Assembly (NCBI GenBank): GCA_035653615.1
Contig: DASRBN010000031.1
Span: 124,001-188,000, forward strand
Direction: 5' to 3'
DNA length: 64,000 nucleotides
Source: Ktedonobacteraceae bacterium
Lineage (GTDB): Bacteria > Chloroflexota > Ktedonobacteria > Ktedonobacterales > Ktedonobacteraceae
This document shows positions 1 through 64,000 of the stretch, piece after piece. The translations under genes and the position numbers were made by a program. The notes under the pieces were generated by a model. It worked only from the letters and a program-made list of their open reading frames with translations. It searched no databases and had not been told where the DNA came from. Within the stretch, counting starts at the first letter, position 1. Every line of letters begins with the position of its first letter.

Positions 1-2
1 TC

Positions 3-518
3 GTTTTCGCCGGTGATGGCGCTGAGAAAGCCTATTTGATGACTCAGGCCAGCATATGGCACCTGGAAAATGTCTCGTTTCTGGAGCCGCAGTCGCATGA
101 GCGTATGCCATTACTTCTTGCGGCCGCAGATGTGTGCCTGGTGCCTCTACGCAGGATTCCTTTATTTGAGGGAGCGCTGCCGTCCAAGATATACGAAATT
201 ATGGCCTGCGCTCGCCCTATCCTGTTAGGCGTCGATGGAGAGGCCAGGCGGCTTGCGGAGCAGGAAGCTGGAGCAGCAATGTATGTGGAACCCGAAAATC
301 CTGCTGCGCTGGTATCTGCGATTCTTTCCCTGCGCCAGAATCCAGAAATTGCCGGGATATTAGGTCGACGCGGGCGCGCATTTGTCGCGTCACGTTATGA
401 CCGGGCAAAGCTTTGCGAGACGCTGGAAGCACAAATTGAGGCATTGCCTGGCAGGAAGCAAGCAGCTATCGAGGCAGCGGAGCCGGTTTCCGCAGGCACC
501 GGGACTCGGAGAGGTTAG
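3..518 (+). CDS. Glycosyltransferase family 4, C-terminal part (5' end outside window)
   Basis: The reading frame is open from the first bases, so the gene starts upstream of the window. The visible 171 residues are the nucleotide-sugar-binding half of a GT-B fold enzyme: VFAGDGAEK is the usual G-D-G strand, and LPSKIYEIMACARPIL is the donor-binding motif followed by the E-x7-E-type region. The pattern resembles WcaI-like family 4 enzymes, which transfer a sugar from a nucleotide donor onto a lipid-linked polysaccharide at the cytoplasmic membrane. It precedes the initiating sugar transferase by 93 bp in the same direction, consistent with one exopolysaccharide operon. The exact sugar cannot be told from the sequence. 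Confidence 0.85.
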   Translation, partial: VFAGDGAEKAYLMTQASIWHLENVSFLEPQSHERMPLLLAAADVCLVPLRRIPLFEGALPSKIYEIMACARPILLGVDGEARRLAEQEAGAAMYVEPENPAALVSAILSLRQNPEIAGILGRRGRAFVASRYDRAKLCETLEAQIEALPGRKQAAIEAAEPVSAGTGTRRG

Positions 519-611
519 CTGTGCAATGAAGTATTTAACTTTTTAGACACTTTTATACTGAAAACAGGTAACTATCTATCAGGAAGAAGGGGAAAGGGAA
601 GGAGGTAAGAT

Positions 612-1319
612 ATGCTGCCCAATCTTCAAGAACACAACGCTCGCATGAATGAAATCATTGGCAATAAGCTTTCAATTGAATATAACCGTAACCTTCCGTA
701 TGGGGCAAGATCGGTTGTGCCACGCACCTCTTTTATGTATGCTTGCTGGCAGGTCGCGGTAGACTTTGCCTTTGGACTGCTTGGTGTTCTGCTACTCCTC
801 TTGATTTTGCCGGTTATGGCGCTGCTCATTTACCTGGATTCGCCAGGCCCCATTTTTTACGGCCAGGAACGCCTGGGATATATGGGGAAGCCTTTTCGCA
901 TTTACAAGTTCCGTTCAATGCGTCCAGATGCTGAGAGCGATGGCAGGGCAATATGGGCCGCCAGGCATGATACGCGGATCACACGGGTTGGCAGGGTGCT
1001 ACGTGCCACGCACCTGGACGAACTGCCACAGGCATTCAATATTCTACGCCGCGAGATGAGCCTGGTGGGGCCTCGTCCGGAGCGAGAAGAATTCGCGCGC
1101 GAAATGGAGATGCTTGATCCTGCCTATCATGATCGTTTGCTGGTCAAGCCTGGGTTAACGGGCTGGGCGCAGGTCAAATTCGGTTATGGGGAGGGAGATC
1201 ATAGCGAATTATACAAGCTGCAATATGACCTGTACTATATCGCCCATCGTTCGTGCTGGTTCGATGTTGTCATTATTTTGAAAACACTAGTTGAGGTATT
1301 ACGCTTTCATGGAAGATAA
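612..1319 (+). CDS. Initiating sugar-phosphate transferase (undecaprenyl-phosphate glycosylphosphotransferase)
   Basis: This 235-residue bacterial sugar transferase (PF02397 type) would move a sugar-1-phosphate from a nucleotide sugar to undecaprenyl phosphate, the first step of repeat-unit assembly. One hydrophobic segment (about residues 45-75) is followed by the catalytic domain with KFRSMRPDAE, the D-E dyad in HLDELPQAFN, the GPRPEREEF motif and KPGLTGWAQV. It lacks the extra N-terminal membrane helices of WbaP/WcaJ enzymes and so is a minimal PglC-like form. A strong GGAGGT Shine-Dalgarno lies 5-6 bases before the ATG. The 3' end overlaps the next gene, which suggests translational coupling. 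Confidence 0.95.
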   Translation: MLPNLQEHNARMNEIIGNKLSIEYNRNLPYGARSVVPRTSFMYACWQVAVDFAFGLLGVLLLLLILPVMALLIYLDSPGPIFYGQERLGYMGKPFRIYKFRSMRPDAESDGRAIWAARHDTRITRVGRVLRATHLDELPQAFNILRREMSLVGPRPEREEFAREMEMLDPAYHDRLLVKPGLTGWAQVKFGYGEGDHSELYKLQYDLYYIAHRSCWFDVVIILKTLVEVLRFHGR

Positions 1320-2535
1320 GAATCGCCCTACGATCAGGAATAAAGTAGGAACTTCCCTGATGAGTAGACGAAAGCCCCGCGGGGCTTTTTTACCATTTGC
1401 TATGCCGCATATTACTCAGGCGGAAATTGATGAAGTGGTCGATACGCTGCGTAATGGTTGGTTAACGACCGGGCCGAAGACAAAACGCTTTGAGCGCGAG
1501 TTCGCGCGGAAAGTGGACGCTCCTTATGCCATCGCGGTTAATTCTGCTACAGCCGCGCTGCATCTTGCCCTTGATGCGATTGGCCTGCAAGCTGGCGATG
1601 AGGTGATTGTGCCGGTCTATACCTTCACGGCCTGTGCGGAGGTGGTGTGCTACTTTCGCGCGCGTCCCGTGTTCGTAGATGTTGACCCTGTCACCTGTAA
1701 TCTCGATCCTGCCAGGTTGGAGAGCTGCATCACGCCGCGCACGCGGGCAATCATCGTGGTACACCTGGCCGGTTTAGCGGCAGAGATGGATGAAATACTG
1801 GCTATCGCGCATAAAAATCATCTACCGGTCATCGAGGATGCCGCGCACGCTTTTCCTGCCAGCTATCGCGGGCGCAAGATTGGTTCGATAGGGGACTTTA
1901 CCGCATTCAGCTTTTATGCGACGAAGCCCTTATCTACAGGCGAAGGGGGTATGCTTACTACAGCAAATCCTGCCTATGCGGAACATGCTGCCATGATGTC
2001 TCTTCATGGTATTAGCCATGACGCCTGGAAACGCTATAGCGCCGAGGGCTCCTGGTATTATGAAGTGCTGCGTGCTGGCTATAAATATAACATGACCGAT
2101 GTCGCGGCTGCCATTGGGTTGCATCAGCTGGCGCGCAGTGAGTGGTTATGGGAAAGGCGACGGGCGATTGCGCATCGCTACACAGAGGCATTTTCGCGCT
2201 GGCCTGAGCTGGAAACCCCGCCTGAGCCGCAGCATATCCAGCATGCCTGGCATCTCTACCTGTTGCGCCTGAGGCCGGAGCGTCTTTCTATTTCACGCGA
2301 CGAATTCATCCGGGAACTAACGAGGGCAAATATCGGGACAAGCGTTCATTTTATTCCTCTCCACCTGCATCCTTTCTATCGAGAGACGTACCGGCTAAGT
2401 CCCGACGACTTCCCCGTGGCTCTGGAAGCATACCGGCGCACTATCTCGCTACCTATTTATCCCGGTATGACTACCGGTGATATTGAGGATGTCATCGCAG
2501 CGGTGGAACGCGTCATTGAAGCACATGGAAAATAG
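1309..2535 (+). CDS. DegT/DnrJ/EryC1/StrS family aminotransferase
   Basis: A PLP-dependent sugar aminotransferase of 408 residues in this frame. Seen motifs are GWLTTGPKTKRFEREFA, AVNSATAALHLALDAIG (phosphate-binding loop), IEDAAHAF, and FSFYATKPLSTGEGG, whose lysine would carry PLP. Such enzymes aminate a keto-sugar nucleotide, and the dehydratase encoded next could supply that substrate. The start is uncertain: ATG 1309 overlaps the previous gene, ATG 1360 has AGGA nine bases upstream, and ATG 1402 would leave just the conserved core. A terminator-like hairpin lies between the second and third candidates. Together with the dehydratase this suggests an amino-deoxy sugar in the polymer (inference). 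Confidence 0.93.
   Translation: MEDKNRPTIRNKVGTSLMSRRKPRGAFLPFAMPHITQAEIDEVVDTLRNGWLTTGPKTKRFEREFARKVDAPYAIAVNSATAALHLALDAIGLQAGDEVIVPVYTFTACAEVVCYFRARPVFVDVDPVTCNLDPARLESCITPRTRAIIVVHLAGLAAEMDEILAIAHKNHLPVIEDAAHAFPASYRGRKIGSIGDFTAFSFYATKPLSTGEGGMLTTANPAYAEHAAMMSLHGISHDAWKRYSAEGSWYYEVLRAGYKYNMTDVAAAIGLHQLARSEWLWERRRAIAHRYTEAFSRWPELETPPEPQHIQHAWHLYLLRLRPERLSISRDEFIRELTRANIGTSVHFIPLHLHPFYRETYRLSPDDFPVALEAYRRTISLPIYPGMTTGDIEDVIAAVERVIEAHGK
1371..1391 (+). terminator. Intrinsic-terminator-like hairpin inside the 5' end of the aminotransferase gene
   Basis: AAAGCCCCGCGGGGCTTT is a perfect 18-base palindrome followed directly by TTT, giving a GC-rich stem and a U-tract of six. It encodes KPRGAF in the aminotransferase frame if ATG 1309 or 1360 is used. 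It sits 52 bp after the sugar transferase stop codon, where an operon attenuator would be expected. Function is inferred from shape only. Confidence 0.45.
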
Positions 2536-2550
2536 TGAAAGGAGTGAGTG

Positions 2551-3744
2551 GTGGAAGGCATGTATAAGCAGAGAGGGGGAAGGGCTATACGGGGCCTGAT
2601 AAAGACGATCATGCCGGGATTGTACTCGAAAGGAGTTTCTGGTGATAGGCGCTTACTCGATATGGATTTTGCCGATCTGTTGGAACGAGAAGTCATTGCT
2701 CTTCAATCGGGCGAGGCGAAAGCAGTTTTGAGGAAAAAAGTCATTCTGGTAACCGGGGCAGCGGGGTCAATTGGTTCAGAATTGTGCAAGCAATTGCTGG
2801 AGTATGAGCCAGAAATGTTGATTGCGCTTGATACCAATGAGACCGGACTTTTTGATCTCGCAAATAGCGTGCGTTCCTATGCCAATGGAGGGTTGTTATT
2901 TCCATTTATCGGCGATATAAAGGATTTTCTACGGATATCTCGCCTGTTTGCGCAAGCTCGCCCTCAGATCATTTTCCACGCGGCGGCTTATAAGCATGTG
3001 CCCTTGCTCGAACAATTTCCCGACCAGGCTGTGCAAACGAATGCCATTGCTACTTACCAGCTTTGCCAAACGGCACAGAAATATGGAGTGGAGCGCTTCA
3101 CTTATATTTCGAGCGATAAGGCCGCGGCCCCTGTCAGCGTGCTGGGCGCATCAAAGCGTTTGGGAGAGGTCATTGTGCAGTCGTTCGCGCAATCGGCGAG
3201 CTACAATACGCAATTTTGTGCCGTGCGTTTTGGCAATGTGATTGGAAGCCGCGGAAGCGTGGTTCCTATTTTCGCGGGCCAGATCGAGTGCGGTGGGCCA
3301 GTAACTGTCACCGATCCAGAAGCCACTCGCTATTTCATGACCGTCGCCGAAGCCTGTGGCCTGGTAATTATGACCTCTGCTATAGCAGAACAGGGTGGGC
3401 TTTATATGCTGGATATGGGAGAGCCTGTTCGCATACTGGATCTCGCGAAAAAGATGATTCACCTGTGTGGTTTGCGCGAAGGACTGGATATCCCCATCAT
3501 GTATACGGGTTTACGTCCCGGTGAGCGTCTTCACGAGACGTTAGTGGCGGCCAACGAAGAGCCTGTTCCCACGATTCATAGCAAAATCCTGAGAGTAGTT
3601 CATACCCATGAGCTGCCTGCGCTCTCGACGATTACGCAGTGGATGCAGACTCTGGAGAAGAGCCTGCAGAGCGAGAGCCTGGAGCAACTGCGCGAGCAGC
3701 TTTTTGAGATGGTGCAGGTTCATGAGTTGGTGACCACAAAATAA
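2551..3744 (+). CDS. FlaA1/CapD-type polysaccharide biosynthesis NDP-sugar dehydratase/epimerase
   Basis: An extended SDR enzyme of the PF02719 family (UDP-GlcNAc 4,6-dehydratase/C4-epimerase group), 397 residues from GTG 2551. The NAD-binding motif is TGAAGSIGSELCKQLL at about residue 70. The later motifs are FHAAAYKHVPLLE, ISSDKAAAPVSVLGASKR and FGNVIGSRGSVVP, then the C-terminal GLRPGERLHE. It is the short form without the four N-terminal membrane helices of WbpM/CapD and is therefore cytosolic. AAAGGAG stands six bases before GTG 2551; a GTG three bases earlier is too close to it. It probably works with the aminotransferase just upstream to make an amino-deoxy sugar nucleotide. Confidence 0.93.
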   Translation: MEGMYKQRGGRAIRGLIKTIMPGLYSKGVSGDRRLLDMDFADLLEREVIALQSGEAKAVLRKKVILVTGAAGSIGSELCKQLLEYEPEMLIALDTNETGLFDLANSVRSYANGGLLFPFIGDIKDFLRISRLFAQARPQIIFHAAAYKHVPLLEQFPDQAVQTNAIATYQLCQTAQKYGVERFTYISSDKAAAPVSVLGASKRLGEVIVQSFAQSASYNTQFCAVRFGNVIGSRGSVVPIFAGQIECGGPVTVTDPEATRYFMTVAEACGLVIMTSAIAEQGGLYMLDMGEPVRILDLAKKMIHLCGLREGLDIPIMYTGLRPGERLHETLVAANEEPVPTIHSKILRVVHTHELPALSTITQWMQTLEKSLQSESLEQLREQLFEMVQVHELVTTK

Positions 3745-3801
3745 AAAAGCAGTGTCAATTCCTGTAGAAACGGTGGCACCCGGTAATGAGGAGTGAGAGA
3801 A

Positions 3802-5532
3802 ATGACCTTTGCACAATATTGGGCGGTGATAACAAAGCGGTGGAAGTTGATTCTTTCCTGCTTCATAGTGGTAGGGCTGGGGACATTTATCGTCAGTAAG
3901 CTTATGACTCCCCTCTACCAATCATCCGTGCTTGTAGAGGTTGCTATCCAGACGGGTAGCAGCCAGGCCGATTACAATAGCTTGCTGGCGAGCGATCAGC
4001 TTGTTCAAACGGAGGCAGAGTTAGCGACCAGTGATTCCGTACTGCGTGAGGTTGCTACGCATTATCCTGGTTTAACGGAGCAACAACTCGCCGGCGAAGT
4101 AACATCAACAACAAAAATCAATACACAGCTTTTCGAGATCGATGTGCTGGATGCAAGTCCAAAGCGGGCCTCAGACCTGGCAAATGATGTTGCGCAGACC
4201 TTGATCAAGCAGCAGTTGCAGCTGGTGCAGCAAAACAACCACCTTGCACAGCAACAACTGCAGCAGGACCTGAATAATACGCAGCAAGAGATCGGCAATG
4301 TCTCCAATCAGATAGCAGCATTGCAGGCGCAGGGAGAAAACCACACCCGTATCGCTGCCCTGCAAGCCCAGCTCAGCGGGTTGCAACAACACTATAACCA
4401 GTGGGAAACCGCCCTGGCACAACTCGAGTTAACGCAGGCACAGGGTGGAGATTTCTTACGTATCGTTCAGCCCGCCCAACCGGCCACCAGGCCTGCGCAG
4501 CCAAATGTGCTTCTGAATAGCGCGGCAGGTCTGGTGGCCGGTTTATTCCTGGGTATATTGCTGGCGCTACTTTTTGAGAATCTGGACACCCGCGTGCATT
4601 CAACCGAGGAACTGGGCGAATTATTGGACTTGCCCGTACTTGCAACCATCTGGCGGGCTACAAGTAACAACCGGGAAGATGTGATTAATCCGACCGGCCA
4701 CAATGCTAATAACGAGGCCTATCGTATCTTACGCACCAATATTGGTTTCTCAGGGATTGATAAACCGCTGCGTTCTTTGATAATCACCAGTGCGGTTCCC
4801 CGCGACGGTAAAAGCGTTGTTGCTGCCAACCTGGCGATTTTTATGGCAAAGGCCGGCAAGAATACGCTGCTTGTCGATGCAGACCTGCGTCTCCCTACTT
4901 TGCACGAGAAGTTTGATTTTCCAGGGGACAAAATGGGCTTGAGCAATGCTATTCTGGCCTTTAGTGCTGCCACAATCCCTCAATCTCCTCTACAGCAACA
5001 TGCTGTTCCTGGTGGGCTTGCCAGGCAACAGGGTGTTGTTTCCATAGCCTCTCCGGCGCTTGATCCTTTTGTCCACTCTGTAGGTATTCCAAACCTGCGT
5101 TTTATGCCATCTGGTCCGCTTCCGCCCAATCCTTCGGAATTACTTGACTCGAAGGCTATGGACCGTCTCTTTAAGGCAATTGAGAATTACGGAGTTGAAG
5201 TGGTCATCTTTGATACCCCACCGATACTGGGTTTATCCGATGCCAGCATTCTGGCCTCAAAAGTAGATGGAGTACTGATCGTCGCGGATATCAATCGGGC
5301 CAATAAGAAGAATCTCAAGCAGGTGAAGGCTATTTTGATGCAGGCGGGCGCGCGTATTGTCGGCTGTGTTGCCAATAAGCAGCGCCAGGCCCGTCACGAT
5401 AAATCTTACTCCTACTACTATTACTATCATGGTGATGAGCAAAAGCGTAATGGTCGGCAGAGCCAGGCTCCCCAGCTTTCTGAGGCTCCCACTTCACCCG
5501 TGAGTATTTTCGGCGTGGCCCACAAGCGATGA
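3802..5532 (+). CDS. Polysaccharide co-polymerase fused to BY-kinase (Wzz/Wzc-like tyrosine kinase)
   Basis: 576 residues. The N-terminal Wzz domain has a membrane helix at about residues 15-35, a periplasmic/extracytoplasmic Gln-rich coiled-coil region (about 125-215) and a second helix at about 235-260. The cytoplasmic P-loop kinase follows: Walker A in PRDGKSVVAANL (about 332), Walker A' LLVDADLRLPTL (about 355) and Walker B VVIFDTPPILG. The C-terminus carries the tyrosine cluster YSYYYYYHGDE, the usual autophosphorylation tail. These proteins set chain length and control export, cycling with a phosphatase; a PHP-type phosphatase gene lies two genes downstream. ATG 3802 is preceded by GAGGAG at a spacing of 8; a GTG at 3793 is less likely. 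Confidence 0.95.
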   Translation: MTFAQYWAVITKRWKLILSCFIVVGLGTFIVSKLMTPLYQSSVLVEVAIQTGSSQADYNSLLASDQLVQTEAELATSDSVLREVATHYPGLTEQQLAGEVTSTTKINTQLFEIDVLDASPKRASDLANDVAQTLIKQQLQLVQQNNHLAQQQLQQDLNNTQQEIGNVSNQIAALQAQGENHTRIAALQAQLSGLQQHYNQWETALAQLELTQAQGGDFLRIVQPAQPATRPAQPNVLLNSAAGLVAGLFLGILLALLFENLDTRVHSTEELGELLDLPVLATIWRATSNNREDVINPTGHNANNEAYRILRTNIGFSGIDKPLRSLIITSAVPRDGKSVVAANLAIFMAKAGKNTLLVDADLRLPTLHEKFDFPGDKMGLSNAILAFSAATIPQSPLQQHAVPGGLARQQGVVSIASPALDPFVHSVGIPNLRFMPSGPLPPNPSELLDSKAMDRLFKAIENYGVEVVIFDTPPILGLSDASILASKVDGVLIVADINRANKKNLKQVKAILMQAGARIVGCVANKQRQARHDKSYSYYYYYHGDEQKRNGRQSQAPQLSEAPTSPVSIFGVAHKR

Positions 5533-5544
5533 GGAGAGCCAGGA

Positions 5545-7617
5545 ATGAATTTTCACAACCAGATGAGGCGCCCCAGTAGGGACAGCGGTTGGTCCCTGTC
5601 CCGGTCGGAGTACAAGGACAGGGACCAACCGCTGTCCCTACTGGGGCGCCAGTACGTGAGGAAAGGGAGATGGCAAGGTCCCAGAAAGCTGTATCTCCTG
5701 GCTTTAGTGCTTTTGTTGTTGGGCCTGCTGCTATCAGTACTGGGGGTCGCCGGAAATCAGATCTATCATTCGGACTATCAGCAGTATCTCTCTCTGGCGG
5801 AGGCGGGAATGCAACACCTGCGCTCGGCGGAAACTCTTTTAGAATCGCTGCCTCAGAAGCCTTTTGACGCCGGTACTATCAAATCCGCCCGGCAAGAATT
5901 TGCTGCCGCGCATACCTTGTTTGCTCAATTAGAGGGCGACCTGCAATCAATTCCGGGAGTAAGTACACTTATCCCCGTCTACGGGGTGCGCTTGAGTACG
6001 GCCTTACACCTGGCCTCTGCCGCGGCAGCGTTATCTCAAGCCGGGATGATCGGCTGTACAATCCTGGGCGTAGTCACGACAGCCTTTAGCGATCCATTGA
6101 ACACAAAGGCGCATGGGTTGACGATGGCGAATTTGAGCCTGATAGATCGCGATTTTGAGCAGGTGAAAGCCTCTTTTGGCCAGGCGCTTGGCGAGGTGAG
6201 CCAGGTTCATCCCAACGACGTGCAGTTCATGTCACAAATCGCTGCCACATTTGCGACATTCCAGAGGAATGTACCCATGCTTAAGGCCTGGCTGGATGCG
6301 CTTGGGAATCTTCTCCCTGTGCTGCCCGCAATTTTGGGCATCAGCTCTCCGGCAAATTACTTGATCGAGGTGCTTGATTCGACCGAATTGAGGCCGGCGG
6401 GTGGTTTCATTGGCAACTATGGTATTGCCACGCTTTCCGGTGGGCGGCTGGCCTCTACCCACATCACCGACGTAGATTTGCTTGATAAGCCTTACGAAAT
6501 GGCCGGGCATCGTATCGCTTACCCGCTATCATATACCTGGTTTCAGCATTACCTGGTTCCGTCTACCTGGAGTTTTCGCGACTCCAATCTCGACGCCGAT
6601 TTCCCAACGGCTGCCAGGTATGGGGAAGCAACGTACAAACAGGAAGGTGGCAATATTGCTGTACAGGGCGTGATTGCCATTACCCCCGCGCTCATTCAAA
6701 AGGCGCTCGCTATCACCGGCCCGATCTACGTCCCCGAGTACAAAGAGATGGTTAGCGCCCAGAACCTTGTTGCCCTGATCCATTTTCACCAGCTTGGAGG
6801 AAGCGCCGCCGGCGAAGGAAGCGACCTGATTCCCTCGCCCGATGGACATTCATCGCTGCGCAAACGCTTTACAGAGTTATTAGCGGAGCATTTTTTTGCT
6901 CGTGTTCAGCAACTTTCCGCCAAAGCATTGCCGGAGTTCCTGCAGCTGATGGCGAATTCGTTGCGCACCAAAGATATTCAAATGTATTTCAACGCCGCCG
7001 GCGCGGAGCATATCCTGCAACTCCTGGGTGTGGATGGGACGATTCAATCGCCGCCGGGAGATCACCTGTTCATAGTAGATGCCAATATTTCACCCAATAA
7101 AGCGAACAGTTTTATTGTGACGACGGTGAATGACCAGGTGACTATTGATGCCCAGGGGAATGCGCATCACCGTACCAGCATCAGCTATGCCTGGACATTG
7201 CCGGGAAAAAACTATGGCTCTCCTACCTACCGCGACTATACGCGCGTCTATGCCCCATTGGATAGCATCTTAACTGACCAGCATGGCTGGCTGCCACAAG
7301 GAACCAGTAAAGCTTTTGGCAGCGAGGTCTGGGCCGGATTTTTTACCCTGGTCTATGGTCAGACCCGTATGATTACCCTGGTCTGGACCAGCCCTGGCGT
7401 GGCTAAAAAGGACCCGAACGGCTGGAACTATCAAGATTTATTACAACGGCAAGCCGGGACGCAGCGCCTGCTAAAAATGCAGCTAGTACTCCCGTCATGC
7501 AGCATCATCGCCGGCAAATCCGTGGGTTTCGTATCCGAGGACGGCCATATGGCTATACTGAGTGAAGCCTGGAATGAAGATATCAATGTAGGGCTTGATT
7601 ATCAGGCCTGCGGATGA
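5545..7617 (+). CDS. DUF4012 domain-containing membrane protein
   Basis: 690 residues. An N-terminal basic cytoplasmic tail (1-50) is followed by one membrane helix (about 51-72). A large extracytoplasmic part contains the DUF4012 signature around ANYLIEVLDSTELRPAGGF and IGNYGIATLSGGRL. The family is common in polysaccharide loci of Chloroflexota and Actinomycetota; its biochemical role is not established, and attachment or processing of cell-surface polymers is a guess. It lies between the BY-kinase and its probable phosphatase, so it is likely co-transcribed with them. The start is secure (GAGGAG, spacing 8). Oddly, codons 8-36 are made of a perfect 35-bp inverted repeat belonging to a dispersed repeat family. 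Confidence 0.9.
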   Translation: MNFHNQMRRPSRDSGWSLSRSEYKDRDQPLSLLGRQYVRKGRWQGPRKLYLLALVLLLLGLLLSVLGVAGNQIYHSDYQQYLSLAEAGMQHLRSAETLLESLPQKPFDAGTIKSARQEFAAAHTLFAQLEGDLQSIPGVSTLIPVYGVRLSTALHLASAAAALSQAGMIGCTILGVVTTAFSDPLNTKAHGLTMANLSLIDRDFEQVKASFGQALGEVSQVHPNDVQFMSQIAATFATFQRNVPMLKAWLDALGNLLPVLPAILGISSPANYLIEVLDSTELRPAGGFIGNYGIATLSGGRLASTHITDVDLLDKPYEMAGHRIAYPLSYTWFQHYLVPSTWSFRDSNLDADFPTAARYGEATYKQEGGNIAVQGVIAITPALIQKALAITGPIYVPEYKEMVSAQNLVALIHFHQLGGSAAGEGSDLIPSPDGHSSLRKRFTELLAEHFFARVQQLSAKALPEFLQLMANSLRTKDIQMYFNAAGAEHILQLLGVDGTIQSPPGDHLFIVDANISPNKANSFIVTTVNDQVTIDAQGNAHHRTSISYAWTLPGKNYGSPTYRDYTRVYAPLDSILTDQHGWLPQGTSKAFGSEVWAGFFTLVYGQTRMITLVWTSPGVAKKDPNGWNYQDLLQRQAGTQRLLKMQLVLPSCSIIAGKSVGFVSEDGHMAILSEAWNEDINVGLDYQACG
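5567..5650. repeat. Perfect 35-bp inverted repeat, in frame within the DUF4012 gene (GTAGGGACAG family)
   Basis: Arms 5567-5601 and 5616-5650 are exact reverse complements separated by 14 bases. The core AGTAGGGACAG...CTGTCCCTACT matches the shorter palindromes at 22158-22189 and 23499-23526. The arms also hold a nested GGTTGGTCCCTGTCC sequence. The element is translated without a stop or frameshift as part of the cytoplasmic tail of the protein, and in mRNA would form a very stable hairpin about 22 bases after the start codon. Confidence 0.9.
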
Positions 7618-7679
7618 CGAGGTCAGATTTGCGGCGATAAGTAAACTGTAAATTAGAAAGTGGGGTGGGGAAAGGGATC

Positions 7680-8390
7680 ATGATCGATACGCACCTGCAT
7701 ATCTTGCCCGGCGTTGATGATGGGCCGGAGTCGTTGGAGGAAGCACTGGCGCTGGCACGCGTGCTGGTGCAGGAGGGTATCTCCGCCGCAATTGCGACCC
7801 CCCATTATAACGATGAGTTCCCGCGGCGCTCGGCTGCGGAAATTGCAGCCCGTGTCTATGATATGCAATACGCGCTGAATCGTAGCGGTATCCCATTACG
7901 TCTCTTTCCCGGTCACGAAGCGCTTATCAAGCCAGGATTGCTGGAAGATATCCAGGCTGGCCGGCTCGCGACGCTCAATGGCAGTCGCTACCTGCTGCTG
8001 GAATTGTGGAACAATGCATGGCTGCCTGAAACGGAGCGCGTGATTTTTGAGCTGCGAGCTGGCGGTATTGTGCCGGTAATTGCTCATCCCGAGCGCTATC
8101 GCGCTATCCAGCAGGACTCATCTCGTCTAGCTGCGTTACAGCGGCAGGGAGTGTTAGCCCAATTGACGGCCAGCAGTCTGATAGGTATGCAGGGACGAAC
8201 GACGAGGCGCTGCGCCGAAATGCTTCTCAAGAAAGGGTTGATTCATTGTATCGCCAGCGACGCGCATGGGCTGCGGAAGCGAGTGCCCGGCGTTGCGCGG
8301 GGCTTGCAGTGCGCCGAGAAATTGCTTGACAGGTCTTCTATCTATCGCATGATAGAGGGCCAGCCGGCAGCAATTGTGAGTAACAGGTAA
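7680..8390 (+). CDS. CpsB/CapC/YwqE-type protein-tyrosine phosphatase (PHP domain)
   Basis: A 236-residue metal-dependent phosphatase of the PHP superfamily. It begins with the family's typical MIDTHLHILPGVDDG, and the other metal-ligand motifs are IATPHYND, FPGHEA, VIAHPERY and ASDAHG. It should dephosphorylate the tyrosine tail of the BY-kinase encoded upstream; together they form the usual kinase/phosphatase switch of capsule and exopolysaccharide assembly. The start at ATG 7680 is set by the conserved N-terminus; a GTG 15 bases upstream would add residues not seen in the family. The protein has no signal peptide and is cytosolic. Confidence 0.93.
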   Translation: MIDTHLHILPGVDDGPESLEEALALARVLVQEGISAAIATPHYNDEFPRRSAAEIAARVYDMQYALNRSGIPLRLFPGHEALIKPGLLEDIQAGRLATLNGSRYLLLELWNNAWLPETERVIFELRAGGIVPVIAHPERYRAIQQDSSRLAALQRQGVLAQLTASSLIGMQGRTTRRCAEMLLKKGLIHCIASDAHGLRKRVPGVARGLQCAEKLLDRSSIYRMIEGQPAAIVSNR

Positions 8391-8447
8391 TGTGGTTGTA
8401 GCGGTGTAGGGTTGCTTGCTAATATAACAGGCTCGATAGGAAATAGA

Positions 8448-9899
8448 GTGGTGTTGAAAAGCGGTATATTCGGGCAAAGAACTATAGGCGAAAAAGGAAC
8501 AGGTCTATTATCTCCCTCTTCTATTTTTCCTCTGATGGGGCTGCTATTGGCGGTCGTATTGGCTGTTATACTGGGGAGAAGAGATGAGGCTACAGATGCG
8601 TTTATTGCCGGGGCTATTTTATTCGCGCTTGTGCTTATCCTACAACAGCATGAATTAGCTGTAGTGATGGTAATTGCCGTTCATCTCTACATAGACTGGT
8701 ATCTGGGATACAATTTAGCCGCATTGGTCATGGAATTTCTGTTACTGGGCGCCCTCTTTTTAGCTCGAACAGCCAGGTACCACTGGACGGTTCCGCAAGG
8801 TCTATGGCTCTGGGGGCTATTGCTAGCAGTCAGTCTATTGCCCGCGACCCAGGGAATTACCCTTTCTGATGGTTTTTACTACTATTTCAATGTTATTTTT
8901 AATTCGTTCATGATATTCTGGATAGGATTAGTTCTCGCCAGAAATATTGCATCTGTTCGACGCTTTTTCGAGATATTTTCGGCCTTTTGTACACTGATGG
9001 CTATTCATACCATCATTCAGGCTACGACCGGTATATTTCTGCTTGCTTCATCGCGCTTTAACGCTTACCTGGCGCTGGTGTCAGATTATACACTGGCTTA
9101 TTCGGATATCCAGCGCGCGGGATCATTTTTTGTGAACCCTGATTCGAGCGGCAGTTTCTTTGGCATCGTAATCTTTGTTCCCCTTTGCCTCTTTTTTTGC
9201 AGTCGTTCTTTGCCCAGGAAACTCTTCTACCTTGCCGAATTGCTGCTGATGTTAGTAGCATTGCTTTTCACGTATAGTACCGGCGGGTGGGTGGCAGCAG
9301 CAGCTGGTTTCCTGGTTTTTATGCTATTTGTTGGTCATAACCGCTACCGTTTGCTACTGCCATTTTTCTTTGTCCTCATTATCTTTGCATTAATAACTTT
9401 TTTCCCTGAGCAAATCAACCTGCAAATCCAGCATGCGCTTACTCCGAGCGAGGCCTCGTTACGCGAAGCCGCATGGCAGACGGGAATACAAGTCATCCGT
9501 GCCTTTCCTTTAACGGGTATAGGCCTGGGTCGTTATGACTATATTGTGAGAGCAGACCCCTATCGAGTACCACAACAATACCGGCCTCTGGCCCATCCGC
9601 ATAATTCGTATATCGAACTCGCGGCTTTAGGTGGTGTGCCAATCCTACTCATTTTTATGGCGCTGCTTGCATTTACATTCTGGCTGGGAGTTCGCAACTG
9701 GCACCGGATAAAGGGGCAGGCAAGTTCGTTATATGCCGGCGGCCTGGCTCTTGTAGTTGCTTTAAGCGTTAATAGCATGTTCATTCCCGGATGGACTCTC
9801 CCACCCCTGGTGGTGATAGGCTGGTTGATTCTTGGTATCATCTCTTCTCCTTTGCCTTTCAAAAATCAGGCTGTCGAAACGGAGAAGAAGAATACGTAG
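8448..9899 (+). CDS. O-antigen polymerase/ligase-like membrane protein (Wzy/WaaL family)
   Basis: About 483 residues with around 11-12 hydrophobic helices and a larger extracytoplasmic loop near residues 355-395. The loop includes LTGIGLGRYDY and LAHPHNSYIELAALGG, which matches the conserved H-N-x-Y/L-E region of PF04932 proteins. Beside a Wzz/BY-kinase and a flippase gene it most likely polymerises repeat units; a ligase role cannot be excluded. The start is unclear: GTG 8448 has TAGGA at a spacing of 6, while TTG 8412 would add 12 residues. The stop is 3 bases from the next start, so the genes are co-transcribed. Confidence 0.88.
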   Translation: MVLKSGIFGQRTIGEKGTGLLSPSSIFPLMGLLLAVVLAVILGRRDEATDAFIAGAILFALVLILQQHELAVVMVIAVHLYIDWYLGYNLAALVMEFLLLGALFLARTARYHWTVPQGLWLWGLLLAVSLLPATQGITLSDGFYYYFNVIFNSFMIFWIGLVLARNIASVRRFFEIFSAFCTLMAIHTIIQATTGIFLLASSRFNAYLALVSDYTLAYSDIQRAGSFFVNPDSSGSFFGIVIFVPLCLFFCSRSLPRKLFYLAELLLMLVALLFTYSTGGWVAAAAGFLVFMLFVGHNRYRLLLPFFFVLIIFALITFFPEQINLQIQHALTPSEASLREAAWQTGIQVIRAFPLTGIGLGRYDYIVRADPYRVPQQYRPLAHPHNSYIELAALGGVPILLIFMALLAFTFWLGVRNWHRIKGQASSLYAGGLALVVALSVNSMFIPGWTLPPLVVIGWLILGIISSPLPFKNQAVETEKKNT

Positions 9900-9902
9900 T
9901 CG

Positions 9903-12155
9903 ATGAGAAGAGTCTTTATTCCCATGAGTAGATGGACTGGCAAAATAGAAACGAAGCTCCGACTCACAGAGGCCCGGAATAACGCTATATTAGCTCAATA
10001 TCCTGTTGACTTAGCGCCTCTAATGCAGGACAAAAAGGATACTTCAGGCTTTAGCAGAGAAAAAAGGAGCATTCATCCTGTTGAGTGTCATCCAACCATT
10101 GTCGCACAACATGCCCTGGTTCATTGGAACCAATACATTACAAATGCTGCTGAATCGCAATGTAGCAAGTTCCTGGTAAGCGCAAACTGGCTTATTGAGA
10201 ACGAGCGGCGCATTGGTAAGGATGCTGGCGGATGGCCGATCTCTTTTCCGCATCCTACGCTTCCTGGTGGAGATTCCTGGCTGTCAGCGTCAGCACAGGG
10301 AACTGCAATCTCTGTTCTCCTGCGCGCCTATCAGCTTACTCAAAAAGAAGAATTCTTTGAGTGCGCGCAACGTGTAGCTCGTACTTTCGAGCGAGATATA
10401 CTTGATGGTGGAGTAAGTGTCCCAATAGGTAAAGAAGGCGTCTTTTTCGAAGAGGTGGCCATTTATCCTGCGTCACACTCCCTGAGCGGTTTCATCTTTG
10501 GACTGCTGGGACTCTATGAGTATGTGGCAGTCACAGGAGACGTTGAAGTTGAGAAGCTGATTGCACGGGGCCTCGCGACGATGCACGGCCTTATCGCTGA
10601 ATTTGATGCTGGTTTCTGGACGCGGTTTGATCTGCTCCACCGTGATCTTGCGACACCGGCGCAGCTGGTCTTGCAGGTTGAACTGCTTGCGGCTCTTGCC
10701 AGGCTTTCTGGTTGCGATCATTGCTTGCGGCTGGTTGCACGTTGGCGTCGGTACCAGCATCAATTCGGCTCTCGCCTGCGTTACCAGCTTGTAAGTTATT
10801 GTCGCCTCTATAGTCGTGCAATTTGGGGAAGAGTACGCGATGCTCTTTTCCCCGAAGCTCAAACTTCGTCTATCCTGCGTGTTTGTGTGCCGGTTACTGC
10901 AATGCCCGTTATGGGTGGCATGCATAGTGTCCTGGCAAAGATAGCGCGGGTGACCTCCGATATCTGGCGCATGGAGTACCTGGCGCAGGCTGTGGGACCA
11001 AATCCTGATGGCCTGGTTATCCATAAGTTCGGTACAGCGAAGATGGCTCCCTGGCAGTTTCCTGCTGTCTGGCTCTATTCGCTCGCGGCGGCTCGAAAGT
11101 TATGTTCGCTTATGGCTCATGGCGCCCGTTACGATCTTATTTTGACGCAGGATGGTGTCTTCACTTCTGCTTTTACTGCGCTTCTGGGCAGATTAGCCGG
11201 TGTGAGGATAGTATGCATCGACCATGGCAACCTGAGATTGCTCAACAGCCCTGTTTATCGCGCCGAGCGCCTGCAAACGCTGTCTGAGATGCGATGGCCC
11301 TCGCGGTTGCTGAGGCGCATCTTGTTTAAGTGCTACTGGCCTTCGCTTTCCATCCTTGCGTGGCTTTCCGCTCGTTTTGTCGATCATTATTTCATTCCAG
11401 GCGTTCCTGGTGATGGGACGGAAGACGTACTCGCGCAACTTGGCGTGCAGCAAAGTAGGATTACGCGCTTCGCGAATATGATAGACGTGGATCGCCATGT
11501 CATTCCCGATGAAGTGGCGCGGGTACGTTCACGTGAGGCATACGGCATTGCCGGGAACGCTATCGTTATCGCTATGATCTGTCGCCTCGCTCCTGAGAAA
11601 GGAATAGACACCGCGCTGGAAGCAATAAGCCTGGCGCTTTCCTCGCTTACTCCAGAATTGCGAGGGCGAGTTCGCATGATAATCGCGGGCGATGGGCCGC
11701 TGCGGGCAGAGGTTGAGGAGGATATCCGCGGACGGCAGCTTGAGCAGGTATGTTTGCTGTGGGGCCAGGCTTCGCAAGCAGATGTCATTTCGCTGCTTGG
11801 TATAAGTGACATATTCCTGTATACGAGTAGACGGGGAGCAGGCTATCCTATGGCGATTCTAGAGGCAATGGCATCTGAATGCGCAGTCATTGCCACAAAT
11901 GATCCCCTGGCCAACGAATATATGCTGGCAGAGGGGCGTGGCATCATCGTGCCTATAGACGATGCGAGAGCGGTAAGCGATGCTCTTGTATCGCTGATAC
12001 ATAATGGGCAATTGTGCCGCCTGATGGGGAGCAGGGCCAGAAGCTATGTGGCGGCTTACCATAGCGCCATAACATTGAGGCGATCCTTACTGCGCGTAAC
12101 CCATTGGTCGTCATTGGATGAGTCTTTGCAGCTTGAAAGCGTTGAGAGACAATGA
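9903..12155 (+). CDS. Two-domain protein: D-glucuronyl C5-epimerase-like domain fused to family 4 glycosyltransferase
   Basis: 750 residues. Residues about 100-295 resemble the C-terminal catalytic domain of D-glucuronyl C5-epimerases (PF06662). The matching stretches are GGDSWLSASAQGTAISVLLR, then ILDGGVSVP, FFEEVAIYPASHSLSGFIFG, LLGLYEY and GFWTRFDLLH. In heparan sulfate and heparosan systems this fold inverts glucuronate to iduronate in the polymer. Residues about 320-750 are a GT-B glycosyltransferase with RLAPEKGIDTALEA, IIAGDGPLRAEVEE and the donor motif GAGYPMAILEAMASECAV. Start ATG 9903 has just a weak ribosome site; ATG 9924 is an alternative. The fusion suggests that one protein adds a sugar and acts on a uronate in the same repeat unit. 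Enzyme activity is inferred, and catalytic tyrosines were not verified. Confidence 0.85.
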   Translation: MRRVFIPMSRWTGKIETKLRLTEARNNAILAQYPVDLAPLMQDKKDTSGFSREKRSIHPVECHPTIVAQHALVHWNQYITNAAESQCSKFLVSANWLIENERRIGKDAGGWPISFPHPTLPGGDSWLSASAQGTAISVLLRAYQLTQKEEFFECAQRVARTFERDILDGGVSVPIGKEGVFFEEVAIYPASHSLSGFIFGLLGLYEYVAVTGDVEVEKLIARGLATMHGLIAEFDAGFWTRFDLLHRDLATPAQLVLQVELLAALARLSGCDHCLRLVARWRRYQHQFGSRLRYQLVSYCRLYSRAIWGRVRDALFPEAQTSSILRVCVPVTAMPVMGGMHSVLAKIARVTSDIWRMEYLAQAVGPNPDGLVIHKFGTAKMAPWQFPAVWLYSLAAARKLCSLMAHGARYDLILTQDGVFTSAFTALLGRLAGVRIVCIDHGNLRLLNSPVYRAERLQTLSEMRWPSRLLRRILFKCYWPSLSILAWLSARFVDHYFIPGVPGDGTEDVLAQLGVQQSRITRFANMIDVDRHVIPDEVARVRSREAYGIAGNAIVIAMICRLAPEKGIDTALEAISLALSSLTPELRGRVRMIIAGDGPLRAEVEEDIRGRQLEQVCLLWGQASQADVISLLGISDIFLYTSRRGAGYPMAILEAMASECAVIATNDPLANEYMLAEGRGIIVPIDDARAVSDALVSLIHNGQLCRLMGSRARSYVAAYHSAITLRRSLLRVTHWSSLDESLQLESVERQ

Positions 12156-13888
12156 ATGTATCAGGGGACGAGTACAGCCGGGAGAATGTCACCGGTACTT
12201 ACGCTTTCGAGGATGACTACGTTGACCAGTTACCTACGCTGCCGGTTCCTGTATTCGGAATGGAGCAAATCCCATCACAACTGAATGTTAGATTAACGAA
12301 CGAAAACGCACACCGGCATGGGTATGGGACTCAGGATAGTTTGCCTTTCTATGATATGCAAACCTGGTATTTGCCGGTCGTCCATGCAAAACATATCCCC
12401 AGAGCTAAGATAGATGTTCAGGCAGCCGGCGCCTCCGATGTGGATAGCTATATCCTGCTTATACGCAACCTGGTGAAGAGTTCGGGTGTTTATGCCTTAT
12501 CTGCGATTGCCGGTCCGTTAATTTCCCTGGCCCTTGCGCCATTTTTGACGCACTCGCTCTCGCCTACTGATTATGGTATTCTTACCATCCTTAGCACTGC
12601 CATCTCTCTTGGTGCGGGCATCACACAAATGGGTCTTGCAACGGCATTTTTCCGTGCCTACAACTATGACTATACATCTCCCGGTGATCGACGCTATGTT
12701 CTCGCGACCACCACTCTATTGCTCTGCCTTATCTCAATTCCGGTCGCCATTGGAGCCGCAATCGGCTCTTCCTACCTGGCGGATCTCTTACTGGGGAGTT
12801 CAGTGCCTGGGAGTCTTATCGTCATAGCAGCGGGTGTATTAGTCGTACAAAATCTATCCGTTCCGGGTTTCGCCTGGCTGCGCGCGGAAAGTCGCGCGCT
12901 TTTCTATTCTTTGTTGTCGGTCAGCAATGTGCTTATCACCTTGATAGCCAACCTGGTCCTGGTAGGCGTGTTTCATTGGGGTATCACGGGATCGCTGATT
13001 GCTATGGGCCTTGGATATAGCGGCACAGTACTCTGCACGATGCCGTTTATCCTGCTGCATGCGGGTGCCAGGATACGTATTGATATCGCGCGGAGCATGC
13101 TATCATTTGGAGCGCCGCTTGTTCTCAATGTGATTTCCTACTGGGTGCTGCAGGTGCTTGATCGCTACCTGCTGAGTCGCTTTGGCTCGCTCGCCCAGAC
13201 TGCCATGTACGCGGTAGTTTATACGCTGGGGTCGGCCCTGTCTGTGGTAGTCATCGCGCCTTTCACACTGGCCTGGCCTACGGCGATGTTTGCGATTGCT
13301 AAGCGTGACGATGCGTCTCAAGCCTTCCGGCTCTTATTTCGCTGGCTGTGTATCGTGCTGCTCTTCTCCGCGTTTGGCCTGTCGCTTGCCGGCCAGGTAC
13401 TGTTGGACTGGCTCTTCCCGCCGGCTTACCATGCAGAAGCGCTGATTATTCCTGTCGTCGCCGTCTCAATTGCGTTCTATGGCGTCTATTTCATCTTCAT
13501 GATAGGAGCAAACATTACGCGTAAAACCTGGTTAGGCGGCGTGTTTGTGACCATTGCGGCCATCGTCAATACCGCCCTTAACCTGGTTCTCATTCCACAG
13601 GATGGCGCGATGGGAGCTGCTCTTGCAACCTTAGTCGCATACGCTGTACTTGCCGCGATAGCCTATGTAGTGAACCAGCGCATCTATCCTATCCCTTTTG
13701 AGATTGATATCTTCATTGCTGCTCTGCTGGTTGGCGCTGTCCTCTATCTCGGCAGTGAATTCCTGGTAGGATTTCGGGTAACAGAAAGCTCCCTGGGTAT
13801 CTTCGCAATAGCAGTTGGCCTTTATACAGGTATCCTGATACTGCTGGGGAAACTTCCATACCGGCACGTACCAGGACGAAACGGATAA
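12152..13888 (+). CDS. Wzx-like polysaccharide flippase (MOP superfamily)
   Basis: 578 residues with about 12-14 membrane helices from residue 108 on, starting VKSSGVYALSAIAGPLISLA, with the PF01943/PF13440 pattern of lipid-linked repeat-unit flippases. The first 105 residues are a polar extension of no recognised family, longer than usual for Wzx and probably cytoplasmic. The start codon overlaps the stop of the upstream gene by four bases (ATGA), which indicates translational coupling with the epimerase/glycosyltransferase. It would move undecaprenyl-linked units across the membrane for the polymerase encoded two genes upstream. Confidence 0.92.
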   Translation: MNVSGDEYSRENVTGTYAFEDDYVDQLPTLPVPVFGMEQIPSQLNVRLTNENAHRHGYGTQDSLPFYDMQTWYLPVVHAKHIPRAKIDVQAAGASDVDSYILLIRNLVKSSGVYALSAIAGPLISLALAPFLTHSLSPTDYGILTILSTAISLGAGITQMGLATAFFRAYNYDYTSPGDRRYVLATTTLLLCLISIPVAIGAAIGSSYLADLLLGSSVPGSLIVIAAGVLVVQNLSVPGFAWLRAESRALFYSLLSVSNVLITLIANLVLVGVFHWGITGSLIAMGLGYSGTVLCTMPFILLHAGARIRIDIARSMLSFGAPLVLNVISYWVLQVLDRYLLSRFGSLAQTAMYAVVYTLGSALSVVVIAPFTLAWPTAMFAIAKRDDASQAFRLLFRWLCIVLLFSAFGLSLAGQVLLDWLFPPAYHAEALIIPVVAVSIAFYGVYFIFMIGANITRKTWLGGVFVTIAAIVNTALNLVLIPQDGAMGAALATLVAYAVLAAIAYVVNQRIYPIPFEIDIFIAALLVGAVLYLGSEFLVGFRVTESSLGIFAIAVGLYTGILILLGKLPYRHVPGRNG

Positions 13889-13938
13889 GGCATTATTGTT
13901 TACCGATCAGCTTTAGAACGTGGAGGAGGTTAAAACGT

Positions 13939-14883
13939 ATGACATCTGCAAGAGTAGAAACATGGTGGCATAAGAGCGCCAGGTGGTTAGCGACAAGTAC
14001 TTTGAGAGTCCTGCCTATACCACCAGCGCAGAAGTGGCGACTGGCAGGCGTCATTGCTGACAGGCTAGAATCCCCGGCCAGTCCATCGAAGGTGGTATGG
14101 ATGGCAAGTGGTTTCAAGATGCTGTTGGACCTGGGCAAGCCATATGAGCGACGGAGCTATTACACAGGCGTATATGATGCTCATCTCACACGCCTGTGTA
14201 AGCTGCTCTTGCGTCCTGGAGATACCGTGATAGATGGAGGAGCGAACATTGGGTATATGTCGTTATTGGCAGCCAAGTGCATTGGCAGATATGGCTGCGT
14301 CCACGCTTTTGAACCTGTTCCGCCGACATTTGAGATTCTCAAGCAGAATATACAATTGAATGGCTGCTCTAACATTCGCGCTAATCCCCTGGCGCTTGCA
14401 CAGAAGGTGGGAGCGTTATGTTTTGCCTTGCCTGTTGATGCTGGCACCGGTAAAACACTCGACCGGCTTGCGACGCTGGCACAACTGCGGGACGGCTCGC
14501 GATTTGAAGTCCCTGCCTGCCCATTAGATGAGTATGTGGCATCATCGGGCATTACGTCGATCAGGCTTCTCAAGCTGGACCTGGAAGGAGGTGAGGTAGC
14601 CGCGATTGATGGGATGCGGCAATTGCTAAGTGAGCAGCGTATTTCGTATCTCATCAGCGAGTTCAATCCACCTTTGCTCGATCAACTGGGTATTCCTCAT
14701 TCTGCCCTACAAGAGACTTTGCGGAACTATGGCTACAGTTGTTACCGCATTCACTACTACGTCGGATTCGCGCGCCTGGAATATCTGCAACTACTAGATA
14801 CTTCCTGTGAGAATGTACCTGGTGAATTTGGTGACTATCTCTTTGTTGCTCCAGGACTACCTGTTCCTGGCAAGAAGCGATAA
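13939..14883 (+). CDS. FkbM family methyltransferase
   Basis: A SAM-dependent methyltransferase of the FkbM family, 314 residues. Motif I is VIDGGANIGYMSLLAAK (about residue 97), followed by VHAFEPVPPTFEILKQNI and LLKLDLEGGEVAAIDG. Family members O-methylate sugars or polyketides, and in this locus a sugar hydroxyl of the polymer is the likely target (inference). A textbook GGAGGAGGT ribosome site lies 8-10 bases before the ATG. It follows the flippase gene by 50 bp. The 235 bp after it hold no gene that can be supported. Confidence 0.92.
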   Translation: MTSARVETWWHKSARWLATSTLRVLPIPPAQKWRLAGVIADRLESPASPSKVVWMASGFKMLLDLGKPYERRSYYTGVYDAHLTRLCKLLLRPGDTVIDGGANIGYMSLLAAKCIGRYGCVHAFEPVPPTFEILKQNIQLNGCSNIRANPLALAQKVGALCFALPVDAGTGKTLDRLATLAQLRDGSRFEVPACPLDEYVASSGITSIRLLKLDLEGGEVAAIDGMRQLLSEQRISYLISEFNPPLLDQLGIPHSALQETLRNYGYSCYRIHYYVGFARLEYLQLLDTSCENVPGEFGDYLFVAPGLPVPGKKR

Positions 14884-15118
14884 TTGTAGTTAGAAGAAGA
14901 TGAGTTTAACATAGCCGGACTATGCATTGTCGTTTTGCGTGGAAGCATCCATGCCGGGGAAAACTGCTGTTTAACCCGGTATCTTAAAGCAGCAGTGTAT
15001 TCCCTGGGCCTTTTCAAATGAAATGCTGTGAAGATAAAAAGATAGGGGAATTGATAATGACGGAGAGAAATTCTTCAGCCTGTGATCGCTGTTTCCTGCC
15101 TGTAGAAAGGGGAAAAGC

Positions 15119-16108
15119 TTGCGTATTCTTTATATTCATAACATCAACCGGGTAGCTGAGACCTATAGTAAAATGCTGGCTCAGCACGGTCACCCGGTAG
15201 ATCTCTATGAACCCAACCTTGTGGGGGGAGCTGCACCCCTGCCGGTAAAACTTGCACTCATGCCTGCGCGTGTTATCAGCCTGCGGAACATTGTAAGCAA
15301 ACTGAACTCGAACTATTTTGATCTCGTGCATATTCACTGGGCCACATATGGCGCGCTTGGCCTGGTGAGCCGCGTCCCCTATGTTGTTGAATGCCACGGG
15401 GATGATGTGCGAAATCGCTTGAAGAACCCTTTCTTCCGCCCATTATTAAGTCCCATTTTGCGCAGAGCTGGGGCTGTGTTGTGCATTACGCCTGATTTAC
15501 TCCCTATTGTGCGGGCCATTCGCCCTGATGCTATCTTCTTACCCGCTCCTATCGATACAGAGCAATTCGCACCTCTAGAGAAAAAAGAGGATCATCCCTG
15601 GTGCATCTTGCTATTTGCTCGCCTGGACCCTGACAAAGGTACTGATATTGCCATACAGGGTATTGAGTGCTTCGTTGAGCGTCATCCAGGTGTTCGCGTA
15701 CAGCTACTGGACTGGGGACTACTTAAAAGCAGGTACAAACGCCTGTATGGAGACCGTTTTGAGTTTGTTCCACCGGTCGCGTCACAGGAAGTGCAGCAAT
15801 TGATCTGCTCGGCAGACGTTGTTGTTGGCCAGTTCGCACTGGGCGCGATAGGGCTGTCGGAGTTACAGGCCATGAGTTGCGCCAGGCCGGTCATTGCCTC
15901 GTTTCGCTACACATCGGCCTACTCGTCTCCGCCCCCACTATGCCAGGCTCAAACGCCCGGGGAAGTGGATCGGCAACTTGAGAACCTTTTCCAGCACCCG
16001 GAGGAGGCTTCAGCAATCGGCCAACGCGCGCGCGCGTGGATCATAGAACATCATGAAAGGCGCATCCTTGCGGCCAGGCTGGAAAAACTTTATCAGACCA
16101 TCATATAG
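15119..16108 (+). CDS. Glycosyltransferase family 4
   Basis: A 329-residue GT-B glycosyltransferase starting with TTG at 15119 (MRILYIHNINRVAETYSKML), preceded by AAAGGGG at a spacing of 6. The acceptor half includes VHIHWATYGAL and VVECHGDD; the donor half includes LFARLDPDKGTDIAIQGIE and GLSELQAMSCARPVIASFRY, the E-x7-E-like region. It probably adds one sugar of the repeat unit on the cytoplasmic side. It is the last forward gene of this block and converges on the reverse propeller gene, with just 10 bp between the stops. Confidence 0.9.
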   Translation: MRILYIHNINRVAETYSKMLAQHGHPVDLYEPNLVGGAAPLPVKLALMPARVISLRNIVSKLNSNYFDLVHIHWATYGALGLVSRVPYVVECHGDDVRNRLKNPFFRPLLSPILRRAGAVLCITPDLLPIVRAIRPDAIFLPAPIDTEQFAPLEKKEDHPWCILLFARLDPDKGTDIAIQGIECFVERHPGVRVQLLDWGLLKSRYKRLYGDRFEFVPPVASQEVQQLICSADVVVGQFALGAIGLSELQAMSCARPVIASFRYTSAYSSPPPLCQAQTPGEVDRQLENLFQHPEEASAIGQRARAWIIEHHERRILAARLEKLYQTII

Positions 16109-16118
16109 GTCTCCACTT

Positions 16119-18119
16119 TTATACAGTCGTGTAGGAGTAAAGGTTACTGCCAGAGGCAAAGTAGATCGTTGGGCCGATCATGGCAAAGCCTGCCGTAATC
16201 GTAACACTGGACGGTATCAATGTCACCTGATTCGTATTTTGCAAGCTGATACTGAAGACCCCTTGAGACGATAATCCCCAGATTTTTCCGTTGTAAATAG
16301 CCGCGCTGTTGTAAATAGGACTTGAGAAGGGGAGCTTACTGCCATTGTTGATAAATGTCCCGGTGGCAGGATTAAAAATAAAGAGGTAGTTCCCGCTGCT
16401 GTTTGTCGCTATACCATAGACATAGCCATTGGCCGGGTTGACAAGCAGGTTGGTGATTGTATTCGGGTTGCTTACGCCTGGTATAAAGTAGCGGTGAATA
16501 ACAGTATTGTTTGTCACGTCCCAGCTGAATAGTTGTGCAGAGGAGGTTGAGGGATTTGTGCCACCTCCGCCGTAGATGGTTGTGCCACCGATGACGCAAT
16601 AGCTTCCACCACTATTGAGGCAGTTTCCCCTGGTGGTTGTCAGAGAAACAACACCCTGATTCTGGATTGGGAAGTACTCCTGGATATCGTTATTATTGAG
16701 TGTGTTCCAGGTGACGAGGGGGCCGCTCAGCTTGCCATATGAGGCAATAGCGCCTATGTAGAGGTGATTATTTGCTGCCCCTATCATCGCTTCAGGTCGG
16801 AGGTCGCTCTGAAAGTTGTTGCTTGAGATAACGGCGGGATTTGTGCTTCCATTAAAAGGTTTTGAGGGGTCGTAAATTTCCAGGGATGGTGAGGTGTAAG
16901 ACGCCACATAGAAGAGATTATTATAGGCCAGTTGCGCGTATGGCTCTCCATTTCCTATCTGTCCATTCATTACCACTCCTGCCGTGGGATTGGCAGGATT
17001 AAAGTTGAAGAAATCATATGGCAATACTGTTCCTCCGTAAACCTTACCATCCGGTCCTGCCGCGAAACGGAAGATAGAGAGATTCCTCCCCGTGTAGGTG
17101 TACGGAAAGATGCTGGTACCCTTACCTGGATGGATGACGGTTATTTGTGAAGTGCTTACAGAGATGGTACCACCATCGTTTAAGATATTTGTTGCTGCCG
17201 GGGGAACATAGGAGTTGATTTGCGTATAGTCTCCCTCACTGAGTTTGTAGTATTGGCAAGGAGAAGTTCCGCATACCTCCGCGTGAATAGCGCTGTCCAG
17301 GCCCAGATAGACCCAGGCTATACCGGCGCTTGAGGCAGTAATAAGCGGCGTGATGCTATTCGTAGCAACATTATAGGCAATAACCCGGCTTGATACAGAA
17401 CCAAGGCCGACATAGATGTAAGGCGAGTTCGGATCCGGGTCTGCAATACAGAACCTGGCATACTGTTCCTGGTAAGCAGGATCCATTGACCCAAGATTCA
17501 GCAATTGCGGATAGGGATCGAGCGGGTCGTAGCTGATGAGATCGGCTGATGGATAGGTACATCCATACACTTTGTGGTTGTAGGGACTGGTTGTGACCTG
17601 CCAGATATAGCTTTGTGCTGCTCCACTTTTGGGATCGCGAGGAGCCTGGCCGATGTCAATCAATTTTCCCTGCGTGATGTCGAACTTTAACACGTGAGCG
17701 TTTGGCAAGCTGCCCAGATACATATTATGGTCTGCTCCAACGGTCAGCGCCCACGCAGCTTCTTCACTACTAACCGGTGATGGGTAGACCCTGTCCTGGC
17801 CCGTATTGGGATCAATGGCGACGAGGTCCATTGTGCCATTGATATAGGTATAGGTAACATAATACAACTGGTGAGATGCTGACTGGCCCGGACCTACCAT
17901 ACTGTTCTGTATAGCTCCCTGACCCTGTGCATGACCAAGATACTGGTATCCTGCCGTTTGAGGACGCTCCAGGGAAGAAGCTGTCACATTGAACGTGGGA
18001 AGTATCGTATTTGCTGGTAGAGCGAAAACGGCCTGAGGTAGCGAACTGGCGCAACAGAAGAGTATCAAGAGGAAGAGAATTTTTGACTGAAAAGACAGAT
18101 TCCATTTCTTGTCAGGCAT
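16119..18119 (-). CDS. Secreted beta-propeller-like protein of unknown function
   Basis: 666 residues. A signal peptide is clear: basic MPDKKWNLSFQSK, the hydrophobic stretch ILFLLILFCCASSLPQAVFA, and a likely cleavage after VFA. The rest is made of about ten repeated blade-like units in which a G-x-V/L-Y-G/A pattern recurs, e.g. DHNMYLGSLPN, DGKVYGGTVLP, NNHLYIGAIAS and NGYVYGIATNS. This suggests a WD40/NHL/YVTN-type propeller, exported and probably surface-bound. No catalytic motif was recognised. GAGGTGG precedes the ATG by 7 bases. It lies inside the polysaccharide locus on the opposite strand, so a role in carbohydrate recognition is possible but unproven. Confidence 0.8.
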   Translation of the reverse strand: MPDKKWNLSFQSKILFLLILFCCASSLPQAVFALPANTILPTFNVTASSLERPQTAGYQYLGHAQGQGAIQNSMVGPGQSASHQLYYVTYTYINGTMDLVAIDPNTGQDRVYPSPVSSEEAAWALTVGADHNMYLGSLPNAHVLKFDITQGKLIDIGQAPRDPKSGAAQSYIWQVTTSPYNHKVYGCTYPSADLISYDPLDPYPQLLNLGSMDPAYQEQYARFCIADPDPNSPYIYVGLGSVSSRVIAYNVATNSITPLITASSAGIAWVYLGLDSAIHAEVCGTSPCQYYKLSEGDYTQINSYVPPAATNILNDGGTISVSTSQITVIHPGKGTSIFPYTYTGRNLSIFRFAAGPDGKVYGGTVLPYDFFNFNPANPTAGVVMNGQIGNGEPYAQLAYNNLFYVASYTSPSLEIYDPSKPFNGSTNPAVISSNNFQSDLRPEAMIGAANNHLYIGAIASYGKLSGPLVTWNTLNNNDIQEYFPIQNQGVVSLTTTRGNCLNSGGSYCVIGGTTIYGGGGTNPSTSSAQLFSWDVTNNTVIHRYFIPGVSNPNTITNLLVNPANGYVYGIATNSSGNYLFIFNPATGTFINNGSKLPFSSPIYNSAAIYNGKIWGLSSQGVFSISLQNTNQVTLIPSSVTITAGFAMIGPTIYFASGSNLYSYTTV

Positions 18120-18525
18120 GATCTGGCCACCTCGATCAAAAAGAGATTACTGTGAGACGCCCTGGCTGTACCCCCATTAGCTTGCTCTTTCCAGGAGCTT
18201 TATTACATGTAACACGAATTTTCAGGTAAATCAATGCATGTTTTTATCGAAAGATGTGAATATGGTTAATTTTTGAGAATCTATGGAGAGAGAAAAGAGA
18301 ACGGGTGATCTTTTATCCCCTGAAAATGTGAAGGATATCCATGGTGTGACGAATGAAGCCGGAAAAATTCCGGTGACAGCGAGAGGCAGCGAATTTCACC
18401 TGTCACTTTCTGCCAGGCGATTTTCTTTGCGTCATAGAGCGGTTAACATAAACCAACCTGAAGGTGAAGAAACTGCTACCCGAAAGCGCTTGCGCCATGC
18501 CCATTTCCGGCGCTTCTCTGTTGTG
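18120..18525. other. 406-bp intergenic region upstream of the propeller gene with a possible structured leader
   Basis: No gene is supported here. On the reverse strand, 18198-18161 can fold: CCTGG (18195-18191) pairs with CCAGG (18165-18161), or GCTC (18198-18195) pairs with GAGC (18187-18184), so the two are alternatives. It lies about 45-80 bases before the propeller start codon. A CCGGAA-AAA-TTCCGG hairpin near 18360-18375 and a GTGACAG...CTGTCAC pair near 18373-18406 lie further upstream. A 96-codon forward frame at 18283 has no ribosome site and was not accepted. Confidence 0.4.
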
Positions 18526-19263
18526 TTAGTCGAGGCTAATGACACAAAGAAGGTGGGTATTGAGGAATTTTAGCTGCTCCAGCATATTTGCCAGCCAGTA
18601 AGCTCGCGGTGCGATTATCCGTGCGATTGGGGGAGCCAGCGTCAGCCGCCGGAACGTATAGCTGGCTCCCGGTCGATTGAACAACTGTAAAATACGCCGG
18701 CGCGAGAAGCCTCTCACTGCCGGGTTGCGTGGATTGGAATAGGCAAAATCGTAGCAAAGGATGAGGCCACCTGGTTTAAGGACGCGCCAGACCTCGCCGG
18801 CAATTTTCTCGCAAAGCTCGTCATTGAGGATGGAACTGAACACGACAAAAAGCGTGACCAGGTCAAAACTTGCGTCAGGATAAGGTAACTGGTGAGCGCT
18901 GCCTGCTCGCCAATCGATGGCTGGATTCAGGCTGCGCGCCATCTCGATTCGCTCGTTCAGCAGATCAATCCCTGAAAGATTACCTGGCTTAGCTCCATAT
19001 GCTGTAAAACGTTGTAGCTGCATACCCATGCCACAACCAATATCCAGTATCTTTTTGTCACCGAGATCATTAAATGCGTGCCGTTTGAGCAATGCCAGCA
19101 GGCGCCGCTCAAGGCTATGCGACTGGAGAAGAGCGGCCTCGTTAAAAAGGCTGTAGCGGCCGCTCAATTCGGCGCTGCTTGCCCGGCGTTGATATTCTAC
19201 CCGTATGCGTTTGATCTCTTGTGCTACATCTGTATGCCTCTGCTGGTCATACGTTCCCGTCAT
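18526..19263 (-). CDS. Class I SAM-dependent methyltransferase
   Basis: 245 residues. Motif I is ILDIGCGMGMQLQRFTAYG (about residue 70). It is followed by the acidic end of strand 2 (GIDLLNERIEMAR), the Methyltransf_11 pattern LPYPDASFDLVTLFVVFSSI and EVWRVLKPGGLILCYDF. The ATG at 19263 overlaps the stop codon of the upstream asparagine synthase gene (ATGA), so the two are translationally coupled and probably act on the same product. The substrate is unknown; a sugar or surface-polymer building block is likely given the locus. An in-frame ATG 27 bases upstream is less likely. Confidence 0.9.
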   Translation of the reverse strand: MTGTYDQQRHTDVAQEIKRIRVEYQRRASSAELSGRYSLFNEAALLQSHSLERRLLALLKRHAFNDLGDKKILDIGCGMGMQLQRFTAYGAKPGNLSGIDLLNERIEMARSLNPAIDWRAGSAHQLPYPDASFDLVTLFVVFSSILNDELCEKIAGEVWRVLKPGGLILCYDFAYSNPRNPAVRGFSRRRILQLFNRPGASYTFRRLTLAPPIARIIAPRAYWLANMLEQLKFLNTHLLCVISLD

Positions 19264-21155
19264 TCTTTTACTCCAAATAGCTCTATCCAACGATCAAAAA
19301 CAAAGAGACGGAACAGCGCCTGTCCTTGTTCATCCTGCCTGCCATCAAGTCGCCATGTCGTATCCGCCAGCCGCTGAGCATCCGCTCGTTCGATATACTG
19401 CCAGAGCGGTCGATCTTGTCGCAGCCAGTTTTCCAGCGCTGGACGTAATGGACCGCACAGCCAGCTGTCCTGGGGAACTTCGAAACCAAATTTTGAGCGT
19501 CGCAGGCGGATCTTTTCTGGAAGGATGCTGTTCAGTCCGAGACGAAGCGGCCACTTTGTCCAGCCATGATGATAGAGCGCCGCGGGCGCGAATGAAAGGC
19601 ACAGCTCAATCAATTCGTGATCCAGAAAAGGATATCTGCCTTCAACAGAGAAGGCCATGGAATTGCGATCATCCCATTTAAGCAGGCGAGGCAGGTAGAG
19701 TGAGCGGATCTCCTCCACGCGCAATTGCTGCTCAGTCAGCGCGAGCACTTTCCGCAAGATAGTAGACGTATTTTCCATGCGATTATGCTGCTTGCGTAGG
19801 CGCACAAGTCCGGTCGGCTTTCTGCGCGCTAAATAGCGTCGCAGCATAACCGGTATTTGAGTCAACAACGTGCGATTGCCCTTCCCTATGCCAGCTCCCA
19901 GGATATGCTCGAGCAGGGGAAAAATTGCGGCATTTCTGGCAAGCTCGCGCAAGTAGAGAAAGTAGGACTGCCAGTAACCGGAGAGAATTTCGTCACAGCC
20001 TTGCCCATTCAAGGTCACCGGAACCCCGGCTTCTCTGGTCAGGCGCGCGATACAGTATCCGGCATAGATTGAAAGGCTACCCACCGGCTCATCGTGAATA
20101 CGCAGAAAAGCATCCATCTCTTGAAGGAACGTCATAGGGGCCGGTGTAATGTAATGCGGTACTGCATGGATAGCGGCGACAATGGCCTCCACATATTCCC
20201 GTTCATCGCTGGCATCGCCGGGGAAAGTGGATGTGAATGTATGGAGTGGAGCGCGATGATCGCTCAATTTGTTTACCAGCATGGCAATCGAACTGGAATC
20301 CAGCCCTCCACTCAATGCACAACCAACGGGTACATCACTGCGTAGATGTAGGGAGATACTTTCCTGCAATTTTGCCGCAAATAAGTTACCTGCTTCCGCC
20401 GCATTGGTGATCGAGGCCTGAATGTACTCAGGATGCCAGTAGCCGGTGGGAGGAGCTGGTAGTAGTGTCTCGAGTGGAATGGTAAGCCAGGTTCCTGCGG
20501 GGATAGGCTGTACATCACGGAAAAAGCTCTTATCCGCGTCCTCGTATCCTGTTCGAAGATACTCATCTACGACTTCGTGATTGACACGTGCAGTAAAGCC
20601 AGGTACGTACAGAAATTGCTTGATTTCGGAGGCAAGCGCAATGATGCTATTCCCTTGCCACATGTAAAGCGGCTTAATTCCAAGGCGATCACGGCAGACA
20701 ATGACCTCATTGCGCTGACAATCTACTATCACCAATCCCCACATACCGCGAAAGCGCCGGAAGCAATCGGTACCCCACTCCGCGTATGCGCCGAGTAGCA
20801 CCTCTGTATCTGTTGACGAGCGGAAGCGATATCCCAGCTTTTCGAGTTCAAAGCGGATTTCGATGAAGTTGTAGACTTCGCCATTGTAAACGCACCAGAA
20901 GCGGTCGCGATAGGCCATAGGCATATGACCTGCCGGACTTATATCCAGTATCGAGAGGCGGCGAGAACTGAGGGCTACGCGCCAGCTAGATTCTGTTTCA
21001 CGCGTAGACTGCCATTTCCCGTTAGAATCAGAGGAGAGAATCAGGGTTCCTTCATCGTCTGGGCCTCGATGACTGATACTCGCGGCCATACGTTCCAGTG
21101 TGCCCGGTGGAATATATATCTCACTATTTTTAAGGATAGCTGCTATTCCGCACAT
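19260..21155 (-). CDS. asnB: Asparagine synthase (glutamine-hydrolysing), AsnB-like
   Basis: 631 residues. The start is fixed by MCGIAAI: Cys2 is the N-terminal nucleophile of the class II glutaminase domain once Met is removed, so longer upstream frames are excluded. The glutaminase domain also shows SHRGPDDEG and NGEVYNF. The synthetase domain has the PP-loop SGGLDSSSIAM at residues 282-292, plus RYPFLDHELIELCL and LPEKIRLRRSKFGFEVP near the end. AsnB-like proteins amidate aspartate, or in polysaccharide loci uronic or amino acid groups on sugars (WbpS-like). Coupling to a methyltransferase and the setting among glycosyltransferases favour the second role, but housekeeping asparagine synthesis cannot be excluded. 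Confidence 0.93.
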   Translation of the reverse strand: MCGIAAILKNSEIYIPPGTLERMAASISHRGPDDEGTLILSSDSNGKWQSTRETESSWRVALSSRRLSILDISPAGHMPMAYRDRFWCVYNGEVYNFIEIRFELEKLGYRFRSSTDTEVLLGAYAEWGTDCFRRFRGMWGLVIVDCQRNEVIVCRDRLGIKPLYMWQGNSIIALASEIKQFLYVPGFTARVNHEVVDEYLRTGYEDADKSFFRDVQPIPAGTWLTIPLETLLPAPPTGYWHPEYIQASITNAAEAGNLFAAKLQESISLHLRSDVPVGCALSGGLDSSSIAMLVNKLSDHRAPLHTFTSTFPGDASDEREYVEAIVAAIHAVPHYITPAPMTFLQEMDAFLRIHDEPVGSLSIYAGYCIARLTREAGVPVTLNGQGCDEILSGYWQSYFLYLRELARNAAIFPLLEHILGAGIGKGNRTLLTQIPVMLRRYLARRKPTGLVRLRKQHNRMENTSTILRKVLALTEQQLRVEEIRSLYLPRLLKWDDRNSMAFSVEGRYPFLDHELIELCLSFAPAALYHHGWTKWPLRLGLNSILPEKIRLRRSKFGFEVPQDSWLCGPLRPALENWLRQDRPLWQYIERADAQRLADTTWRLDGRQDEQGQALFRLFVFDRWIELFGVKE

Positions 21156-21317
21156 ACATGGCCAACCTCCCAACCCTCGATGCCAAACAATGCTTCCCTT
21201 TAAAATGTGTAGTACCTCATTTAACAGTATACGAAACTCAGCAAACGGAACTCTTTTTTGTCTATCCGTATAATACATACCAGAAGAGCATGATGGATTA
21301 TCTGGGAGGATGGAAGT

Positions 21318-22160
21318 ATGGTAGAACGTCAAGAAACATTTGATCCCCTGTACTACTGGGAGCAGCACCTGCAGGCATACCCCGGCATTAAAGGAGTTGG
21401 CTATACCAGTCGCTCTACCAGATTTTTAGAGCAGCAGTATCGTTCTCGCATGCGCCAGGTTGAGCTGGCTCTGCGCCAGTATGGGCTTACTGACCTTACC
21501 GGGCGCAAAGTTCTCGACGTCGGTTCAGGAACCGGTATCTGGCTGGATTTCTGGCACCGCCATGGGGTGGAAGCCGCGGTGGGACTGGATTTCGCTCAGC
21601 CCAGCATTGAAGCACTTCGAACCCAGTTTCCGGATGACCTCATTGTCCAGGCTGATGTGAGTAAAGCGCCTCTGCCACTGCCTGACAATATGCGCTTCGA
21701 CTTGATCTCTGCTTTTGATGTTCTGCTGCATATCGTGGACCCGGATAACTTTCGGAGGGCTATCGCCAATCTAGCGCATCACTGCCTGCCCGGTGGCTGG
21801 CTCGTTATCTCCGATGCAATTGTGCAGGGTCAGGGATATGTTCCTGAGCGCGCTTACGCAGTATTTAACAAGGTGCGCCGGGTTGACGAGTATCGCGAGG
21901 TGCTGGCAGCGAATGGGTTTGTTATTGACTCAATACGCCCGGCCACAGTGCTGCTTGGTAATCCTCTGGAAGCTCCCAACCGCCTGGCTTTTCTGGCGCT
22001 ATCAGCGTGGTGGAAAGGGACCGGATTATGGGGGCGTTCTAATACATGCTCTGGATTGATAGGGCCGGGTGTCGTCAAGGCGGATCAAGTCGCGTGCCGC
22101 CTTTTTAACGGTAGCCTTGCCCCCACTGCCAAAATTATGTTCGCGCGGAAACTCCTGTAG
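21318..22160 (+). CDS. Class I SAM-dependent methyltransferase
   Basis: 280 residues. The Rossmann motif I is KVLDVGSGTGIWLDFWHRHG (about residue 65), followed by VGLDFAQPSIEALR, VQADVSKAPLPLP and FDLISAFDVLLHIVDP, and then HCLPGGWLVISDA. GGGAGG lies 8 bases before the ATG. It is divergent from asnB, with a 162-bp shared upstream region. The TAG stop codon forms part of a palindromic repeat, so the repeat inserted exactly at, or created, the gene's 3' end. The substrate is probably a sugar intermediate, by context. Confidence 0.9.
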   Translation: MVERQETFDPLYYWEQHLQAYPGIKGVGYTSRSTRFLEQQYRSRMRQVELALRQYGLTDLTGRKVLDVGSGTGIWLDFWHRHGVEAAVGLDFAQPSIEALRTQFPDDLIVQADVSKAPLPLPDNMRFDLISAFDVLLHIVDPDNFRRAIANLAHHCLPGGWLVISDAIVQGQGYVPERAYAVFNKVRRVDEYREVLAANGFVIDSIRPATVLLGNPLEAPNRLAFLALSAWWKGTGLWGRSNTCSGLIGPGVVKADQVACRLFNGSLAPTAKIMFARKLL

Positions 22161-22189
22161 GGACAGGCACCAGGCCCTGTCCCTACAGC
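22158..22189. repeat. GTAGGGACAG-family palindrome at the methyltransferase stop codon
   Basis: TGTAGGGACAGG and CCTGTCCCTACA form 12-bp perfect arms around 8 bases. The first arm starts within the last codon and contains the TAG stop of the preceding gene. It shares its core with 5567-5650 and 23499-23526. No T-run follows, so it is better seen as a dispersed repeat than a terminator. Confidence 0.8.
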
Positions 22190-22227
22190 ATTATCCCGGC
22201 TGTGATTGTGTGGAGGATCTTATCGAA

Positions 22228-23496
22228 GTGGAACAAAAAATGTATGCCGTTCCCCCGGTACTAAAGACGATACATGAGACGAGCCAGCTAAGAGGAAAGG
22301 TCTGCATGCATGTCCTGGGAACGGCTCGCACTGACGTTCGTGTGATGCGCGAAGCGACGACGCTTCAGCAAGCCGGGATGGAGGTTTCGATAGTTGATAT
22401 CGAGGGCGACCCTACACGGCCACGCGAAGAGGAAATCGACGGTATCCATGTAAAACATATCATGATGCCACAATGGTTTGTTCCGGCGCGCTTCAAGCCC
22501 TGGTTTCTGGTCAAGCTGTTCCTGATTCTTCTGAGTGGTGCAATAGCGCTGGTGAATGTTCCTGCTGATATCTATCATGCTCATGATGATACAGCGCTTC
22601 CCGCGTGCTATATTGCGGCCCGCTTGCGGCGGAAGCGACTGGTCTTTGATGCCCATGAACTACCCCTGGTTGAACCCAATATCACGCGTTGGCGCCTGTT
22701 GCGCGGCCTTTCCGCCCTTTTACTCAGGAGCATGATGTCGCGCTGTACCGGTATTATCACTGTCTCTCCCCCCATTGTCCGTGAATTGCAGCGACTCTAT
22801 GGTGGTCGCACGGCGCAGTTGATCCGTAATATTCCCGCCTATCAAGCGCCTATCTCCAGTAATCGACTGCGACAGTATCTTGAGCTGGATGAGGGCATAC
22901 GCATAGCCCTGTATCAAGGGAACCTGGACAGTCGTGGGCTTCACCTGTTAATATACGCGGCCAGATTCATTGATCCGGGCATTGTGATCGTCATGATGGG
23001 CCAGGGAGCTAACCAGGCCGATCTTGAGGCATTGATTGCCCGCGAAGGAGTAGGTGAGCGTGTCAAGATTATTCCCCCTGTTCCTTATGCAGAACTCTTG
23101 ACCTGGACGGCTTCGGCAGATATCGGCCTCGTGGTCTATTCACCTGTTTCCACGCTGACTATTACACCGAATATCCAGATGTGCCTGCCAAACAAGCTGT
23201 TTGAGTATTTGATGGCCGGTTTGCCTGTTCTTGCTTCACGCCTCGATGCAGTTGCTGATATTATCACAACCTATAATGTTGGATGTATTGTTGACTCGCT
23301 TGAACCTGATGATATCGGGCAAGCTATCAACAGAATGCTGGCAAATCATGATGCTCTGGCGCGTATGAAAAGCAATGCTAAAGCCGCAACCCGGCATGAT
23401 CTCTGTTGGGAGAACGAAGGTCGCAGGCTCATTGATTTCTACCGCGATGTTACGCAATTGCCGCCTCTGATGAATTTTTCCAAACGAATCGAGTAA
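22228..23496 (+). CDS. Glycosyltransferase family 4
   Basis: About 422 residues of a GT-B glycosyltransferase. Acceptor-side motifs are TARTDVRVMREATTLQQAG, ADIYHAHDDTALPAC and LVFDAHELPL. Donor-side motifs are ALYQGNLDSRGLHLL, VMMGQGANQADLEALI and MCLPNKLFEYLMAGLPVLAS. The start is uncertain: GTG 22228 has GGAGG 11 bases upstream and ATG 22240 would drop four residues. A frame reaching back to 22069 would overlap the methyltransferase gene and read through the palindromic repeat, so it was not used. This gene closes the polysaccharide block; two different repeat elements follow it. Confidence 0.9.
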   Translation: MEQKMYAVPPVLKTIHETSQLRGKVCMHVLGTARTDVRVMREATTLQQAGMEVSIVDIEGDPTRPREEEIDGIHVKHIMMPQWFVPARFKPWFLVKLFLILLSGAIALVNVPADIYHAHDDTALPACYIAARLRRKRLVFDAHELPLVEPNITRWRLLRGLSALLLRSMMSRCTGIITVSPPIVRELQRLYGGRTAQLIRNIPAYQAPISSNRLRQYLELDEGIRIALYQGNLDSRGLHLLIYAARFIDPGIVIVMMGQGANQADLEALIAREGVGERVKIIPPVPYAELLTWTASADIGLVVYSPVSTLTITPNIQMCLPNKLFEYLMAGLPVLASRLDAVADIITTYNVGCIVDSLEPDDIGQAINRMLANHDALARMKSNAKAATRHDLCWENEGRRLIDFYRDVTQLPPLMNFSKRIE

Positions 23497-23498
23497 TC

Positions 23499-23526
23499 CC
23501 GTAGGGACAAGCCGCTGTCCCTACGG
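23499..23526. repeat. GTAGGGACAG-family palindrome downstream of the glycosyltransferase
   Basis: CCGTAGGGACA and TGTCCCTACGG form 11-bp perfect arms around AGCCGC. It begins two bases after the TAA stop of the glycosyltransferase and is the third member of the family in this window. The same placement against a 3' gene end as at 22158 suggests preferred insertion or retention there. Confidence 0.8.
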
Positions 23527-23560
23527 AGTTTTTACAGGCAAAATCGACAAGCATGAGTGA

Positions 23561-23638
23561 GCCGTGTCATTCTGAGCGCAGCGAAGAATCTCGACAGCGA
23601 CGGGTGTAGATTCTTCGCTGCGCTCAGAATGACACGGC
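23561..23638. repeat. Long inverted repeat, GAGCGCAGCGAAGAATC family
   Basis: Arms 23561-23591 and 23608-23638 are perfect 31-bp reverse complements with a 16-base spacer. The core GAGCGCAGCGAAGAATC also occurs at 40268-40339 and 55897-55996. It lies between the convergent glycosyltransferase and anchor-P-like genes, where it could also end transcription from both sides. Confidence 0.85.
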
Positions 23639-23687
23639 CTGAGACGGCTTGCCCCATTCGGTTGTCAAAGTTCATCAGGACATGATG

Positions 23688-24965
23688 CTAGTAGCTGCTT
23701 GCACCGGCTGATGCAAGGCTTACAATGATACGCGCCCCCACAGGCAGGCCCAGAGAGTTATTTGCGACCGTGACATAGATATCTATAGCAATGACCGTTT
23801 CGTTCGCACCCGACGAATCGTTGCTCCCGGACTGTTCATTAATCAGTGCGTAGCCGATACCTGGAAGATTCTCACGGGTGTTGGGTGCGGGGTTAGTAGG
23901 CAATGCTGTTCCATCTACGGATGCATTCTGGAATGTAGCCGAGCCTGACCTGGAACTGCTGCCTGAGCTATTCCAGCTGGCGTTGGCCAGGGTAGTCACC
24001 TTGTTTGCGGAAACTAAGCCACTCAACAGATTCAGGTTTGAAATGCTGTTCTGGCTGCTCGCAACGGCGCTAGACGAGGTAAGCTGACCAGAGGCGCTAC
24101 TGGCTTCTGTTCCCGTACTACCGATTGCTGATGAACTGATCCCGCTTGAACTGCTTGATGAGGAACCACCCTTACAACTGATGCCTGCTACTGCTCCTGG
24201 CCCGACATTGGGGGTTGATCCGCCAAGACCCAAACCGTAAAGGCCATAAGTGGTGGCAGTTACAGCGGCTGGCGCAATTGCGCTTTGTACGAAAGCAAGT
24301 ACGATTCGAGTGCCTGTAGCAATCCCAAGCGAATTCGAGCTTGAAATCTGGATATCCATAGCGACGACGCCGATGCTGGTCGAATTTGAACCGTTAAATG
24401 GCCCACTCTGCTCATTCAGTATAACGGAGCCGAGGCCAGGCAGCGATAGCTTTGTATTCGGCGCGGGATTATTGTTCTCCGGTGTTCCGTTTACCATCAA
24501 TCCGCTGAATGTTGAGCTATTTGTACTCGATGCGCCGGCTGGCGAGGATGTACTTGTTACTAAGGCATGAATATCGTTAGCCGCAATCACACCGCCTAGC
24601 AAACTGAGGTTGTGGATATCTTCGCTTGTTTGAATGGTGAGACTTCCCTGCGTGCGATTTAACGTGATGCTGGCGTTTGCTGTGCCGGAGAGGATCAATG
24701 GGTCGGCAGGCAAAGCAGGACCGGAATTCGTGATACTGTTCGTCCCCGGTGGAGTAGTACAGCTTAACCCGACCGGCACGCTGGGACCGTAGCTGGTACC
24801 ACCTGAGCCTGAAGGCGCCAGGACATAGACGGCATAGCCATATGCATTAGGAACGCCCGGAAAGAGGCTGGACCTCGGAATGGCGCTGGCTGCGTTGGCA
24901 ACTGCTACTGTTGACGGCAGCAACGCACTTAAGGCGATTAATGCGATGATAAGGCGTTTCACCAT
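23688..24965 (-). CDS. Secreted two-repeat protein resembling choice-of-anchor P family
   Basis: 425 residues. A signal peptide is visible at 1-26 (MVKRLIIALIALSALLPSTV, then AVANAASA). The mature part is two copies of one unit of about 170 residues. The copies share SGL-VNGT-NPAPNT-LPG-G-LINEQSG and an I-DI-V-NSLG-P-GARI ending, joined by a Ser/Gly-rich linker (about 275-315). The pattern resembles the choice-of-anchor P family, which is secreted and surface-exposed with unknown ligands; the family name is from memory and tentative. There is no sortase or hydrophobic C-terminal anchor. AAGGAGG precedes ATG by 6 bases. Confidence 0.75.
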   Translation of the reverse strand: MVKRLIIALIALSALLPSTVAVANAASAIPRSSLFPGVPNAYGYAVYVLAPSGSGGTSYGPSVPVGLSCTTPPGTNSITNSGPALPADPLILSGTANASITLNRTQGSLTIQTSEDIHNLSLLGGVIAANDIHALVTSTSSPAGASSTNSSTFSGLMVNGTPENNNPAPNTKLSLPGLGSVILNEQSGPFNGSNSTSIGVVAMDIQISSSNSLGIATGTRIVLAFVQSAIAPAAVTATTYGLYGLGLGGSTPNVGPGAVAGISCKGGSSSSSSSGISSSAIGSTGTEASSASGQLTSSSAVASSQNSISNLNLLSGLVSANKVTTLANASWNSSGSSSRSGSATFQNASVDGTALPTNPAPNTRENLPGIGYALINEQSGSNDSSGANETVIAIDIYVTVANNSLGLPVGARIIVSLASAGASSY

Positions 24966-24988
24966 GTTTCCCTCCTTTTTGCTTGGTG

Positions 24989-25008
24989 TTATGCATGTGC
25001 ATGCATAA
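24989..25008 (-). promoter_or_regulatory. Palindromic operator candidate upstream of the two-repeat secreted protein gene
   Basis: TTATGCATG-TG-CATGCATAA is a 9+9 bp perfect palindrome 24 bases before the ATG, so it lies in the 5' untranslated region or at the promoter's 3' edge. On the reverse strand a TATATT just upstream (near 25009-25014) could be a -10 box. No cognate regulator can be named. Confidence 0.4.
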
Positions 25009-25133
25009 ATATAAGCAGGACGCTAAAGTACGAGGCAAATCTGCCTTTTGAAAATAATCGTCAGGAGGATAGGGATAAACATAGATAAATCCGGCTAGCA
25101 ATAAATAGATGCTGAGCTTTTTCACGTTGCTAC

Positions 25134-25160
25134 AAAAAAAGCCCTGCTTGTCAGCAGGGA
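25134..25160 (-). terminator. Intrinsic terminator of the SirB1-type gene
   Basis: On the reverse strand CCCTGCT-gaca-AGCAGGG is followed by C and seven T (25140-25134). It starts 34 bases after the stop codon of the SirB1-type gene and has the classic stem plus U-tract form. Confidence 0.85.
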
Positions 25161-25194
25161 ATACAGGAGTCGCATCTATAGCTTGCACCTACGT

Positions 25195-26097
25195 TTAATT
25201 CAACATGGCGATGGTTTGCCGGATAGCCTTAATCTGTCGCCGAACGTCTTCGGCATCATCGGCGAGAGGTGCGAGTTCCAGGTACACGTTGAAATCACGT
25301 ATGGCTCGTGTATAGTGCTTGAGGTGGAGATGAACGATGCCGCGATCCTTTCGCTCGATAGCAGTATCTGGAGCCAGCATTACAATGCGGTCACAGGCGG
25401 AAAGCGCGCGGCGATAATCGCCATTGCGGATGTAGATGTTTTTGAGGTTGGCCAGCATACGTGTCAGCAGTTGCCGATTGCTCACTGGCTCTAGCCAGAG
25501 CGGGTTGAAAGGAATTCTTCCGCGAAAGAGGCGTTTGATGCGCTCGCGGCAATCCTGTTCGCTGAGCATACGTCCCTTTTCGAAAGGGTCGATATAAATA
25601 CTGCTGCCCGGCAGCTCGCAGCGAACAATAAAGTGAAACGGTAATCCAATCCCCACGACCTGCAAGCCCAGACGCCTGCCAACTTCCATATAAATGAGCG
25701 AGAGCGTAATAGGGATACCCTTGTGCCTCTCTAAAACATCATTGAGAAAGCTATTGCAAGGATCATAATAATCGGCATGGTTGCCATGAAAGCGCTCCTG
25801 CTCGAAGAGAACCTTGTTGATAGCCTGAACTACTTGCAGTGGGTCGATATTGGACGGTAGTGTCGTGGCGTTCTGGAAAGCAGAAGAAGATAAGCCTGAT
25901 GCCTCCGCTACTTTTTGAGCCAACAGGTCGAGCTGCGTTAAATAATGAGCAATGTTGAGGTCAGGATATTCTTCGGCGGCAATCAGCAATGCCCCCATTG
26001 CCAGATCAATGGCCGCATCCTCCCCTGAGATGAGAGCCTCAAATGCCCTGCGGGCACGCTTTTGTGCTGTGTCGTTGTTCGATTCTTCTGGCAACAT
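25195..26097 (-). CDS. SirB1-type transglutaminase-like/TPR protein
   Basis: 300 residues. The central part, HKGIPITLSLIYMEVGRRLG and GLPFHFIVRCE and IYIDPFEKGRMLSEQDCRER, matches the SirB1_N/Transglut_core2 family. The usual catalytic Cys of transglutaminases is replaced by the I-P/T-L-S context seen in this family, so it is probably not a protease or transferase. A C-terminal TPR pair (about 220-290; NIYIRNGDYRRALSACDRIV and HYTRAIRDFNVYLELAP) would bind proteins. The function is unknown throughout the family. A single gene with its own terminator. Confidence 0.88.
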   Translation of the reverse strand: MLPEESNNDTAQKRARRAFEALISGEDAAIDLAMGALLIAAEEYPDLNIAHYLTQLDLLAQKVAEASGLSSSAFQNATTLPSNIDPLQVVQAINKVLFEQERFHGNHADYYDPCNSFLNDVLERHKGIPITLSLIYMEVGRRLGLQVVGIGLPFHFIVRCELPGSSIYIDPFEKGRMLSEQDCRERIKRLFRGRIPFNPLWLEPVSNRQLLTRMLANLKNIYIRNGDYRRALSACDRIVMLAPDTAIERKDRGIVHLHLKHYTRAIRDFNVYLELAPLADDAEDVRRQIKAIRQTIAMLN

Positions 26098-26231
26098 GCC
26101 TGTTTTTCTGGATTACCATAAGGCAATTCCGGCTAAAATAAGACCATAGAGCAGGGTAATCCAACCAGGGAAGTAAGAAGACCGCTATAAGTTCGTTGGA
26201 TGCATCTAATAAAATAGAACAATAGCCATAA

Positions 26232-26260
26232 AGCCAGGGAAAATCTTCCCTGGCTATTTT
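26232..26260 (-). terminator. Hairpin terminator downstream of the TauE/SafE gene
   Basis: AGCCAGGGAA-aatc-TTCCCTGGCT is a perfect 10-bp stem with a four-base loop, followed by ATTTT on the forward strand and TTTAT on the reverse strand. It lies between the reverse TauE/SafE gene (stop at 26324) and the start of the SirB1-type gene, so ending the TauE/SafE transcript is its likely job. Confidence 0.65.
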
Positions 26261-26323
26261 ACACTAAAAAAAATCGTGCGTCGAGAGGTTTTTAAGGACT
26301 TTATTCGATTGAAAACTCGACGC

Positions 26324-27151
26324 TTAAATCAATTTCCAGCCGGATATCACCAGGACGGTCGCGAGCACGGGGCGCATGAAGCGGTCGGGTATGTACTTGC
26401 TCAACCGGCTGCCGATGAAAACCCCTGGCAGCGAACCGATCAGCAATAGTCCAACAAGCCGCCAGTCGATGGTACCTGAATTGAAATAGATCATGGTCGC
26501 CGCGAGATGCAGCATGACAGCATGAGCGATATCGGTTCCCACCAGCTCTTTCGTTGAAAGCCGGGGGAATATGAAGGCCAGGGCCACAATGATCAGCGTA
26601 CCACTACCAACCGAGGTAAGTCCGACGAGGATGCCAACAAATGCACCGATGAGGATTGTCACCAGTGGCCGGTAGCGTTTTTCCCAGCGCGTTGTGCCGT
26701 CAGGAGCAAGCGCTTCGCCCTTAAGCGCGGCCTGCTTCTGGGCCTCCAGGTTCTTGCGTTCAACACGGCGCATGATGAAAGGTTTCACCAGCAAAAGCAC
26801 GGCTACCAGCAGCAGCGTGAAACCAATAGCGTGAATGATGATCCCATTGATGAGATCCCCGTAATGCAAACGAATATATTGGACAATACTGACCCCTAGA
26901 ATTGTAGCGGGAACGCTGCCGCATCCCAGCCAGAGCGCAACCTTGAAATTCACACTTTTCTGGCGAAAATGCACGATTGAACCCAGCGCCTTCGTGACGG
27001 CGGAATAAGCGGAATCTGTACCAACGGCCCATACTGGTGGAACGCGCAAGACCAGGATCATAATAGGGGCTAATAAAGCTCCGCCACCCATGCCTGTCAG
27101 ACCTACGAGAAAACCGATAAACAATCCAATAATTGAAATACGGTAATCCAA
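26324..27151 (-). CDS. TauE/SafE (TSUP) family membrane transporter
   Basis: About 275 residues with eight predicted helices in two homologous halves. The family glycine motif opens the first half (FLVGLTGMGGGALLAPIMIL) and reappears in the second (FVGILVGLTSVGSGTLIIVA). Family members export or take up sulfite, sulfoacetate or related organosulfur anions; the substrate here is open. A charged cytoplasmic loop (about 125-160, KRVERKNLEAQKQ-like) separates the halves. TTG 27151 has AGAGGTG at a spacing of 6 and gives MDYRISIIG; GTG 27169 has no ribosome site. No sulfur-metabolism neighbours are present. Confidence 0.9.
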   Translation of the reverse strand: MDYRISIIGLFIGFLVGLTGMGGGALLAPIMILVLRVPPVWAVGTDSAYSAVTKALGSIVHFRQKSVNFKVALWLGCGSVPATILGVSIVQYIRLHYGDLINGIIIHAIGFTLLLVAVLLLVKPFIMRRVERKNLEAQKQAALKGEALAPDGTTRWEKRYRPLVTILIGAFVGILVGLTSVGSGTLIIVALAFIFPRLSTKELVGTDIAHAVMLHLAATMIYFNSGTIDWRLVGLLLIGSLPGVFIGSRLSKYIPDRFMRPVLATVLVISGWKLI

Positions 27152-27415
27152 ATTGGCACCTCTTAACACACTACTGATACAACTTGAACAACGTCGAAAT
27201 GTTTTAAAACAGTCGTATGTTTGAAACCGCTGTTACAATTTCTGAGGAAGAGCATACCATGAGATTCGCGATAAGTCAATGGCAAAAATGCCAGGGTGAG
27301 AGGAAATTGCTAGAGGAACAGCCTCAAGAAAGATGCCGGTGGAGAAAGCGTTACAAATTGAAATGAAATGTCAGTTACATATAACTTGAGGTTATCAATC
27401 TTATAATGAAGAGCA

Positions 27416-27450
27416 GAGGAGGGATAAGAGCAGATTTTTTATCCCTCCTC
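27416..27450 (-). terminator. Hairpin downstream of the GH31 gene
   Basis: GAGGAGGGATAA and TTATCCCTCCTC are perfect 12-bp arms around 11 bases, 13 bases after the GH31 stop codon. There is no T-run on the reverse strand after the stem, so it may act as an RNA-stabilising 3' structure rather than an efficient intrinsic terminator. The remaining bases up to 27151 hold no gene. Confidence 0.5.
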
Positions 27451-27463
27451 GCTCAGGGATTTC

Positions 27464-29782
27464 TTATAGCCGTATGACTACCTTGCTTTGACCGGCCCTC
27501 ACGCGCTGCTGGCGAATCTGACCACCGGTGAAGACAACCAGGTCATACCACTCGCGCTGCGAGCGGTAATGCTCGTATTGCTCCTCGATTTCGACAGCGG
27601 CAAGATCGCTGTCAACGCGGCAGCTAATATGTGTCAGGGCGAACGCGCCTTTCCGGTAAGCCAGGGTTGAGCCGTCATCCTCGTAGAGCGTGTAGCTTGC
27701 CAATCCATCTCCTGACATATAGCAGGTAATAGTCAGGGGATCGGTTGGCCGCTGGTCTGTATATTGCATCACAGGGCCGCTGGGGAGAATGCTGTTGCCG
27801 CGCACGAATAACGGCCAGCGCTCGAGTGGTGCCGCCACTTCTATTGTGCCCGAACCGGGATATGCTGTCCCGTCCCAATAATCGAACCAGGTTCCAGCCG
27901 GTAGATATACGTTACGGCTTGTGGCCCCTTGCTCGTAGATAGGCGCGGAGAGGAGACTATCGCCCAGGAGAAATTCATCCTGGCTGTCGCAAGCCAGTTC
28001 GTCGTTTGGGTAATGGTAGTACAGCGGGCGCATGATGGGTGTGCCTTGAGCCGTTGCCTCGTGGAAGAGCGTATAGATGTAGGGCAGCAGGCGGTAACGT
28101 TGTTCAATGGCGGCGCGGAATGCGCTTTCATAAGGTTCGCCGAAAGCCCACGGCTCCTGGTCGGGATTGCCTGTAGCATTATGGTTGCGACAGAATGGTA
28201 GTAAAGCGCCGAGCTGGGCAAAACGTACCAGTAGTTCTCCATTGCTGGCATTCCAGAATCCGCCAATATCCATGCCTATGAAAGGTACGCCGCTCATGCT
28301 CAGGTTGAGGCACATCGGTATGGCCATCAGAATGTTATCCCAGGCGCTCGTATTATCGCCCGTCCATATTGCGGCATAGCGCTGTACGCCGCCAGTGCCG
28401 GAGCGTGAGAGGACGAAAGGCCGCGTATCCGGTCGCAGGCGCGTTAATCCTTCGAATGTCGAGCGAGCCATTTCCATGCCATATGCATTATGGAAAAATT
28501 TATGCAGCACTGGTGGGCCATCAGGTCCGGTAGGATTATCCCCGCCAGCGCGGTGCAGCACGTCATTGCTCATCGTCTTTCCATGTGCTGATGGTTCATC
28601 TGGCGCTGAAAGTAAGTTCGATAATGCCGGTTCATTCATATCATTCCAGATACCATCAACTCCCTGATCGAGCAATCCCGAGTAAAGATTGCCCCACCAG
28701 CTACGTACCTCACTGCGGGAGAAATCGGGAAAAACGCACTCACCTGGCCAGACGGTGCCAGTAAAGAGCTTTCCATCTTCGTGGCGGCAAAAGTAGTCAT
28801 GCTCCATTCCCTGCCGGTAGACGGAGTAATCATCGTCGATTTTTATGCCTGGATCAATAATAGTAACCAGGTGTATTCCCTGCTCGTGCAGCTCGTTAGC
28901 CATGCGTGTAGGATCAGGGAAGCGCTGGGCATCCCATGTGAAACAGCGATAGCCGTTCATATAGTCAATATCCAGCCAGATGCCGTCGCAGGGATGATGG
29001 CGGGCGCGAAGTTTTGCTGCCAGTTCGCGGATTTCTTCCTCACTTTTATAGTCCCAGCGGCATTGTTGATAGCCAATGGCCCACCTGGGCGGTAAAGGCA
29101 TGTGCCCGGTCAATGCGGCATATTGTCTCATGACATCGGCGGGTTGTGGACCTGTAAAGAAATAGACGACCATGCTATCGCCTTGTATGGTCATGGTAGC
29201 CTCTGATTCGTTCGTTTTGCCCAGGTCCATATCGACCAATCCGGTATGATCGATTAAAATGCCATAAGCCCTGCCCTCATCGAGATGCAGGCCAAGATAG
29301 AAAGGGATAGAGGTATACATCGTGACTGTTTGCGGTCCGTGGAACTGTGGTGGATCAACGTTCCAGACTGGGAATGCCAGCCCGCGCTTGTTCATATCGC
29401 CGGTACGTTCGCCCAATCCGTAGATGCGCTCCTCGCTGGCGAGTGAGCGTGCCAGGCGAATGGCGGTGGATGAGAAGGAAAAGCCGTGTAGATACGGCTC
29501 GATAATAGCTCGCGCCTGTTCCTCGTCCAGGAATTGAGGCCACTCTTCGTCACCTTTTGTGACAATCCAGGAATGATAGGGAAGCGTGCCGGGTCTGCCA
29601 TCGACGAGTTGATAGCGCGTTTCATCCAGTATGCCACCGCGCACGAAACGTACTCGAATGGTATTACTGTCGAGGATGGCTCCCGCGAGCAGGCACTCAG
29701 CGGGGTCAGTTTCTTCCGCGTGCCAGATATGCTCGCTTCCTTTCCTGCATTGATAGTAGAATTGCCGGACGGTTGTTAACAT
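27464..29782 (-). CDS. Glycoside hydrolase family 31 alpha-glucosidase
   Basis: 772 residues, the usual length. An N-terminal beta-sandwich (about 1-220, with RIYGLGERTGDMNKRG-like YGLGERTG) is followed by the GH31 barrel. The barrel has HHPCDGIWLDIDYMNGYR, the nucleophile region GIWNDMNEPA and the acid/base region AIWTGDNTSAWDNI, with FVLSRSGTGGVQRYA between them; then come C-terminal sheet domains. It should release alpha-linked glucose from oligosaccharides. There is no signal peptide, so it is intracellular. AAGGAAAC precedes the ATG. It is monocistronic with no sugar transporter next to it. Confidence 0.95.
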   Translation of the reverse strand: MLTTVRQFYYQCRKGSEHIWHAEETDPAECLLAGAILDSNTIRVRFVRGGILDETRYQLVDGRPGTLPYHSWIVTKGDEEWPQFLDEEQARAIIEPYLHGFSFSSTAIRLARSLASEERIYGLGERTGDMNKRGLAFPVWNVDPPQFHGPQTVTMYTSIPFYLGLHLDEGRAYGILIDHTGLVDMDLGKTNESEATMTIQGDSMVVYFFTGPQPADVMRQYAALTGHMPLPPRWAIGYQQCRWDYKSEEEIRELAAKLRARHHPCDGIWLDIDYMNGYRCFTWDAQRFPDPTRMANELHEQGIHLVTIIDPGIKIDDDYSVYRQGMEHDYFCRHEDGKLFTGTVWPGECVFPDFSRSEVRSWWGNLYSGLLDQGVDGIWNDMNEPALSNLLSAPDEPSAHGKTMSNDVLHRAGGDNPTGPDGPPVLHKFFHNAYGMEMARSTFEGLTRLRPDTRPFVLSRSGTGGVQRYAAIWTGDNTSAWDNILMAIPMCLNLSMSGVPFIGMDIGGFWNASNGELLVRFAQLGALLPFCRNHNATGNPDQEPWAFGEPYESAFRAAIEQRYRLLPYIYTLFHEATAQGTPIMRPLYYHYPNDELACDSQDEFLLGDSLLSAPIYEQGATSRNVYLPAGTWFDYWDGTAYPGSGTIEVAAPLERWPLFVRGNSILPSGPVMQYTDQRPTDPLTITCYMSGDGLASYTLYEDDGSTLAYRKGAFALTHISCRVDSDLAAVEIEEQYEHYRSQREWYDLVVFTGGQIRQQRVRAGQSKVVIRL

Positions 29783-29904
29783 GAGTAGTTTCCTTCTTTC
29801 TACTAGAGTTGATGTAGTTTTCTTAACCTACATTGTTGTATCCTCATAGGTTTCTCAACGAACCATCAACCTGATTCATACCATGCAAATACTATTATTG
29901 ATCA

Positions 29905-30063
29905 CGGGGGAAAGCCACATGGGGGATGTCCTGGGGGGGACATACGAACAGTGGCTCAGCATACGGGTCATTGTCCTGGGGAACGACATAGGGAGAATGA
30001 AAAGTCTTTCTCCTGTTGTTCGGGTAGCCGGAACTCGCAAGTACTTGCGAGTTCCGGTTTTTT
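29905..30063 (+). ncRNA. Candidate structured RNA with tandem hairpins and a strong terminator
   Basis: No protein gene is supported between 29783 and 30138, yet the region ends in a forward terminator, so something must be transcribed. Hairpin A: GCCAC (29914-29918) pairs with GTGGC (29951-29955) and encloses ATGTC-CTGGGGGG-GACAT (29926-29943). Hairpin B: TGTC-CTGGGGAAC-GACA (29972-29988). Hairpin C: a stem of 29991-29997 with 30008-30014. The repeated TGTCCTGGGG loop motif in A and B is notable. No known riboswitch consensus (SAM, cobalamin, c-di-GMP, T-box, ykkC, ZTP) was recognised. It may be an sRNA or an old leader of the truncated gene downstream. Confidence 0.45.
30028..30063 (+). terminator. 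Perfect 30-bp palindromic terminator with six T
   Basis: CCGGAACTCGCAAGT and its exact reverse complement abut at 30042/30043, followed by TTTTTT at 30058-30063. The T-run fixes the forward direction. The only upstream forward sequence is the candidate structured RNA, because the GH31 gene is divergent. Confidence 0.85.
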
Positions 30064-30138
30064 GTGCTTATTATAGCAGGCTGGAGCGGGTTCATTTTGC
30101 CTGTGTGCAGTTTTCAATGTCTCTGCATCTCTCAGTAG

Positions 30139-30618
30139 CCACCCTATGCCCTGGTAACGGCGGGCGAGAGCCTGCACTGGATGGAGTGGGATGTGGTTCT
30201 GCCGCGTCTCGCACGCATCTTGACGCCGCATGGCATGCTCGCGATTGCCTATGTTGAGGGGCAGACTAGCAGGTCCGCTCCCTGGAGCGAAGGCGCAGAC
30301 CAGATCAAGCAACGTTTCTCCAATAACCCCGCCTACCAGCCTTTCGATTGGATTACCGCATCAGAGAAGGAAGGGTTTTTCCAAAAACTGGGCGAGCGCC
30401 AGACTGCTCCAGTGGTGGTCAAGCAAACGGTTGAGGATTACATTGCTGCCCAACATGCGCGCAGCACTCTTTCGCTCGACACCATGACAGCTGAACAGGC
30501 AAAGCAGTTCGACATGGAGATGCAGGCGCTGCTGTTGCCTTTTGCGCAAGATGGCCTGCTCACCTTCAGCGTAGTTGGTGGGATTACCTGGGGCAAACCC
30601 AAAAGCGGGGAGAGGTGA
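30139..30618 (+). pseudogene. 5'-truncated SAM-dependent methyltransferase remnant
   Basis: The open frame after TAG 30136 reads ALVTAGESLHWMEWDVVLPR and then LARILTPHGMLAIAYV. This is the middle of a class I methyltransferase: the aGeSLHWMdWd motif and the strand-5 motif. The remaining sequence runs to the C-terminus (VVGGITWGKPKSGER). Motif I and the SAM-binding N-terminal half are missing, and no related frame was found upstream. An internal ATG at 30181 could start a 145-residue peptide that lacks the cofactor site. It is read as decayed rather than active. The boundary lies about 75 bp after the terminator at 30063, so the 5' end was probably lost by deletion or insertion. Confidence 0.75.
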
Positions 30619-30678
30619 GCCTGCTCTCGCCTGAAATGAGCGAGGCGTTGAGAGAAAAGCATATGAATTCTGAGAGGC

Positions 30679-30707
30679 TTGACTTTTTTGTTATTTCATT
30701 GTATAGT
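30679..30707 (+). promoter_or_regulatory. Sigma-70-type promoter of the SDR gene
   Basis: TTGACT (30679-30684) and TATAGT (30702-30707) are separated by exactly 17 bases, very close to consensus. Transcription would start near 30714-30716, giving a leader of about 75 bases before the SDR start codon. It is the clearest promoter in the window. Confidence 0.75.
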
Positions 30708-30788
30708 CCATATATATAAATATCACTGGTCGGCAAACAGGCGTGTTTGCTTTGAACGCTCTATAAAAATGAAAAGAGAGATTTTATT

Positions 30789-31598
30789 ATGAGTACAAGA
30801 CCACAATTGACCCCGTTTGAACAAGGGGCAGCCTCCCGCCTCGTAGGGAAGGTAGCGCTCATTACCGGCGCGAGCCGTGGAATCGGCGCGGCGACAGCCC
30901 GTCTGTTTGCCCAGGAGGGGGCACGGGTGGTGCTGGCCGCGCGCAGTAAGGAGGCCATAGCACACCTGGCAGAAGAGATCAGGGCTGGCGAAGGGGAAGC
31001 GGTGGCTGTTCAAGCCGATGTATCCGGCGCGAATTCAGTCGAGAAGCTTATCAAGCGCACTGTTGAGAAGTATGGCAGACTGGATCTCGCGGTCAACAAC
31101 GCTGGCATCGCTGGAGGCAACAAGCCGCTGGTAGAGGTGAGCGAAGAGACCTTTGACCAGGTCACGGGGATTAATCTCAAGGGCGTTTTCCTCTGCCTGA
31201 AGTATGAGATTCCTGCCATGCTTGCCGTGGGAGGAGGAGCTATCGTCAATGTCAGTTCCACCGTGGGACTGGTGGGTCACGGAGGCCATGGAACCGGCCT
31301 TGCTCCTTACATTGCCAGTAAGCATGGCGTTGTCGGCCTGACGAAAGCTGCCGCCCTCGAATACGCCGCACAGCACATTCGCGTCAATGCAGTCGCCTTT
31401 GGCACCGTCCTTACCGAGGTGAACCAGGGCTGGTACGCCAATGAGCAGATCAGACAACGGATGACAAGCGTGATCCCCATGGGACGCGTGGCCGATCCAC
31501 GCGAAGCTGCTGAGGCTATTCTCTGGCTCTGCTCGGATGCGGCTTCCTACGTCACAGGGGTGACGTTGCCGGTGGATGGCGGCTATATCGTTCCCTAA
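30789..31598 (+). CDS. SDR family NAD(P)-dependent oxidoreductase
   Basis: 269 residues, a classical short-chain dehydrogenase. The cofactor motif is ALITGASRGIGAATARLF (about residues 25-42), followed by NNAG in LAVNNAGIAGG, the catalytic Ser in VNVSSTVGLVG, the YIASK Tyr/Lys pair and the terminal TLPVDGGYIV. The pattern is closest to FabG/glucose-1-dehydrogenase-like enzymes. An N-terminal extension of about 20 residues precedes the fold. The substrate is not predictable. It has its own near-consensus promoter and is followed 111 bp later by the NTF2-like gene, probably in one transcript. Confidence 0.93.
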   Translation: MSTRPQLTPFEQGAASRLVGKVALITGASRGIGAATARLFAQEGARVVLAARSKEAIAHLAEEIRAGEGEAVAVQADVSGANSVEKLIKRTVEKYGRLDLAVNNAGIAGGNKPLVEVSEETFDQVTGINLKGVFLCLKYEIPAMLAVGGGAIVNVSSTVGLVGHGGHGTGLAPYIASKHGVVGLTKAAALEYAAQHIRVNAVAFGTVLTEVNQGWYANEQIRQRMTSVIPMGRVADPREAAEAILWLCSDAASYVTGVTLPVDGGYIVP

Positions 31599-31709
31599 AA
31601 AGGGGAGATGTCAGATAAACCGAGCAGAATATGTACCGATTGCGCTGAACAATAAGCTTACCCGTGAAAAGATCAACAACGAACGATAGAGATAGAGAGG
31701 AATGAGACA

Positions 31710-32111
31710 ATGAATCAAGAGCAGACGGAACAAGAAGTGGCACAGCTGGCAAACACCTGGGCCAGTGCTGAATTACAGGGTGATACCGCGTTCCTGGAAC
31801 ATCTCCTGGCAGGTGATTTCATTGGGGTCGGGCCGCTGGGATTCTTACTGACGAAGCAGCAGTGGCTTGCGCGGCACCAGAGTGGGGACATGAAGTACAC
31901 CGCTCACACCCTGGACGAGATCAAGGTACGTGCCTACAACGAGGCAGCTATCGTGATTGGCCGTCTTACCCAGCAAGCGACCTATCAGGGTAATCCCATG
32001 AACGTGCAGATGCGCACCACGCTGGTATTTGCACACCAACATGGGCAATGGCAGCTGGCCAGTCTGCACTTCTGCAATATTGGCCAGCCTCCGTCTTTCG
32101 CGCGATCCTGA
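31710..32111 (+). CDS. NTF2-like (SnoaL/DUF4440-type) protein
   Basis: 133 residues with the cone-shaped NTF2-like fold. The pattern is an N-terminal helix (EVAQLANTWASAELQGD), then FLEHLLAGDFIGVGPLGF, a TKQQWLARHQSGDM helix and the strands IKVRAYNEAAIVIGRLTQ and MRTTLVFAHQHGQWQLASL. DUF4440-type members are steroid-isomerase-like or ketosteroid-like small enzymes or binding proteins. No catalytic set was recognised. AGAGGAATGAGACA precedes the ATG. It lies downstream of the SDR gene and may help its pathway. Confidence 0.85.
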   Translation: MNQEQTEQEVAQLANTWASAELQGDTAFLEHLLAGDFIGVGPLGFLLTKQQWLARHQSGDMKYTAHTLDEIKVRAYNEAAIVIGRLTQQATYQGNPMNVQMRTTLVFAHQHGQWQLASLHFCNIGQPPSFARS

Positions 32112-32119
32112 GCTGCTTC

Positions 32120-32146
32120 GACCGGTGACTTACGTAGTCACCGGTC
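32120..32146. terminator. Hairpin between the convergent NTF2-like and murJ genes
   Basis: GACCGGTGACT-tacgt-AGTCACCGGTC is a perfect 11-bp stem with a five-base loop, 8 bases after the NTF2-like stop codon. No T-run follows on either strand, so the terminator role is inferred from position and stem strength. Confidence 0.5.
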
Positions 32147-32225
32147 CCATATAACGCTACAGGTCGAATCAGCTTATCTAACTCCGTCGCTGAAAGCCCC
32201 TGAGCTTCAGCCCTCATGCTGTTTA

Positions 32226-34700
32226 TTACAGCCACGACAACTTGAAGCGATCCAGCAGGCGCTTCACCGGCCCTTGATTCCAGAATTCTTCGATGCCAAG
32301 ATAACGCGTGGCGCGAATATAGATGAAGAGGCCGGCTGCCAGCTCGATCAGGAGCTTGATAATGGCGAAACCGGTACCAATGACTCCCAGCGATTGCTGG
32401 CTCTCTGTCCCCAGCACCGGCAAGCTGCCTGTCGGCAAAATCAAATCAAGCACGAAGCGGAGCAGCAGAACCGCGATCCCCATGATGGCCGAGGCAAAGA
32501 AAACGCGCGCGGCAAAATTGGCAAGCGCGCGCAGTTGCAGGCCGCCGATTCTTTCCTGAAGTACCCACAGGAGAACGAAAGCCTCCAGCGTTCCCGCAAT
32601 AGAGGTCGAAAGGGCCAGCGCTCCCAGGCCCCATTGAGCGCCGTAGACCGCGATATTGATCAATATCAGGCTGAGCGCGATTTTGAAAATGAACTGCCCT
32701 ATACTGATAATCACCGGCGTCTTGCTGTCACGTAAAGCATAAAATGAGCGTGTCAGTATCTCTACTGCTGAAAGTGCCGTCAGTCCTATGGCAAAAAATA
32801 CCAGTGGGAAGGAGGTATGGATGGCATCATCAAGGCTGTAAGCCCCGTGTTCAAGCAGCACCTGAATGATGGGCAATGCCAGGACAATGAGCCCCACGCT
32901 GGAGGGTATCGACAGGAATAGAATACTGCGCAGCGTGTCGGTAATAATGGTGCGCACTCGATCCAATCGCCCGCGTGTGACATTTTCCGCCAGGGTGGGG
33001 AAGGCTGCCGTGGAGACCGCCATACCAAAGATGCCCAGCGGTAATAGCACAAGTTGGAGTGCCTGGTAGTACTGCGTAATGGAGCCTTGAGTTGCGTTTG
33101 AAGCCTGGGATGCTGTCATACCGACGGTAATGCCTGCCGCCATGATCAAGATAAGGCTGCGGTCAACGAAGGTTGAGAAGTAGAGCATGGCCGCGTTGAT
33201 GATGCGGGGTACCATCTGGCGACCCACCTGAATAACACCCGGGTGCCGCCAGTCGAAAGTAAACCGGTAATGCATACCGACTTTAATGGTGCCCGGTACC
33301 TGTACGGCGACTTGCAATATCGCCCCTAGCACGACTCCCCACGTGGCAAAATAAATGGCAGTATCTGAAGCTGCCCCACCTCGCTGGCCGTGCAGTGCCA
33401 TCACGAATCCAGGCAAAAGTCCTGTAATGAGGCCAACATTGTAGAGAACCGTTCCAATCGCAGGCAGCATGAAGTTCTGTTGCGCATTTAATACCGAATT
33501 GAGAATGACACCCCCACCAAGGATAATCGATTGCAACAACATGATGCGGGTGAGCGAGATGATAAGACTGAGTTCTTGAGGGGGCACACCCGGGTTATAG
33601 ATAGGCACAAGCCAGGGCGCGAAGATAATGGCGATCAGTGCCAGCCCCATCATGATGGCAAGCGCGAGATTAAGGGCCGAGTTGGCAATATGCCAGGCCG
33701 ATTTCTCGTCTCGTTCGCCTATCATATAGTGCGTGAAGACGGGAATAAAAGCAGAACTGAGCGCTCCTCCGGCAACGATATTGAAAATCAGGTCGGGCAC
33801 CAGAAATGCCTGTAAAAAGGCATCCGAAATGATCGTTGTGCCAAATATATAGGCGAATAGGGACGAGCGCAGAAGGCCGAGAATGCGACTGGCGATGAAT
33901 GAAGTTTGCAAGATCATCGATGCTCTACCAATACGCACTTTTTGTATCATGCCCGTATCCTGGGCCGGGGCCGCGGCAGGTTGTCCCTGATCCTGCATCT
34001 CAATGGGAGGCCCTGAAGGGCTGCGTTGTAATCCCGGCGGAGGCGCAGGCGGGCGTATAAGCGATGGCGATACCTCTGATGGCGGTAGCGGCATCGCCGG
34101 TGACATCTGCGATGGCAGAACAGGCGAAGGGGACGCGCCATTGAAAGGTGGCTTAGACACCTTACGCTGTAGCAGGGTAGTGATATCTGGCCGCATGCGG
34201 CGTTGGTTATTGCGCATACGTTCTTCGCGTAATTGTTGCAGGCGGGCCTGTCTTAATTGCCGCATGGGTTGAGATGGCTGGGGCGCATTGAAGTATTGGT
34301 ACTCCATCCCCTGACCATAGCCAAGCGAGGTTCCCATATCCTGCAGCGGTTGCTGGTACTGCGGTGGTAGAGGTTTAGGGACGCCTCCCCTATTCTGTTG
34401 GGGTGATGGGTAGGGAACAGGCCCCTGATTTGGGGGCGGCAAAGGTTGAGGCAGCGGCCCTCCCCGGTCCATAGGTGGTCCTGGTTGGCGCGGAACTGCC
34501 TGATTTGGCGGTACATAGGCAGGAGAATATTGCTGTGGTGGATAGGGTGGTGGCGCGGGAGCTGGTGGAACCGGTGGTTGCCCCGCGATTTGCCCTGGTT
34601 CCTCCCCATCATACTGCCAGCCATAATAGGTTTGCTGTTCCGGTGGCCCCTGTGGCGGCACCGGCGGTTGTTGTCCTTCGTTTGCCACTGTCTCACTCAA
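32226..34700 (-). CDS. murJ: MurJ/MviN-type lipid II flippase with proline-rich N-terminal extension
   Basis: 824 residues. About 250 N-terminal residues are low-complexity and Pro/Gln-rich (GQPPVPPAPAPPPYPPQQ-type), with an Arg-rich patch near 148-170. The MviN domain follows with about 14 helices, opening with IASRILGLLRSSLFAYIFG and FLVPDLIFNIVAGGALSSAF. MurJ flips lipid II for peptidoglycan synthesis. The family usually has about 500-550 residues, so the tail is extra and probably cytoplasmic, and it could bind SH3/WW-like or cytoskeletal partners (inference). The start is weak: TTG 34700 has no clear ribosome site, and GTG at residue 5 is an alternative. Confidence 0.9.
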   Translation of the reverse strand: MSETVANEGQQPPVPPQGPPEQQTYYGWQYDGEEPGQIAGQPPVPPAPAPPPYPPQQYSPAYVPPNQAVPRQPGPPMDRGGPLPQPLPPPNQGPVPYPSPQQNRGGVPKPLPPQYQQPLQDMGTSLGYGQGMEYQYFNAPQPSQPMRQLRQARLQQLREERMRNNQRRMRPDITTLLQRKVSKPPFNGASPSPVLPSQMSPAMPLPPSEVSPSLIRPPAPPPGLQRSPSGPPIEMQDQGQPAAAPAQDTGMIQKVRIGRASMILQTSFIASRILGLLRSSLFAYIFGTTIISDAFLQAFLVPDLIFNIVAGGALSSAFIPVFTHYMIGERDEKSAWHIANSALNLALAIMMGLALIAIIFAPWLVPIYNPGVPPQELSLIISLTRIMLLQSIILGGGVILNSVLNAQQNFMLPAIGTVLYNVGLITGLLPGFVMALHGQRGGAASDTAIYFATWGVVLGAILQVAVQVPGTIKVGMHYRFTFDWRHPGVIQVGRQMVPRIINAAMLYFSTFVDRSLILIMAAGITVGMTASQASNATQGSITQYYQALQLVLLPLGIFGMAVSTAAFPTLAENVTRGRLDRVRTIITDTLRSILFLSIPSSVGLIVLALPIIQVLLEHGAYSLDDAIHTSFPLVFFAIGLTALSAVEILTRSFYALRDSKTPVIISIGQFIFKIALSLILINIAVYGAQWGLGALALSTSIAGTLEAFVLLWVLQERIGGLQLRALANFAARVFFASAIMGIAVLLLRFVLDLILPTGSLPVLGTESQQSLGVIGTGFAIIKLLIELAAGLFIYIRATRYLGIEEFWNQGPVKRLLDRFKLSWL

Positions 34701-34881
34701 AGAATTTTACTACAAAACTCGCCTGCCTTACCTGTTTGCAAAGCATATCACAATCATAACGTTCTAGCAACGCGCCTGGCTGCAAATTGTTCATCTTTCC
34801 CGCCAAAAGAGGTGCTTTCAGTAGAGGCGGGGGTTATGGTGGCGGCTGAGTTGGGGAGCTTGCTTCACCCACCAGCCTTTC

Positions 34882-35919
34882 CTACAAAAATAATGTCGCG
34901 GCTGTCACCAGTACGACTGTTCCCATTACCAGGTAATCAGTGGTGCTCAAAGATTTTTCGTGCAGGTATGTCTGCTGTCCATCGAACTGGTAGCCGCGGG
35001 CATCTAATGCTGTTGCGAGTTCGCTGGCCCGCCGTAGCGTCGCGTGTATAAACGGTAAAAATAAAGCTGCCAGGCTTTGTATACGTTGGCGTAGCGAGCC
35101 ATGTGTGAGGTCCGAACCTCGCGCCGCCTGCGCTTTTATCAGTTGCCCAGTCTCATCTGTCAGTGTCGGAATAAAACGCAGCGCAATCAAAGTCATCAGG
35201 GCAAAATCATCGACCGGCAGCCTCAACCGGCGCAATGGCCTCAATAGTATGCTCATTCCCTCGACCAGCGCGACCGGCGTGGTCGTCATGGTGAGGAGTA
35301 GCGAGAAGGCGTAGAGGAAGAGAAAGACGATAAAGAAACTCATTTCCAGCCATACACCATCATATGTGATGTTCACAGGCCCGACTGTAAGCGTGCTATT
35401 GATGGATGCGTCGCGCGTGAACCAGAAAAAGGCCAGCGCGATTATCTCGATGAGTATGACCAGTACGCGGATGCGCTTGAACCAGCGTTGTTTCCTCAAT
35501 TGTCTCGCAGGTAGCATGGGAAGAAAAGGTAAGAGCAGAAACGCGATCATGAGCAGACTGTATACGACAGTAGCCCAATAGAGCAGCGCGTAGGGAATGA
35601 AGACGGGACCGAGTGCGTAAAGCACCTGGTTACTGCTGCTTGAGGGAAAGAAAATGTTGGCAATTGAGCCGAGAAACGCGAGCAGTATAAGAAGCCACAG
35701 GCGCTGCCACATTACTCGAAACGAGATGCTGGATAGAGCGATAGCGGCAACCAGCAGCGTTCCAACAACAAGGTAAGGCGCGAAGTGCCATTCGCGCTGG
35801 TTCGCAATCGTCAAGAAAATAACCAGCCAGAATATGACCAGCAATTTGGTTCTGGCCTGTAACCGGTGCAGGATGCTTTTGCCGGGAAAATAGATTCCCA
35901 GCGATATATTCCTTATCAT
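34882..35919 (-). CDS. ecfT: ECF transporter transmembrane component (EcfT)
   Basis: 345 residues. It has an N-terminal helix pair, further helices at about 70-130 and 175-210, and then the long cytoplasmic coupling region. The two coupling-helix Ala-Arg-Gly motifs of EcfT proteins are seen in IKAQAARGSDL and ATALDARGYQF. A final helix (YLVMGTVVLVTAATLFL) ends the protein. EcfT joins the substrate-binding S protein to the two ATPases. It is the last of four reverse-strand genes and starts six bases after the ATPase gene before it. At 345 residues it is longer than the usual 250-270 because of extra helices in the N-terminal half. Confidence 0.92.
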   Translation of the reverse strand: MIRNISLGIYFPGKSILHRLQARTKLLVIFWLVIFLTIANQREWHFAPYLVVGTLLVAAIALSSISFRVMWQRLWLLILLAFLGSIANIFFPSSSSNQVLYALGPVFIPYALLYWATVVYSLLMIAFLLLPFLPMLPARQLRKQRWFKRIRVLVILIEIIALAFFWFTRDASINSTLTVGPVNITYDGVWLEMSFFIVFLFLYAFSLLLTMTTTPVALVEGMSILLRPLRRLRLPVDDFALMTLIALRFIPTLTDETGQLIKAQAARGSDLTHGSLRQRIQSLAALFLPFIHATLRRASELATALDARGYQFDGQQTYLHEKSLSTTDYLVMGTVVLVTAATLFL

Positions 35920-35925
35920 TGCGAT

Positions 35926-36819
35926 TTATTTCCTATGCGCCTGGTGCCTGTCCTCTTCAGAGATTTTATCTTTCAGCCAGCGAAAAGCCTCGTCAAGCGT
36001 GAATATGGTATCAGGAATTGGGACTCCTCGTTCGCGCACTAATCTGAGTAATTCGTTCAGTGGTGGCGCGGCCAGTCCCCATTTATGCAGAATTTCACCT
36101 TGCGTAAAGATGCTGTGTGGCGTGTCTTGCATGACCAGGTGGCCATCGTGCAGGACGAAGAGCCAGTTCGCTAACATTGCCACTTCTGCCATATCGTGCG
36201 AAACCAGGACGATAGTAACACCCTGTTGCTCTTTGATACGCCGCAGGTAGGAGTAGAACTCCGCCCGGCCGCTTGCATCAAGCCCAACTGTGGGTTCGTC
36301 GAGGATGAGGACAGATGGGGACATCGCAAGCACTCCTGCCAGGGCCGCGCGCCGCATCTGTCCGCCGCTCAACTCGAATGGCGAGCGCTGCCCAAATTCG
36401 CGGTGTGGTAGTCCAACCATGTCCAGCGCGGCGGTGACCCGCTTGCGTACCTCTTTACGCGAGAGATTCATCCTCTGCGGGCCAAAAGCGACATCGGCGA
36501 AGACTGTGCGCTCGAAAAGTTGCGCCTCGGGGAATTGAAAGAGCATGCCAACACGCTGCCGCAGTCTTTTCAGGTCTACCCCCTTCGCGTTAATATCCAC
36601 CCCATTAACAAGCACCTTACCCGAAGTGGGACGCAGCAAACCGTTGAAATGTTGCACGAGCGTTGATTTACCTGATCCCGTTATGCCGATAATCGCCACG
36701 CAGCTTCCACGTTCAATTTCCAGGTTAATATCGACCAGGGCGGCTTTTTGTAGGGCATTTGACATATTTGATGCATAAATATGCGATAAATGCTGGGTGA
36801 TAATGATAGCATCTTTCAA
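35926..36819 (-). CDS. ecfA2: ECF transporter ATPase (EcfA2-like)
   Basis: A 297-residue ABC ATPase with Walker A IIGITGSGKSTLVQHFNGLL, the Q-loop FQFPEAQLFERTVFADVAFG (typical of EcfA proteins), the signature LSGGQMRRAALAGVLAM, Walker B LILDEPTVGLD and the switch H in VSHDMAEVA. It starts with TTG, which overlaps the EcfA1 stop codon by four bases (TTGA), so the pair is translationally coupled and expected to form a heterodimer. The C-terminal tail (PIPDTIFTLDEAFRWLKD) is the usual EcfA dimerisation region. Confidence 0.93.
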   Translation of the reverse strand: MKDAIIITQHLSHIYASNMSNALQKAALVDINLEIERGSCVAIIGITGSGKSTLVQHFNGLLRPTSGKVLVNGVDINAKGVDLKRLRQRVGMLFQFPEAQLFERTVFADVAFGPQRMNLSRKEVRKRVTAALDMVGLPHREFGQRSPFELSGGQMRRAALAGVLAMSPSVLILDEPTVGLDASGRAEFYSYLRRIKEQQGVTIVLVSHDMAEVAMLANWLFVLHDGHLVMQDTPHSIFTQGEILHKWGLAAPPLNELLRLVRERGVPIPDTIFTLDEAFRWLKDKISEEDRHQAHRK

Positions 36820-37667
36820 CGCGCGATCTCCCGGGCTATATCTTCTACTGTGAGCGCTGCTTGCGAGATTGGCAGACCGGCATTTCTCAGGCGGGCGGCC
36901 AGCTCGACAGGTTCAGGTATAAGTAATTTCAGTTGTCGCAGCCTGTCCAGGTCTGCGAAGATGTCGCCTGGTGTGCCTTCCATCACGATCTTACCCTGCT
37001 CCATAATGATGATGCGCTGCGCCTGGACAACTTCCTCGAGCAGGTGTGTAACATGGATGATCGTGAGTCCATATTCACTATGCAGCTTGTGGAGAAGTGC
37101 CACGATTTCCTGTCGTGACAATGGGTCAAGTTGAGCTGTGATTTCATCGGCAATGATGCACTGTGGCCGCAATGCCAGCACTCCGGCAATGGCCAGGCGC
37201 TGCCTCTGGCCGCCGGAAAGCCGATGTGGTGGTTTGCCCCGCAGGTGTGAGATGCCTACAGCCTCCATTACCTCCTCGACACGCTCAGTAATCAGAGTGG
37301 CTGGTAGTCCACGTATAGCCAGCGCCCAGGCAACATCATCCTCGACGACCGTGGCTATGATCTGATTATCGGGATTCTGAAAGATCATACCAACCATGTC
37401 TCGGATAGCGCGCTGCTTTTCCGTGTCTCGTGTGTCTATGCCCGCTACCAGGACGCGACCAGTATCAGGCGTGAGCAAGGCGTTACAGTGACGGGCCAGG
37501 GTTGATTTGCCGCTGCCGTTGTGACCCAGGATTGCCAGGTATGCTCCCTTTTGAACTTGCAGGCTCACGTTTTGCAGCGCCGGAATGGATGGTGTATTGC
37601 GCTTCTGAGCGTGAACCGGGTAGGTATAGGTAATGGATTGTATATCAATTAATGCAGGTGTATTCAC
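36816..37667 (-). CDS. ecfA1: ECF transporter ATPase (EcfA1-like)
   Basis: A 283-residue ABC ATPase with Walker A LGHNGSGKSTLARHCNALL, the Q-loop MIFQNPDNQIIATVVEDDVA, the signature LSGGQRQRLAIAGVLAL and the switch H in IHVTHLLEEV. Walker B reads IIADEITAQLDP: the usual DEPT is DEIT, an uncommon but conservative change that keeps the catalytic Glu. It starts with GTG, overlapping the upstream gene (GTGA). It pairs with EcfA2 to power the transporter. Confidence 0.93.
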   Translation of the reverse strand: MNTPALIDIQSITYTYPVHAQKRNTPSIPALQNVSLQVQKGAYLAILGHNGSGKSTLARHCNALLTPDTGRVLVAGIDTRDTEKQRAIRDMVGMIFQNPDNQIIATVVEDDVAWALAIRGLPATLITERVEEVMEAVGISHLRGKPPHRLSGGQRQRLAIAGVLALRPQCIIADEITAQLDPLSRQEIVALLHKLHSEYGLTIIHVTHLLEEVVQAQRIIIMEQGKIVMEGTPGDIFADLDRLRQLKLLIPEPVELAARLRNAGLPISQAALTVEDIAREIAR

Positions 37668-38560
37668 GATTTTTCTCTATATCTTGCCATGCTCTGTCGT
37701 CGTGTCTCCCTGACGTATGCGCGTGCCAATCCAGGCCTACTGATGCTGTGTTTGGGAATGAGCTTGAGAGATCTACGCTGCCACGAGTTGAGCAGCTTTT
37801 CCAGTATGCCGCCCGGGAAAGGAGTCACCTTATAGCCAAGCATGCGCACGAAAAGATTGGTAATGTAATAGACAGCAATCACGACCGGCAAAGTCGTTAC
37901 CCAGATCAGCAGGTAAAATCCTGCCCACCAGTAGGTAAAAGCCAGCTGTGCAACCATGTTAACCTCTGGCAGTAGCCCGTGCTGCCACCAGCTTCCCAGT
38001 CCGACTCCGTAGGCGACGCCATTCATAAAAGAGATAAAACCGTTGAAAGCCTGGTGTAGCGATTGGATGAGGTCGGTTAATGGAATGCCGGAGAAGAGGT
38101 CGATCAGCACGAAAAGGCCATACAGTAAAAATGCGCTGCTGGTGGTACCCAGGAATACGATGACAAGCTGGTTGATGCGATATTTCATCGTGACGCCCAG
38201 GAAGAGGCCGGCAAGTCCTTCGAGCAGCATGAGAATAATATTGGCCGGGCCTGTAATTACTCCTACCAGGAAAAGGGCAACGCAGAAGCTCATACTGCCA
38301 ACATAGAGACCGCGGCGCAGCACAATGATGGCGAAAACGATGGGAATTAGCAATCGCAGTATATCTCCGCCGACGGGCAGGTAGATGGCTGTCAGTTGCA
38401 AGATCACTCCGATATCGGCCAGTAACGCTCCCTCCGCGATTTCGAGCGCGGTCAATCTGCGGGCCGATAGTTGGAACCGGTGCCTTTTGCTGGCTCGTTG
38501 CTCTGCCTGGTGGCTATCCGCTGGCGTGATATGTTCATCTTCCGGGACCTCTTCAATCAA
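37664..38560 (-). CDS. Probable ECF transporter substrate-binding (S) membrane component
   Basis: 298 residues. A 35-residue polar N-terminus is followed by about six to seven helices, starting with IAEGALLADIGVILQLTAIY and a pair of helices near LRLLIPIVFAIIVLRRG. The helix arrangement and LP-GGDILRLLIPI region resemble the DUF2232/YybS-like S components; the assignment rests mainly on position as the first gene before EcfA1, EcfA2 and EcfT. The substrate (vitamin or metal) cannot be deduced; no thiamine, cobalamin or other riboswitch was seen in the 286 bp upstream. TTG 38560 has GAGGAG at a spacing of 9. Confidence 0.75.
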   Translation of the reverse strand: MIEEVPEDEHITPADSHQAEQRASKRHRFQLSARRLTALEIAEGALLADIGVILQLTAIYLPVGGDILRLLIPIVFAIIVLRRGLYVGSMSFCVALFLVGVITGPANIILMLLEGLAGLFLGVTMKYRINQLVIVFLGTTSSAFLLYGLFVLIDLFSGIPLTDLIQSLHQAFNGFISFMNGVAYGVGLGSWWQHGLLPEVNMVAQLAFTYWWAGFYLLIWVTTLPVVIAVYYITNLFVRMLGYKVTPFPGGILEKLLNSWQRRSLKLIPKHSISRPGLARAYVRETRRQSMARYREKS

Positions 38561-38861
38561 CCGGGATAACTCCTCTTTAGTTTTGTACTCTTCAGTATTA
38601 TAATCTTATTCGTTAAGGACGAATCTACGTTCATTGTAATTGCAAACGCTTATTTCCGGCATGCACTCCAGTGAAATGCTGCGATGCACCTGAGCGCGCT
38701 AGACGCAGCACGCAGATCAGGTTTGTTACAAATCTGATTGCAGCACTCTTCTGTATTATATACTGACTGGAGAGGGAACGGTATAGTATCCACTCTTACG
38801 AATATGGTAGGCATCTGATGCCAACTGCACAGCGGGAAAAGCAGGTATGAGAGGAACAAGC

Positions 38862-40256
38862 ATGCAATCGTTTATTATTCTCCATTCAAACGATATTCAT
38901 GGGCGGGTCGAGGGGTTGGCACGCATTACGACACTGGTTGAGAAGATTAGAACGGAAAATCCTGATAAACCTGTATTGTTTATCGATGCCGGTGATGTTG
39001 AAGAAACCGCTAGCAGGCTGAGTAACCTCACGAAAGGTACTGCCATGCATCGGCTATTGAGCCTGGCCGGCTGTGATGTTGTGACGGCCGGCAATGGTGG
39101 GATTATGCGCTATGGTTACCAGGTGCTGCGGGATTATTCCAGCGCAGCTCGCTATCCTCTGGTACTCTCGAATCTACGCATGCCGGATGGCACGCCGCTA
39201 CCGGGTGCTCAGCTTACGGCTCTGTTACAGGTAGGCTCACTACACCTGGGCGTGATTGGCATCACAGCTGACTCAATTGATGGAGATAGCGTATATGAAA
39301 CGTATTTCGGCCTGAGAGCTTTACCATCCGTTGAGGTCATTCGAGAGTTGGCAGCGGATCTTCGTCAAAAAGGTGCCGGTGCCGTAATCCTGCTTTCACA
39401 TATGGGATTGGATGCAGACCGCAAGTTAGCATCAGAGCTTCAAGAAGAGATAGAGATCATCATTGGTGCGCACAGTCATCATCTTTTACCCGAAGGCGAG
39501 CGCCTCGGGCGGGTGCTGATTGTCCAGGCTGGTAATTACGCTGAATATCTTGGCCGATTGGACATACTCTGGGATGATCAGCAATTGGTAGTACAACACG
39601 TCAGTGTTCTTCCAATAACGGATGCGATAGAACCGGCACCGCGTATTCTGTCAGAAACGAAAGTGATTGAGGCCGAGATTGAGCATTATCTGGATGAGGT
39701 CGTGGGAGAACTGAGCGAACCACTCGATTTTGCTACCGACCGGGAATGTGGAGTAGCGAATCTGATGGCGGACATGCTTCGCGAGCATATGGCTGCTGAC
39801 GTGGCTGTCATTACGGCCAGCGTAGCTTTTACCGGGCCGCTTCCGCCGGGGTCTCTGCGTCGTGGGACGCTATGGGATGTGTGTAGTTCTTCCGCGAATC
39901 CTGGCATAGTAACGATGACAGGCGCTCAGTTGAAAACGGTGATAGAACGAGGACTTGACCTGAATCTTGCTAAACAAACGCCACGGGCCTTTCGTGGCCT
40001 GGCTCGTGGCCTCCTTCATCTCAGCGGCGCCTCAATACACGAGGGGCAATTGCTTGTGGGTAGCCACCCTCTCGAACTCGAACGCGAGTATCGTGTTGCC
40101 GGAAGTGATTGGGAACTCGAGTCTTATGGAGGCTACATTGATACCGATTGGCATTTGCGTCCACGCTATGATGCGCCTGCTATCTTACGTGAGGCACTGG
40201 AGCCATATCTAAAGAAGCATAGCCCAATTCGCGTGCGGATGGGACGGTTAGGATAA
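38862..40256 (+). CDS. 5'-nucleotidase/UshA-like metallophosphatase, cytosolic form
   Basis: 464 residues. The N-terminal calcineurin-like phosphoesterase domain has the metal motifs LHSNDIHGR, FIDAGDVEE, the usual N in VTAGNGGIMRYG, and GAHSHHLLPEG. The C-terminal 5'-nucleotidase domain (about 270-460) has CGVANLMADMLREH and the substrate-binding region GAQLKTVIERGLD. UshA homologues hydrolyse nucleotides or UDP-sugars outside the cell, but there is no signal peptide here, as in Bacillus YunD-like proteins, so it probably acts in the cytosol. ATG 38862 has AGAGGA at a spacing of 7; ATG 38847 overlaps that site and is unlikely. Confidence 0.9.
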   Translation: MQSFIILHSNDIHGRVEGLARITTLVEKIRTENPDKPVLFIDAGDVEETASRLSNLTKGTAMHRLLSLAGCDVVTAGNGGIMRYGYQVLRDYSSAARYPLVLSNLRMPDGTPLPGAQLTALLQVGSLHLGVIGITADSIDGDSVYETYFGLRALPSVEVIRELAADLRQKGAGAVILLSHMGLDADRKLASELQEEIEIIIGAHSHHLLPEGERLGRVLIVQAGNYAEYLGRLDILWDDQQLVVQHVSVLPITDAIEPAPRILSETKVIEAEIEHYLDEVVGELSEPLDFATDRECGVANLMADMLREHMAADVAVITASVAFTGPLPPGSLRRGTLWDVCSSSANPGIVTMTGAQLKTVIERGLDLNLAKQTPRAFRGLARGLLHLSGASIHEGQLLVGSHPLELEREYRVAGSDWELESYGGYIDTDWHLRPRYDAPAILREALEPYLKKHSPIRVRMGRLG

Positions 40257-40267
40257 GATTATAGCCA

Positions 40268-40339
40268 TTGTCATTCTGAGCGCAACGAAGAATCCGTATC
40301 CATGGCCCCGGAGATTCTTCGCTGCGCTCAGAATGACAA
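40268..40339. repeat. Inverted repeat, GAGCGCAGCGAAGAATC family (one mismatch)
   Basis: Arms 40268-40294 and 40313-40339 are 27 bp, complementary except for one A/G change in the left arm (CGCAACGAAG against CGCAGCGAAG), with an 18-base spacer. It lies 12 bases after the nucleotidase stop codon. The mismatch shows that one arm has begun to drift. Confidence 0.85.
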
Positions 40340-40440
40340 GACTGATTGTGCTGGTGAAAGTTCATCAAGATGCATCTTCCTAGCCGCTCAGAATGACATG
40401 GCTGATTGTGCTGGTGAAAGTTCATTATGATGCATCTTCC
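40321..40440. repeat. Tandem 60-bp direct repeat that includes the inverted repeat's right arm
   Basis: Bases 40321-40380 and 40381-40440 are two copies in exact 60-base register, differing at about ten positions. They share GCTCAGAATGACA, GATTGTGCTGGTGAAAGTTC and ATGCATCTTCC. The first copy contains the end of the right arm of the inverted repeat; the second starts as TAGCCGCTCAG. A diverged piece of the same unit (AAAGTTCATCAGGAC) occurs at about 23667-23681, just after the inverted repeat at 23561, so the mobile unit seems larger than the palindrome. Confidence 0.8.
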
Positions 40441-40571
40441 TATTGAAAAAGATAAACTTCAGACGTTTGACATGAAGCCTGAAGCCATATACAATCCTTG
40501 CATCAAAGATATGTGCCGGGCGTGAAAATGCCGGTATCTTTTAAAATGATGAGAAGGAATAGAAATCGCGT

Positions 40572-41636
40572 ATGGAACATTTCAATGCCGTTATTCTGGC
40601 CGGCGGAAGTGGCACTCGCCTCTGGCCGCTCAGCACACCCAGCTTCCCTAAACAATTTTTACCGCTGCCCAATGGGAATAGTATGATTCAAGAGTCGCTG
40701 GCGCGGGTAGCGCCGCTTATCACGCCTGAGCAGGCCTGGGTAGTGACCGGACGCAGTATGGCTGAACTGGTGCATGAACATCTCCCCTCGGTTCCGCGCA
40801 CCCATATTCTCGGTGAGCCGGTTGGTCGTAGTACCGCCGCCGCCATTGGATGGGCCGCCGCAACTATCGAGCGTCAGGACCCGCAGGCAATCATGGCCGT
40901 TTTAACGGCAGACCATATGATTACGAAAGTGGATGTATTCGACTCCGCGCTGCAACTCGCTGCTAAACTGGCAGAACAGGATTATCTTGTCACATTGGGA
41001 ATCAAGCCCACTGCTCCTGAGACTGGTTATGGCTATATTCGTTATGCCGCTCAATTGACCGAAGGATTTGATCATCAGGCGTTTCTCGGCGAGCGCTTTG
41101 TCGAAAAACCAGACCTGGCAACCGCCCGTGGCTATGTGCAGGATGGTCATTATGTCTGGAACAGCGGTATGTTTATCTGGAAGGTTGAAAGAATCCTTGC
41201 CGAACTGCGCGCGCATCTCCCTGAGTCAATGCGAAAAATCGACATGATTGTGGAAGCCACAGGCACACCTCAAGAACGATTCGTTCTTGATGAACTGTGG
41301 CCTTCGTTGCAAACAATCTCCATTGATTATGGTGTGATGGAGAAGGTAAAAGAGTTTGCGGTGATTCCCGCCGATATTGGCTGGAATGATGTGGGCAACT
41401 GGGAACAGTATGGCTCGCTATTTCCGGTGAACGAATGGGGAGTGCGAGGCGTCGGGCATCATTACGAACTGGGAAGCCAAAACATCTTCGTCTATAACGA
41501 GACGCAACGCCAGGTTTTCACTATTGGACTGGAAGATGTGATCGTGGTCGAAATGGCCGATAAGACCGTCATTTGCCATAAAGATTCGGTACAGCGTGTG
41601 AAAGAATTGGCGGAAAGCCAGAAAAAGAATATATAG
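40572..41636 (+). CDS. manC: Mannose-1-phosphate guanylyltransferase
   Basis: 354 residues. It makes GDP-mannose from mannose-1-phosphate and GTP in the cytosol. The nucleotidyltransferase motif is VILAGGSGTRLWPLSTPSFP, with FPKQFLPL as the second pyrophosphorylase motif, and it also shows FVEKPDLATARGYV, YVWNSGMFIWKV and the C-terminal WNDVGNWEQYGSLF. There is no C-terminal phosphomannose isomerase domain, so it is the short single-function form. GDP-mannose would supply mannose or derived deoxysugars for the exopolysaccharide made from the first 23 kb, though the genes are not linked. The ATG has AAGGAA about 13 bases upstream. Confidence 0.93.
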   Translation: MEHFNAVILAGGSGTRLWPLSTPSFPKQFLPLPNGNSMIQESLARVAPLITPEQAWVVTGRSMAELVHEHLPSVPRTHILGEPVGRSTAAAIGWAAATIERQDPQAIMAVLTADHMITKVDVFDSALQLAAKLAEQDYLVTLGIKPTAPETGYGYIRYAAQLTEGFDHQAFLGERFVEKPDLATARGYVQDGHYVWNSGMFIWKVERILAELRAHLPESMRKIDMIVEATGTPQERFVLDELWPSLQTISIDYGVMEKVKEFAVIPADIGWNDVGNWEQYGSLFPVNEWGVRGVGHHYELGSQNIFVYNETQRQVFTIGLEDVIVVEMADKTVICHKDSVQRVKELAESQKKNI

Positions 41637-41691
41637 CAGGATGACACAGCATGACCCGGACTATCAGGTAAGGTCATGCTGTGTCATCCTG
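41637..41691. terminator. Perfect 20-bp inverted repeat after the guanylyltransferase gene
   Basis: Arms 41637-41656 and 41672-41691 are exact complements around 15 bases; the left arm starts at the base after the TAG stop. CCTTTGG follows without a long T-run. The arms contain ATGACA and CATGCTG, a distant echo of the repeat at 62464. It probably protects or ends the upstream message. Confidence 0.6.
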
Positions 41692-41765
41692 CCTTTGGTG
41701 ATATACTATCAGTAATGCACAACGGAACGCCGGTACCTCATTGTTAAGAAATGGAGACTTCCACA

Positions 41766-43430
41766 ATGCTCTCCGACCAGCCTGTCTTCGCTTCTCGTGG
41801 TATGGTGGCCTGCGCGAACTATCTCGCGACCCAGGCAGGCCTGCAAATACTCACCCAGGGTGGCAATGCGATAGATGCGGCGATTGCTGCAAATGCCGCG
41901 ATGACCGTTGTTTACCCATCCACCTGTTCGGTGGGCGGCGATGTTTTCATGCTCATCTGGCATGCCAAAACGCAGCGTTTGTACGCCTTAAATGGTAGTG
42001 GCCGCGCGCCCCAGGGTATGACTCCCGAATTGTTTGCCTCGAAAGGTATGAAGCAGATTCCTGAACGAGGTCCGCTCAGCATCAATGTTCCCGGAGCCGT
42101 CGATGGCTGGTTTGAGGCCATAGAGCGGTTTGGAACGCTCGCGCCCGAAACGATCTTTGCGCCCGCTATCGCATATGCTGAAGAAGGTATGCCGGTCACC
42201 AGTAAACTGAGTGGGTGGATTCGTTCGTCAGTTCCGCTTTTGAAACGATGGGAGGGCAGTGCGGCGATATTCCTGCCGGACAATCGACCGCCTCGCGCCG
42301 GAGAAATTTTGCGCCAGCCGCAGCTGGCTCGCACATATCGCATGATCGCCAAAGAGGGCCGGGATGCATTCTATCGCGGTCCGATTGCGCGCTCAATCAC
42401 CGACTACCTGCAACGAAGTGGTGGGGTTCTGCGTATGGAAGATATGCAGGAGCATCATTCCGATTGGGTTGAAGCGATTTCAACGAACTACCGGGGCTAT
42501 GATGTCTACGAGTTTCCACCAAACTCACAGGGCATCGCCGCCCTTGAAATGTTGAATATCATCGAAGGCTATGACCTGCAAGCGCTCGGCTATCAATCTG
42601 CTGAATATATTCATGTGTTGCTGGAAGCCAAAAAGCTAGCTTTTGCCGACCGCGACCGCTACGTTTCCGATCCTGATTTTGTCGAGGTGCCGGTCGAGCG
42701 GCTCCTGAGCAAGGAATATGCGGAGCAACAGCGCCGGCGCATCAATTCGCAGAAGGCAGCGCACAATGTTGCAGCAGGCCTTGAAAAAGAAGGCGATACG
42801 ATGTATCTCTGTACGGCAGATAACGAGGGTAACGTCGTTTCACTGATTCAAAGCCTCTTCAACCGCTTCGGTAGTGGCATCGTCGGAGGTGATACCGGGG
42901 TGTTATTGCATAACCGGGGTGCCTACTTTTCGCTCGATCCGCGGCATGTCAATTACCTGCAGCCTGGCAAGCGTACAATGCATACGCTGACACCGGCGAT
43001 GGTGCTGCGCAATGGAGTACCATATATGGCGCTTGGTTCGATGGGAGGGGACGCGCAGCCGCAAATACATGTACAGCTCCTCTCGGCAATGATTGATTTT
43101 GGCAAGAACGTACAGCAGGCGATAGCGGCCCCACGCTGGCGTAGTGGGGTAATGCCCATTGGTACAACACGCGCCCAGCAGGACCTGATACATTTTCAGC
43201 GCGGTGTAGATGGATATGATCAGCGAAGTGTGACTGAAGTGGTCATGCTTGAGAATCGTTTTCCGCGTGATGTGCCTTTCCTGCTTGATATCCTTGGTCA
43301 TCGTACTATCGTTGAGGGAGCATGGGAGGATGACATGGGTCATGCGCAAGCCATCCGCATCGACCCTGTCACCCATGTGTTCGAAGGAGGTGCTGACCCT
43401 CGTTGTGATGGCCTCGCTCTTGGTTGGTAA
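41766..43430 (+). CDS. Gamma-glutamyltransferase family protein, probably intracellular
   Basis: 554 residues, the GGT length. The large-subunit motifs are GLQILTQGGNAIDAAIAANA and VNVPGAVDGW-like INVPGAVDGWFEAIERFG. The autoprocessing/catalytic Thr is expected at about residue 345 in EGDTMYLCTADNEGNVVSLI, followed by the small-subunit motifs LTPAMVLRNG and MGGDAQPQIHVQLL. GGT cleaves gamma-glutamyl bonds of glutathione-like peptides. There is no signal peptide, unlike periplasmic GGT, so it resembles the cytosolic YwrD-like branch. ATG 41766 has GGAG at a spacing of 9; ATG 41751 lacks a ribosome site. Confidence 0.92.
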   Translation: MLSDQPVFASRGMVACANYLATQAGLQILTQGGNAIDAAIAANAAMTVVYPSTCSVGGDVFMLIWHAKTQRLYALNGSGRAPQGMTPELFASKGMKQIPERGPLSINVPGAVDGWFEAIERFGTLAPETIFAPAIAYAEEGMPVTSKLSGWIRSSVPLLKRWEGSAAIFLPDNRPPRAGEILRQPQLARTYRMIAKEGRDAFYRGPIARSITDYLQRSGGVLRMEDMQEHHSDWVEAISTNYRGYDVYEFPPNSQGIAALEMLNIIEGYDLQALGYQSAEYIHVLLEAKKLAFADRDRYVSDPDFVEVPVERLLSKEYAEQQRRRINSQKAAHNVAAGLEKEGDTMYLCTADNEGNVVSLIQSLFNRFGSGIVGGDTGVLLHNRGAYFSLDPRHVNYLQPGKRTMHTLTPAMVLRNGVPYMALGSMGGDAQPQIHVQLLSAMIDFGKNVQQAIAAPRWRSGVMPIGTTRAQQDLIHFQRGVDGYDQRSVTEVVMLENRFPRDVPFLLDILGHRTIVEGAWEDDMGHAQAIRIDPVTHVFEGGADPRCDGLALGW

Positions 43431-43500
43431 TAATCCTTGTGTGCTGTCCCTACAGGACTTTTATGTTGAAAAAAATGAGTAGTGAAAGAAGGATAAAATA

Positions 43501-44448
43501 ATGGCTCTACAATCTTCTCACCATGCCATTCCCGAAGACATTCTGGCGCTTTCCCACGAACGCGATTCTCTGCGCAAGAAAGGCAAATATGCGCGGGCCG
43601 ATGAACTCAAACAGCAGATAGAGGAGGCCGGGTATGGCATCAAAGATAATCCTCATGGCGCGCACCTGGTTATTCTTCCCAGCGTTGAGATTGATGGGGA
43701 GGTTTATCGCACTACTGGCCGGGTGCCTTCACTACTTCAGATTCCGGACCGCTGTCTTTTTTCGGTGAATGTCCTGGCGCGTAACAATTTTGAACAGGTG
43801 AGACGCTGTATCGAGAGCATTCTGCGCTTCGCGGGTGAACATACATTTGAGATTATGCTGGTCGATAATGCTTCACAGGATGAAGTATATACCTGGGCGA
43901 AAGCAGCGCAGGGTGATATCCCCAACCTGCACATCCTGCGCATATCGCGTCAGGCAGGTGAGGCGGAGGCACGCAATATTGGCTTGAAGCAGAGTACAGG
44001 CAAGTATATTCTGTTGCTCGAGGCCAATATAGAACTGAATGGCGATGTTTTTACACCGCTTCTGCGTTCGCTATCAAGTGGCACTACCGGCATAACGGGC
44101 TTGCATGGTCTGCTTACCGACGACCTGCGACACTTTGAAGAGAGTTCCGCGGCAGAAGTGGAGGCCATAAGCGCAGCATGCATGGCATTTCCGCGCAAGT
44201 TGCTCAGGAAAACGGGACTTTTCGATGAGCGCTATCGTTTCCCATACTATATGGATATCGATTTCAACTTCGCGGTAAGAGATACAGGTGTTCGCGCGGT
44301 AGTGACTCCCGATCTGCCACTGGTTTGCCATCCTGCTCAGCAGCGTGCAGACTTGTCTGATGCCGAGCGCACACGTTTGATAAAACGCAACTACTATCGC
44401 TTTCTGCAAAAATGGGGACAGAGGGAAGACCTGTTGCTCGAAGACTGA
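43501..44448 (+). CDS. Family 2 glycosyltransferase with N-terminal CysRS-like helical module
   Basis: 315 residues in two parts. Residues about 10-60 (LSHERDSLRKKGKYARADEL, then KQQIEEAGYGIKDNPHG) resemble the C-terminal domain of cysteinyl-tRNA synthetase, with its R-x2-AR-K-D-x2-ADELRD-L...GI-DTPQG pattern. Residues about 80-290 are a GT-A family 2 fold: VNVLARNNFEQVRRCIESIL, IMLVDNASQDEVYTW, EAEARNIGLKQSTGKYILLL and YYMDIDFNFAVRDTG. The usual DxD is weak (LLEAN in place of LDSD). The N-terminal module may bind RNA or a protein. The substrate is unknown. There are 70 bp between it and the GGT gene. Confidence 0.85.
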   Translation: MALQSSHHAIPEDILALSHERDSLRKKGKYARADELKQQIEEAGYGIKDNPHGAHLVILPSVEIDGEVYRTTGRVPSLLQIPDRCLFSVNVLARNNFEQVRRCIESILRFAGEHTFEIMLVDNASQDEVYTWAKAAQGDIPNLHILRISRQAGEAEARNIGLKQSTGKYILLLEANIELNGDVFTPLLRSLSSGTTGITGLHGLLTDDLRHFEESSAAEVEAISAACMAFPRKLLRKTGLFDERYRFPYYMDIDFNFAVRDTGVRAVVTPDLPLVCHPAQQRADLSDAERTRLIKRNYYRFLQKWGQREDLLLED

Positions 44449-44607
44449 GATGATCTGGCGGTCACGATTGTGATCAATAAGCATGATGCAGAGGTTAGAT
44501 CAGGAGCTTCTGCATCATGTATCGTCACGCGGCATTTCTATTGATTTTGCTTATCGAGTTCTTGATAAAATCTTGAGGTCCCTCTGCTTCATTTTTTTCC
44601 TCAACCG

Positions 44608-44740
44608 TGATACAATAGTGCCAATAAACATGCTCGTGGGTTAAGCTCCTCAAGCACGAGAACAGGTCAAAGGCCCGTTGGCCGTCTCGTTCTGGCACCA
44701 CAGCCCCTGATTAAACACTTTCTTAAGGAGAGAGAACACA
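44608..44740 (+). promoter_or_regulatory. Extended -10 promoter and structured leader of pepF
   Basis: TGATACAAT (44608-44616) is an extended -10 element, placing transcription start near 44623. In the leader of about 118 bases, CACGAG (44655-44660) can pair back with CTCGTG (44633-44638). The overlapping ACGAGA (44656-44661) can instead pair forward with TCTCGT (44685-44690), closing over a GGCC-cgtt-GGCC hairpin. The two pairings exclude each other, as in a regulatory switch. The ligand or trigger is unknown. Confidence 0.45.
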
Positions 44741-46537
44741 TTGCAAACATTGACCAAGCGTAATGATATCCCAAAAGAATATACATGGGACCTGGAAAGT
44801 ATTTTTCCGTCCAACGAAGATTGGGGACAGCATTTCCAGGCCGTTCAAAGACGCCTTCCAGAATTGGAAGCGCTTAAGGGCACGCTGGCCGAAAGCGGGC
44901 AGGCCCTCTTACACGTCTTGCGGAAACGTGACGAGCTGTTTGAGCAGATTGAGCGCCTGTTTGTGTATGCTTCCATGCGCAGGGACGAAGATACCACCAA
45001 TAGCCTGTATCAAGGCATGTATGATCGTGCTATGCAGCTTTATGTTCACGCTTCAACCGTGGCTTCTTACATCGAACCGGAAATCCTGGCGCTGCCACAA
45101 GAGACATTGGATCAATTCGTGCGCGAGAACCCAGGCCTGGAACTTTATGGGCAACAGTTGCGCGACTTGAATCGCCAGCGTCCTCATGTGCGTTCCGCCG
45201 AAGTAGAGGCTATCCTGGCTGCCACGGGAGAAATTTCCGAAGGCCCCGATTCTATTTTTTCGATGATCGACAATGCTGACCTGAAGCTCCCCACGATCCA
45301 TGATGAAGAGGGCCAGGAGGTCGAACTGACGAAGGGCAACTACCTCGTCTTTATTCGCAGCACGGATCGTCGCGTGCGCAAAGAGGCTTTCGAGGCCATG
45401 CACAGCACCTTCCTCAAACAGCGCAATACCATCGCGGCAACCCTCTCGGCGCAGGTAAAGAATGACATCTTTTATACCCGCCAGCGTAACTACACAAGCA
45501 ACCTTGAGCGCGCGCTCGCGCGCTACAATATTCCGGTCAGTGTTTACCATAACCTGGTCGAGACGGTCAGCGAGCATATTCCGTTGCTCAATCGCTATAT
45601 GGAACTGCGCAAGCGTATCCTCAAGCTCGATGAACTGCATATGTATGATCTGTACGTGCCAATCGTTGAGGATGTGCATGATGAAGTAAGCTATGAGCAG
45701 GCTCGCGATACGATACTGGCCGGGTTAGCGCCATTAGGGGAAAACTATGTGAATACCCTTAAGCAGGCTTTCACGAATCGATGGATTGATGTGTACGAGA
45801 CGCCTGGCAAGCGTGGCGGCGCATATAGCGGTGGCGCGTATGGCACATTGCCATTCATCCTGATGAACTTCCAGAACAAACGCGATAGTATGTATACGCT
45901 GGCACACGAACTTGGGCACTCGATGCATTCGTACTTTACGCGCAATTTCCAGCCCTACCAGTACGGCGACTATACCATTTTCGTGGCCGAAGTCGCCTCA
46001 ACGCTTAATGAAGGATTGCTGACCGAGTACCTGTTGAAGACAAATGCTGATCGCGCTGTGAAACTCGCGATTCTCAATCATTCACTGGAAGATTTCCGTG
46101 GCACACTCTTCCGCCAGACGATGTTCGCGGAATTCGAACGGGAGATACATAGCCGCGCCGAGCAAGGTGAACCGCTTACTGCCGATTCGCTCAGCGCCGC
46201 GTACCACGCTCTCAATGAAAAATATTATGGTAGCGTAGCGGTGGTCGATGAACTGATCGACGTTGAATGGGCGCGCATCCCGCATTTCTACAGCAGTTTC
46301 TATGTCTACCAGTATGCGACGGGTATTTCAGCCGCGTCCTCGCTGGTGCAGCAGATTCTGCACGAAGGCAAACCAGCTGTTGACCGCTACCTGAAGTTCC
46401 TCAGTTCCGGCTCCTCCGATTACAGCATCGAATTGCTGAAAAAGGCCGGAGTAGATATGACTTCACCGGAGCCAATTCGCCAGGCGTTGCAATTGTTTGA
46501 TGCGCACCTGACGCAGATGGAAGAATTGATCGGCTAG
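44741..46537 (+). CDS. pepF: Oligoendopeptidase F (M3B metallopeptidase)
   Basis: 598 residues, full length for PepF. The zinc motif HELGHSMHSYF is at about residue 387, with the third ligand Glu expected in the downstream FVAEVASTLNEGLL helix. It starts LTKRNDIPKEYTWDLESIFP, typical of PepF. It hydrolyses peptides of about 7-17 residues in the cytosol. It starts with TTG, supported by AAGGAG ten bases before; no better ATG is in frame. A structured leader precedes it. It is monocistronic. Confidence 0.95.
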   Translation: MQTLTKRNDIPKEYTWDLESIFPSNEDWGQHFQAVQRRLPELEALKGTLAESGQALLHVLRKRDELFEQIERLFVYASMRRDEDTTNSLYQGMYDRAMQLYVHASTVASYIEPEILALPQETLDQFVRENPGLELYGQQLRDLNRQRPHVRSAEVEAILAATGEISEGPDSIFSMIDNADLKLPTIHDEEGQEVELTKGNYLVFIRSTDRRVRKEAFEAMHSTFLKQRNTIAATLSAQVKNDIFYTRQRNYTSNLERALARYNIPVSVYHNLVETVSEHIPLLNRYMELRKRILKLDELHMYDLYVPIVEDVHDEVSYEQARDTILAGLAPLGENYVNTLKQAFTNRWIDVYETPGKRGGAYSGGAYGTLPFILMNFQNKRDSMYTLAHELGHSMHSYFTRNFQPYQYGDYTIFVAEVASTLNEGLLTEYLLKTNADRAVKLAILNHSLEDFRGTLFRQTMFAEFEREIHSRAEQGEPLTADSLSAAYHALNEKYYGSVAVVDELIDVEWARIPHFYSSFYVYQYATGISAASSLVQQILHEGKPAVDRYLKFLSSGSSDYSIELLKKAGVDMTSPEPIRQALQLFDAHLTQMEELIG

Positions 46538-46759
46538 TAATCTCTTTTTCGTGACGGATGGACTGAGAGAGGGCGCACCCTGGTGGTCGCCCTTTCTCTT
46601 TTGTGCATCTATTACAAACAGGTGCTGTATACGTTTGCATGTCCTCATGAGTGTCAATATCAGAGGTGACGGACTCATCTCTTGGGGTAGCAAACAATGA
46701 TCTCGTTGATGCCCCGGGTTGAATAAGTTGGCTAGTGTAGATTGATCAGGAGGTAATCT

Positions 46760-47014
46760 ATGGCAGACGACCAGACCAACACCAATACCGATACCAATGA
46801 GAATGACCTTGGAGCGCAAGGTGTTGCGGATCAAGTGAAAGGCAAGGTCAACCAGGCAGCTGGCAAAGTTCAGGAGAAGGTCGGCCAGGTAACGGGCGAT
46901 AAGTCAACGGAGTTGAAAGGCGATGCCCGGCAGATGGGTGGCAAGGTGCAGGATAAGGGTGGCCAGGTTGAGCAAAAGGTTGATAACGCTCTAAATCAGG
47001 ATACGAACCCTTAA
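46760..47014 (+). CDS. CsbD-like stress protein
   Basis: 84 residues, highly charged and without cysteine. Its CsbD-like repeats are VADQVKGKVNQAAGKVQEKV and VTGDKSTELKGDARQMGGKV. CsbD-family proteins are abundant under general stress in bacilli and others; their molecular role is unknown. The sequence suggests an amphipathic, partly disordered helix like LEA proteins. CAGGAGGT precedes ATG by 6 bases, a strong site, so high expression is likely. It ends in a 64-bp perfect palindrome shared with the convergent LLM gene. Confidence 0.9.
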   Translation: MADDQTNTNTDTNENDLGAQGVADQVKGKVNQAAGKVQEKVGQVTGDKSTELKGDARQMGGKVQDKGGQVEQKVDNALNQDTNP

Positions 47015-47023
47015 AATCAGGGT

Positions 47024-47087
47024 CTGATTAAGAAAGCACAGGCCCCCAGTTTCCGCGGAAACTGGGGGCCTGTGCTTTCTTAATCAG
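47024..47087. terminator. 64-bp perfect palindrome, bidirectional terminator
   Basis: The 32-bp arms are exact complements and meet at CCG|CGG (47055/47056) with no spacer. TTTGTT follows on the forward strand, and the reverse strand continues with ACCCTGATTTT. It lies between the csbD-like stop (47014) and the LLM stop (47092), so it serves both. A palindrome of this size with no loop is unusual. Confidence 0.85.
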
Positions 47088-47091
47088 TTTG

Positions 47092-48087
47092 TTACGCCTG
47101 CGCGAAAGTATCGATCATCAGCTTCACGTCGTTTCCCAAAGGATAGAGAATCGGACAGGTGCAACCATTGCGATTGTACTCTTCCACCTTCGCGCGCACT
47201 TCATCAGGAGTTCCGCTTGCGGTGATGCGTTCGATCAAATCGTCGGGCACGAACTGCATGGCTTCGTGAATCTGTTCTCTGGTTGCGGGCCAGCCCAGGA
47301 TGCTCTGCACCTTCTGCACGGTTTCTGGAGGCGTACCGCTTGCCTCAGCAATGTGTGGCTGCTGTGCAAGATATTGGGTAATCAGTTCCTTTGCCGCCTG
47401 CACTGCCGCATGATGATCATAATCGACCGAACACACGATGAGTTGCGGGCAATCTATATCCTCCAGCTTGCGACCGGCTTTTTTGGCGCCGATTTCAATG
47501 TGTTTCAGGGCTTCAAGGTTGTATTCAGGCGGCACGCAATAATTCAGTACCACGCCATCGGCAATTTCGCCTGCCAGTTCCATCATACCCATGTGCGTTG
47601 CGCCAATGAAAATCGCCACGTTGCGGGGTTCGCGGCGGCCATGGACTACATCAAGCTCGATGCCCTCCACCTGGTGAAATTCGCCGTGGAAGGTGACGCG
47701 CTCCATGTTTAGCAAGCGCCTTAAGACCTCGATGGTCTCGCGCATAGCTTTCAAGGGTTTCCTGCGCTCGATACCCACATTTTTTGCCAGCGGGTCCCAC
47801 CATGCGCCGAGACCACAAATAATGCGATCCGGCGCGAGATCATCTAGCGTCAGGAAGGTTGCTGCGAGCAGTCCAATGTTGCGCGTCCAGTTATTAATCA
47901 CGCCGCTGCCAATTTTGATGTGCGACGTCACCGCGGCAAATGCCGCCATCGGTACAATCGCATCGCGTACCAGGCGCGATTCTGCCTGCCACACCGCCTC
48001 GAAGCCACGCTGCTCGGCATACTGTGCATAGGCCATCCCCTCGCGGATTTCATGTTTATCTTGCAGGTACATTGCTACACGTGCCAT
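47092..48087 (-). CDS. LLM class (F420-dependent-type) oxidoreductase
   Basis: 331 residues of the luciferase-like monooxygenase superfamily. It shows the family's barrel start [61 protein letters not shown] and [20 protein letters not shown]. The pattern is closest to the F420-using branch (methylene-H4MPT reductase-like), which is common in Chloroflexota and Actinomycetota; FMN use cannot be excluded. The substrate is unknown. GGGAGGG lies 5 bases before the ATG. Its start follows the hydrolase gene by 12 bases, so the two form an operon. Confidence 0.9.
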
Positions 48088-48099
48088 ATGACCCTCCCA

Positions 48100-49173
48100 C
48101 TATTTTCCATCATGCTTTTGTACAAACGTGTCAAAAAGCTCAAAGACCTCGTCCTGCTTTTCGATGTGTGGCGAATGGCCGCAATCTGGCAGCACCACTT
48201 CTGTATACTCGCCACTGTTGGCAGCATATGCATTCATGACAGTCTGTATCTGCGTTATCATGGGCTGCGGTGGATAGACCTCGGCTCCGGGCCAGCCGGG
48301 GACCGCGCCAATTTGTCCGAGAAAGCCGAAGTCGAACAATGAGGTATCGGAGACAATCTGATCGTCGGCGCCGCGTATCCATAACACAGGCGGTTTATTG
48401 CTAATCGTAGCGAATGCTGCCTGATTGAGGTACTTCGGGGAGAGTGCGTTATTGGGTCCCTGCACGCCTGGCGCGACATTGGGCCAGTTATTCGATGCCG
48501 TCATATCGCCCGGATAGATGCCTTCCGCGACTTTACAGGAGAGGATCGAGGTCACGTATATCTCTTCGCGGTCGGGGGCCACGCGGAAAGGAGGCTTAAA
48601 GTAGAAGGTGTTCATAACGGTGCGCGGCGAGAGTTGATCGCTGCCCCGGTCTCCCTGCCCGATGCGCTTCACAAATTCAGGATTGGCTGTGCCGCCGCCG
48701 CTGCCCGCGAAGTCGGGCCAGATAGGAGCGCCATTCGCTCCCTTCGTACCGCCAAAGCCAAAGGGCGAGCCGGGGGCTTGCAGTGTCAGAGAACGCAGCG
48801 TATTGGAATGGTCTATCGCGTATTGCATTACGACGTTGCCACCCAGTGACCAGCCAAACAAATGGAACGCAGGCAGGCCCAGCGCCTGAACCAGCGCATA
48901 GAGATCATCTGAGAAGTCGCGTACGCCCCTCGTTGCGTTGATTCGTAGAGCCTCGGTATCACCGTAGCCTCGCATATCCGGCGCAAAAATCTTGTAGCGA
49001 CCGGTTGCTGCCAGCACCAGCATAAAATCCTGAAAGAAGAGCGACGACGCAGTATTGCCATGCACCAGCACAATGGGTGTATCTCCAGAACCCGCTTCGA
49101 GATAAGCGACCTCGAGCCGGTCAGTTCTGACCTTATTTTGGACGATTCCTGGAAGTAATGGTGTAGGTGACAT
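48100..49173 (-). CDS. Alpha/beta hydrolase
   Basis: 357 residues. The fold shows the oxyanion strand IVLVHGNTASSLFFQD, the nucleophile elbow HLFGWSLGGNVVM, the acid in LWIRGADDQIVSDTS and the histidine in VLPDCGHSPHIEKQDEVFEL. A larger cap insert (about 155-245) sits between strands 6 and 7. It has no signal peptide. It is the first gene of a pair with the LLM oxidoreductase, and the two may act on one substrate (for example ester or lactone cleavage after oxidation), but this is inference. AGGAGG stands about 9 bases before the ATG. Confidence 0.92.
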   Translation of the reverse strand: MSPTPLLPGIVQNKVRTDRLEVAYLEAGSGDTPIVLVHGNTASSLFFQDFMLVLAATGRYKIFAPDMRGYGDTEALRINATRGVRDFSDDLYALVQALGLPAFHLFGWSLGGNVVMQYAIDHSNTLRSLTLQAPGSPFGFGGTKGANGAPIWPDFAGSGGGTANPEFVKRIGQGDRGSDQLSPRTVMNTFYFKPPFRVAPDREEIYVTSILSCKVAEGIYPGDMTASNNWPNVAPGVQGPNNALSPKYLNQAAFATISNKPPVLWIRGADDQIVSDTSLFDFGFLGQIGAVPGWPGAEVYPPQPMITQIQTVMNAYAANSGEYTEVVLPDCGHSPHIEKQDEVFELFDTFVQKHDGK

Positions 49174-49325
49174 TATTGAAATAACCTCCTGTGCGAAACT
49201 TTTTGTTATTGTACCATCTTTCTGTCCTATGCTGGCAAGCAGCTTGTCTCTGTTTGGTTGAGTAGAACGTGTATGCTATTAGTGATATTTCTTCGGTAAA
49301 AAACGAAATAGATTGGTGGTATAGC

Positions 49326-49730
49326 ATGGACAGTGACGACTCTATTCAATCAGACCCCAGCGAGCTAAAAACGGTGATGATTGTTGAAGACGACGCGGGC
49401 ATTGGCAACTTTCTTGTCCAGGCAATTCAGCAAGAAACACCCTACCAGGCAGTGCTGGCCACCGATGGCTTTCAAGCCTTAAAGATGTTGCACACCTTGA
49501 AGCCAGATTTGCTCATTCTGGATTATAGCCTTCCCGGTATGAACGGTCTCGAGGTCTATGATCAAGTCCATGCAAACAAGGAATTGGAACATATACCCGT
49601 GTTGATAATCACTGCCGAAACATTGCGCGTGCAAAAAGAGGTGAAAGCCCGGCAAATCTCTCTATTGCAGAAGCCATTTGATCTTAGCGAACTCCTCGCT
49701 GCTATTGATCAATTATTTGCGCCATCTTAG
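49326..49730 (+). CDS. Stand-alone response regulator receiver domain (CheY-like)
   Basis: 134 residues from ATG 49326 (a GTG at 49269 would add 19). It is a single REC domain: acidic pocket VMIVEDDAG, phospho-acceptor Asp in LLILDYSLPGMNG, Thr in VLIITAET and Lys in LLQKPFDLSELL. There is no output domain. The partner kinase is not adjacent; the HTH-HATPase gene 1.4 kb downstream lacks a phospho-acceptor His and is an unlikely donor. It is divergent from the hydrolase/LLM operon. Confidence 0.9.
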   Translation: MDSDDSIQSDPSELKTVMIVEDDAGIGNFLVQAIQQETPYQAVLATDGFQALKMLHTLKPDLLILDYSLPGMNGLEVYDQVHANKELEHIPVLIITAETLRVQKEVKARQISLLQKPFDLSELLAAIDQLFAPS

Positions 49731-49895
49731 TTGATGTGGAACGTGTCAACGAAGGGCACATATACAGCCGGTACAGGAACGCAGCCTCGCCAGTACTTAT
49801 AAGCAGAGCTGAAACGGAAAAAGCAACTCGCTCGTGATGAGATTAAGAAAGATTGTAACCATGCTCACCTGCGAGTATGGAGAAAGGATAGCATT

Positions 49896-50303
49896 ATGGC
49901 GAGGGAAAAGGGTACATCTGCATTTTCAGCACATTCTCGACGCCGGCCTTACCAGGTAGATCACTATATCAATCAATTTTTGGATGCTACCTGTGATGAG
50001 AGCCGGCGTGCCATTCTAGAGCTGCTTGTTCCGCCTGACGGACAGGATTCCCCGGAGGCCTACGAGCTGCGCGCGGGAGATATTGCCAGGCAATTAGGGC
50101 TGGCTCGATCTACAACCTCGGAGCACTTGCACCAGTTGCTCAAAATGCACCTGGTAAGTACGCGTAGAGAGGGTACGATGGTCTATTACAGGCTGCGCAA
50201 TCGTCACCTGGTGCGGGCTTTCCATGAATTGCTACGTGCGCTGGAAACCCATTATACCGCCCAGAGCGCGGCTATGGAGTCTCCAACAGCTGCGGGAGAA
50301 TAA
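49896..50303 (+). CDS. ArsR-family transcriptional regulator
   Basis: 135 residues with a winged helix at about 25-110: HYINQFLDATCDESRRAILE, ELRAGDIARQLGLARSTTSE (recognition helix), HLHQLLKMHLV and REGTMVYYRLRN (wing). There is no ELCV-type metal-binding Cys pair in the recognition helix. It is a paralogue of the protein at 50609-50998, sharing DxSRR-ILELL, G-IA-LGL-TTSEHL-QL and VYYRL. The ATG follows AAAGGATAGCATT. The target is not known. Confidence 0.9.
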   Translation: MAREKGTSAFSAHSRRRPYQVDHYINQFLDATCDESRRAILELLVPPDGQDSPEAYELRAGDIARQLGLARSTTSEHLHQLLKMHLVSTRREGTMVYYRLRNRHLVRAFHELLRALETHYTAQSAAMESPTAAGE

Positions 50304-50608
50304 GTTTTCTTTCCTTGCAGCTGATTTATTTTCGCATAAGTCACCATGTAATCACCCCGTTTTCCACCTTTTTTCTTCTTCTTGATACGTCCACCTGTAC
50401 CATACGTTTCACATAATAAGGCAGTATTTCGGTGCTAACCGAGGAAACTCTGTTGCTCTATTGGTCAGGAATGGAATTAGAAACAGGACATATTTCTCAT
50501 CCGTGTCATAGTTAAGGCCCATATTTCGCCTATTACCGAACAAGAAAAGGATGTTAAAGGAGTAAGAGAGAGGATGTTAGAAGCCGCTTGAGAATAACCT
50601 GAAATGCT
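50304..50608. other. 305-bp region between convergent ArsR genes, no gene seen
   Basis: The stretch separates the two convergent ArsR paralogues. No frame with a ribosome site and family-like sequence, no tRNA-like fold and no clear terminator were seen. It is AT-richer than its surroundings, with a pyrimidine tract (50375-50395). Confidence 0.5.
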
Positions 50609-50998
50609 TCAGGACAGCTGCTTCTGATAATACTGTTCCAGCGTTCGCAGCAGGTCTAAAAAGGCCTGGACAAGCAAGTGATTTGACAAACGATAGTAGA
50701 CCGCGGTTCCCTGTTTGCGAGTTGTAACCATGTGGAGATTGGCGAGCTGGCGCAGGTGCTCAGAGGTGGTAGCGCTGCTCAATCCGAGTTCTTGAGCGAT
50801 TTCTCCAGAGCGTAGCTCCGTAGGGACGGATGGGTCATTGTCGTTGGGTGCGGCAAGCAGCTCCAGAATATAGCGGCGGCTCGTGTCGCATACTATGGAT
50901 AGAAATTGATCCACAAACGCATCTAATTCTGACGAACGATGCAGGATGCTGGAATGTGCGCGGTTTAGCCTTACGGCGGCAGTCTTTTTCCGAGGCAT
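50609..50998 (-). CDS. ArsR-family transcriptional regulator
   Basis: 129 residues with a winged helix at about 28-118: FVDQFLSIVCDTSRRYILEL, ELRSGEIAQELGLSSATTSE (recognition helix), HLRQLANLHMV and KQGTAVYYRLSN (wing). It is a paralogue of the neighbour at 49896, in convergent orientation. No metal-ligand motif was seen. It is transcribed away from the HTH-HATPase gene, with 134 bp between starts. A palindrome in that gap (51087-51105) is a candidate operator for autoregulation and control of the HATPase gene. GGGAG precedes the ATG. Confidence 0.9.
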   Translation of the reverse strand: MPRKKTAAVRLNRAHSSILHRSSELDAFVDQFLSIVCDTSRRYILELLAAPNDNDPSVPTELRSGEIAQELGLSSATTSEHLRQLANLHMVTTRKQGTAVYYRLSNHLLVQAFLDLLRTLEQYYQKQLS

Positions 50999-51086
50999 CG
51001 CTTTATTACGCTCCCTTCGTAAGAAATGGGGAACTTTCTGACAGGCGGAAGAACAAAACTCTTCCCTGTCTATATCTTATAACCGC

Positions 51087-51105
51087 TTATCATGTCTTAT
51101 GATAA
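51087..51105. promoter_or_regulatory. Palindromic operator candidate between arsR-like and HTH-HATPase genes
   Basis: TTATCAT-gtctt-ATGATAA is a 7+7 bp palindrome overlapping a second one, CATGT...ACATG (51091-51109). AT-rich palindromes of this size are typical of ArsR-family sites. It lies in the divergent promoter region, 89 bases from the arsR-like start and 28 from the HATPase start. Confidence 0.5.
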
Positions 51106-51132
51106 CATGCCAGGTGAAAGGGTGAGGTTGAT

Positions 51133-52074
51133 ATGCCATCCTATCTTACGACAGCAGATGTGGCTACACGTCTGGGTGTCAGTCTCGATACCGTCCGGCG
51201 CTGGTTACGCAGCGGTGAACTCAAAGGTACTCCCTTTGGGCGAGCGGGCTACCGTATTGAAGACGCAGATTTCGAGGCATTTTTACTTCAGCGTCGACGG
51301 CAATCTCAGGAGTTCAGTACCATTTCTCCTGGACAATTTGCTCCAACCGGTACGGCGTTGGTAGAGTTGATGAATGCGCTTGGCCAGGAATTGCGCATGC
51401 CGCTTGCCACGACACGAGGCACGCTACACCAGGCGCGCCGTCTGCTTCAACGCGCACTAGAATCGCCTTTACCAGATACGGCAGTAGATCTACTCGCAAG
51501 GCTTCAGGAGGTGCTGGTACGCGCAGAACGACAGGTCGCAGCAGAGATTCGGCTGGCGGGCAACCTGCTGGATGCCTCTCGCATTGAAACAAACATGTTC
51601 GAACTTTCCCCGGCATGGTGCAATCTGGTCGAAATTGTGCGCGAAACTGTCTCAAGCCTGCAAGAACTTGCCGGTCAAAAAGTCATCGAGCAGGAACTGC
51701 CTGCTGATGACCTGGTAGCGGTGATTGCCGATGCTGATCGCATCAAGCAGGCATTAACCAATTACCTTCTGAACGCGCTCAAGTTTTCTCCCAACGATCA
51801 ACCAGTTAAGGTATTGCTGGCCGTAAATGATTCGCAGGCACGTGCCGCGGTGCAGGACAAGGGACCGGGAATCCCAGATTCAGAGCAGCATATGATATGG
51901 GAGCGTTTCGGACAGGGACAGAGGCGTCCGGCAGGTTCGGGAAGTGGGCTGAGGCTTGGTTTATACATCACCCGGGCCATCATTCAGCAGCATGGTGGCC
52001 AGGTTGGCGTCGAAAGCCAGCCTGGGGAAGGCGCTACGTTCTGGTTCACGCTTCCCCTGGCGGATGAGACATAA
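51133..52074 (+). CDS. Excisionase/MerR-type HTH protein fused to a histidine-kinase-like core lacking the H-box histidine
   Basis: 313 residues with no membrane helix. Residues 1-55 are an excisionase-type winged HTH: YLTTADVATRLGVSLDTVRR, then WLRSGELKGTPFGRAGYRI. Residues 75-160 form a DHp-like helical hairpin where the usual SHELRTPL reads GQELRMPL, so the phospho-acceptor His is Gln85. Residues 190-310 are a HATPase_c domain with the N box NYLLNALKFSP, G1 VQDKGPGIP, F box WERFGQG and G2 GSGSGLRLGLYITRAI. ATP binding looks intact, but classical autophosphorylation does not. The domain order suggests a DNA-binding protein gated by nucleotide. There is no response regulator in the operon. 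Confidence 0.88.
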   Translation: MPSYLTTADVATRLGVSLDTVRRWLRSGELKGTPFGRAGYRIEDADFEAFLLQRRRQSQEFSTISPGQFAPTGTALVELMNALGQELRMPLATTRGTLHQARRLLQRALESPLPDTAVDLLARLQEVLVRAERQVAAEIRLAGNLLDASRIETNMFELSPAWCNLVEIVRETVSSLQELAGQKVIEQELPADDLVAVIADADRIKQALTNYLLNALKFSPNDQPVKVLLAVNDSQARAAVQDKGPGIPDSEQHMIWERFGQGQRRPAGSGSGLRLGLYITRAIIQQHGGQVGVESQPGEGATFWFTLPLADET

Positions 52075-52090
52075 AGGAAAAGATCAACAA

Positions 52091-53464
52091 CTACGAGGTA
52101 GCAGGATAGCGCCACAGGAATTTTCCTGTGCTTGATTGCAAGACATCCATCGTTCCATTGATGTGCCGGACATACATAAGCCCGTCAACCACCCTTGGAT
52201 ACCAGAGAATTGTAGCTTTTGAAGTATAATGCCAGAGAATACTTCCGTCTCCTGGTCGCAATGCTTCAAGCGAACCGTCACTTAGTGCGACGTAAAGGAT
52301 TCCATCCTGGAGTATAGGGGAATAACGAAAGCCAAGGGCATCCACCTGATGTTGCCAGAGCAGGGAGCCGTCGCTTGTCCGTAAAGCGATGATCGTGCCA
52401 TCAAATGTAGCAATGTAGGTAACGCCATTCGCTACCAGTGGCGCTCCACCAAATACCTCCCTTGTCTGGTACTGCCAGAGCAATGAACCATCTTTGTCCC
52501 GCAAAGCCTCGATTGTCCCACTCGTTGTGCTGATATAAGCTATTCCGTCCGCGACCGTCAGAAGCTCAAGTGCGTTTCCTGGAGAGGTGTACTGCCAGAG
52601 GGGTTTCCCATCACTCATACGCAGCGCCTGCACCTCATTCGTGCCGCGGGCTATATACATCGTGTCACCATCTATGAAAGGCGCCCAGGGGTTATTATCA
52701 CTGGGATCTGCTTGATAGCGCAAAATCCTGGAGCCGTTGCTTGCTCGCAGTACATAGACCATACTATCTCTGGTCAGGATAGAAGCCGTTCCATTCGCAA
52801 CCGATAAGAAGCCATCCAGGGGCATATCCAGGCCAGATATAAAGTACCACAGAAAAGAACCATTACTGCTGCGTAACGCTTCAACACTGCCGCCCTGACC
52901 ATTGACATAGACTATCCCATCCTTGACCAGCAAAGATGATGGCCCAGGAGGAGGGGTCTGATGTTCCCAGAGAAAACTGCCGTCGCTGCCGCGCAGGGCC
53001 GCTACACCCCCATTTGTATCTGTGGGCCATGCAATGTAGAGTATATCGTACACTGCCCATAAATAAGCCGTTGGGGGGAAGCCTACTTGATGTTGCCAGA
53101 GCAGCTTGCCGTCGCTTGTCCGGTGCGCTTCCAGCGTGCCATCTGCTGCCAGTATATAAGCCCTTCCGTCCGCAACCGATATATCATTGAGATGAGGTTG
53201 AGATGGGGCACTCGCACGCCCCGGGTTAGAAACAGTTGGCCTGGATATGGAAAATGAACCCGATTGGATTACGGGCAGTAAGATCAGCAATAATATCAGG
53301 ACGCTCATCAAACATATGAAAAGTCTTTTACGTGGAGTTAGGACTTTTTGCATAAACCCCGCTGCCGCGCGCGCAATGAGAGAATTGGAAGTTTGCTCTG
53401 GAGAGCCCAGATCTGTAATCTCGACTTCGTCTTGACCGGGTAAGTTGTTCTCGTCTGCTTTCAT
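52091..53464 (-). CDS. Membrane-anchored PQQ-like (BamB-type) beta-propeller protein
   Basis: 457 residues. A cytoplasmic N-terminus (1-45) is followed by one helix (FICLMSVLILLLILLPVI, about 49-67). An extracytoplasmic propeller of about 8-9 PQQ-type repeats then carries the recurring pattern V-DG-Y-----G-V-ALR-SDGSLLWQ (e.g. TIIALRTSDGSLLWQHQV, SVEALRSSNGSFLWYFIS). In BamB and related proteins this fold mediates protein contacts; there is no sign of PQQ chemistry here. It converges on the HTH-HATPase gene (16 bp apart). AAGGAAG precedes the ATG. Its role is unknown. Confidence 0.88.
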   Translation of the reverse strand: MKADENNLPGQDEVEITDLGSPEQTSNSLIARAAAGFMQKVLTPRKRLFICLMSVLILLLILLPVIQSGSFSISRPTVSNPGRASAPSQPHLNDISVADGRAYILAADGTLEAHRTSDGKLLWQHQVGFPPTAYLWAVYDILYIAWPTDTNGGVAALRGSDGSFLWEHQTPPPGPSSLLVKDGIVYVNGQGGSVEALRSSNGSFLWYFISGLDMPLDGFLSVANGTASILTRDSMVYVLRASNGSRILRYQADPSDNNPWAPFIDGDTMYIARGTNEVQALRMSDGKPLWQYTSPGNALELLTVADGIAYISTTSGTIEALRDKDGSLLWQYQTREVFGGAPLVANGVTYIATFDGTIIALRTSDGSLLWQHQVDALGFRYSPILQDGILYVALSDGSLEALRPGDGSILWHYTSKATILWYPRVVDGLMYVRHINGTMDVLQSSTGKFLWRYPATS

Positions 53465-53790
53465 AGCATTCTTCCTTACTTCAAGCGAGGCTAGTTACCT
53501 ATCTGGCTACTCGGTAAGTAAAAGGCACCTTCATAGGTACTATAAGAGATATAAGGGTTTATGACAAGACCTTAACAGGATGCTTTGTCGTTTAAATCCC
53601 TACATATGGGTAATATACTGATTGAAAGAATTTCCTTTAGAACATCGGTACTATAAATAATTGTAATCGTAGGTATAGAAAAAGAAATGTACAAAGAGAT
53701 TTTAAATTGATCGCTTAGTTTCGTCTAGTAATATTGATTGAATTGAATTTCGTATGATGGAGGGATTTCGTTCAAAGGAAAAAGAGAGAG
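53465..53790. other. 326-bp AT-rich intergenic region, no gene seen
   Basis: The region lies between the divergent propeller gene and the small zinc-finger-like membrane protein gene and so should hold both promoters. It is AT-rich (e.g. TATAAGAGATATAAGGG near 53538). No convincing -35/-10 pair or structured RNA was picked out. Confidence 0.4.
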
Positions 53791-53955
53791 ATGCTCATCA
53801 TCATCTACCTGTTCGTCACAACAATATTCTCGATCATTTTCGTGTGGCAGATAGTGCATCGTATTGCTCATCCTTTTGAATGCACCTGTGGCTTCAGGAC
53901 GCGCTTCCTGAATAAATTCAAAGGGCACCTGCTACAAAGCCATCGATGGCATTAG
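53791..53955 (+). CDS. Small membrane protein with C2H2-like zinc-finger tail (54 residues)
   Basis: This frame reads MLIIIYLFVTTIFSIIFVWQ (a single strong membrane helix, residues 2-22), then IVHRIAHPFE and a Cys/His motif: Cys31, Cys33, His46 and His51 (C-x-C-x12-H-x4-H), ending in SHRWH. The spacing resembles a C2H2 zinc finger with a short knuckle, facing the cytoplasm if the N-terminus is outside. AAAGGA and GAGAG precede the ATG at long and short spacing, so the ribosome site is only fair. A 67-codon antisense frame overlaps it but has no recognisable features. The gene call rests on a composition that is unlikely by chance. Confidence 0.6.
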   Translation: MLIIIYLFVTTIFSIIFVWQIVHRIAHPFECTCGFRTRFLNKFKGHLLQSHRWH

Positions 53956-54142
53956 TGGCTGCTAGCAACAGATCGGACGATTTAGCCGAGAGAGCCTATG
54001 GAGGGCGCGACCACAAGGGTTCATACGCGGAGGTTTTTGGAAGCGGCCTCGGCTACTGGTGTCCGTCCCGTTCCCAGAAATCTACTTATGCAAGTCCTTG
54101 TGGTCGCTCTCTCCCTCATTCCATATCCTATGGGCGTTGAGG

Positions 54143-55729
54143 TTACGGGTTATCCCACTCTCTTCCATCGCGCTGGATCAATTCATTGGCTTCTTCAGGC
54201 CCCCAAGTTCCGGCTTTATAGGGATAGATGGTATCGGGAGGCATATCCTTCCATACATTGGTGATGCTGTCGATGATGCGCCAGGAAGTTTCTACCTCGT
54301 CACGACGTATGAAGAGTGTCGAGTCTCCTAATATACAGTCGGCAATCAATCTTTCGTAGGCATCGGGGGATTCGATGCCGAAGGCGCTTTCGTAGGAAAA
54401 ATTCATATTCACATCTGCCAGGTGCTGGGCCGCGCCGGGCACTTTGGCGGCGAATTTCAGGCTCATCCCTTCATCTGGTTGAATACGAATGGTCAGGCGA
54501 TTAGGCACCAGCCCCTTCGTTTCATTCGGATTATAGAGCTGGTGTGGAACACGCTTGAATTGGATAGTGACCTCGGTACTGCGTTTTGGCAAGCGTTTGC
54601 CGGTACGGATGTAGAAAGGAACATCGGCCCAGCGCCAGTTTTCGACGAACAGTTTCAGAGCGACATACGTTTCGGTCGTCGAGTTGGGCGCAACCCCCTG
54701 CTCCTCTTTATAGCCCGGCACCTGTTGTCCGTCGATTACACCGGCTGTGTACTGACCGCGCACCGTATTCTGTTTCACCTTTTCTGGAGTGAACAACGGA
54801 ATGGCGCGCATGACCTTGACCTTCTCGTCGCGAATGGCCTCGGCGTCGAATGCAACCGGTGGTTCCATGGCGGTCAGGCAGAGCACTTGCATGATGTGGT
54901 TCTGCACCATATCACGTATCGCGCCTGATTCTTCGTAATATTCAGCACGCGTGCCGATACCCAGGCTCTCTGCTACCAGAATTTGCACGTGGTCGATGTA
55001 TTTCTGATTCCAGAGTGGCTCGAAAATACCGTTGGCGAAACGAAATGCCAGAATATTTTGCACCGTCTCTTTACCCATGTAGTGGTCGATGCGGAAAATC
55101 TGATTTTCACGGAAGACCCGAGCGAGTTCGCGATTGAGTTTTTGCGCCGTTTCCAGGTTGCGCCCGAAGGGTTTTTCAATGATGAGGCGTGCCCATCCCT
55201 CTTCGCCTTCCTGATTAGCCTGCGAGCGCGCAAGGCCGGCGCCACCGAGTTGATGGATGAGTTCGGAGTCGAGGGAAGGCGGTGTTGCCAGGTAGTAGAT
55301 GCGATTTCCTTGTGTGCCCCGATCCCTATCCAGCTGCTCGAGCATATCCGCCAGCTTCTGGAATCCCTCGCGATCATTGAAATCGGATTGGCAATAGAAA
55401 ATGTGCTGAGCAAATTCGTGCTGCGCTTTGCTATCGAGCTTATCATCATCGGGCATATATTTGTTGATCGAATCGATGGCCATACCGCGATATTGCTCAT
55501 CGTTCAAGGGGCGGCGCGCGAAAGCAATGATCGAGAATGCCTCGGGTAGGGGATGGTCGTGCCAGAGATGGGCCAGGGTAGGCAAAAGCTTGCGCTGCGT
55601 CAGGTCGCCCGTGGCACCGAATATGACGATCACACATGGTTCGGGCTGTTGGCCGTTCTGCCAGATCGTGTGCTGCTTCAATACCGTATGTTGTTTCAGT
55701 TGTGTTACCGGCTTAACTTCTTGTACCAT
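54143..55729 (-). CDS. zwf: Glucose-6-phosphate 1-dehydrogenase
   Basis: 528 residues. It oxidises glucose-6-phosphate to 6-phosphogluconolactone with NADP, the entry to the oxidative pentose phosphate pathway. The cofactor motif is IFGATGDLTQRKLLPTLAHL (about residue 38), the active-site motif is FRIDHYMGKETVQN, and the substrate region includes IIEKPFGRNLETAQKLNREL. The C-terminus matches the family (PYKAGTWGPEEANELI). ATG 55729 has GGAG at a spacing of 7; the GTG six bases upstream overlaps that site. There is no gnd, pgl or tal next to it, so it is a single gene. An extra Lys/Gln/His-rich 30 residues lie before the fold. Confidence 0.96.
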   Translation of the reverse strand: MVQEVKPVTQLKQHTVLKQHTIWQNGQQPEPCVIVIFGATGDLTQRKLLPTLAHLWHDHPLPEAFSIIAFARRPLNDEQYRGMAIDSINKYMPDDDKLDSKAQHEFAQHIFYCQSDFNDREGFQKLADMLEQLDRDRGTQGNRIYYLATPPSLDSELIHQLGGAGLARSQANQEGEEGWARLIIEKPFGRNLETAQKLNRELARVFRENQIFRIDHYMGKETVQNILAFRFANGIFEPLWNQKYIDHVQILVAESLGIGTRAEYYEESGAIRDMVQNHIMQVLCLTAMEPPVAFDAEAIRDEKVKVMRAIPLFTPEKVKQNTVRGQYTAGVIDGQQVPGYKEEQGVAPNSTTETYVALKLFVENWRWADVPFYIRTGKRLPKRSTEVTIQFKRVPHQLYNPNETKGLVPNRLTIRIQPDEGMSLKFAAKVPGAAQHLADVNMNFSYESAFGIESPDAYERLIADCILGDSTLFIRRDEVETSWRIIDSITNVWKDMPPDTIYPYKAGTWGPEEANELIQRDGREWDNP

Positions 55730-55896
55730 ATTCACTCTCCTTACAGAAAATTTATGCCGCTATCCAGAGTATACCTCACTCCGGCACATTGCGTATAGCA
55801 ATCTCGTCTGTTTTATCTTGCCAGCAGCAAGAAGGATTCATAATTATCACGTATCAGCATGCAATTTGTGTGAGCAACCTTCCTGCTGATTACTCA

Positions 55897-55996
55897 TCAG
55901 GAGTGCGCGAGGGATTCTTCGCTGCGCTCAGAATGACAGGCCTACGAGCAGACGTGTCATTCTGAGCGCAGCGAAGAATCCCTCGCGCACTCCTGA
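55897..55996. repeat. Perfect 42-bp inverted repeat, GAGCGCAGCGAAGAATC family
   Basis: Arms 55897-55938 and 55955-55996 are exact reverse complements with a 16-base spacer, the same spacer length as the copy at 23561. The outer 15 bases of each arm (TCAGGAGTGCGCGAG side) are not shared with the other copies, so unique flanking DNA has been copied into the palindrome. It lies in the divergent promoter gap of zwf and the GNAT gene. Confidence 0.9.
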
Positions 55997-56195
55997 ACCC
56001 AGGTGAACTCGCCTCGTCCAGGGAACTCATGGGTAATCACCAAACTTCCAATCGCTTGCCTGGATATTGAAAGATTGGTAAGATACGAGCCAGCGCGGTC
56101 TGATTTGGCAGTTCATCTCAATGATTGGAGGCCCTTGATGGGAAACGTTTCTTCTCGAAAGGATTTTTGTCTTTCACCATTGAGAAAGGATTATC

Positions 56196-56879
56196 ATGCA
56201 ATTGACCGATCGTATATTACTGCGCTTGCACGTCGAGGCCGTCTGGGACGTACATTTTGCTTCCCCTGTGCTCAATGATGTTGAGCTATCTGCCGAAGAC
56301 TCACAACTTTTCTGGAATCTCTGTGTGGCGGACCTGGCTTCGGGCCGCGTGTATATATGGAGACCCGGTGTGACCGCTATTGAACGGGAAGTACTACGCT
56401 TGAGAGCGGACGAAGCCCTGACATCCTCATCGGTTGGTGTTCCACTATCAGAAGTACATCGCGAGGTGGCTCTTTCCCTGGTTGCCGCCCCGCGATTTGA
56501 TAAGGCAACTGCCGCCACAATTGCCCGTCCTTTAACTGAAAAGGATCAAGCGCTGATTGAGGCGTTCGATCCTGGTTCTCAGGATTACTACTTTCATCCC
56601 CAAAGGCAACCACTTATCGGCGTGGTCATTGCAGGGCAACTTGTGAGCCTGGCTCATAGTTCCCGACGCACTTTAGAAGCCTGTGAATTGGGGATAGATA
56701 CGCTTGCTGAAGCGCGCCGGAAGGGATATGGGCTAGCAGCCACTATTCTGTGGACACAATCGATCCTGCAAGAAGGACTGGTTCCGATTTACAGTGCCGA
56801 TGCTTCCAATACCGCTTCGCTTCGCCTGGCTGATGCAGCCGGCTACCGGGCTTTCGCAAAGATTGCGACGCTTGAGTGA
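56196..56879 (+). CDS. GNAT family N-acetyltransferase
   Basis: 227 residues. The C-terminal GNAT part (about 140-225) holds PLIGVVIAGQLVSLAHSSRR, IDTLAEARRKGYGLAATILW (motif A, R-x2-G-x-G/A) and PIYSADASNTASLRLADAAG (motif B with the N-x-A-S-x-x-L pattern). The first 130 residues are a weaker related half or a separate domain. It would acetylate an amine using acetyl-CoA; the substrate is unknown. The layout resembles the FR47/GNAT_acetyltran group. AAAGGA is 6 bases before the ATG. A single gene, followed by a bidirectional terminator. Confidence 0.88.
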   Translation: MQLTDRILLRLHVEAVWDVHFASPVLNDVELSAEDSQLFWNLCVADLASGRVYIWRPGVTAIEREVLRLRADEALTSSSVGVPLSEVHREVALSLVAAPRFDKATAATIARPLTEKDQALIEAFDPGSQDYYFHPQRQPLIGVVIAGQLVSLAHSSRRTLEACELGIDTLAEARRKGYGLAATILWTQSILQEGLVPIYSADASNTASLRLADAAGYRAFAKIATLE

Positions 56880-56991
56880 TGAAATGCGAGATAGGAGACT
56901 ATTGGTCATGGAAGAACGATAGACCTGACTATTATCGATCCGGATGCTATCCACGTCGATCTCATGCCTGAGAAGGCGAGCTACCCGGCAC

Positions 56992-57032
56992 AAAAAAACC
57001 TGGCAGCACTATAGATGGGCTGCCAGGTTTTT
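56992..57032. terminator. Bidirectional intrinsic terminator between the GNAT and coiled-coil genes
   Basis: ACCTGGCAGC (56998-57007) pairs with GCTGCCAGGT (57019-57028). Seven A precede and five T follow, giving U-tracts in both directions. It lies 7 bases from the coiled-coil gene's stop and 113 from the GNAT stop. Confidence 0.9.
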
Positions 57033-57039
57033 GGTAATA

Positions 57040-58050
57040 TTACTTAGCTCCTGCCTTCACGGGAGACTTATCAGGGAGATTTGGATTGGGCAACTTCACC
57101 GTTACTTTGTCGCTCTGTTTTTTGCTTGCCCCACGTGTACGGTTCATAACGCGCGTACTTGCAAGATAATAGGTCAGAGCGATACAAAGCGCAACCGGTA
57201 AGAATAGATAGAATGCGAGCGGAAGGCCTAACGCGTGTAAAATCAATTGCAGGGTAGGTAGTACAAGGAGCATGATGGCCGCGATTAAAGTGAAACCCGC
57301 GACCCAGCGGATTTTCAGTTGTTTCTCCAGCACTTTATGACGCAGCAGCGCCTGCTCGCGTATACTGTTCTGGAGTTTAATCAGATTCTGTCGCTCCTGG
57401 TGAATAGCTTCCCGCTCGCTTGCAAGTTCTTGCTCAAGTAGTTGGGCTTTATGCTGCGCCTGGCGCATTAGCCTCAGGACCTCAGCTACATGCTGGTCCT
57501 CGATCTGTTTGACTTGCAATTCCAGCGTCTTTACCACATCATGCAATATTGGCGGAGTGTGATCAGGAGAGAGTACCAGCGTGCTGGCGGCCTCTGATAC
57601 CAGTGACTGAGCTTCCTCTTCAACTTTTTGATGGAAAGAGTGGTAAAGCTCCTGGTAGCGGCGCTCCAGGTTCGCGTTGATTTCCTGCAACTGTTTCTGC
57701 TCTTCCATCATATCGCGCAGTTGTTCCTGGTATTGTTCGATCTCCACCTGCTGCGTATTGCGAATCGAAGCGTTTTCCCGCTCTAGCTGTTTTATAGCTT
57801 GCTTATACTCAGCGAGCAGGCGCTCCATATCTTCCAGGTCCCAGCGCAGGCGCTTGTTCTCCTCACGCAGATGGGCCAGTTGACGTGCGGCCAGTTTTCC
57901 TGCCGGTGGCGTTTCGCTATTGATGCGCGGCAGGATGTCTGTCTGCCTCTGGCGTTTCTCGTTGATGATTTCCCGGCGTGCAGCAATACGTGCTGATCGG
58001 TCATACGGTCCTGTTGTAGTATCGGTAGTATCTTCCGGCGATAACATCAT
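57040..58050 (-). CDS. Coiled-coil membrane protein of unknown function
   Basis: About 336 residues. A basic N-terminus (DRSARIAARREIINEKRQRQ) is followed by a long heptad-rich coiled coil (about residues 60-250, e.g. LAHLREENKRLRWDLEDMER, and QLLEQELASEREAIHQERQN). Two membrane helices lie near 255-310 (WVAGFTLIAAIMLLVLPTLQ and LAFYLFLPVALCIALTYYLA), and the tail is basic. The coiled coil is expected in the cytoplasm. No family was recognised. ATG 58050 (or 58047) follows GGGAG; a frame extending to 58173 has an unlikely Cys-rich start. A possible role is scaffold or cell-envelope organisation (guess). Confidence 0.75.
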   Translation of the reverse strand: MMLSPEDTTDTTTGPYDRSARIAARREIINEKRQRQTDILPRINSETPPAGKLAARQLAHLREENKRLRWDLEDMERLLAEYKQAIKQLERENASIRNTQQVEIEQYQEQLRDMMEEQKQLQEINANLERRYQELYHSFHQKVEEEAQSLVSEAASTLVLSPDHTPPILHDVVKTLELQVKQIEDQHVAEVLRLMRQAQHKAQLLEQELASEREAIHQERQNLIKLQNSIREQALLRHKVLEKQLKIRWVAGFTLIAAIMLLVLPTLQLILHALGLPLAFYLFLPVALCIALTYYLASTRVMNRTRGASKKQSDKVTVKLPNPNLPDKSPVKAGAK

Positions 58051-58219
58051 CGGCTCCCTTGCATGGTTATCTGACAATAGGTAGCAGCATATGCACGCGA
58101 GACATGCGCAACTTGCATCTACGGTAAAAAATCTCCCTGCTCCAATTATGCATAGATAATTGGAATTTTGCAAGGCTTTTTCCTGGATAAATTGGAATTG
58201 TAACTCTTGCGCTGCTATT

Positions 58220-58486
58220 TCAAGCCATTTTCAAGCAACCATGCCCGTGGGGAAAATCGTTGCCGAGGTGCAGGGCGAGGAATTGTTGCAGCACATGAAT
58301 ATATCCTTGCGGGTCATGCGCATATGCATCACAATGCGCGGCATCCTCTACCAGATATGTTTCAAGAGAAATGCCGCAAGCTCTGGCCTGCTTCGCGATT
58401 TGATAGGCATGGCTGATGGGGACGGCTTCGTCTTTCATGCCGTGAATGAGCAGGATAGGTGGGTGCCTGTAGGTAATCACCAGATA
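58220..58486 (-). pseudogene. Truncated alpha/beta hydrolase C-terminal remnant
   Basis: The reverse frame gives HPPILLIHGMKDEAVPISHA, then YQIAKQARACGISLETYLVE and DAAHCDAYAHDPQGYIHVLQ. This is the end of a serine hydrolase (dienelactone hydrolase/S9 type), with the acid Asp in HGMKDEAVP and the catalytic His in AAHCDAY. The nucleophile half is absent: upstream of about 58486 the frame becomes unrelated and runs into the LysE gene. The family-like part is just 85-90 residues, so it cannot be an active enzyme. It probably arose by a deletion that joined the LysE 3' end to the hydrolase. Confidence 0.7.
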
Positions 58487-58512
58487 CAGGATGGCCCTAC
58501 CCAGCAGGGGAC

Positions 58513-59172
58513 TCAACGTGTGGGTTTTAAGGCAGGCAGAAGCTGGTGTTCTAACCAGTCTTGCACGGTAATCCAGAGAACACGAATGCCAAAATAGCCG
58601 AGCGCAAGGCCACACAGGGCGTTGATCCAGCGAAATAGGGCCGGATGAATCCACCTGCGTCCCCAGCGCACAATGGCGCTGATTCCGATGCACCAGAGTA
58701 CCGCCCCCAGGAAGAAACCGGCGAAGAAATACAAAAACTGCCAGCCGGTTATCCCTGAAGCAACGACACTGCTTCCCAGGCCTGTCCAGAACGCGAGTCC
58801 TACCGGATTGGCCAGACCAAACACAACGCCGGTGGCGAAATCTCCCCGCGTGGTGGATACCTTATCTGAGGAAACGTGCTGGCGTGTAAAGGCTTCGGAG
58901 AGCGCTAACCATGCCAGGCGTAATAGGAAGAAGCCACCGGTGAGCCCGAGTATTATCTCAACCGCCAGGTAGCGGGTCAGGAATGTTACACCGGTTAATG
59001 CGAGTATTGCCCACAACGAGTCTCCGATCAGCGAACCGGTTTCAACCAGCAGGACTGAACGGCTGCCCCAGGCGATCCCACGACGTATAGCTTCCGTATT
59101 AACCGCGCCCGGTGCGGCGGCGTAGGCAATGCCCAACCCAATAGCTGTAGCAATCAGGGTGATTGGTATCAT
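58513..59172 (-). CDS. LysE/RhtB family amino acid exporter
   Basis: 219 residues and six predicted helices. It opens with the family's conserved GLGIAYAAAPGAVNTEAIRR-type A-P-G-P/A motif and continues TGSLIGDSLWAILALTGVTF and VVFGLANPVGLAFWTGLGS, the second-half N-P motif. It exports amino acids or small cations. The stop is about 27 bp from the truncated hydrolase. No Lrp- or ArgP-type regulator is adjacent. Confidence 0.9.
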   Translation of the reverse strand: MIPITLIATAIGLGIAYAAAPGAVNTEAIRRGIAWGSRSVLLVETGSLIGDSLWAILALTGVTFLTRYLAVEIILGLTGGFFLLRLAWLALSEAFTRQHVSSDKVSTTRGDFATGVVFGLANPVGLAFWTGLGSSVVASGITGWQFLYFFAGFFLGAVLWCIGISAIVRWGRRWIHPALFRWINALCGLALGYFGIRVLWITVQDWLEHQLLPALKPTR

Positions 59173-59256
59173 CTTTGGTCCTCATTCCATCGTATGTTTT
59201 AGCTTTTCGTATTTCGGCGGTAATCCTGTAATGTCTGTATTCGATGTGGCTCCTGG

Positions 59257-60855
59257 TTATTTCTTTCGTTTTCTACCGCTGAAGCCAAATAGCAATTTGA
59301 TTACCTGCTTGTAGAGAGGCAACTGCCATTGGTGATAGGGGAACCACCAGAGTTCGCGTTTCAGTGGCAGCTGGATGCGCTCACCCATGATGTGGCGTAC
59401 CTGGCAGAACTCCTTCAGACCTGTTGCCCCGCCGTGTACGCGTCCGATGCCCGATTGCTTTACACCACCCCAGGGAGCCTCCGGCGCTGAATAGGCCGCG
59501 ATCACATCGTTGATCATCACAGTGCCTGCCTCCAGGCGCCTGGCGATGCTATCCGCGTGTTTGCTATCCTTACTGAAGACATAGGCATCCAGGCCATAGT
59601 TGCTGTCATTTGCCAGGCGGATAGCTTCTTCATCGTCCTCAACCACCGTGATGGGCAGGAGCGGTCCAAAGGTTTCATTGCGCATCACTTCCATATCAGC
59701 ATTGACATCTGTAAGGATGGTTGGTTCGTAAAATGGGCCTGTGAGATTCTCGGGCCGGTGTCCGCCGAACAAGATGCTGGCCCCTTTACTGACCGCGTCC
59801 TGCACCTGGCGTTCGACCACCTGAACCTGGCGTTCATGCACCATAGAGCCAATATCGACATCTTCGCCAGCAGCGGCATTGCCGACGCGCAGTTTCCGTG
59901 TCAGCTCAATCGTGCGGCCAATAAAGGCGTCGGCTATACTTTTGTGGACGTAGACGCGCTCAACCGATGCGCAAATCTGCCCGCAGTTGGCAAATGCGCC
60001 CCAGACAGCTGCCTGCGCCGCTCGCTCAATATCGGCGTCAGCACAAACGATCATAGGGTCTTTGCCGCCCAGTTCGAAGATCACCGGTGTCAGATTATCG
60101 GCGGCGGCGCGCATGATATGGCGAGCCGTTACGCCGCCTCCCGTGAAGCAAATTTTGTCGACCCCGCTTTTCACCAGCGCGGCGCCGGTTTTGCCATCCC
60201 CATGGATAACCTGGAAAACGTACTGCGGCAGATCGACGGCGGCAAATAAGTCGGCGATGACCTGGCCGCATTGTGGTGTCAGTTCCGAGGGTTTGAGGAT
60301 GACTGCATTGCCCGCGATAAGCGCGGTGACGACCTCAGAGAGGCCGAGTACGAATGGGAAGTTCCAGGGCGAAATGATGCCGATGACTCCCAGGGGAGCA
60401 TAGTGGATGTAGCTCTTGCGATGCTTCAGCAGGTGCAGTGGAACCGGTTCATCCGCCAGCATTTTCTCCGCATGCTTGACATAATAGTTAATGAAATCGG
60501 CAGCCGCCATGATCTCATTCAACAGTGCTTCGATGCGCGGTTTGCCTACCTCCTGCGAAATCATGTTGGCGATTTCGTCTGTACGTTTCAGCATGGCGTC
60601 ACGAAATCGAATCAAATATTCGCCGCGCTCCTTAAATGTCAGCCCGCTCCAGGCTGCTTGAGCGGCACGCGCATTCGCGACGGCCTCTTTTACGGCTGTC
60701 TCGTCAGCAACAGGAAGCTCCGCAATCACTTTACCGGTAGTCGCGTTATAGGCCGCAAGAACATTATTAGAGGTATTTTCCTGATTCTGTTGCTTCCCTT
60801 CCTGGATACTGGAAGCGATGTGCGAAGTATTTGAGGGCTGTTGTTCGATTGCCAT
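59257..60855 (-). CDS. NAD(P)-dependent aldehyde dehydrogenase
   Basis: 532 residues of the ALDH superfamily. It shows the cofactor region ISPWNFPFVLGLSEVVTALI and KPSELTPQCG, the catalytic Glu in FELGGKDPMIVCADADIERA, the catalytic Cys in NCGQICASVERVYV and the FGPLLPITVV motif. Motifs are close to succinate-semialdehyde/general aliphatic ALDHs. Two ends are longer than usual: about 25 polar N-terminal residues and about 45 C-terminal residues (after GLKEFCQVRHI), ending in an aromatic, basic tail, WWFPYHQWQLPLYKQVIKLL and then FGFSGRKRKK, which may be amphipathic and touch the membrane. ATG 60855 is preferred. Confidence 0.93.
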   Translation of the reverse strand: MAIEQQPSNTSHIASSIQEGKQQNQENTSNNVLAAYNATTGKVIAELPVADETAVKEAVANARAAQAAWSGLTFKERGEYLIRFRDAMLKRTDEIANMISQEVGKPRIEALLNEIMAAADFINYYVKHAEKMLADEPVPLHLLKHRKSYIHYAPLGVIGIISPWNFPFVLGLSEVVTALIAGNAVILKPSELTPQCGQVIADLFAAVDLPQYVFQVIHGDGKTGAALVKSGVDKICFTGGGVTARHIMRAAADNLTPVIFELGGKDPMIVCADADIERAAQAAVWGAFANCGQICASVERVYVHKSIADAFIGRTIELTRKLRVGNAAAGEDVDIGSMVHERQVQVVERQVQDAVSKGASILFGGHRPENLTGPFYEPTILTDVNADMEVMRNETFGPLLPITVVEDDEEAIRLANDSNYGLDAYVFSKDSKHADSIARRLEAGTVMINDVIAAYSAPEAPWGGVKQSGIGRVHGGATGLKEFCQVRHIMGERIQLPLKRELWWFPYHQWQLPLYKQVIKLLFGFSGRKRKK

Positions 60856-60973
60856 GTGGAACTTTCTCCATTCGTCACGATGCAAGCTCTTATTTCAAAT
60901 GTATTAAAGAGAACGGCGGCCATATGCTGTTACTATAGCATAGGCCGCCGCTCGAGGTCAAAAGCTCAAAAGC

Positions 60974-61645
60974 TCAATGCGGTTTAGGTGTTTTGGTTGG
61001 TTTAGGCGTGGGCGAAGGTGATCCGGTCGGCGTCCCTGTAGGTGTGCCACCAACTGGGAGTGTTGGCGACGGCGATACCGTAGACGATGGTGTTGCCGGG
61101 GCTGTTGGCGAGGCAAGAATCGCCGTGAAATAGGCTGCCTGCGGGATGGTGCAGGCTGGAACCCCCTGCTTTTGGAATGAAATTTGAACAAGCACTATTT
61201 TGTTGAGAGCAATGGGTTTCAATGCTACGGGAAAGACTGCCAGCCCATCGCTGCCGGTAGTAGCGGTTAATGTAGTAGTACTGCCATCCGGCCATAGCAC
61301 TACAGCGGTTCCGCTTGCTCCTGCGACCCCAACAGGGTTACCGTCAACGGTATGCGTAAATTTGGCGTAGACATCTACAGTGCTTGATGGGCTATATGGC
61401 GGCGATGTATTGGTTGCCCATCCCCCACAGGCGTAATCAGGAAATGCCGGTGTTGGCGAGCCATTGACCACCCCTAAATTGACGGTGACCGTGACGACAG
61501 GGTTGGTCGAAGCGAACTGAGCGTTGCTATTGCCACAAGAGACCACGAGGATGCTCAGTAAAAAGAAGAGGACGACAGCCCCACATTTTATCAAAGAAGA
61601 GACAGAAGTATTTTTTTGCCATTGTTTCCAGTGTTGCGACCACAT
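60974..61645 (-). CDS. Lipoprotein with Thr/Pro-rich C-terminus
   Basis: About 223 residues. A type II signal peptide is seen: CGAVVLFFLLSILVVSCGNS, with a lipobox ending VVSC. The folded part (about 45-170) looks like an Ig-like/carboxypeptidase-regulatory-type sandwich: STVDVYAKFTHTVDGNPVGV and VVLWPDGSTTTLTATTGSDG, then LAVFPVALKP. A Ser/Thr/Pro tail follows, SPSPTLPVGGTPTGTPTGSP, ending in basic PKPTKTPKPH. It probably forms a surface protein with a wall-spanning linker. The function is unknown. ATG 61645 is preferred over an upstream start at 61741 because the signal peptide then has normal length. Confidence 0.75.
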   Translation of the reverse strand: MWSQHWKQWQKNTSVSSLIKCGAVVLFFLLSILVVSCGNSNAQFASTNPVVTVTVNLGVVNGSPTPAFPDYACGGWATNTSPPYSPSSTVDVYAKFTHTVDGNPVGVAGASGTAVVLWPDGSTTTLTATTGSDGLAVFPVALKPIALNKIVLVQISFQKQGVPACTIPQAAYFTAILASPTAPATPSSTVSPSPTLPVGGTPTGTPTGSPSPTPKPTKTPKPH

Positions 61646-61839
61646 CGAATAAGAACCACCTTTATCTATCTGTTTATCATATTCGTGAATCAGTATAGCA
61701 CGAGCGAGCTTAAATACTGCATAACGCGCGATTTTTACCAAAAAAGTACTACCCCTGGTTGCCTTTTACGGGTAGGTACTGTTAAAAATAAACGCGATCT
61801 GAGGAAAGAAATAACTGTTTGGGGAACTCTGAATTGAAT

Positions 61840-61909
61840 AACAGGGCAAAGGAGGACGGCCTGGCGGATAGGCATACCCATCCGCCAGGCCGTCCTCCTT
61901 TGCCCTGTT
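61840..61909. terminator. Perfect 30-bp inverted repeat between the two lipoprotein genes
   Basis: Arms 61840-61869 and 61880-61909 are exact complements around AGGCATACCC. It lies 20 bases after the cupredoxin stop codon on the reverse strand, where it would end that transcript before the lipoprotein gene. No long T-run follows, so it may stabilise the 3' end instead. Confidence 0.65.
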
Positions 61910-61928
61910 GCTTGAGGCCGCATTGTTC

Positions 61929-62315
61929 TTACTGGACTATCACAGTCAGATTCATGCCTGGGTGAATAGAGCAGTAGTAATGGAACGTGCCCGCCGTATT
62001 AAATGTACCGAGTGGCGCGCTATCATTTCCTGCGAATTTAATGTCATTCGCAACCGGAGCGCCCGGTTCTACCTTTTTGACTGCGTTGCTGTTACTGACC
62101 CAGCTGCCATTGTAAATTTCGTGTGGGACAGGCGCATCATCAATCAGAGTGAGCGTATCCCCTTTCTTGATAGTGATCGAGGGGACGAGGAAATTGGACC
62201 CGCCCATATGAACCACCGGGCCGCTAGAGCTCGTTTCTTCCCTGATCGAACATGCGGCCAATAGCGCGGTCAGCAGACCGAATAGAATGACGCCTACGAG
62301 AACCTTTTTATACAT
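61929..62315 (-). CDS. Cupredoxin-domain lipoprotein (plastocyanin/azurin-like)
   Basis: 128 residues. The lipobox ends the signal peptide (LLTALLAAC, Cys22). A type 1 copper fold follows: the first His ligand in VPHEIYNGSW, then the loop YYCSIHPGMNLTV, giving Cys, His and Met ligands (C-x2-H-x2-M). The short CSIHPGM loop is that of plastocyanin/auracyanin-like small blue copper proteins. It should be tethered to the outside of the membrane and carry electrons, or bind copper. There is no oxidase gene nearby. The ATG follows AAGGAAAC. Confidence 0.92.
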   Translation of the reverse strand: MYKKVLVGVILFGLLTALLAACSIREETSSSGPVVHMGGSNFLVPSITIKKGDTLTLIDDAPVPHEIYNGSWVSNSNAVKKVEPGAPVANDIKFAGNDSAPLGTFNTAGTFHYYCSIHPGMNLTVIVQ

Positions 62316-62992
62316 CGGGGTTTCCTTTCAAGTTTATTTTCCGCACATAGACTCTCTGCACCGGATTCTTTAGAAGATAATTTCGTGGTGCTTCTAGTAA
62401 TTACTATAGCAGAATCATTGCGAGCGTGCCAGAGTATTTGTTCTGGTGATTACCTATAAGTGGGCCAGAGATGCTTCGTTGCACTCAGCATGACATGCCC
62501 CACGCTGTCATGCTGAGTGCAACGAAGCATCTCTGGCGCCTTCCATGTAACTGAGCCACCTCATCTGAGTCGCCCGACTTCTGGGTAATTACCAGTATTT
62601 GTTGCTGTTCAGGCACGGTGCTTTTCAAGTAAAAGAGACAAGGAACGATGATGCCCTTGCCTCGCTACATCTAGCAGCAAGCATATTTTACCACAACGTT
62701 GCAAGGTGCCAGAGTGAGGGCTCAACCTGAGCACTTCACTGGTGGTCGCTGAAGTTTTCTATCTTTTGAAGCCATTCCTCATGACGAGGTTCGTGACGCT
62801 TTCATGATACCTTCTCTTTATACTGCAAGGGTAGAAGGGGTACTATGTTTTGCTCACCTGTGAAGGATGCAAGCCATGCAGCAGCAAGTGATACAAGAGG
62901 TGAGGCTGCTGACTAACCAACCTGGAAGTAGCTTTGCCGGTTGAAGTCTCTGCCGAAAGATGAAAGATAGAGGGTGAGGAGAAAACCGTACG
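62316..62992. other. 677-bp intergenic region with one inverted repeat, no supported gene
   Basis: Apart from the inverted repeat at 62464-62537, nothing firm was found. A 22-codon frame at 62876-62944 (MQQQVIQEVRLLTNQPGSSF...) follows GAAGGA and could be a leader peptide of the downstream GAF sensor gene. TTTATACTGCAAGGG near 62817-62831 is a possible -10 region. Confidence 0.4.
62464..62537. repeat. Perfect 32-bp inverted repeat, diverged variant of the GAGCGCAGCGAAGAATC family
   Basis: Arms 62464-62495 and 62506-62537 are exact complements around TGCCCCACGC. The core GAGTGCAACGAAGCATC matches the family core GAGCGCAGCGAAGAATC at 14 of 17 positions, with the same changes in both arms. Matched changes show the arms evolve together. 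Confidence 0.85.
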
Positions 62993-64000
62993 ATGATAGG
63001 CACGCAAACTCGTCAAAAGTTATCGACCACTGAGAAGATCGCCGCCTTGAGTAAGGTAGGGGTTAGACTGCTGACCGCACTGGATGAAATTCACCTCATG
63101 CATTTCATTGCCAAAACGGCTCGTGACGTAACCGGTGCCACTTTTGCGGCATTGAGCCTACGGCCGGTGCATGAAGAAGGTCAGGTAAGGATGTCTTCGG
63201 AGAGAGATCTCTTTCACATGGTGGCCGTAGTGGGGATCAGCCCTGAGCAAGAAGTGTTCTTGCGCCACATGTTGTTGGCACGAGAAGGATTACTGGCTTC
63301 TCTCTTTCGCCAGGGTGTCCCGGTCCTGATGGATAATGTACCCACCCTTGTCCCCTCTGAAGTATCCTCGTCATCCGATCCTGGCGATGCTATCAGACTG
63401 CCGGCCCAGACCGCTGCCATCCCAGATATAGCTGTGGAAGATAGGCGTTCAGCGGGTATTCCGCCAGAGCATCCCCTGCTACGGAGTTTTCTCGAAGTGC
63501 CCTTGCTGACGAGCCAGGGAGAAGTACGTGGTGGACTGCTATTGGGACACAGCGAGCCTGGACACTTTACCGTTGAGGATAAAGACCTGCTCGTGAGCCT
63601 GGCTACCCAGGCAGCTATGGCGCTGGAACATGCCCGGCTCTCTCAGGTTGCGCGCAGACAGGCCGTTATGGTAGAACGGATCTTTGCCGGTCTAAGCGAT
63701 GGGGTCATACTCGTTGACCGGCGGCGCAATATTTTGTATGAAAATGCCGCGTCGCGCCTGGTGCGCGAGCAATTCGCAAGTATGCCTGGAGGGAAGCAGG
63801 CCATCGAAGCCCTCCTCTACACCCCGGCACAACGCGCTTTGCGGCAAGAAGTGGTGAAGGATATCCTGGTACACCTGGAGGATGAGCATGGCGACGTGAG
63901 AGAATATACTGTGTCTGCCTCGCTTCTCCCTCTTTCACTGGGATCCATGGGATCACTATCCTCTGCTCCAGGAGCAAGGCGAGCGCAGGGTGGCGAACCG
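62993..64000 (+). CDS. GAF-PAS sensor protein, N-terminal part (3' end outside window)
   Basis: The frame is open from ATG 62993 to the window edge (336 residues visible). It starts MIGTQTRQKLSTTEKIAALS, then a GAF domain at about 18-215: VGVRLLTALDEIHLMHFIAK, GATFAALSLRP, then LRSFLEVPLLTSQGEVRGGL and FTVEDKDLLVSLATQAAMAL. A PAS-like domain follows at about 225-320: MVERIFAGLSDGVILVDRRR and ILYENAASRLV. Such proteins usually end in a histidine kinase or GGDEF domain beyond this point. The GAF holds an insert of about 35 residues (near 123-158) between strands. GAGGAG lies 11 bases before the ATG. No membrane segment is seen, so it is a cytosolic sensor. Confidence 0.85.
   Translation, partial: MIGTQTRQKLSTTEKIAALSKVGVRLLTALDEIHLMHFIAKTARDVTGATFAALSLRPVHEEGQVRMSSERDLFHMVAVVGISPEQEVFLRHMLLAREGLLASLFRQGVPVLMDNVPTLVPSEVSSSSDPGDAIRLPAQTAAIPDIAVEDRRSAGIPPEHPLLRSFLEVPLLTSQGEVRGGLLLGHSEPGHFTVEDKDLLVSLATQAAMALEHARLSQVARRQAVMVERIFAGLSDGVILVDRRRNILYENAASRLVREQFASMPGGKQAIEALLYTPAQRALRQEVVKDILVHLEDEHGDVREYTVSASLLPLSLGSMGSLSSAPGARRAQGGEP

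Follow-up and report, generated by a model that had tools for sequence, protein, structure and literature searches.

A glucuronyl C5-epimerase-like domain with a non-canonical active site, fused to a GT4 glycosyltransferase in an exopolysaccharide cluster of Ktedonobacteria

The window analyzed here, a 64,000-nucleotide stretch of the genome of a Ktedonobacteraceae soil bacterium, contains a gene whose product joins a domain resembling D-glucuronyl C5-epimerases (GLCE) to a GT4 glycosyltransferase (GT). The question raised by this locus is whether the N-terminal domain acts as an epimerase on a lipid-linked unit before export, as a first-pass annotation of the DNA had suggested, or whether it now serves another role. 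The reading favored here, to which we give roughly even chances, is that of an active GT4 enzyme carrying a domain of cytosolic C5-epimerase ancestry that has become non-canonical and is probably a glycan-binding module.

Architecture and predicted fold of the fusion protein

The fusion gene (9903-12155, plus strand) is a single intact frame of 750 codons with an ATG start. As described at first pass, it shares a four-base overlap (ATGA, positions 12152-12155) with the downstream flippase gene. Pfam analysis revealed a C5-epim_C match (PF06662) at residues 109-282 (E = 1.5e-29; 103.3 bits, compared to a gathering score of 23.3) and a GT4 match (PF00534) at residues 543-714 (E = 2.2e-27). Chance or misassembly was rejected as the origin of the fusion, since the complete domain arrangement was found again in 14 of 60 related genomes.

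When the first 356 residues were compared with PDB chains using phmmer, GLCE was the sole match above noise (4e-19). The N-terminal half of a full-length model, built with 12 relatives (mean pLDDT 77), matched human GLCE with a Z-score of 23.3. For the N-domain modeled alone with a wider alignment (AlphaFold; pLDDT 89.7), this value rose to 28.0 (rmsd 3.1 over 249 residues, 27% identity; Foldseek E = 4.9e-12), while the next fold, GH76, reached only 16.2. The predicted structure thus speaks against an unrelated alpha/alpha barrel, the outcome that the first-pass annotation had considered damaging to its case. GH76, cellobiose 2-epimerase and unsaturated glucuronyl hydrolases were rejected as closest kin, because they share the general fold with Z-scores of 14-16, compared to 28 for GLCE. 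The N-terminal beta-hairpin and beta-sandwich domains of GLCE are absent from the fusion protein, in which the stretch before the first main barrel helix is limited to about 63 residues, in part helical and modeled with low confidence.

The C-terminal half of the full-length model has the whole two-lobed GT-B fold of the retaining GT4 glycosyltransferases PimB', MshA and BshA (Z 25-26; 26.3 for PimB') and shares with them R561, K566 and E654 (alignment A2). The fusion protein differs from these enzymes in the E-x7-E motif: the second glutamate (E654) is invariant, but the first is replaced by A646 at a site that is variable in the family. The GT4 assignment was made by profile and fold, although this first glutamate is absent. 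Across the fusion family the site (motif residues 646-654; 11838-11864, plus strand) is occupied by A, T or G. Its replacement may go with an unusual donor, e.g. a 3-acetamido sugar. Pfam matches and predicted folds therefore bear out both the GLCE-type helical domain at the N-terminus and its junction with a whole GT4 domain, as claimed at first pass.

Neither a signal peptide nor a membrane helix, both already reported as missing, was apparent from the hydropathy of residues 1-320 (peak 19-residue value 1.38; 0.14 in the first 60 residues), and the protein looks cytosolic. In all seven testable canonical PF06662 proteins of other Chloroflexota, the domain is preceded by a hydrophobic segment (19-residue hydropathy 1.9-2.6), in line with export or anchoring in the membrane; a comparable segment is missing from the window protein and from the fusion family.

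The fusion family and its active-site residues

The fusion was identified in 15 of the 61 genomes compared (that of the window and 14 relatives), all belonging to the same order, and judged by these sequences it is a conserved Ktedonobacteria family. In a species-level collection, its carriers were Dictyobacter, Thermogemmatispora, MAGs of Ktedonobacteraceae and Ktedonobacterales, and one contig filed under Acidobacteria. PF06662 matches were present in 30 of 400 Chloroflexota genomes; in the long PF06662 frames from outside the order that were read among these, no GT was seen. A contig scan for fusions outside Ktedonobacteria yielded only the single contig filed under Acidobacteria, and a plasmid scan gave three distant PF06662 matches of single-domain type.

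On that contig (L059:1-8867, from an Acidobacteria MAG) lies an exopolysaccharide cluster of Ktedonobacteria-like type, with a tyrosine-keeping fusion gene whose domain is 51% identical; either misbinning or recent transfer would explain this. In Dictyobacter kobayashii (G026), the fusion gene (L028:8032-10073) and the 3-dehydrogenase gene (L028:18048-19090) are each split into two overlapping frames, either by real frameshifts or by assembly errors. A further protein (G132, L034:373-2322, minus strand) combines a PF06662 domain with intact Y560 and Y578 and a C-terminal half that by eye resembles polysaccharide deacetylases.

The catalytic residues of human GLCE are E499, Y500, N510, Y560 and Y578 (PMC13308652). 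Tyr578 takes the role of the base, and the proton is donated by Glu499 (PMC12834895). At the corresponding positions the alignment placed E184, V185, S195, F242 and Q254 of the window protein. The whole stretch between residues 207 and 284 was read and contains no tyrosine; the loss of Y560 and Y578 is therefore independent of the alignment, and an alignment error was rejected as its cause (residues 208-283 lack any Tyr). The catalytic tyrosines whose alignment had been proposed as a check are both missing (F242, Q254), and epimerase activity of the window protein is not supported by its sequence, in which Y500, N510, Y560 and Y578 are gone and E499 alone is kept. Among the other Chloroflexota PF06662 proteins, N510, Y560 and Y578 are kept in nine of nine, and E499 in seven of nine.

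The residue comparison covered human GLCE, nine canonical Chloroflexota relatives and 18 family members, i.e. 15 fused proteins, two stand-alone ones (G030s and G009s) and a second fused copy that is truncated where its contig ends (G046s). Within the family, Y560 and Y578 are retained only by G030s and G009s, the fused proteins G041f and G010f, and contig L059, which has threonine at the E499 position. Both G030 and G009 (Dictyobacter arantiisoli) contain the stand-alone PF06662 gene inside the cluster of the fusion (L019:8376-9425 near the fused copy at L019:9429-11648, and L021:6598-7695 near L021:14405-16627, respectively). In each of them the stand-alone copy keeps the tyrosines and the fused copy lacks them, likely a division of labor after duplication. 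No further PF06662 copy was found in the genome of the window (assembly 95% complete), and epimerization by a second such protein was rejected on this ground.

Phylogenetic analysis placed the window protein and every tyrosine-less member in one clade (support 97/93), which also includes the tyrosine-keeping G010f, although its placement is not firm. The window protein pairs with G017f (99/91), both stand-alone copies and G041f branch outside the clade, and a long branch leads to the Thermogemmatispora copies. One or two changes of the tyrosine state are needed on this tree.

In six Thermogemmatispora orthologs, all tyrosine-less, dN/dS was 0.11-0.37 for the N-domain, compared to 0.04-0.10 for the GT part. 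Purifying selection therefore still acts on the tyrosine-less N-domain, but more loosely than on the GT part. All 13 full-length fused proteins of alignment A2 share W111, S128-A129, Q132, D165, D168-G-G170, F182-E-E184 and Y188-P-A190, and H192 is nearly invariant. Several of the invariant residues sit in the loops bearing the GLCE catalytic glutamate. Y188 is common to the tyrosine-keeping relatives, as is H192 with the exception of G041f.

Gene cluster and candidate uronate

As shown in Table 1, an initiating transferase, Wzx, Wzy, a Wzz/BY kinase and GTs are encoded together, as in a Wzx/Wzy-dependent exopolysaccharide cluster. The order wzy - fusion - wzx, with all three genes adjacent, is found in the window and in nine relatives.

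Table 1. Position and supporting matches of the genes, domains and codons discussed in the text.
Feature	Position in window	Strand	Evidence or remark
Initiating sugar-phosphate transferase (polyprenyl glycosylphosphotransferase)	612-1319	+	TIGR03025 1.9e-78, below cut-off
DegT-type sugar aminotransferase (PseC/PglE-like)	1291-2535	+	PF01041 1.5e-129
UDP-HexNAc 4,6-dehydratase-like protein	2548-3744	+	PF02719 1.8e-100
Wzz/BY-kinase chain-length regulator	3793-5532	+	PF02706 1.2e-11; TIGR01007 8.4e-47
DUF4012 protein	5545-7617	+	also near the G017, G009, G041 and G046 fusions
CpsB/CapC-type phosphatase	7665-8390	+	PF19567 6e-53
Wzy-type polymerase (O-antigen ligase/polymerase family), directly upstream of fusion	8412-9899	+	PF04932 1.9e-23; same position in 9 relatives
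Fused protein, PF06662 C5-epimerase-like domain and GT4 glycosyltransferase	9903-12155	+	750 aa; architecture kept in 14 related genomes
C5-epimerase-like (alpha/alpha) domain, residues ~62-296	10086-10790	+	PF06662 E 1.5e-29; GLCE Z 28.0 (predicted model)
E184 codon, at GLCE E499 site; sole catalytic residue retained	10452-10454	+	alignment
F242 codon, at GLCE Y560 site	10626-10628	+	alignment
Q254 codon, at GLCE Y578 (catalytic base) site	10662-10664	+	alignment
GT4 glycosyltransferase domain, residues ~325-735	10875-12107	+	PF00534 2.2e-27; PimB' Z 26.3; R561, K566, E654 kept
Wzx-type flippase, ATGA overlap with fusion gene	12152-13888	+	PF01943 1.6e-9; after fusion in 9 relatives
FkbM-type methyltransferase	13939-14883	+	PF05050 4e-15
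Second GT4 glycosyltransferase of cluster	15119-16108	+	PF13579 2.8e-12
666-aa ORF between cluster and AsnB-like gene	16119-18119	-	no Pfam or NCBIfam match at thresholds used
AsnB-like gene	19260-21368	-	TIGR01536 368 bits, above cut-off; opposite strand, ~7 kb from fusion

The DUF4012 protein is a frequent companion of the fusion clusters. The AsnB-like gene, taken at first pass as a sign of a uronate-containing polymer, is indeed present in the region, but it is encoded on the opposite strand, about 7 kb from the fusion. Its score also exceeds the threshold of the model for ordinary asparagine synthase (TIGR01536), and it is thus weak evidence for a uronamide. A link between the UDP-sugar SDR genes found in the cluster and the keeping of the tyrosines was dropped: the pattern was mixed and the SDRs reach no curated cut-off.

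Five genes that may account for a uronate are arranged in a row just before the window (C31:117813-123185). They encode (i) an acetyltransferase, whose best solved relative is the LPS acetyltransferase 3mqg (8.8e-40), (ii) a DegT aminotransferase, matching WbpE at 1e-67 (not its best hit), (iii) a sugar 3-dehydrogenase (NF040723, 2.7e-90, below cut-off), (iv) a UDP-sugar 6-dehydrogenase (TIGR03026, 1.1e-88) and (v) a 2-epimerase, whose best solved relative is the UDP-2,3-diacetamido-2,3-dideoxy-glucuronate (UDP-GlcNAc3NAcA) 2-epimerase 8sxv (2.4e-114). Five steps of this kind constitute the known route to UDP-ManNAc3NAcA (PMC10622841). All five enzyme types of the Pseudomonas aeruginosa Wbp pathway (WbpA, B, E, D and I) are matched by homology in these consecutive genes. 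The two systems differ in the 3-dehydrogenase, for which the best, below-cut-off model is the archaeal UDP-GlcNAc 3-dehydrogenase.

Whole or partial sets of such 2,3-diaminouronate genes are located near the fusion in eight relatives (G017, G030, G009, G041, G012, G028, G026 and G022). The 3-dehydrogenase was detected in 14 of 15 fusion genomes, compared to 5 of 32 others of the order (p = 4e-7), and in 7 of 8 versus 4 of 18 when counted by genus, a count that corrects in part for common descent (p = 0.003). The gene set is consistent, by homology, with the earlier statement that the locus handles a uronic acid. This acid is likely 2,3-diacetamido-2,3-dideoxy-D-mannuronate or -glucuronate rather than glucuronate (GlcA), and inversion at its C5 would lead to L-gulo or L-ido sugars. 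GlcA is a possible alternative, since a second UDP-sugar dehydrogenase gene is present elsewhere in the genome.

Possible roles of the N-domain and comparison with known systems

In the favored reading, that of a GT4 enzyme with a glycan-binding N-domain, the GT4 half would add a sugar to the polyprenyl-linked repeat unit at the cytosolic face, after which Wzx would flip the unit and Wzy polymerize it. The N-terminal half would derive from a PF06662-type uronyl C5-epimerase of the cytosol; in the ancestors, and in some living relatives, this enzyme may act, alone or fused to GT4, on the 2,3-diacetamido-uronic acid of the lipid-linked unit. In the lineage of the window, the base Y578 and Y560 were lost and the other conserved loop residues, including the glutamate, were retained; the N-domain has therefore probably ceased to epimerize by the Tyr/Glu mechanism, and may now hold or recognize the uronate-bearing acceptor for the GT.

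Two observations count against a binding module: the near-invariant E184, Y188 and H192 could mean a remade catalytic site, and the faster evolution of the N-domain could reflect shifting substrate specificity. The protein would then be bifunctional, with the GT4 part adding D-2,3-diacetamido-uronate and the N-domain epimerizing its C5 on the lipid-linked product before export, through a rebuilt site in which E184 and either Y188 or H192 replace Y578, to give an L-gulo or L-ido sugar. Such an enzyme, which we consider rather doubtful, would fit the invariance of E184 and Y188 (nearly so of H192) in full-length fused proteins, the purifying selection on the N-domain and the 2,3-diaminouronate genes beside the fusion. 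There is also a precedent: Agl32 of Halobacterium salinarum C5-epimerizes a lipid-linked glycan before export (PMC13308652), and missing GLCE residues are no proof of inactivity because it does so with none of them. The case for Y188 and H192 as replacement catalysts is weakened, however, since nearly all relatives that keep Y578 carry them too, and they thus look like clade markers rather than an evident substitute for Y578. Selection on the N-domain is also looser than on the GT part, and G030 and G009 each combine a stand-alone copy that keeps the tyrosines with a fused copy that lacks them, which suggests that the fused domain gave up the reaction.

It is unlikely that the N-domain is a structural fossil, i.e. 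a folding or dimerization platform for GT4 that binds no sugar. The loss of the catalytic tyrosines, the higher dN/dS and the long branch to the Thermogemmatispora copies are compatible with this role, but purifying selection persists, and a mere scaffold need not keep invariant residues in the loops of the GLCE glutamate. Highly improbable is the first-pass reading of a canonical glucuronyl C5-epimerase acting on GlcA, which the PF06662 homology and fold and the second UDP-sugar dehydrogenase gene would suit, but for which four of five catalytic residues are missing and the sole sugar 6-dehydrogenase detected near the cluster is part of the 2,3-diaminouronate set.

For the family as a whole, it may tentatively be proposed that the cytosolic PF06662 proteins of Ktedonobacteria, stand-alone or GT-fused, convert a lipid-linked 2,3-diacetamido-2,3-dideoxy-D-hexuronate to its L-gulo or L-ido counterpart ahead of export by Wzx; the window member would have a remade or silenced site. 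If these readings are right, tyrosine-keeping stand-alone proteins, active-looking fusions and decayed fusions form a natural series in which a glycosyltransferase captured a uronyl epimerase, and the enzyme became, probably, a recognition module. The tyrosine-keeping relatives would be candidate cytosolic bacterial C5-epimerases for lipid-linked diaminouronates, with a bearing on the origin of L-configured diaminouronates in bacterial polysaccharides. Automatic annotation would label all family members glucuronyl C5-epimerases, which is misleading for the window protein.

The open-licence literature yielded no account of PF06662 fused to GT4, nor of bacterial PF06662 proteins that form a cytosolic family. 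Epimerization of a lipid-linked unit before export, put forward at first pass as a new mode, is already known from Agl32 (PMC13308652). Likened by description, Agl32 and the fusion family have in common a single helical domain and missing GLCE residues, and pre-export action on a lipid-linked sugar may be a further shared trait. They differ in that Agl32 is an archaeal, stand-alone protein that acts on GlcA, with NMR proof, and the match between its predicted fold and GLCE is poor (5.0 A over 184 residues; PMC13308652), whereas the fusion N-domain matches GLCE well. Bermanella marisrubri has a D-glucuronyl C5-epimerase (Raedts et al. 2013, as cited in PMC13308652) that is active with a reported GLCE mechanism; it represents a bacterial C5-epimerase of shown activity, likened here by its description in that source. 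With human and zebrafish GLCE (6HZZ, 4PXQ), the fusion protein shares the helical fold (Z 28, 27% identity) and the FEE/YEE glutamate loop; it differs from them in lacking the beta-hairpin and beta-sandwich domains and Y500, N510, Y560 and Y578, in its cytosolic-looking, GT4-joined form, and in its likely different uronate.

Follow-up and report, generated by a model that had tools for sequence, protein, structure and literature searches.

The gene at 51133..52074 of the DNA analysed here, a stretch of 64,000 nucleotides from a Ktedonobacteraceae bacterium (GenBank GCA_035653615.1, contig DASRBN010000031.1, positions 124,001 to 188,000 of the forward strand; hereafter the window), encodes a DNA-binding domain fused to a histidine kinase core. 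The best overall explanation, to which we give an even chance of being right, is that a transmitter without chemistry has become a dimeric docking module bound to DNA, DivL-like in this respect. The reading is supported by Gln85, Met89 and Arg274, which occupy three catalytic positions. The protein and its parts are as follows.

51133..52074, + strand: HTH_17-DHp-HATPase_c protein of 313 aa (ORF, translation, Pfam and AlphaFold2 model)
51133..51300, + strand: HTH_17 (MerR/excisionase-like) DNA-binding domain, residues 1-56
51361..51612, + strand: DHp helical hairpin, residues 77-160, seen as two long helices in the model
51613..52071, + strand: HATPase_c (CA) domain, residues 161-313
51385..51387, + strand: Gln85, codon CAG, at the phospho-acceptor position (alignments)
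51397..51399, + strand: Met89 codon at the phosphatase Thr/Asn position, +4 (alignment; rule from PMC3510030)
51952..51954, + strand: Arg274, codon AGG, in place of the second Gly of the G2 box (alignment A1)

The reading frame with an excisionase-type HTH, as described in the initial annotation, is real. Its HTH_17 match in Pfam spans residues 4-55 with an E value of 2.7e-12 (47.2 bits against a curated cut-off of 27), and the HATPase_c match covers residues 200-310 (E 8.3e-26). The HisKA match at residues 77-153 remained sub-threshold (E 0.082). Because Pfam found no Response_reg in the 313-aa protein, it is not a hybrid two-component protein with a receiver in the same chain, and the statement that it has neither a receiver nor a membrane part was borne out. 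The AlphaFold2 model, built from a 50-row alignment, reached a mean pLDDT of 85.9. It predicts an N-terminal HTH and a linker poorly ordered near residues 67-69, followed by the DHp (helices 72-109 and 115-152) and the CA domain. The best solved-structure matches of the model are kinase cores, namely WalK, HK853 with RR468 and ZraS; acceptor-less H260A HK853-RR468 complexes are also among the matches, and DivL (4q20) lies within the 25 best. As modelled, the window protein folds like a normal transmitter.

Alignment A1 comprised 50 rows of kinases, window included. Gln85 falls exactly in its acceptor column, as had been claimed; 48 of the 50 rows have His there and the other two Gln. An earlier 132-row alignment had the same column filled in 64 rows, with 61 His and three Gln, one of the latter (L086) visibly misaligned. 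Column 89 of A1 contains Thr/Asn in 44 rows, Ser in 3 and Met in 3 (window, G010 and L092). The kinase boxes had all been described as intact, which holds for the N box (N210, N214), the G1 box (D242, G244, G246) and the F box (F259), but not for the G2 box: it reads GLRLGL, and column 274 is Gly in 49/50 rows and Arg in the window copy alone, as known from one assembly. Two Ktedonobacteraceae kinases (L044 and L046) in the 132-row alignment also have an unusual G2 box, with Ser for Gly, together with an acceptor His. Met89, as well as a free-standing receiver gene at 49269-49730, had been missed by the initial annotation.

In the CrdS passages of PMC3510030, the H371A variant lost autophosphorylation and kept phosphatase activity (CrdA~P half-life of 2.6 min, versus 53.5 min without kinase); N375A, at the +4 position, lost phosphatase activity (CrdA~P half-life of 47.6 min) and kept kinase activity. 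The same passages describe a PleC His mutant in which both activities were gone, and the CrdS rule therefore does not hold for every kinase. They include no case of Met at +4, and we infer the effect of Met89. An active HisKA kinase has an acceptor His, an intact G2 box and Thr/Asn at +4, and the window protein has none of them. The alignment thus supports the view that it should be unable to autophosphorylate on the usual residue, and by analogy with the published point mutants of other kinases it has probably lost its activity. The window copy is best read as a non-phosphorylating DNA-binding protein. Its description as a nucleotide-binding transcription factor derived from a kinase therefore stands in part: it is kinase-derived and DNA-binding, but nucleotide binding is doubtful because of Arg274, and since a lone receiver gene is nearby, the protein may not act independently of a receiver.

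Arg274 likewise weakens the view that the protein is a nucleotide-switched one-component regulator, in which ATP/ADP on the CA domain alters DNA binding without a partner. A DNA-binding output domain is present in the same chain as the kinase-derived core, and the strong HATPase_c match with its three intact boxes speaks for such a switch. However, the conserved G2 Gly is lost, and for DivL, whose acceptor is lost in a similar way, PMC4211667 gives weak binding of an ATP analogue (57 uM). We consider this switch unlikely.

The order and class searches covered the same 47 genomes, and the phylum search covered 400 genomes with at most five candidates scored per genome, so that remoter homologues could be missed in the latter. 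In these searches of Chloroflexota two close homologues were found besides the window protein, and the next-best matches fall to 50% identity over the core. A scan of genome contigs (80 loci) gave no close homologue, with a best identity of 43% over the core. The homologue in G010 (L021) is 67% identical over residues 1-312 and has the same HTH-DHp-CA layout with an acceptor His (VGHELRMPL). The one in G019 (L022) is 75% identical over 66-313 and lacks an HTH, its acceptor being Gln (VGQELRTPL) and its G2 box intact; the HTH search gave no match at E<=1e-8 anywhere in G019. For window, G010 and G019 respectively, codon 85 reads CAG, CAT and CAG, codon 89 reads ATG, ATG and ACG, and codon 274 reads AGG, GGA and GGA. 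Met89 is therefore common to window and G010, and Gln85 to window and G019.

The three homologues form one clade (99/94) in the tree, which does not settle the branching order among them. Site counts lean weakly to window plus G019 (4, versus 2 for window plus G010 and 0 for G010 plus G019). The change from His to Gln may accordingly have happened once or twice. His in a homologue of the same layout had been named as grounds for refutation, and the G010 protein provides it as far as conservation of Gln in this architecture is concerned. Thus a dead kinase is not a requirement of the architecture, and since the Gln core is kept without an HTH in G019, it has some use besides DNA binding. By the CrdS rules, the G010 protein should be a kinase without phosphatase activity, the G019 protein a phosphatase without kinase activity, and the window protein neither.

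HTH-kinase fusion is not unique to the window; it recurs in the order. At E<=1e-8 the HTH search of the 47 genomes found matches in 12 of them, 13 in all. Seven are fused to kinase sequence (window, G010, L120, L121, L122, L124 and L128), and the other six are small free proteins with frames of 67-100 aa. The acceptor is His in 6/7 of the HTH-kinases and Gln in the window copy. The five further ones resemble the window protein in their N-terminal HTH_17 before the kinase core, and differ from it by PAS/GAF-like or long middle regions and an acceptor His (5/5). Pfam, run on L120 alone of the five, gave HisKA at 7.5e-13 and HTH_17 at 9.6e-11; the PAS/GAF label of L121, L122, L124 and L128 is a reading of frames by eye, and the fetched stretches of L120-L122 and L128 stop short of the full CA domain. 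The idea that Gln is fixed in the HTH-kinase architecture was rejected, given the His in G010 and in these five proteins and the Gln homologue without HTH in G019.

Selection on the gene was estimated as dN/dS by the Nei-Gojobori method. The values were 0.113 for window versus G010 (310 codons) and 0.121 for window versus G019 (240 codons); silent sites differ by 69% between window and G010, and they are saturated between G010 and G019. Between window and G010 conservation is highest in the HTH, with 51/55 residues identical and zero second-codon-position changes, compared with 4/18 in the linker, 53/84 in the DHp and 100/153 in the CA domain. Purifying selection on the frame means that the gene is not plainly decayed. 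It might still be a kinase gene whose function is being lost on the window branch, with Arg274 and Met89 as marks of decay instead of a new role, as the several lesions in one copy and the six window-only changes at conserved sites would suggest. But dN/dS of 0.11-0.12 argues against this, changes at conserved sites do not pile up on the window branch (6, versus 5 for G019 and 10 for G010), and Met89 also occurs in G010 and Gln85 in G019. Neither dN/dS nor these counts gave any sign of relaxation; decay was kept as a rival, one that we hold to be quite improbable.

Four features upstream of the HTH-kinase gene bear on its possible role.

49269..49730, + strand: free-standing receiver domain, likely start ATG 49326 (Response_reg 6.1e-21)
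49896..50303, + strand: ArsR-type regulator ArsR1 (HTH_5 4e-07), 71% to the ArsR directly before the G019 Gln kinase
50609..50998, - strand: divergent ArsR-type regulator ArsR2 (HTH_5 1.3e-06; NF033788 above cut-off)
51066..51109, no strand assigned: conserved 44-bp block, a putative promoter/operator, which holds a palindrome

The block sits in a 134-bp intergenic region, and 43 of its 44 bases are identical at the same place in G010, a different genus, although silent sites differ by 69%. Within it, 27 bases ahead of the HTH-kinase start codon, lies the palindrome TTATCAT-N5-ATGATAA (51087-51105). The divergent ArsR2 shares 89/129 aa with the divergent ArsR of G010. The proposal of a local regulatory unit made up of an ArsR neighbour and a palindrome is supported in that the promoter site is conserved beside the divergent ArsR gene. 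A sigma-70-type promoter scan gave nothing above shuffles. In the 6.59-Mb genome the palindrome has one perfect match, that at 51087-51105, and a palindrome regulon was rejected on the basis of perfect sites; at <=2 mismatches there were 29 forward matches versus 10 for the reversed-pattern control.

ArsR2, the 44-bp block and the HTH occur together in window and G010. In G019 neither ArsR2 nor the HTH was matched at the thresholds applied, and the surroundings of the kinase gene hold no palindrome with <=3 mismatches; sites with <=2 mismatches are likewise absent from the stretches fetched for the other HTH-kinases. Because ArsR2 and the HTH both co-occur with the palindrome, which of them binds it is not decidable from co-occurrence, and the palindrome could be an ArsR2 operator rather than an HTH site. 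A copy with two mismatches, TTATCAT-TTTGT-ATGATAA, is found in G019 on contig C921 (L171 1501-1519), upstream of what was read by eye as a receiver-like gene, and a near copy occurs twice in G003 (C208 and C336). These sites lie elsewhere and may belong to another regulator.

The gene order in the window is receiver, ArsR1, ArsR2 (on the other strand) and HTH-kinase, with the receiver 1.4 kb upstream of the HTH-kinase. In G019 the Gln kinase lies behind a receiver and ArsR1, all in the same direction, and its ORF starts 53 bases after ArsR1 (ArsR1 ends at 809, ATG at 863). A receiver match lies within about 0.2 kb of the ArsR1 match in 13/21 genomes having the latter. Adjacent in so many genomes, the receiver and ArsR genes make up a module that recurs in the family and has a Gln kinase attached to it in window and G019. 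The pair converges in 11/13 cases and runs in the same direction in 2/13 (window and G019). No kinase gene was seen directly beside the converging pair in six fetched examples (L161-L165 and L168), as judged by eye from ORF starts. In G010 the receiver and ArsR1 are not beside the HTH-kinase, which lies on contig C751, the pair being on C732. The neighbours of this HTH-kinase (L167 1287-5912) are a KaiC-like gene, a receiver-like gene, a HisKA kinase and a receiver-kinase-receiver hybrid, a row reminiscent of KaiC-linked signalling clusters.

Concerning the window protein as a docking module, its domains, lost residues, selection, conserved promoter block and gene surroundings are observed here, whereas we infer its DNA target and dimer state. 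Two HTH_17 domains, joined by the DHp four-helix bundle, would bind the inverted repeat, which fronts both the HTH-kinase gene and arsR2, so that both could be controlled. The DHp-CA part would neither make nor remove phosphate, and would act as dimeriser and docking surface. The docking partner would most likely be the free-standing receiver 1.4 kb upstream or a related one, much as DivK~P is for DivL, and docking would change DNA binding. Receiver docking by itself is a tentative proposal that draws on the gene neighbourhood. What counts against the docking module is the acceptor His of G010, the separation of the receiver and ArsR1 from the HTH-kinase there, and the single assembly behind Arg274. 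Alternatively, the dead protomer might pair with an active kinase. The DHp dimer helices are kept in the model and 62 kinase-like matches occur in the genome, the gene itself included, several at 40-43% identity, but heterodimers between paralogues so distant are uncommon and the window genome holds no second HTH_17 match at E<=1e-8, which makes such a pair very unlikely even with the precedent of the next sentence. The ChrS pseudokinase heterodimerises with HrrS, as described in part of PMC9491836.

For the docking module, the closest known parallel in chemistry is DivL of Caulobacter. In the passages of PMC4211667 that deal with it, DivL has its acceptor His replaced (Tyr550) and its transmitter fold kept, shows no kinase or phosphatase activity and senses a single-domain receiver, DivK~P. 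DivL differs in that it carries PAS domains and lacks a DNA-binding domain; all its homologues have the acceptor replaced, whereas here the acceptor varies (Gln in 2/3, His in 1/3). With HK853/CrdS-type HisKA kinases the window copy shares the DHp-CA fold; unlike them, it is without the acceptor, the phosphatase Thr/Asn and one G2 Gly. The hybrid two-component systems (HTCS) of Bacteroides also combine a kinase core and a DNA-binding domain in one chain, but the window protein has no receiver domain, and its HTH is N-terminal and of another type. Among open-licence papers, with most subscription journals outside this scope, we found no description of a DNA-binding transmitter in which the acceptor, the phosphatase residue and a G2 Gly are all changed.

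Pseudokinases and HTH-kinase fusions are each already known; what is new is their combination and the differing lesions among homologues. The finding is less striking than the initial annotation held, because proteins of this architecture do not all have the acceptor change, yet it is still informative because the homologues differ at informative residues. With little probability, we also entertain that they form a series arising from one small transmitter via point changes at the acceptor and at +4, with G010 as a promoter-bound kinase lacking phosphatase activity, G019 as a free phosphatase lacking kinase activity and coupled to the receiver-ArsR pair, and the window protein as a promoter-bound, catalytically silent receiver sensor. 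If so, a dead kinase would read the phosphorylation state of a receiver directly on DNA. The residues at which the homologues differ are those that separate kinase, phosphatase and docking function, which makes them a small natural series for a dead kinase core, and a few small soluble proteins would test the reuse of a kinase core as a receiver-reading transcription factor.
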